DNA from: Sphingobacteriales bacterium
Lineage (GTDB): Bacteria; Bacteroidota; Bacteroidia; Chitinophagales; Chitinophagaceae
NCBI GenBank assembly: GCA_024640385.1
Contig: JAHEFC010000049.1
Span: 1-14,744, forward strand
Length of the DNA: 14,744 nucleotides
Reading direction: 5' to 3'
In this document: one piece after another, positions 1-14,744 of the stretch
Layout: the number at the start of each line of letters is the position of its first letter
How positions within the stretch are numbered: position 1 is the first letter of the stretch
The notes under the pieces: generated by a model
What the model saw: the letters and a program-made list of their open reading frames with translations, nothing else
Told to the model about the DNA's origin: nothing
Database searches by the model: none
Made by a program: the position numbers and the translations under genes

Positions 1-72
1 GTCAGAGAGCCAGAGAGTCGGAGAGGAAGTGTTTTGTTCTATCTCTCTGCCGTTCAGACTCTCTGGCTCTCT
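1..72. repeat. Tandem-unit hairpin, AGAGAGNN octamer family
   Basis: Positions 4-19 and 57-72 are perfect 16-bp reverse complements. The arms consist of degenerate 8-nt units of the form AGAGAGNN; the right arm read on the minus strand gives about four units. The 37-nt centre is partly complementary as well. The left edge may be cut by the window, so the full element could be longer. It shares its octamer style with the hairpin at 14505-14576. It could be the 3' hairpin of an unseen gene to the left, but no T-run follows it on the + strand. Confidence 0.85.
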
Positions 73-372
73 TTCCATTGGATACAATGGAAAACGGCGA
101 TCTTTCGATCGCCGTGTACACATCCAATAACCATCCGTAGTTATCAATATTTTTGACTGCTAAATGCTGCAGTAATTATCATTAATTATTACCCTATAAA
201 GGTAGATCTACGATAGTAGTTGTGCAAACCACCAAACGTTGAAATCCGCTCACTCATCGAATCCATGGAACCGGTAAACGCTAAACCACTGGTTGTCAAT
301 AAATGATTTTCGTTAGTAAAATTCCGTTGGGTCGTCACTCTTACGTAAATTAGCAGAACCCAACAGTTTTAC
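73..372. other. korA upstream intergenic region
   Basis: No convincing gene is seen in these 300 bases. Two small hairpins stand next to the repeat: CCATTG/CAATGG (75-80 and 85-90, 4-nt loop) and ACGGCGATC/GATCGCCGT (94-102 and 107-115, 4-nt loop). Further right are a 10-bp palindrome GTAGATCTAC (202-211) and an AT-rich stretch. The sequence TATTTTTG at 148-155 fits the Bacteroidota -7 consensus TAnnTTTG, but no TTG lies at the right distance upstream and the leader would be over 200 nt. I therefore do not call it as the korA promoter. The long leader could carry regulation, but I recognise no riboswitch. Confidence 0.5.
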
Positions 373-2217
373 ATGAATAGAAAAGACGAATTACTCCAGG
401 ATGTAGTGATAAAATTTGCAGGTGACAGTGGCGATGGTATGCAGTTGACTGGCAGCCAGTTCACCAATAACACAGCTTTGATGGGAATGGACCTGGCCAC
501 ATTCCCCGATTTCCCCGCTGAGATCCGGGCTCCATTGGGTACTATCCCCGGTGTGAGCGGATTCCAGCTCAGGTTTTCATCTTCTCCCGTATATACCCCT
601 GGCGATGAGTGCGATGTGCTGGTAGCCATGAATGCGGCCGCCCTGAAAACCAATATGAAAATGATCAAAAAAGGCGGTAAGATCATTGTGAATACGGATG
701 GTTTCGACGCCAAGAACCTCAGGCTGGCCAATTACGCTGAAGGAGACAACCCACTGGAGAATAATTCTCTTGCCAGTTACGAAGTCATTAAAATGGACGT
801 GACCAAGATGACAAGGGAAGCCCTGAAGGACTTTGCCATGGGTACCAAGGAAAAGGACAGGGCCAAGAACATGTTCGTGCTTGGATTTCTTTACTGGATG
901 TACAACAGGGAAATGGACAGTACCATCAGCTTTCTTAAAGATAAATTCGGCAAGAAAGATGATATCCTGAACAGTAACCTGAAAGTGTTACAGGCAGGAT
1001 ATAATTTTGGTGATACTACCGAAACATTTACAACACGCTATAAAGTAGAGAAGGCGAAGATGGAGCCCGGTACTTACCGTTCCATCATGGGCAACCAGGC
1101 CCTGGCATACGGACTGATCGCTGCTTCACAGAAAAGCGGTCTTCCTTTATTCCTCGGCTCTTACCCGATAACGCCCGCATCGGATATTCTTCATGAACTC
1201 AGCCGCTACAAGAATTTTGGTGTACGCACCTTCCAGGCGGAAGATGAGATCGCTGCGATTTCTTCGGCTATAGGTGCCAGTTATGGAGGTTCTCTTGCGG
1301 TAACAACTTCATCAGGTCCGGGTATCGCACTCAAAGGAGAAGCGATGGGCCTTGCAGTAATGATGGAGATCCCGCTGGTGATCGTCAACGTACAACGCGG
1401 CGGTCCTTCAACCGGATTGCCTACAAAAACTGAGCAGAGTGATCTGATGCAGGCATATTATGGAAGGAACGGTGAATGTCCCATGCCGATAGTTTCTGCA
1501 TCTACACCCAGCGATTGTTTCGCAACCGTATATGAAGCAGCAAAAATAGCAGTTCAGCATATGACCCCGGTGATCTGCCTTACAGACGGATATATCGCCA
1601 ATGGTGCAGAACCCTGGAAATTCCCCACTTCAGCCGACCTGGAAGAGATCAAGGTGAATTTCAAAAAACAGCTTGACGAAGGCGAAGAGAAACTTTTACC
1701 CTATCAAAGGGATGAGAAATTATCCAGGCCCTGGGCCATCCCGGGAACTCCCGGTCTTGAACACCGTATAGGTGGTCTTGAGAAACAGGATATTACCGGT
1801 AACGTAAGTTATGATCCGGATAACCACCAGCATATGGTGAATGTCAGGCAGGCCAAAGTAGATAAACTGGCAGATTATATTCCTGAACAAAAACTGGACA
1901 GCGGCCCTGCAAAAGGAAAAATGCTGGTGATCGGTTGGGGTTCAACCTATGGCGCTATTAAAAGCGCTTGCGCAGAATTGCAGGCCGAAGGCTATGAAGT
2001 GGCACATGCACATCTCCGCCATATCAGGCCATTCCCCAGGAACCTTGGGAACCTGATCAGGAACTATGAAAAAGTATTGATCCCAGAGATCAACAACGGC
2101 CAGCTGGTAAAGATCATTCGTGATCAATACCTGGTGGATGCCATTCCGTTCAATAAAGTGATGGGTATTCCTATTACAAAGTCGGAGTTGGTGGCGAAGA
2201 TTAAAACGATTATATAA
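373..2217 (+). CDS. korA: 2-oxoacid:ferredoxin oxidoreductase, fused gamma-alpha subunit (KorA type)
   Basis: This cytoplasmic subunit belongs to the enzyme that oxidatively decarboxylates 2-oxoglutarate (or another 2-oxoacid) to the acyl-CoA, passing electrons to ferredoxin. The 614 residues match the fused form. An N-terminal gamma domain (about 10-190) carries GDSGDGM at 17-23. The alpha pyrimidine-binding domain starts near 240, with SYPITPASDI at 263-272, QAEDE at 288-292, SSGPG at 313-317 and QRGGPSTGLPT at 341-351. A C-terminal transketolase-like domain begins near 516. The ATG at 373 gives the usual KorA N-terminus. The thiamine diphosphate-binding beta subunit (korB), normally the next gene, is absent: the gene ends in a hairpin and meets a convergent gene. 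Substrate preference (2-oxoglutarate versus other 2-oxoacids) cannot be proved from sequence alone. Confidence 0.92.
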   Translation: MNRKDELLQDVVIKFAGDSGDGMQLTGSQFTNNTALMGMDLATFPDFPAEIRAPLGTIPGVSGFQLRFSSSPVYTPGDECDVLVAMNAAALKTNMKMIKKGGKIIVNTDGFDAKNLRLANYAEGDNPLENNSLASYEVIKMDVTKMTREALKDFAMGTKEKDRAKNMFVLGFLYWMYNREMDSTISFLKDKFGKKDDILNSNLKVLQAGYNFGDTTETFTTRYKVEKAKMEPGTYRSIMGNQALAYGLIAASQKSGLPLFLGSYPITPASDILHELSRYKNFGVRTFQAEDEIAAISSAIGASYGGSLAVTTSSGPGIALKGEAMGLAVMMEIPLVIVNVQRGGPSTGLPTKTEQSDLMQAYYGRNGECPMPIVSASTPSDCFATVYEAAKIAVQHMTPVICLTDGYIANGAEPWKFPTSADLEEIKVNFKKQLDEGEEKLLPYQRDEKLSRPWAIPGTPGLEHRIGGLEKQDITGNVSYDPDNHQHMVNVRQAKVDKLADYIPEQKLDSGPAKGKMLVIGWGSTYGAIKSACAELQAEGYEVAHAHLRHIRPFPRNLGNLIRNYEKVLIPEINNGQLVKIIRDQYLVDAIPFNKVMGIPITKSELVAKIKTII

Positions 2218-2220
2218 ATA

Positions 2221-2328
2221 TTCCGGATTACGGATTGCGAATTCCGGATTCGATGAAATGAAAAAGAGGCCTAAACAAGCCTCTTTTTTATTTCATCGAA
2301 TCCGGAATTCGCAATCCGGAATCCGGAA
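2221..2328. repeat. Long tandem-unit hairpin filling a convergent gap
   Basis: The arms 2221-2270 and 2279-2328 are 50 nt each, match with only two mismatches, and are separated by an 8-nt loop. The outer part of each arm is built of CGGATT-containing units of about 11 nt (ATTCCGGATT, ACGGATTGCG and similar). The element begins 3 nt after the korA stop codon and ends directly at the stop codon of the convergent oxidoreductase gene, so essentially the whole gap is the repeat. Its centre is a bidirectional terminator. Confidence 0.95.
2261..2290. terminator. Bidirectional intrinsic terminator of korA and the convergent operon
   Basis: AAAAAGAGGC (2261-2270), loop CTAAACAA, then GCCTCTTTTTT (2279-2289). 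The stem has GC at its core and a T-run on both strands, so it can terminate korA and the minus-strand permease/oxidoreductase operon. It is nested in the centre of the 50-bp-arm hairpin. Confidence 0.85.
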
Positions 2329-3516
2329 TCAACTTACTTTTTCGATAATTTTCCCTGTAGTTTTATTCTTGAGTATCACTTTCTTCGCTCCGTAGTGGGT
2401 CATTTCCTCTTTTACCAGGTAGTGATCAGAATCGTATTCCACAAGATGACTGTCTTTTGACACTCCTGTTCGTCCTCTCCAGATATCCAGCACAACAGGC
2501 TCCCATAGTTTTGTTTTGGCCGATCTGTATGCTGCGTCCAGCACTGCATTCACTACGTAGCCATCGTAAAATGTTTCTTTAGGTGCTATGCCTTTTTCAA
2601 TGGCGTTGAACATTTCGGTGAACATGTGATTATAGCCCAGTTCGTTCAGCTCGTCTCCAACCGGGAACAGCCAGCCGCTGTTGCTTTCTGCTTTCTCGGC
2701 AACATAGTCGGCGCCTTTTCCGGTGGTGAACATTTCAAATCCGGTTCGCAGAAAACTGTTCACCCAAATGGTACCTTCCGTTCCCATCACTTCATCACGA
2801 AGGTCAAGGCCGCCGCGGAAAGTCCAGCTCACTTCAAACTGCGCAATGGATCCGTTCTCATATTTGATGAGTGCTATGGCGTGGTCTTCCGCATCTATCG
2901 GCTTAACCTGCGTATCGGCCCAGCACATCACTTCAACAGGTTTTATATCTTTCCCGATATAGCTCCTGGTGATCTCAACACAATGGCAGCCAAGATCCAG
3001 AATGCATCCGCCACCAGCCTGCTCTATATCCCAAAACCAATCAGAGTGGGGCCCGGGGTGGGTTTCGCGTGATTTTGCCCAGAGGATCCTTCCCAGTGCA
3101 CCGTTCTTTACGCTCTCATGAGCTTTCAGGAATTTTGGTGTGTATACCAGGTCTTCAAGGTAGCCATGAAAAATTCCGGCTGTTTCAACGGCTTCCAGCA
3201 TTCGTTTGGCTTCCGCAGCATTGCGGCCCAAAGGCTTGGTGGTGATCACCGCTTTTTTATGTTTGCAGGCCATCAGCACTGCTGTTTCGTGCAGGTTGTT
3301 GGGCAATGCAATGCAAACAACGTCAACATCCGGATGGGCAATGGAATCTTCCATATTCGTTGTCCAGTGCTGGCAACCATAATCCTGTGCAAACTTTTTT
3401 GCGCTTTCTTCGCGCCTTGAATAGATAGAGAACACCTGGTCTCTACTGCGTAAACCCTGGATGGAATCAGCATAAAATCTTCCAATAAATCCTGATCCCA
3501 GCATCGATACTCTCAT
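2329..3516 (-). CDS. Gfo/Idh/MocA family oxidoreductase
   Basis: This is a predicted cytoplasmic NAD(P)-dependent dehydrogenase of a sugar or polyol derivative. The N-terminal Rossmann domain (about 1-120) opens with GSGFIG at 7-12. The usual EKP motif reads TTKP (92-95): the catalytic-region Lys94 is kept but the Glu is replaced by Thr. The C-terminal beta-sheet domain includes GGGCILDLGCH, with Asp174 and His178 in family-typical positions. The 395-residue length is normal. The ATG lies 26 nt downstream of the permease stop, so the two are probably co-transcribed and work on the same imported compound. There is no signal peptide, unlike many Bacteroidota members that are exported. The substrate is unknown. 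The stop codon touches the right arm of the long hairpin. Confidence 0.88.
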   Translation of the reverse strand: MRVSMLGSGFIGRFYADSIQGLRSRDQVFSIYSRREESAKKFAQDYGCQHWTTNMEDSIAHPDVDVVCIALPNNLHETAVLMACKHKKAVITTKPLGRNAAEAKRMLEAVETAGIFHGYLEDLVYTPKFLKAHESVKNGALGRILWAKSRETHPGPHSDWFWDIEQAGGGCILDLGCHCVEITRSYIGKDIKPVEVMCWADTQVKPIDAEDHAIALIKYENGSIAQFEVSWTFRGGLDLRDEVMGTEGTIWVNSFLRTGFEMFTTGKGADYVAEKAESNSGWLFPVGDELNELGYNHMFTEMFNAIEKGIAPKETFYDGYVVNAVLDAAYRSAKTKLWEPVVLDIWRGRTGVSKDSHLVEYDSDHYLVKEEMTHYGAKKVILKNKTTGKIIEKVS

Positions 3517-3542
3517 GATATAGTTTTATGGCGGGTGAAAAA

Positions 3543-4775
3543 TTATTCGGGTACTGCTTCGCCTGTATTGGTATGAGCGGCTGAATGTTTATTGTCAGTG
3601 AAAAATATAACGAACAAGATCAGCACGGCCACTGAAATGCCCGCAGGAACCATCCATACGGATCTCCAGTCCACCGTACTCATAGACGTATAATGATCTT
3701 TTACATAACCTGAAAGAAGTGTTCCTATCCACATGCCAATACCATAGGTTGCCATGGTGATCATGCCCTGTGCCTGGCTCTGGATCTTTAGTCCTGCTTT
3801 ACTGTCAGTATAGATCTGCCCGGTTACAAAAAAGAAATCAAAACAGATGCCGTGCATGATGATACCGGCATATAACATCCAGATCCCTGCATCTGCATCG
3901 CCATAACCGAACAACATGAACCTGATGGCCCATGCGATCATGCCGAAGGCAATCATCCATTTAACGCCCAGTCTTTTGAAAAAGAATGGAATGAGCAGGA
4001 TGAAGAAGGCTTCGGAGAACTGACCGAAGGTCATATTGCTGGTCACGTTTTTCATGCCCGCCTCGGTCAGGTAAAGATTGGTGAAGCTGTAATAGAATGA
4101 GAGCGGAATACAGATCAGTACAGAAGCGATGAAGAATATGGTGAATGATCTGTCTTTGAACAGCACAAATGCATCTGCTCCCAGTATCTGTGCAAATGAG
4201 GCCTTGGTGCCTTTGGCTTTTGGCGGTGTATCGGGAAGGATAAAGCTGAGCAGCCCAAGCACTACTGAAGCCACTGCTGCCATCTTGAACGTGAGGGCCA
4301 GCTGATCCGTTGTGATGTTGAGTACTTTGTCGATCATCCAGCCCGTTGCGATCCAGCCTATGGTACCCAGCACGCGAATGGATGCGAATTCTTTACTCGG
4401 GTCCTGCATTTGCCTGAATGCCACTGCATTGGCCAGCGCCAGTGTAGGAGCATAACAGAGTGAATAGAGCAGGAGTACCCAATAGAAAGAACTTGCATTG
4501 CCTACCTGGGTGAGATAGTACAACAGGAAGGCGCCAACAATATGTAATACACCGAGTACTTTTTGTGCCGAGAAAAACCTGTCTGCGATCATGCCCACGA
4601 AAAATGGCGAAATAATGGTGGCAATGGCCATGGCGCTGTATGCCGCACCCACCTGAACACCATCTGCTCCCAGCACTTTGTCGAGGTATGTTCCCATGGT
4701 CACGTACCAAGACCCCCAGATGAAGAATTCCAGGAACATCATAGCCGATAGCTGAACGCGCACAATTGATCGCAT
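3543..4775 (-). CDS. MFS permease, nucleoside:H+ symporter (NupG/XapB) type
   Basis: This inner-membrane major facilitator protein has 410 residues and about 12 hydrophobic segments, with a central cytoplasmic loop near 180-200 (PDTPPKAKGTKAS). The opening segment with FLEFFIWGSWYVTMGTYL and the VGMIADRFF loop (about residues 60-68) resemble the nucleoside:H+ symporter branch. Bacteroidota relatives of this branch are often paired with Gfo/Idh/MocA oxidoreductases, as here. I therefore infer import of a nucleoside or sugar-like compound for the downstream enzyme. The ATG at 4775 places the first membrane segment directly at the N-terminus. Its 5' region is short because the 4812-4909 hairpin lies just upstream. 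Confidence 0.82.
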   Translation of the reverse strand: MRSIVRVQLSAMMFLEFFIWGSWYVTMGTYLDKVLGADGVQVGAAYSAMAIATIISPFFVGMIADRFFSAQKVLGVLHIVGAFLLYYLTQVGNASSFYWVLLLYSLCYAPTLALANAVAFRQMQDPSKEFASIRVLGTIGWIATGWMIDKVLNITTDQLALTFKMAAVASVVLGLLSFILPDTPPKAKGTKASFAQILGADAFVLFKDRSFTIFFIASVLICIPLSFYYSFTNLYLTEAGMKNVTSNMTFGQFSEAFFILLIPFFFKRLGVKWMIAFGMIAWAIRFMLFGYGDADAGIWMLYAGIIMHGICFDFFFVTGQIYTDSKAGLKIQSQAQGMITMATYGIGMWIGTLLSGYVKDHYTSMSTVDWRSVWMVPAGISVAVLILFVIFFTDNKHSAAHTNTGEAVPE

Positions 4776-4811
4776 GGTAGTTTTGGTTTAGGAAGGAAGA
4801 TAGTAAAAATC

Positions 4812-4909
4812 AGGATAGAGGCGAGAGGTGAGAGGCGAGAGGTTATCCAATTTTTTTCCTGTATCCTCTCGCCTCTCGCCTCTCACCTCTCGTCTCTCGT
4901 CTCTATCCT
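4812..4909. repeat. Tandem-unit hairpin, GCGAGAG heptamer family
   Basis: The left arm (4812-4842) reads AGGATAGAG followed by three 7-nt units of the type RYGAGAG. The right arm, read on the minus strand from 4909, has the same AGGATAGAG lead and five such units. The arms thus pair while differing by two unit copies. The right edge overlaps the last codons and stop of nth (stop at 4903-4905). Minus-strand transcripts leaving the hairpin meet TGATTTTTAC at 4801-4811, so the element can act as a terminator for nth. Confidence 0.92.
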
Positions 4910-5553
4910 CGCACCTTATGCAACTTCTGATAATATTTACACACCTCCCTCAACCCGCATTCCCCGCACTTGGGATTTCTTGCGAGGCACACATATCTTC
5001 CATGGAGGATCAGCCAGTGGTGTGCTTTATGGATCAGTTCTTTGGGGATATATTTGATCAGCTGCAATTCGGTCTGCAATGGTGTTTTGGCACCAGTGGT
5101 CAAACCTAGGCGTGCCGACACGCGAAACACATGCGTGTCCACGGCCATGTTGGGTTGCTGGTCGATCACTGAGGTGATCACGTTGGCCGTTTTTCTTCCA
5201 ACGCCCGGCAGTTTGACTAATTCGTCAACGGTCATGGGCACCTTTCCTCCAAAATCGCTCTGGAGCATCTGGGCCATACCAATAAGATGTTTGGTTTTGT
5301 TGTTCGGGTAGGAAATACTCCTGATCAGCGGGAAGAGTTCATCGAAGCTCGCTTTGGACAGGGATTCCGCATCGGGATATTTGTCGAATATGGCCGGTGT
5401 GGTCATATTCACCCGTTTGTCAGTGCACTGTGCGGAAAGGATCACAGCTACCAGCAATTGGTAGGGATTATCGTATAGAAGTTCGGTTTCTGCTTCGGGA
5501 ATATGCTCCTGGAAATAGGCCAGTACTTTTTTAAATAGTTCCTTTCTAACCAT
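4903..5553 (-). CDS. nth: Endonuclease III (DNA glycosylase/AP lyase)
   Basis: This base-excision repair enzyme removes oxidised pyrimidines and nicks the abasic site. The helix-hairpin-helix LPGVGRKTANV (115-125) contains the catalytic Lys121, and the catalytic Asp139 lies in VDTHVFRVSARLGL. The [4Fe-4S] cluster cysteines are Cys189, 196, 199 and 205 in the correct C-x6-C-x2-C-x5-C spacing. The length of 216 residues is normal. The ATG at 5553 is preceded by a -7-like element only 4 nt away, so the transcript may be leaderless. The end of the gene overlaps the outer bases of the GCGAGAG hairpin, so the final residues (VRG) are partly encoded by repeat sequence. Confidence 0.96.
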   Translation of the reverse strand: MVRKELFKKVLAYFQEHIPEAETELLYDNPYQLLVAVILSAQCTDKRVNMTTPAIFDKYPDAESLSKASFDELFPLIRSISYPNNKTKHLIGMAQMLQSDFGGKVPMTVDELVKLPGVGRKTANVITSVIDQQPNMAVDTHVFRVSARLGLTTGAKTPLQTELQLIKYIPKELIHKAHHWLILHGRYVCLARNPKCGECGLREVCKYYQKLHKVRG

Positions 5554-5557
5554 GCAG

Positions 5558-5565
5558 CAAAAATA
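5558..5565 (-). promoter_or_regulatory. Candidate -7 element of nth
   Basis: On the minus strand TATTTTTG fits the Bacteroidota -7 consensus TAnnTTTG exactly. It ends 4 nt before the nth ATG, so transcription would start at or near the start codon. The place where the -33 TTG should lie is occupied by the arm of the GCAGGTT hairpin, which offers no TTG on this strand. The promoter is either weak or was altered by the repeat. Confidence 0.4.
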
Positions 5566-5662
5566 GCAGGTTGCAGGTTACAGGTTACAGGTTGCAGGTG
5601 GCAGGTTGCAGGTTGCAGGTTGCAAGTGGCAGTGCAACCTGCAACCTGTAACCTGCAACCTG
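5566..5662. repeat. Tandem-unit hairpin, GCAGGTT heptamer family
   Basis: Positions 5567-5596 pair with 5633-5662 over 30 nt with one mismatch. Each arm is an array of 7-nt units (TTGCAGG with variants TTACAGG and TGGCAGG). The left side has about nine units and the right about four, so five extra units loop out or pair alternatively. The array touches the -7 element of nth. A 28-nt part (5596-5623) recurs exactly, inverted, inside gldA at 10019-10046. Confidence 0.95.
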
Positions 5663-5676
5663 TTATAAGAGTCTGT

Positions 5677-5695
5677 GGTAAAATCCTATTTTACC
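5677..5695. repeat. Small hairpin over the stop codon of the 75-aa gene
   Basis: GGTAAAAT (5677-5684) and ATTTTACC (5688-5695) form an 8-bp stem with a 3-nt loop that includes part of the stop codon (5686-5688). There is no following T-run, so it is not a standard terminator by itself. Its core (5679-5692) also occurs in the terminator at 6364-6399. Confidence 0.6.
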
Positions 5696-5913
5696 AGTGA
5701 TTCCTGCTCTGCATATTGCATAATAGAATCAATGGTGCTTTTTCTTGGAGCACAACGGATGCTATCCAGGTCTCTTTTAGAAGCTTTTAAAACTTCAAAC
5801 TTTTCTTTCAAGATCCAGTCTGATTCAATGGCTTCCATGGCCATTTTTGATTCTTCGGGGCTCATTTCGTTGTACAAAAACCTGATCATGTCTTCAGTCG
5901 TAAAGTGGTTCAT
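5686..5913 (-). CDS. Small conserved-type protein resembling an anti-sigma N-terminal module
   Basis: This acidic, helical 75-residue protein begins MNHFTTEDMIRFLYNEMSPE. An ATG eight codons further upstream (5937) is possible, but the shorter start fits the pattern of a helix starting with FTTEDMIRFLYNEMS. There is no signal peptide, membrane segment or zinc-binding His/Cys set; its only Cys is in IRCAPRKST. The pattern of an aromatic/leucine helix, then LYNEMSPEE, then a second helix ending LKEKFEVLKASKRDLD is like each of the two N-terminal repeats of the anti-sigma factor at 12780-13922. It sits between the FtsB-like gene and nth on the same strand. I infer a small regulatory or adaptor protein; no activity is known to me. 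Confidence 0.7.
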   Translation of the reverse strand: MNHFTTEDMIRFLYNEMSPEESKMAMEAIESDWILKEKFEVLKASKRDLDSIRCAPRKSTIDSIMQYAEQESLVK

Positions 5914-6068
5914 AATCCGCGATTTACCAGTTAACAATGGTTGGTTAACGGTTTTCAGGGAAGTGGATTTATTAAGTTTCCAGGGACGAGGTCAGGTGCT
6001 CTTTGAATGGTTTGGGTCGGTTACCTTATAAAAACGGGGTTATTGCACCAATATTGTGCAGGCAGGAA

Positions 6069-6356
6069 TTATTTTTCTTCTATAACATACAGATCCTCAT
6101 TGTCTTTCTTCATGAGGTATTTCTCACGGGCAACTTTTTCCAGAGAGGCAGTATTCAGCCTCATGGCGTTCAATTCGTCCCTGGTTTCCTGTATCCTTTC
6201 CTGGTAATAAGCTTTCTTTTCTTTGAGTTCTTTCAGTTCTTTTTTGCGTTTGTAGCTGAGAATCATATCATTATGATCGAAAAATGCCAGCCAAACGACA
6301 AAAAAACTGGTTGCGAGAAAGTATTTATTAGTTATCCAGCGGGGTAAAAACTGCAT
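6069..6356 (-). CDS. FtsB/DivIC-like septum formation initiator
   Basis: This is a bitopic inner-membrane divisome protein. In 95 residues it has a short cytoplasmic N-terminus, one membrane segment (about 12-30, YFLATSFFVVWLAFF), then a charged coiled coil (about 33-75, rich in K/E with heptad leucines). Near the C-terminus LEKVAREKYLMKKDNEDLYVI is the typical end of FtsB/DivIC proteins (ARExYxMxKxxExxY). Its partners would be FtsL- and FtsQ-like proteins. The gene is often found just after enolase in Bacteroidota; here a 1.36-kb FG-GAP gene lies between. The ATG follows directly on the T-run of a strong hairpin, leaving no room for an ordinary ribosome binding site. Confidence 0.87.
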   Translation of the reverse strand: MQFLPRWITNKYFLATSFFVVWLAFFDHNDMILSYKRKKELKELKEKKAYYQERIQETRDELNAMRLNTASLEKVAREKYLMKKDNEDLYVIEEK

Positions 6357-6399
6357 AAAAACGGTTTCCGGCTTAAAAATAGGATTTTAAGCCGGAAAC
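6357..6399 (-). terminator. Terminator between the FG-GAP gene and the FtsB-like gene
   Basis: A perfect 15-bp stem (6364-6378 with 6385-6399, GTTTCCGGCTTAAAA on the + strand) with a 6-nt loop is followed on the minus strand by CGTTTTT. That T-run ends one base before the FtsB-like ATG at 6356. The structure looks like a normal terminator for the FG-GAP gene, but its position also makes it a possible attenuator or translation-control hairpin for the next gene. Confidence 0.85.
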
Positions 6400-6425
6400 T
6401 GTATGACTAATTGATTTTTATGTTT

Positions 6426-7787
6426 TTAGGGGAGGGAAGCACCCTGCATCAGTCCTTTTGAGGAGCCCTTGATCACCATGAGTTTCCATGGTGTTCCGGT
6501 ACCTTTGATCACTCCAGCCAATACATCAGCATATCCATCGCCGTTGGTGTCGCCGGCAGAAGCCACCGACTGGCCAATAAAACTGCCGGGGTATTTGGTT
6601 TTATCGATCATGATAAAGTCATTGATGGTGCCAGTGGGGGAGCCATAAAACACGAATACGTCACCATTGGGGTCCTGGGGGTTATAGCCATAGGCTCCCA
6701 CGATGATCTCTCCATAACCGTCGCCATTGATATCTCCGGCTGAGGCTACCGAGATGCCCATATTCCCATCAATTTTACTGCCGGTGAAAGTCCAGTCTGG
6801 ATATAAGCTGAATCCATTGGCTGACCCTTCAAAAACATAGATCTTACCAACATTGCTCAACCCATCGTCGTACCGGTTGGCACCTACGATCACATCTGAA
6901 AAACCATCTCCATTCACATCCCCGCCTGTTGCCACAGAGTTGCCAAAGGCTGCTTCAGCCTGGTTGCTTTCCCCGGTCCATGCAGGCGATTGTGTCATGC
7001 CCATATAAGTGCCAAGATAAAGATATGCCCGGCCTTCGTTCACCTGGCCATGGTCATAACCCGGAGCGCCAATGATCACATCACTGAATCCGTCCTTATT
7101 TACATCGCCGGCACAGGCCACAGATTTTCCAAAAAATGCATTCACCTGATCACCTTCCGCAGTGAAGAAAGGAGTTTTTGAAAGCCCCGATGCGGAACCC
7201 AGGTAAATGAATGCACGACCTTCATTGGTCTCGCCATTGTCAAAATAACTTGCGCCAACAATAACATCGGCATATCCGTCTTTATTTACATCTCCCGCAG
7301 AAGAAACTGAAACGCCGTAGAATGCATTGGCCTGGTTGCTTTCCATGGTCCAGCCCGGGCTGGCAGACAATCCGGAAGGTGAACCATAATATACAAAGGC
7401 ACCGCCTTCGTTTTCTTCTCCGTTGGAATATCGTGATGCACCAATGATCACATCGAAATATCCATCACCATTCACATCTCCTGCATTGGCAATGGATTCA
7501 CCAAAGTTTGTTCCTCCTTTTCCTTCTGTGTTCCACACGGCAGTGTTACCAAGACCATTTCCAGTGCCCAGGAAGAGTTGAACTTTTCCATCTTTACTTA
7601 CTCCGAACTCATTGGTGAAAATACTTACGAGCACATCGGCATAACCATCACCGTTCACGTCACCCGCAGGCGACAACGAATAACTGGCGCTGACGTTTTG
7701 GTCCCGGGATCTACTGAATGCAAACAATGCTGTGGCAACGAGGGTAACGAGTAGCCCTTTAAACAGGAAACTTTTTGCGTTTTGCAT
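6426..7787 (-). CDS. Exported FG-GAP (integrin-alpha-like) seven-bladed beta-propeller protein
   Basis: This is a predicted secreted or surface protein of 453 residues. An N-terminal hydrophobic segment (about 6-24) acts as signal peptide. Seven calcium-binding motifs of the type DxNxDGxxD/E occur at 43, 103, 166, 228, 290, 352 and 413, spaced 60-63 residues. Each is followed by a VIVGA-like strand and a Y-x-G-S-x-x-G-L turn. Seven even blades suggest a closed propeller. In the sixth motif the last Asp is Glu. The protein ends soon after the last blade, and I see no type IX secretion C-terminal domain. Ligand and role are unknown; adhesion or carbohydrate binding are typical guesses. The gene sits between enolase and the FtsB-like gene and is bounded on both sides by terminators, so it is its own transcription unit. 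Confidence 0.88.
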   Translation of the reverse strand: MQNAKSFLFKGLLVTLVATALFAFSRSRDQNVSASYSLSPAGDVNGDGYADVLVSIFTNEFGVSKDGKVQLFLGTGNGLGNTAVWNTEGKGGTNFGESIANAGDVNGDGYFDVIIGASRYSNGEENEGGAFVYYGSPSGLSASPGWTMESNQANAFYGVSVSSAGDVNKDGYADVIVGASYFDNGETNEGRAFIYLGSASGLSKTPFFTAEGDQVNAFFGKSVACAGDVNKDGFSDVIIGAPGYDHGQVNEGRAYLYLGTYMGMTQSPAWTGESNQAEAAFGNSVATGGDVNGDGFSDVIVGANRYDDGLSNVGKIYVFEGSANGFSLYPDWTFTGSKIDGNMGISVASAGDINGDGYGEIIVGAYGYNPQDPNGDVFVFYGSPTGTINDFIMIDKTKYPGSFIGQSVASAGDTNGDGYADVLAGVIKGTGTPWKLMVIKGSSKGLMQGASLP

Positions 7788-7946
7788 AACTCAAGCTTTT
7801 CTAATGTGGTAATTAAGGCTTGGTCTTGCAGAGGGGTATGGAAAAACTTAAGTGTTTCGGCAGGATAGGGTACACAAGGTACACCACGTATTTGACATTT
7901 CATAACTATGATAGCGTGAAACCCGCGCCGTATAAGGTTATGAAAC
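7788..7946. other. Gap between enolase terminator and FG-GAP gene
   Basis: About 160 bases with no convincing gene. It must contain the promoter of the FG-GAP gene, because the enolase terminator lies upstream. The best -7-like sequence on the minus strand is TAAGTTTT (one mismatch to TAnnTTTG), with a TTG 24 nt upstream, which is slightly too far. I do not call a promoter. Confidence 0.4.
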
Positions 7947-7975
7947 AAAAAAGCCACACTAAATGCATGGCTTTT
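7947..7975 (-). terminator. Enolase terminator
   Basis: AAAAGCCA (7949-7956) and TGGCTTTT (7968-7975) form an 8-bp stem with an 11-nt loop. On the minus strand the stem runs into six Ts. It lies about 22-50 nt after the enolase stop codon. Confidence 0.75.
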
Positions 7976-7996
7976 AAGAATTTATATTTTTAAAAA

Positions 7997-10224
<2,228 letters not shown>

Positions 10225-10227
10225 GAC

Positions 10228-10259
10228 CAAAGATAAGGATAAGTGTGCTAGCCGGTTAA
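10228..10259 (-). promoter_or_regulatory. Candidate gldA-eno promoter
   Basis: On the minus strand TATCTTTG (10235-10228) matches TAnnTTTG exactly. TTA (10259-10257) stands in for the -33 TTG at a spacing of 21 nt. The -7 element ends 3 nt before the ATG, so the transcript would be leaderless or nearly so. The -33 position lies inside a direct repeat (10250-10277) that could be an operator. Confidence 0.55.
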
Positions 10260-10277
10260 TGTGTGAGCCGGTTAATG
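10250..10277. promoter_or_regulatory. Direct repeat AGCCGGTTAATG x2, possible operator
   Basis: AGCCGGTTAATG occurs at 10250-10261 and 10266-10277, a 16-nt period, 26-53 nt upstream of the gldA start. The proximal copy covers the predicted -33 element. Related CCGGTTAA/TTAACCGG sequences also occur at 10503-10510 and in the perfect palindrome TTAACCGGTTAA at 10602-10613. A binding protein is inferred only from the layout. Confidence 0.4.
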
Positions 10278-10309
10278 CATTGGATAAATAAGTAAGAGGA
10301 AAATTGAAA

Positions 10310-10552
10310 TCATACCTTCAGCCAGGATGGTGATGCATCAGTTGGTTGGTTCACCCGCAACAAGTACCCGTCTGGGTCTTGAAATGCTATGCTGGTCATT
10401 CCCAGATGAGAACTTCTTGGACCATCAAACGGAATTCCATTGGCGTTCAGCTTCTCTATCACCATCTGCAGGTTGTCAGTGATAAAACTCGTAACAATAC
10501 CCTTAACCGGCAAATGGGTTGAAATATTAAAATCCAGTCCTTCGGTTCCTGA
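10310..10552 (-). pseudogene. VOC/glyoxalase-family remnant (C-terminal half)
   Basis: The open frame downstream of a TAA at 10553-10555 encodes about 80 residues. They end in a typical VOC second module: a helix with DNLQMVIEKLNANGIPF, then MTSIAFQDPDGYLLRVNQPT, where DPDG..L.V is the family metal-site strand. Complete VOC proteins are about 115-140 residues; the N-terminal half is missing and there is no ATG. The frame shifted by one contains MQKISGEVLVVI just upstream, which might be the preceding strand displaced by a frameshift. That is a weak suggestion. The remnant lies between the L,D-transpeptidase terminator and the gldA promoter and is probably not translated, although a TTG start at 10513 could give a 67-aa peptide. 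Confidence 0.65.
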
Positions 10553-10624
10553 TTACCACAAGCACTTCCCCGCTTATCTTTTGCATTCTCCAGCTAACTT
10601 ATTAACCGGTTAACACACCAAATA

Positions 10625-10666
10625 AAAAAGAGGCCGGTTCAAAACTAATTGAACCGGCCTCTTTTT
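10625..10666 (-). terminator. Terminator of the L,D-transpeptidase gene
   Basis: A perfect 18-bp stem (10625-10642 with 10649-10666), containing GAGGCCGGTTCAA, has a 6-nt loop and A/T runs on both sides. It lies 8 nt after the transpeptidase stop codon. The T-run on both strands would allow bidirectional action. Confidence 0.92.
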
Positions 10667-10674
10667 ATTTTCAG

Positions 10675-11169
10675 TTATTCCTGTATGTCTACTTCAGTGC
10701 CCACCGGCAACATATCGTATACTTCGAAGATGTCGCTGTACTTGGTGGAGATGCACCCATTGGTCCAGTTCAGGTATTTGTCAACTGCAAATTCTTCATT
10801 GGGCCTGGTACCATGGATACCAATACCACCACCTATTTTAGCAGAGGCTGGTATGGCGCCTGCAGATTTTCTTGATCTGAATTTTCTAACACTTTCTTCA
10901 TTGGGATAATCCAGCAGGATGAACTTGCCCCATTGATCGTGATTTTTTTTAAGCACGATCTTGAAATGTCCGTTGGGAGTAAGACGGTCTCCTTCCATTT
11001 TTTTGTCAGACTGGTTATTGCTGCCAAAAACAACAGGATAAGAAGCCAGCCAACCGTCGTCGTCATATACCTGCATAACGTACTCCGACTTGTCGATCAC
11101 CACTTTATAGTGTGGTGCCGGCGGCTTCAGGAAGAAGTTAAAAAATAGGCCAAAAATGAGCAATAGCAT
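10675..11169 (-). CDS. L,D-transpeptidase (YkuD domain) family protein
   Basis: This is a predicted periplasmic peptidoglycan cross-linking or protein-anchoring enzyme of 164 residues. A short hydrophobic N-terminus (about 1-14, MLLLIFGLFFNFFL) probably serves as a membrane anchor. The YkuD domain runs from about 21 to 162: strand YKVVIDKSEYVMQVY, TPNGHFKI, then IGIHGTRPN with His119, and WTNGCIST with the nucleophile Cys139. The residue after the GCI motif, Arg in many YkuD enzymes, is Ser here; this resembles the YafK/DpaA side of the superfamily, which has GCI followed by non-Arg residues. An in-frame stop nine codons upstream limits start choices, and the ATG at 11169 is used. It has its own promoter-like element and terminator, so it is a single-gene unit. 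Confidence 0.88.
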   Translation of the reverse strand: MLLLIFGLFFNFFLKPPAPHYKVVIDKSEYVMQVYDDDGWLASYPVVFGSNNQSDKKMEGDRLTPNGHFKIVLKKNHDQWGKFILLDYPNEESVRKFRSRKSAGAIPASAKIGGGIGIHGTRPNEEFAVDKYLNWTNGCISTKYSDIFEVYDMLPVGTEVDIQE

Positions 11170-11198
11170 AGGATAAAGAGTTTGAATGCTAAGTTATT

Positions 11199-11228
11199 CA
11201 AAGGTCCTCCCATTTGCAATACCCACAA
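11199..11228 (-). promoter_or_regulatory. Candidate promoter of the L,D-transpeptidase gene
   Basis: On the minus strand TTG (11228-11226), 19 nt, then GACCTTTG (11206-11199). This fits the Bacteroidota pattern TTG-N19-TAnnTTTG with one mismatch. The predicted start site leaves a leader of about 25 nt before the ATG at 11169. Confidence 0.5.
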
Positions 11229-11259
11229 TAAAATAACAGTTAATTCGTAGCTAAAATTT

Positions 11260-11667
11260 CTAGTGTGAGATCACCGGGTCAAGGCCCTTTGCCTGCGCTA
11301 TCATATCCTTAATAGATTCTACCGAAGGAACCTTTCCGCTCAGGCCGTATTTCTCATTGGTTTCCATGAGTTTAACATGAAGATTTTCAGCGTTCCGGGT
11401 AGCGAATTCTTTGACCGAATCCACTCCGGCGGCTTCCAGTAGTTCAGAAAACTGGGCTGCAACGCCTTTTATCCTGAAAAGATCGGCATGATTCACCCAG
11501 GTCAGCACCAGTGATTCGGGAATACCGGTTTTAGCGGCAATATTCATCCTGCCTTTTTTTGTTGCCCCATGCTCCAGCAGGTCTGATGTAGTGTGTATGC
11601 CTATGGTACCAAGCTTATCTGCGTAGGTAGGTCCGATGCCTTCGATTTCAACAACTTTATAACTCAT
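11260..11667 (-). CDS. DUF4332 helix-hairpin-helix protein
   Basis: This cytoplasmic 135-residue protein starts at the ATG at 11667 (MSYKVVEIEGIGPTYADKLG); an upstream in-frame TTG would add three residues. Two helix-hairpin-helix-like elements are visible: IEGIGPTYADKLGTIGIHTTSDLL (about 8-31) and FRIKGVAAQFSELLEAAGVDSVKEFA (about 64-89). This matches the DUF4332 layout. Such motifs usually bind nucleic acid backbones non-specifically, as in RuvA and polymerase accessory domains. The actual role of this family is unknown to me. It lies alone between the octamer/dodecamer hairpin and the transpeptidase. Confidence 0.82.
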   Translation of the reverse strand: MSYKVVEIEGIGPTYADKLGTIGIHTTSDLLEHGATKKGRMNIAAKTGIPESLVLTWVNHADLFRIKGVAAQFSELLEAAGVDSVKEFATRNAENLHVKLMETNEKYGLSGKVPSVESIKDMIAQAKGLDPVISH

Positions 11668-11741
11668 ACTTGACAATTTTAACGGCCATCAAGCTAGTTA
11701 AAAATGGTGAAAAAGGAGAAGTGATTTGCGTCATGAAAAAA

Positions 11742-11906
11742 CAGAGACGCAGAGGGGGACGCAAAGACGCAGAGAGGAACGCAGAGACGCGGAGGGGGAC
11801 ACAGAGACGCAGAGTGATTTCTGTGTCCCCCTCCGTGTCTCTGCGTCCCCCTCCGCGCCCCCCTCTGCGTCTCTGTGTCCCTCTCTGCGTCTCTGTGTCC
11901 CCCTCA
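11742..11906. repeat. Largest tandem-unit hairpin, alternating 8+12-nt units
   Basis: The left arm 11742-11814 alternates CAGAGACG-like octamers with CAGAGGGGGACG-like dodecamers (8,12,8,12,8,12,8 and a partial). After TGATTT (11815-11820) the right arm 11821-11906 carries the same alternation on the other strand, with about one more dodecamer and several base changes. The right edge coincides with the stop codon of the beta-barrel gene (11904-11906). The arms are very purine/pyrimidine-biased, so the element could also form triplex-like structures. No T-run is evident, so it is a poor standard terminator. Confidence 0.94.
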
Positions 11907-12755
11907 GAAGGTACTGAACCTGATCCCTGCCATCCAGGGATATTGTTCCACACCGTATTTGTGCAGGGGATTGATAGAATATGATCCGTAGAATTTAACA
12001 GGACCCAGCCCCACTTCTGCTACCCAGGCTGCTTTCCAGCGATCCAGGTTGAAATCAGTTTTCTGTTTTTGCTTTCCTCTTTCGTCGCTGATCTGTTTCT
12101 GGCGGGCGCTGTATAAAATACCGCCGCTGACGCCTACGCTGAGCTGAAGACCGCCGTTCCTGCTGTCTGGGTTGGTGCAAAAATTCACCATGAACGGTGC
12201 AGTGAAATAATCCGCCGCTAACTTGTTCTTGGAGAACAATACATCGTCGCGTTTCACATAAACTGTACCACCATCAACATAGGTCAGTGGAGTTTTATAG
12301 TAGTAGTTGGTGTTTTCAATACCAAAACCGTATTTCAGGTTGATCACATGCTTGTGCAGATTGAGTTTCTGCATGAAAAACCAAAGGTTGAAGTTGGAGA
12401 TCCCCAATCCTTTAATGGAAAAATCTCCTGAATTGAGCGGTGTTCCATTGGGGTTCTGAAGAAATGCCTGCGCTTCCGCTCCACCATAATCTGTATTGTC
12501 AGTAAAGCCTGAATAGCCAATATCGAAGATCAGCCAGTTTGTGGTGATATTGGATTTTTTGTAATACTTCTTGTTGTAACTGTAGTCTTTGTCTTTGTAG
12601 ACATCGTATTCAGATTTATCACCCCCTTTTTTGATGATGATGATGCTGCCTACGCGGATGGTGTCTCCTTCCTGTGCCGTCCTGGTTGAATCTTCTTGGG
12701 CAAATCCTGCCTGGAAACATGCTCCCATGAGCATGATCAATAATGCTTTTTTCAT
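11904..12755 (-). CDS. Outer-membrane beta-barrel protein of an ECF sigma operon
   Basis: The 283-residue protein starts with a signal peptide (1-19, cleavage after FA, before QEDSTR). A polar stretch follows with VGSIIIIKKGG and a Tyr/Lys/Asp-rich segment (about 50-67). The rest (about 68-283) shows alternating amphipathic strands ending in Phe (MAGIRFSTF), as in outer-membrane barrels of the PorT/OmpW-like kind. It is the third gene after the sigma and anti-sigma genes, 24 nt downstream of the anti-sigma stop, so it is likely co-transcribed and perhaps a sigma-controlled envelope component. Its precise function is not recognised. Its stop codon abuts the 8+12 hairpin. Confidence 0.8.
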   Translation of the reverse strand: MKKALLIMLMGACFQAGFAQEDSTRTAQEGDTIRVGSIIIIKKGGDKSEYDVYKDKDYSYNKKYYKKSNITTNWLIFDIGYSGFTDNTDYGGAEAQAFLQNPNGTPLNSGDFSIKGLGISNFNLWFFMQKLNLHKHVINLKYGFGIENTNYYYKTPLTYVDGGTVYVKRDDVLFSKNKLAADYFTAPFMVNFCTNPDSRNGGLQLSVGVSGGILYSARQKQISDERGKQKQKTDFNLDRWKAAWVAEVGLGPVKFYGSYSINPLHKYGVEQYPWMAGIRFSTF

Positions 12756-12779
12756 ACATCCTGTTTTTAATAACTGTTT

Positions 12780-13922
12780 TTAACGCGGTATTCCTATTTC
12801 AAAGTTTGCAACTTTCACCAACGGTTTATCAAGATCCGGGTTGGTTACTTTATTGTAGATTCTGTTTGCTTTTCTTACTATACCCCTCAATCCCTTGCGC
12901 TGCCGGCCTTCTTCCTGCATGGCATCCATATCATCTTCATGACCAGTTCCATTCAATGCTTCAGTGGCATAATTCGTTTTCACGTTCATCACTACTGCAG
13001 GCTGTACATAAGGTTCAGGTGCCGTTACGGATTCCTCTGCTTTTTTTGTCAAAAGATCTTCCGTACTGATCCTGGTTTCATTCTTCTCCACCGCTGCGAT
13101 CTGCTCTGTGTTATTATCGGCTTTACCAATCTGGCTCAACTGATTCTCTTGTACTGATGGTGCCTGTTTCAGCTCAACATGCTTAGGTGCCGTCTTCGAT
13201 CCTGTTGCTGAAAGGACCACCTCGTTTTTATTCGTTTGTCCCTTGGCGTTAATTTCCGCAGTTTCCGCGACTGTCTCCCCTGCAGATACGGTGCCGGCAT
13301 CTGCCTTGCTTTCTGTTGACCCGCTCCGGCTGCTGTTATCTTTCTTCATATCCCCAGTGTCCCCCGCTTGTGCAATAGGCTGTTCAATATTTTTCAGGGT
13401 ATCATCCTGGTTGCTATTGATCCACAGCAGCCCCGCGATCAACAATACTGCTGCTGCAACAGCATAACGAATCCAGCGGATGGAAATAACGGCGGCGGGT
13501 TTCTTGCCGGTACGGTATAGCGAATTCTTATCAGGGAAGATGATCTGTTCTTCGGGAAGCCTGGTTTTTTTCAGCCACTCAAAATTGGCTGCTGCTTCAG
13601 GATGAGATCCGTTATAGATCTCAAGGGCTTTCCTTTCTTCCTGGCCGATCTCGTTATCGATGAAGAGTACCTGGTATTCTTCGTAATTGTTTTCGTTGAC
13701 GAGGCCCTTTTCTTCATGGCGGTATAATTCTTCCAGCCCTTCCATCTTCACCTCTTCGATATCAAGCCTGGTATCGAGGAAAACCTGTAATTCCGCCTTC
13801 AGGCCGGGATTCTTTTCAATGAAAGCATCCACTTCTGATTTTTCTGCAGCGGTCAACTCCTGGTCGACATACAGCAGGAAATACTCCTCGTAATTGTCCT
13901 TATTGATGGGTTGACGTTTCAT
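12780..13922 (-). CDS. Single-pass anti-sigma factor with duplicated N-terminal module
   Basis: The protein has 380 residues. The cytoplasmic part (1-150) contains two copies of a 59-residue module, at 10-68 and 79-137, aligned without gaps: NYEEY(F/Q)..L(Y/F)(V/I)D.E at the start and a TRL..E...LYR end. A membrane segment follows at about 151-168 (IRYAVAAAVLLIAGLLWI). The periplasmic part (170-335) is a low-complexity Ala/Glu/Lys/Thr-rich stalk. The conserved-looking tail (about 338-380) is basic and ends FEIGIPR. No zinc-binding HxxxCxxC is present, so it is a zinc-less anti-sigma type. It begins 2 nt after the sigma stop codon, indicating translational coupling and a sequestering role for that sigma factor. 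The assignment rests on context and architecture. Confidence 0.83.
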   Translation of the reverse strand: MKRQPINKDNYEEYFLLYVDQELTAAEKSEVDAFIEKNPGLKAELQVFLDTRLDIEEVKMEGLEELYRHEEKGLVNENNYEEYQVLFIDNEIGQEERKALEIYNGSHPEAAANFEWLKKTRLPEEQIIFPDKNSLYRTGKKPAAVISIRWIRYAVAAAVLLIAGLLWINSNQDDTLKNIEQPIAQAGDTGDMKKDNSSRSGSTESKADAGTVSAGETVAETAEINAKGQTNKNEVVLSATGSKTAPKHVELKQAPSVQENQLSQIGKADNNTEQIAAVEKNETRISTEDLLTKKAEESVTAPEPYVQPAVVMNVKTNYATEALNGTGHEDDMDAMQEEGRQRKGLRGIVRKANRIYNKVTNPDLDKPLVKVANFEIGIPR

Positions 13923-13924
13923 GA

Positions 13925-14410
13925 TCAGATTACATTTTCCGGTTTGACTAAATAATTCTTCAGCTGGATCCTCGCACGGTGGAGGTAAACCTTCACCTGG
14001 CTTTCGCTCAGTCCCATGATCTTGCCGATCTCCTCATAACTATATCCTTCATAGTCTTTCAGCATCACCAAACACCTTTGTGTTTCATTCAAACGGTTCA
14101 GCGCTTCGTTCAGTATTTTTTTCAGGTTGTGCTGCTGTTGGTCGGTCACTTTATCCTGCTCACTGAATTCTTCTTTCAGGCTGATCCTTTTCACTTTCCT
14201 GATGTGGTCGATCATCTGGTTATGCGCTACGGTAAAAAGATAGGCTTTTGCCGTAGTGGCATCCACATGCTCCCTGTTCCGCCACATTTTCTCGAAAGCA
14301 GACTGCACCACATCCCGGGCGTCGTCTTCGTGCCTGAGGTTTTTCAGGATGAACCGGTAAACGTTATCCGCATACCGGGTTACACACTCATTGTAATCTC
14401 TTTCAGTCAT
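13925..14410 (-). CDS. ECF-type RNA polymerase sigma factor
   Basis: This transcription initiation factor of the sigma-70 ECF group has 161 residues. Region 2 (about 10-73) includes RYADNVYRFI, EDDARDVVQSAFEKMW and the AYLFTVAHNQMIDHIRK helix. Region 4 (about 98-152) includes LNETQRCLVMLKDYEGYSYEEIG and the DNA-reading helix LSESQVKVYLHRAR. The start at 14410 (MTERDYNECV) is chosen although the frame stays open to 14596. The upstream part would read through a hairpin and has no sigma-like sequence, and an ECF-type promoter lies at 14459-14486, inside that stretch. It is followed by its anti-sigma gene with a 2-nt gap. Confidence 0.93.
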   Translation of the reverse strand: MTERDYNECVTRYADNVYRFILKNLRHEDDARDVVQSAFEKMWRNREHVDATTAKAYLFTVAHNQMIDHIRKVKRISLKEEFSEQDKVTDQQQHNLKKILNEALNRLNETQRCLVMLKDYEGYSYEEIGKIMGLSESQVKVYLHRARIQLKNYLVKPENVI

Positions 14411-14458
14411 TGGTTTGTTCTGGTCTAAAATTACTCTTCTGTCGTTTCTTATGCTAGT

Positions 14459-14486
14459 AATACGAGCAAGAAGAAGGAATGTTACA
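14459..14486 (-). promoter_or_regulatory. ECF-type promoter of the sigma/anti-sigma/barrel operon
   Basis: On the minus strand TGTAAC (14486-14481) is followed after exactly 16 nt by CGTATT (14464-14459). An AAC-ending -35 box and a CGT -10 box at this spacing are typical of ECF sigma promoters, which the sigma factor often recognises to drive its own operon. The expected start site lies about 40 nt upstream of the ATG at 14410. Autoregulation is inferred. Confidence 0.65.
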
Positions 14487-14504
14487 GGCGGATTAATTTT
14501 TTTT

Positions 14505-14576
14505 AGAGAGTCTGAGAGCCAGAGAGTAAGAGAGGCAAAGCCCTTGCTCTCTGCCTCACTTACTCTCAGACTTTCT
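14505..14576. repeat. Tandem-unit hairpin, AGAGAGNN octamer family (second copy)
   Basis: The left arm is a run of octamers (AGAGAGTC, TGAGAGCC, AGAGAGTA, AGAGAGGC). The right arm, read on the minus strand, gives AGAAAGTC, TGAGAGTA, AGTGAGGC, AGAGAGCA. The arms pair with several mismatches; AGTCTGAGAG (14509-14518) with CTCTCAGACT (14563-14572) is perfect. The element lies just upstream of the ECF-type promoter and shares its unit type with positions 1-72. Confidence 0.88.
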
Positions 14577-14744
14577 GAATATTGCATTCCGTGCACAAAA
14601 AAACCGGGTCACCCCGGTCATTAATTTATCGCATTCCCCACATTTCATTCCCCCACTACTTGTCCCGACTTCATCGGGATTCATCACACTCCCCCCACAT
14701 TCATCACATTCTTATCAGGTGCCTGGTGACTGCTTCCAGGATCG
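14577..14744. other. Right-edge region with terminator and C-rich repeats
   Basis: No complete gene is present. After the terminator described separately come C/A-rich, loosely repeated phrases (CATTCCCCACA, TCATTCCCCCAC, TTCATCACACTCCCCCCACA) and a TCCCGA/TCGGGA hairpin (stem of 6, loop of 5) near 14670. On the minus strand a short frame from the window edge reads ILEAVTRHLIRM and stops at 14704-14706. It may be the C-terminus of a gene cut by the window, but 12 codons are not enough to call it. Confidence 0.4.
14597..14618 (-). terminator. Minus-strand terminator of an unseen upstream gene
   Basis: ACCGGG (14603-14608), loop TCAC, CCCGGT (14613-14618). On the minus strand the stem is followed by seven Ts (14603-14597). 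It implies a minus-strand gene ending to the right and separates that gene from the sigma operon. Confidence 0.75.

Follow-up and report, generated by a model that had tools for sequence, protein, structure and literature searches.

Inward-facing G-rich tandem arrays of many different units in the intergenic gaps of a Chitinophagaceae genome

Short tandem units that recur many times between bacterial genes have been described before. Closest to the arrays considered here are the G-rich heptamer arrays of Rehm 2015 (PMC4692102), which lie at stop codons, often as convergent pairs. According to the parts of that paper drawn on here, the Xanthomonas GGGAATC and Nostoc GGGGA(C/T)T repeats are intergenic and number in the hundreds per genome. 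They are rare between divergent genes; sense-strand copies lie near stops, and antisense-strand copies upstream of starts. Convergent pairs number 70 and 75 in two Xanthomonas genomes and are few in Nostoc. Another heptamer, TAACTGA, has been reported from Beggiatoaceae, cyanobacteria, and Bacteroidetes (MacGregor 2015, PMC4679880). Heptamers are also the commonest long units among the long simple sequence repeats of most genomes, for which slippage was proposed (Mrazek 2007, as cited in PMC4679880 and PMC4692102); the passages citing that work mention neither pairing nor polarity.

The window, that is, the whole stretch of 14,744 nucleotides analysed here, is an entire contig of a Chitinophagaceae genome (G000), with position 1 at the contig end. 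A preliminary description of six tandem-unit inverted-repeat hairpins in its gaps knew no published name for them; the architecture had in fact been described by Rehm 2015, and the overall interpretation then offered is supported in part. The present analysis adds a strand rule: arrays of the same unit within 120 nt of each other face one another with the G-rich strand inward. This rule covers many different repeat units and still needs an explanation.

Hairpins of the window

All six hairpins were found at the places claimed. The first (1-72), at the contig end, is built from an 8-nt unit of the AGAGAGTC type and has arms at 4-29 and 47-72 (site C538:3-19; fold z -4.7). At 2220-2329, 7-nt CGGATTN units form 51-nt arms that are 96% complementary (fold z -18.1). 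This hairpin spans the whole gap between the stop codons of two convergent genes, and its arms surround an ordinary terminator-like stem (AAAAAGAGGC/GCCTCTTTTTT). Behind nth, a hairpin of 7-nt AGAGGCG units (4812-4909; fold z -8.9) overlaps the nth stop codon with its edge, and the hairpin of 7-nt GCAGGTT units at 5563-5666 (fold z -9.4) has arms of 9.6 and 4.3 units. A 20-nt (8+12) unit, CAGAGACGCAGAGGGGGACG, makes up the hairpin at 11741-11905, which overlaps the stop codon of the gene at 11904-12755; its fold z of -14.3 covers 11740-11880 only. The last hairpin (14502-14579; fold z -6.9), upstream of an ECF sigma factor gene, again has an 8-nt AGAGAGTC-type unit.

The predicted RNA folds of all six beat each of 200 shuffles, with z from -4.7 to -18.1. 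A stricter scanner recovers four of the six as a tandem array with an inverted partner (2220-2330, 4817-4904, 5566-5663, and 11745-11905) and finds no array in 20 dinucleotide shuffles of the window; the edge copies (1-72 and 14505-14576) are weaker and fall under its threshold. An Rfam search at E up to 0.1 returned 48 matches, mostly microRNA models on long stems, none of them at its own family's gathering score, and a tRNA search found none.

Two statements of the preliminary description require adjustment. First, unit sharing is not confined to the edge copies: a seventh, lone array of four GCAGGTT units (10019-10046, minus strand), within an ABC-transporter ORF (9313-10230), has the unit of the hairpin at 5566-5662. 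Full-length homologues of this transporter are mostly equally long (303 aa), and thus no net insertion is evident at the array. Second, a stop codon directly adjoins the hairpin at 2217/2329, 4903, and 11904; the one at 5686 is about 20 nt away, and none was placed at the edge copies 1-72 and 14505-14576.

Abundance, gene context, and unit turnover

The window together with 40 sampled stretches of G000 (271.8 kb) holds 54 array groups, about 1 per 5 kb, which bears out the earlier expectation of many sites. With seven arrays in 14.7 kb, the window is thus denser than the mean. Arrays and pairs far exceed those of shuffled sequence; period 7 is seen in 61 of 93 hairpins, and periods 8 and 20 also occur. 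Contig ends fall at arrays in 2 of 80 cases against about 3.2 expected, and assembly breakage at arrays was rejected.

Median distances from array to flanking stop codon in G000 are 4.5 nt (n=52) and 3 nt (n=62), compared with about 38 nt for starts, as judged from our own longest-ORF calls, which are least reliable in GC-rich genomes. Single arrays lie on the sense strand in 35 of 43 cases in G000; the other genomes have no sense bias (32 of 67 in tandem gaps). Because the bias is missing there, R-loops formed by G-rich sense RNA behind stops, which fit G000, were not adopted as a general reading.

Sites do differ in unit and copy number, as had been noted, but the units are not simply unrelated sequence. 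Each is a recurrent family in G000, with 133 to 772 overlapping matches per unit: 772 sites for GCAGGTT and 133 for CAGAGAGTC (both with up to two mismatches), and 140 for ACRCAGAG (up to one mismatch). At least eight different units occur within this one genome, and congeners have others. GCAGGTT and ACRCAGAGACRCAGAG are each absent from 20 of 20 congeners, as predicted for lineage-variable units, and so is the CAGAGACG unit; the reversed sequence in the ACRCAGAGACRCAGAG/ACRCAGAG search was the same unit rotated, and does not serve as a control. A comparison of orthologous gaps was proposed earlier as a check; the one behind nth carries the AGAGGCG hairpin here and a GTTAGAG/GTTAGGA hairpin in G023. 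Besides these two, the 17 readable nth gaps include 15, all from congeners, with no hairpin (one further locus was unreadable). Units turn over between species, also within one gap, and some relatives are array-poor, with no arrays in 82 kb of G005 or in 200 kb of G019.

GCAGGTT also occurs in other families of the order and in other phyla, several of which have exact arrays. Within the order, 4 of 198 genomes carry it (382, 173, 243, and 2 sites). Two genomes of a distant genus, G099 and G149, carry it in abundance, and AGAGAGTC is enriched in both (4 and 14 sites, respectively); in the reversed-unit controls for both surveys, no genome exceeded 2 sites.

Polarity of paired arrays and its possible origin

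Among 114 named public loci, GCAGGTT pairs up to 120 nt apart are oriented F->R in 43 cases and R->F in 2, and those 121-3000 nt apart have no polarity (12:16). The corresponding counts in G000 are 14:2 for GCAGGTT, 12:0 for AGAGAGTC, and 10:0 for ACGCAGAG. When many units are pooled, the left arm has more G than C in 88 cases and less in 5; this count may hold arrays counted twice, since several G000 loci overlap, whereas overlaps were excluded or deduplicated in the preceding single-unit counts and in that for inverted repeats lacking tandem units, from which polarity is absent (32:41). Near-palindromic CGGATTC in G000 gives 8 F->R and 6 R->F, and the R->F cases shown overlap one another but were still counted.

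Arms of the same unit are unequal in length, neither centres nor flanks are shared between copies, and arm complementarity mostly ends at the array edge. Of the outer flanks in G000, 2 of 37 have complementary runs of at least 4, and of the inner flanks 2 of 14; elsewhere the counts are 1 of 51 and 0 of 21. So weak an extension was set aside. Unit-by-unit mirror copying, as suggested at the outset, was likewise rejected as a general rule: only 2 of 55 single pairs reach p<0.05. The pooled excess of mirrored unit variants is moderate (z 2.85 for 25 G000 pairs and 5.18 for 38 pairs of named genomes), and single cases have long perfect arms, e.g. L334 (42/42).

The arrays and pairs, the turnover of units, the polarity, and, in this genome, the closeness to stop codons are best explained, with a probability of about 0.42, by slippage growth together with intrastrand template switching of the G-rich strand. 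The arrays would be long-unit simple sequence repeats, mostly of 7 or 8 nt, whose units multiply in bursts within single lineages and settle in gaps directly behind stop codons. Replication slippage would lengthen an arm, the slipped loops being larger than mismatch repair can handle; according to the portion of PMC4060949 used here, that repair is limited on loops above ~3 nt. The nascent G-rich strand would leave its template, fold back on the fresh array, copy it, and rejoin downstream, and the inverted partner would thus be a product of intrastrand template switching of the quasipalindrome kind. If only the G-rich strand switches, a pair would always have that strand inward. The orientation of most single arrays, given below, also speaks for this explanation. 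Array growth may be bounded by coding sequence and, on the opposite side, by promoters.

Several points stand against this explanation. Individual pairs seldom show mirror copying, and complementarity rarely enters the flanks, although a simple fold-back copy of the whole region would carry it there. CGGATTC is nearly unpolarised in G000, G runs are few in AAAAGTC and AGAGAGTC, the abundance of GCAGGTT in a distant genus is not predicted, and nothing measured accounts for switching by the G-rich strand only.

Clearly less probable is that the arrays are selected RNA elements, namely stem-loops at mRNA 3' ends, for bidirectional termination or insulation or for 3' protection, made from any tandem unit available. 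The strong predicted folds are consistent with such a role, as is the distribution in G000, where, among gaps no shorter than 40 nt, arrays occupy 17 of 27 convergent, 18 of 57 tandem, and 4 of 30 divergent ones. The centres of 2220-2329, L024, L067, and L094 hold terminator-like stems; a GC-rich stem with a U run right after it, as in intrinsic terminators, seems to be missing from most arrays. Transcript starts and stops in Xanthomonas are commoner at G4-forming than at control repeats, but the same parts of that paper identify no role in gene regulation (PMC4692102). Moreover, an RNA hairpin needs no G-rich arm first, and plain inverted repeats with a T tail reach merely 16:8. Close relatives manage with most nth gaps empty or, in G005 and G019, with no arrays detected, and 9 of the 54 array groups in G000 lie inside ORFs.

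Alternatively, arrays of any unit in many phyla might be written by one process that targets the 3' terminus of the G-rich strand. Broken ends would be extended from both sides and joined, as in fused telomeres, or else that strand alone would fold back. Such a process would leave inward polarity as its trace, with units specific to each lineage; we rate this slightly below selected RNA elements. Work on short-unit arrays has usually dealt with each unit separately. Should a common polarity rule span many units and phyla, the arrays may all come from a single strand-specific process, which could be sought in the cultured carriers Neolewinella persica, Niastella caeni, and Aequorivita. If true, this would also account for recurrent breakage and misannotation at the ends of genes in these genomes.

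It is doubtful that pairing is just the sum of arrays starting at each gene edge in a fixed orientation. Pairwise arm mirroring is indeed rare, and of 129 pooled single arrays, 92 already direct their G-rich strand towards the gap (11 ties were left out, as were arrays in ORFs, close to contig ends, with an inverted partner, or with G and C differing by less than 3). Yet both arms have the same unit out of the many in the genome, and single arrays keep to this orientation less strictly (71%) than pairs do (~95%), suggesting that single arrays may be remnants of pairs.

Finally, the arrays are quite unlikely to be non-autonomous mobile elements that a sequence-specific enzyme moves (REP/RAYT-like) or that a reverse transcriptase writes from a short template (telomerase/DRT10-like). 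The all-or-none spread of GCAGGTT, its exact arrays across phyla, the distant carriers it shares with AGAGAGTC, the likeness of inward G-rich strands to fused telomeres, and the tandem-repeat DNA that DRT10 produces (in the part of PMC12632851 used) speak for them, but centres and flanks are not conserved, the eight or more units of a single genome would each require a template of their own, and the REP-associated transposase and reverse transcriptase suggested earlier do not follow the arrays. RAYT-type Y1_Tnp is present in 17 of 20 genomes regardless of arrays, including G005, and RVT_1 has no match in the carriers G000 (94% complete), G026, and G023 but is found in array-poor G005 and G014. 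SbcD is over the cut-off in 8 of 15 genomes, both array-bearing and array-free, and RNase H is present in 14 of 15. By presence alone, in 13 to 20 genomes, all four were rejected as presence/absence explanations.

Comparison with described repeat systems

Like REP/BIME elements with their RAYT, these arrays are inverted short repeats in many copies in gaps; they differ in having no fixed palindrome and in occurring independently of the transposase. MITEs would have conserved ends and target-site duplications; in the present arrays, centres and flanks differ between copies. Repeat addition of the telomerase/DRT10 type would call for the reverse transcriptase that G000, G026, and G023 lack by RVT_1 match. 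TAACTGA shares the 7-nt period and the scatter of one unit in distant lineages, with horizontal transfer suspected, but its arrays are direct repeats mostly just before start codons, with one inverted case in the portion consulted (PMC4679880). The heptanucleotide elements of Geobacter metallireducens are likewise many-copy tandem heptamers, one class of which is drawn as a folded pair; in the relevant part of that report, they are read as regulator binding sites or RNA elements (PMC2700814).

The repeats of Rehm 2015 remain the nearest relatives. As far as the sections used here go, they have one unit per genome, rather than at least eight, and a polarity rule spanning many units or phyla is not stated (PMC4692102). 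The unit sequences differ as well: in place of the quadruplex-forming runs of at least three G of GGGAATC/GGGGAYT, GCAGGTT and AGAGGCG have only GG, and AGAGAGTC has no such run. The sense bias of the Rehm-type repeats is missing from the other genomes; in G000, their placement within 50 nt of a stop on the sense strand recurs (3-4.5 nt; 35/43). Both kinds are tandem 7-nt units in many gap copies, and both form convergent pairs.

Arrays in the window and the draft genome

The window is one entire contig (C538) of a 4.08-Mb draft of 585 contigs (G000). The preliminary description had placed tandem short units, arranged as inverted repeats, in six of its gaps, and this was borne out at all six. 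Four of the hairpins pass a strict scanner, which returned none in 20 shuffles; the two at the contig edges are weaker, yet their folding beats every shuffle. A seventh array (10019-10046), single and built of the unit found at 5566-5662, lies inside an ABC-transporter ORF. One homologue of this protein is GldA in its source record, and full-length homologues are mostly 303 aa, as is the window protein; thus, the array is no evident insertion. Terminator-like stems sit between two array arms at 2261-2289 and in three sampled loci (L024, L067, L094), and an ordinary bidirectional terminator-like hairpin lies between ORFs at 10620-10671, without any array.

A strict scan of 40 sampled G000 stretches (257 kb) yielded 31 arrays, of which 17 have an inverted partner (shuffles, 0), and a looser scan of these stretches plus the window gave 54 array groups. 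Recurring units are GCAGGTT, AGAGAGTC, the CAGAGACG 20-mer, CGGATTN, AGAGGCG, AAAAGTC, an AACCGG 8/16-mer, and a near-palindromic 15-mer, GGGACCTTGGAGGTA (L022 10045-10122, L036 10487-10537, L060 9-51, and L084 1260-1308). Pattern searches of G000 found 361+411 overlapping sites of GCAGGTT (≤2 mismatches), 65+68 sites of CAGAGAGTC, and 75+65 of ACRCAGAG (≤1 mismatch). Arrays at L334 1498-1595 and on contigs C183 and C443 apparently carry 8-nt unit variants in one common run, and are possibly copies of one array.

Polarity of paired arrays

At short range, arrays of the same unit face each other with the G-rich strand inward. Among the listed public-genome loci carrying GCAGGTT ("named" loci), 43 pairs of blocks ≤120 nt apart have the G-rich strand inward and 2 have it outward; the latter two are both edge matches that overlap. 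Another 39 pairs run in the same direction. At 121-3000 nt the ratio is 12:16, indicating that the rule is local. Inward:outward counts in G000 are 14:2 for GCAGGTT, 12:0 for AGAGAGTC, 10:0 for ACGCAGAG, 2:0 for AGAGGCG, 1:0 for AAAAGTC, and 8:6 for the near-palindromic CGGATTC. Across 93 hairpins of many units, G exceeds C in the left arm of 88 and C exceeds G in 5; three of these five are the near-palindromic 15-mer, which breaks the rule as predicted from its self-complementarity. Among plain inverted repeats of this DNA the split is 32:41 (11 equal), versus 67:7 (3 equal) among those that touch tandem repeats (Fisher p 8e-10). The polarity is kept in the congener G026, in G149/G099 (a distant genus of the order), and, in small numbers, in every named phylum. 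Of 129 partnerless arrays, 92 have the G-rich strand directed into the gap (57/76 near stops, 35/53 near starts).

The explanation we favour, at a probability of roughly 0.4, is that arrays would grow by slippage, with the inverted partner arising from template switching of the G-rich strand. Its rivals are a function of the hairpins in RNA, arms that are independent arrays, and mobile elements.

Gene context and comparison of arms

In G000, the median distance from an array edge to the flanking stop codon is 4.5 nt in the unbiased set (n=52) and 3 nt among pattern loci (n=62), compared with 38 nt to starts; of 43 single arrays, 35 have the sense orientation of the upstream or nearer gene. Gaps of ≥40 nt hold arrays in 17/27 convergent, 18/57 tandem, and 4/30 divergent cases. 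Median distances to stops are 20 nt in G026, 31 nt in G149+G099, 4 nt in named Bacteroidota (30 of 114 listed loci), and 2 nt in named Chloroflexota (15 of 114; 8.5 nt to starts). Outside G000, tandem gaps have no sense bias (32/67).

Mirrored unit order occurs in 2 of 55 single pairs; when pooled, it exceeds shuffled unit order (z 2.85 for 25 G000 pairs, 5.18 for 38 named pairs). Arm complementarity rarely continues past the array edge, and there are a few long perfect palindromes (L334, L332, L022).

Turnover of units and known heptamer repeats

Hairpins were also predicted to vary between lineages, and the nth 3' gap matches this: it holds a hairpin in G000 and in its congener G023, built of different units and in both cases overlapping the stop codon (window 4903-4905; L049 2122-2133), and none in 15 congeners (G021 could not be read). 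The nth proteins of the two array-bearing species both end ...RG, unlike those of the 15 congeners.

GCAGGTT is found in 0 of 20 congeners and in 4 of 198 genomes of the order (G000, 382 sites; G149, 243; G099, 173; G072, 2), and was not found in the family's 34 other genomes in that draw or in four others of the G099/G149 genus. In the same 198, AGAGAGTC has 153 sites in G000, 14 in G149, 4 in G099, and single sites in three genomes, on par with a reversed control. ACRCAGAG is found in 0/20 congeners and in 3 of 24 other genomes, at one or two sites each. G026 has arrays of its own (21 in 400 kb), mainly of AACGTTN (L110-L129), a self-complementary unit. Other congeners carry few or none (G022, 3 in 160 kb, all partnerless; G005, 0 in 82 kb scanned), as do the outgroups G014 (3 in 200 kb, partnerless) and G019 (0 in 200 kb scanned). 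An exact 26-nt GCAGGTT array matches at least 114 stretches of public genomes, several genomes many times; by our phylum labels, the matches listed include Bacteroidota, Chloroflexota, Acidobacteriota, cyanobacteria (Moorena), Desulfobacterota, and Planctomycetota. The unit may have been shared among these genomes or may have arisen repeatedly.

What merits follow-up is the polarity rule. We found no statement of it across units in the mostly open-access literature searched, so its novelty is unproven. In Xanthomonas, G-rich heptamers with convergent pairs are described on the sense strand near stop codons, and 83% of the heptamer repeats keep their gene context in a second species (Rehm 2015, PMC4692102). 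Other heptamer repeats are described by MacGregor 2015 (PMC4679880) and in Geobacter (PMC2700814). The array class is already known, and the multi-unit, rapidly replaced form seen here is a variant of it.
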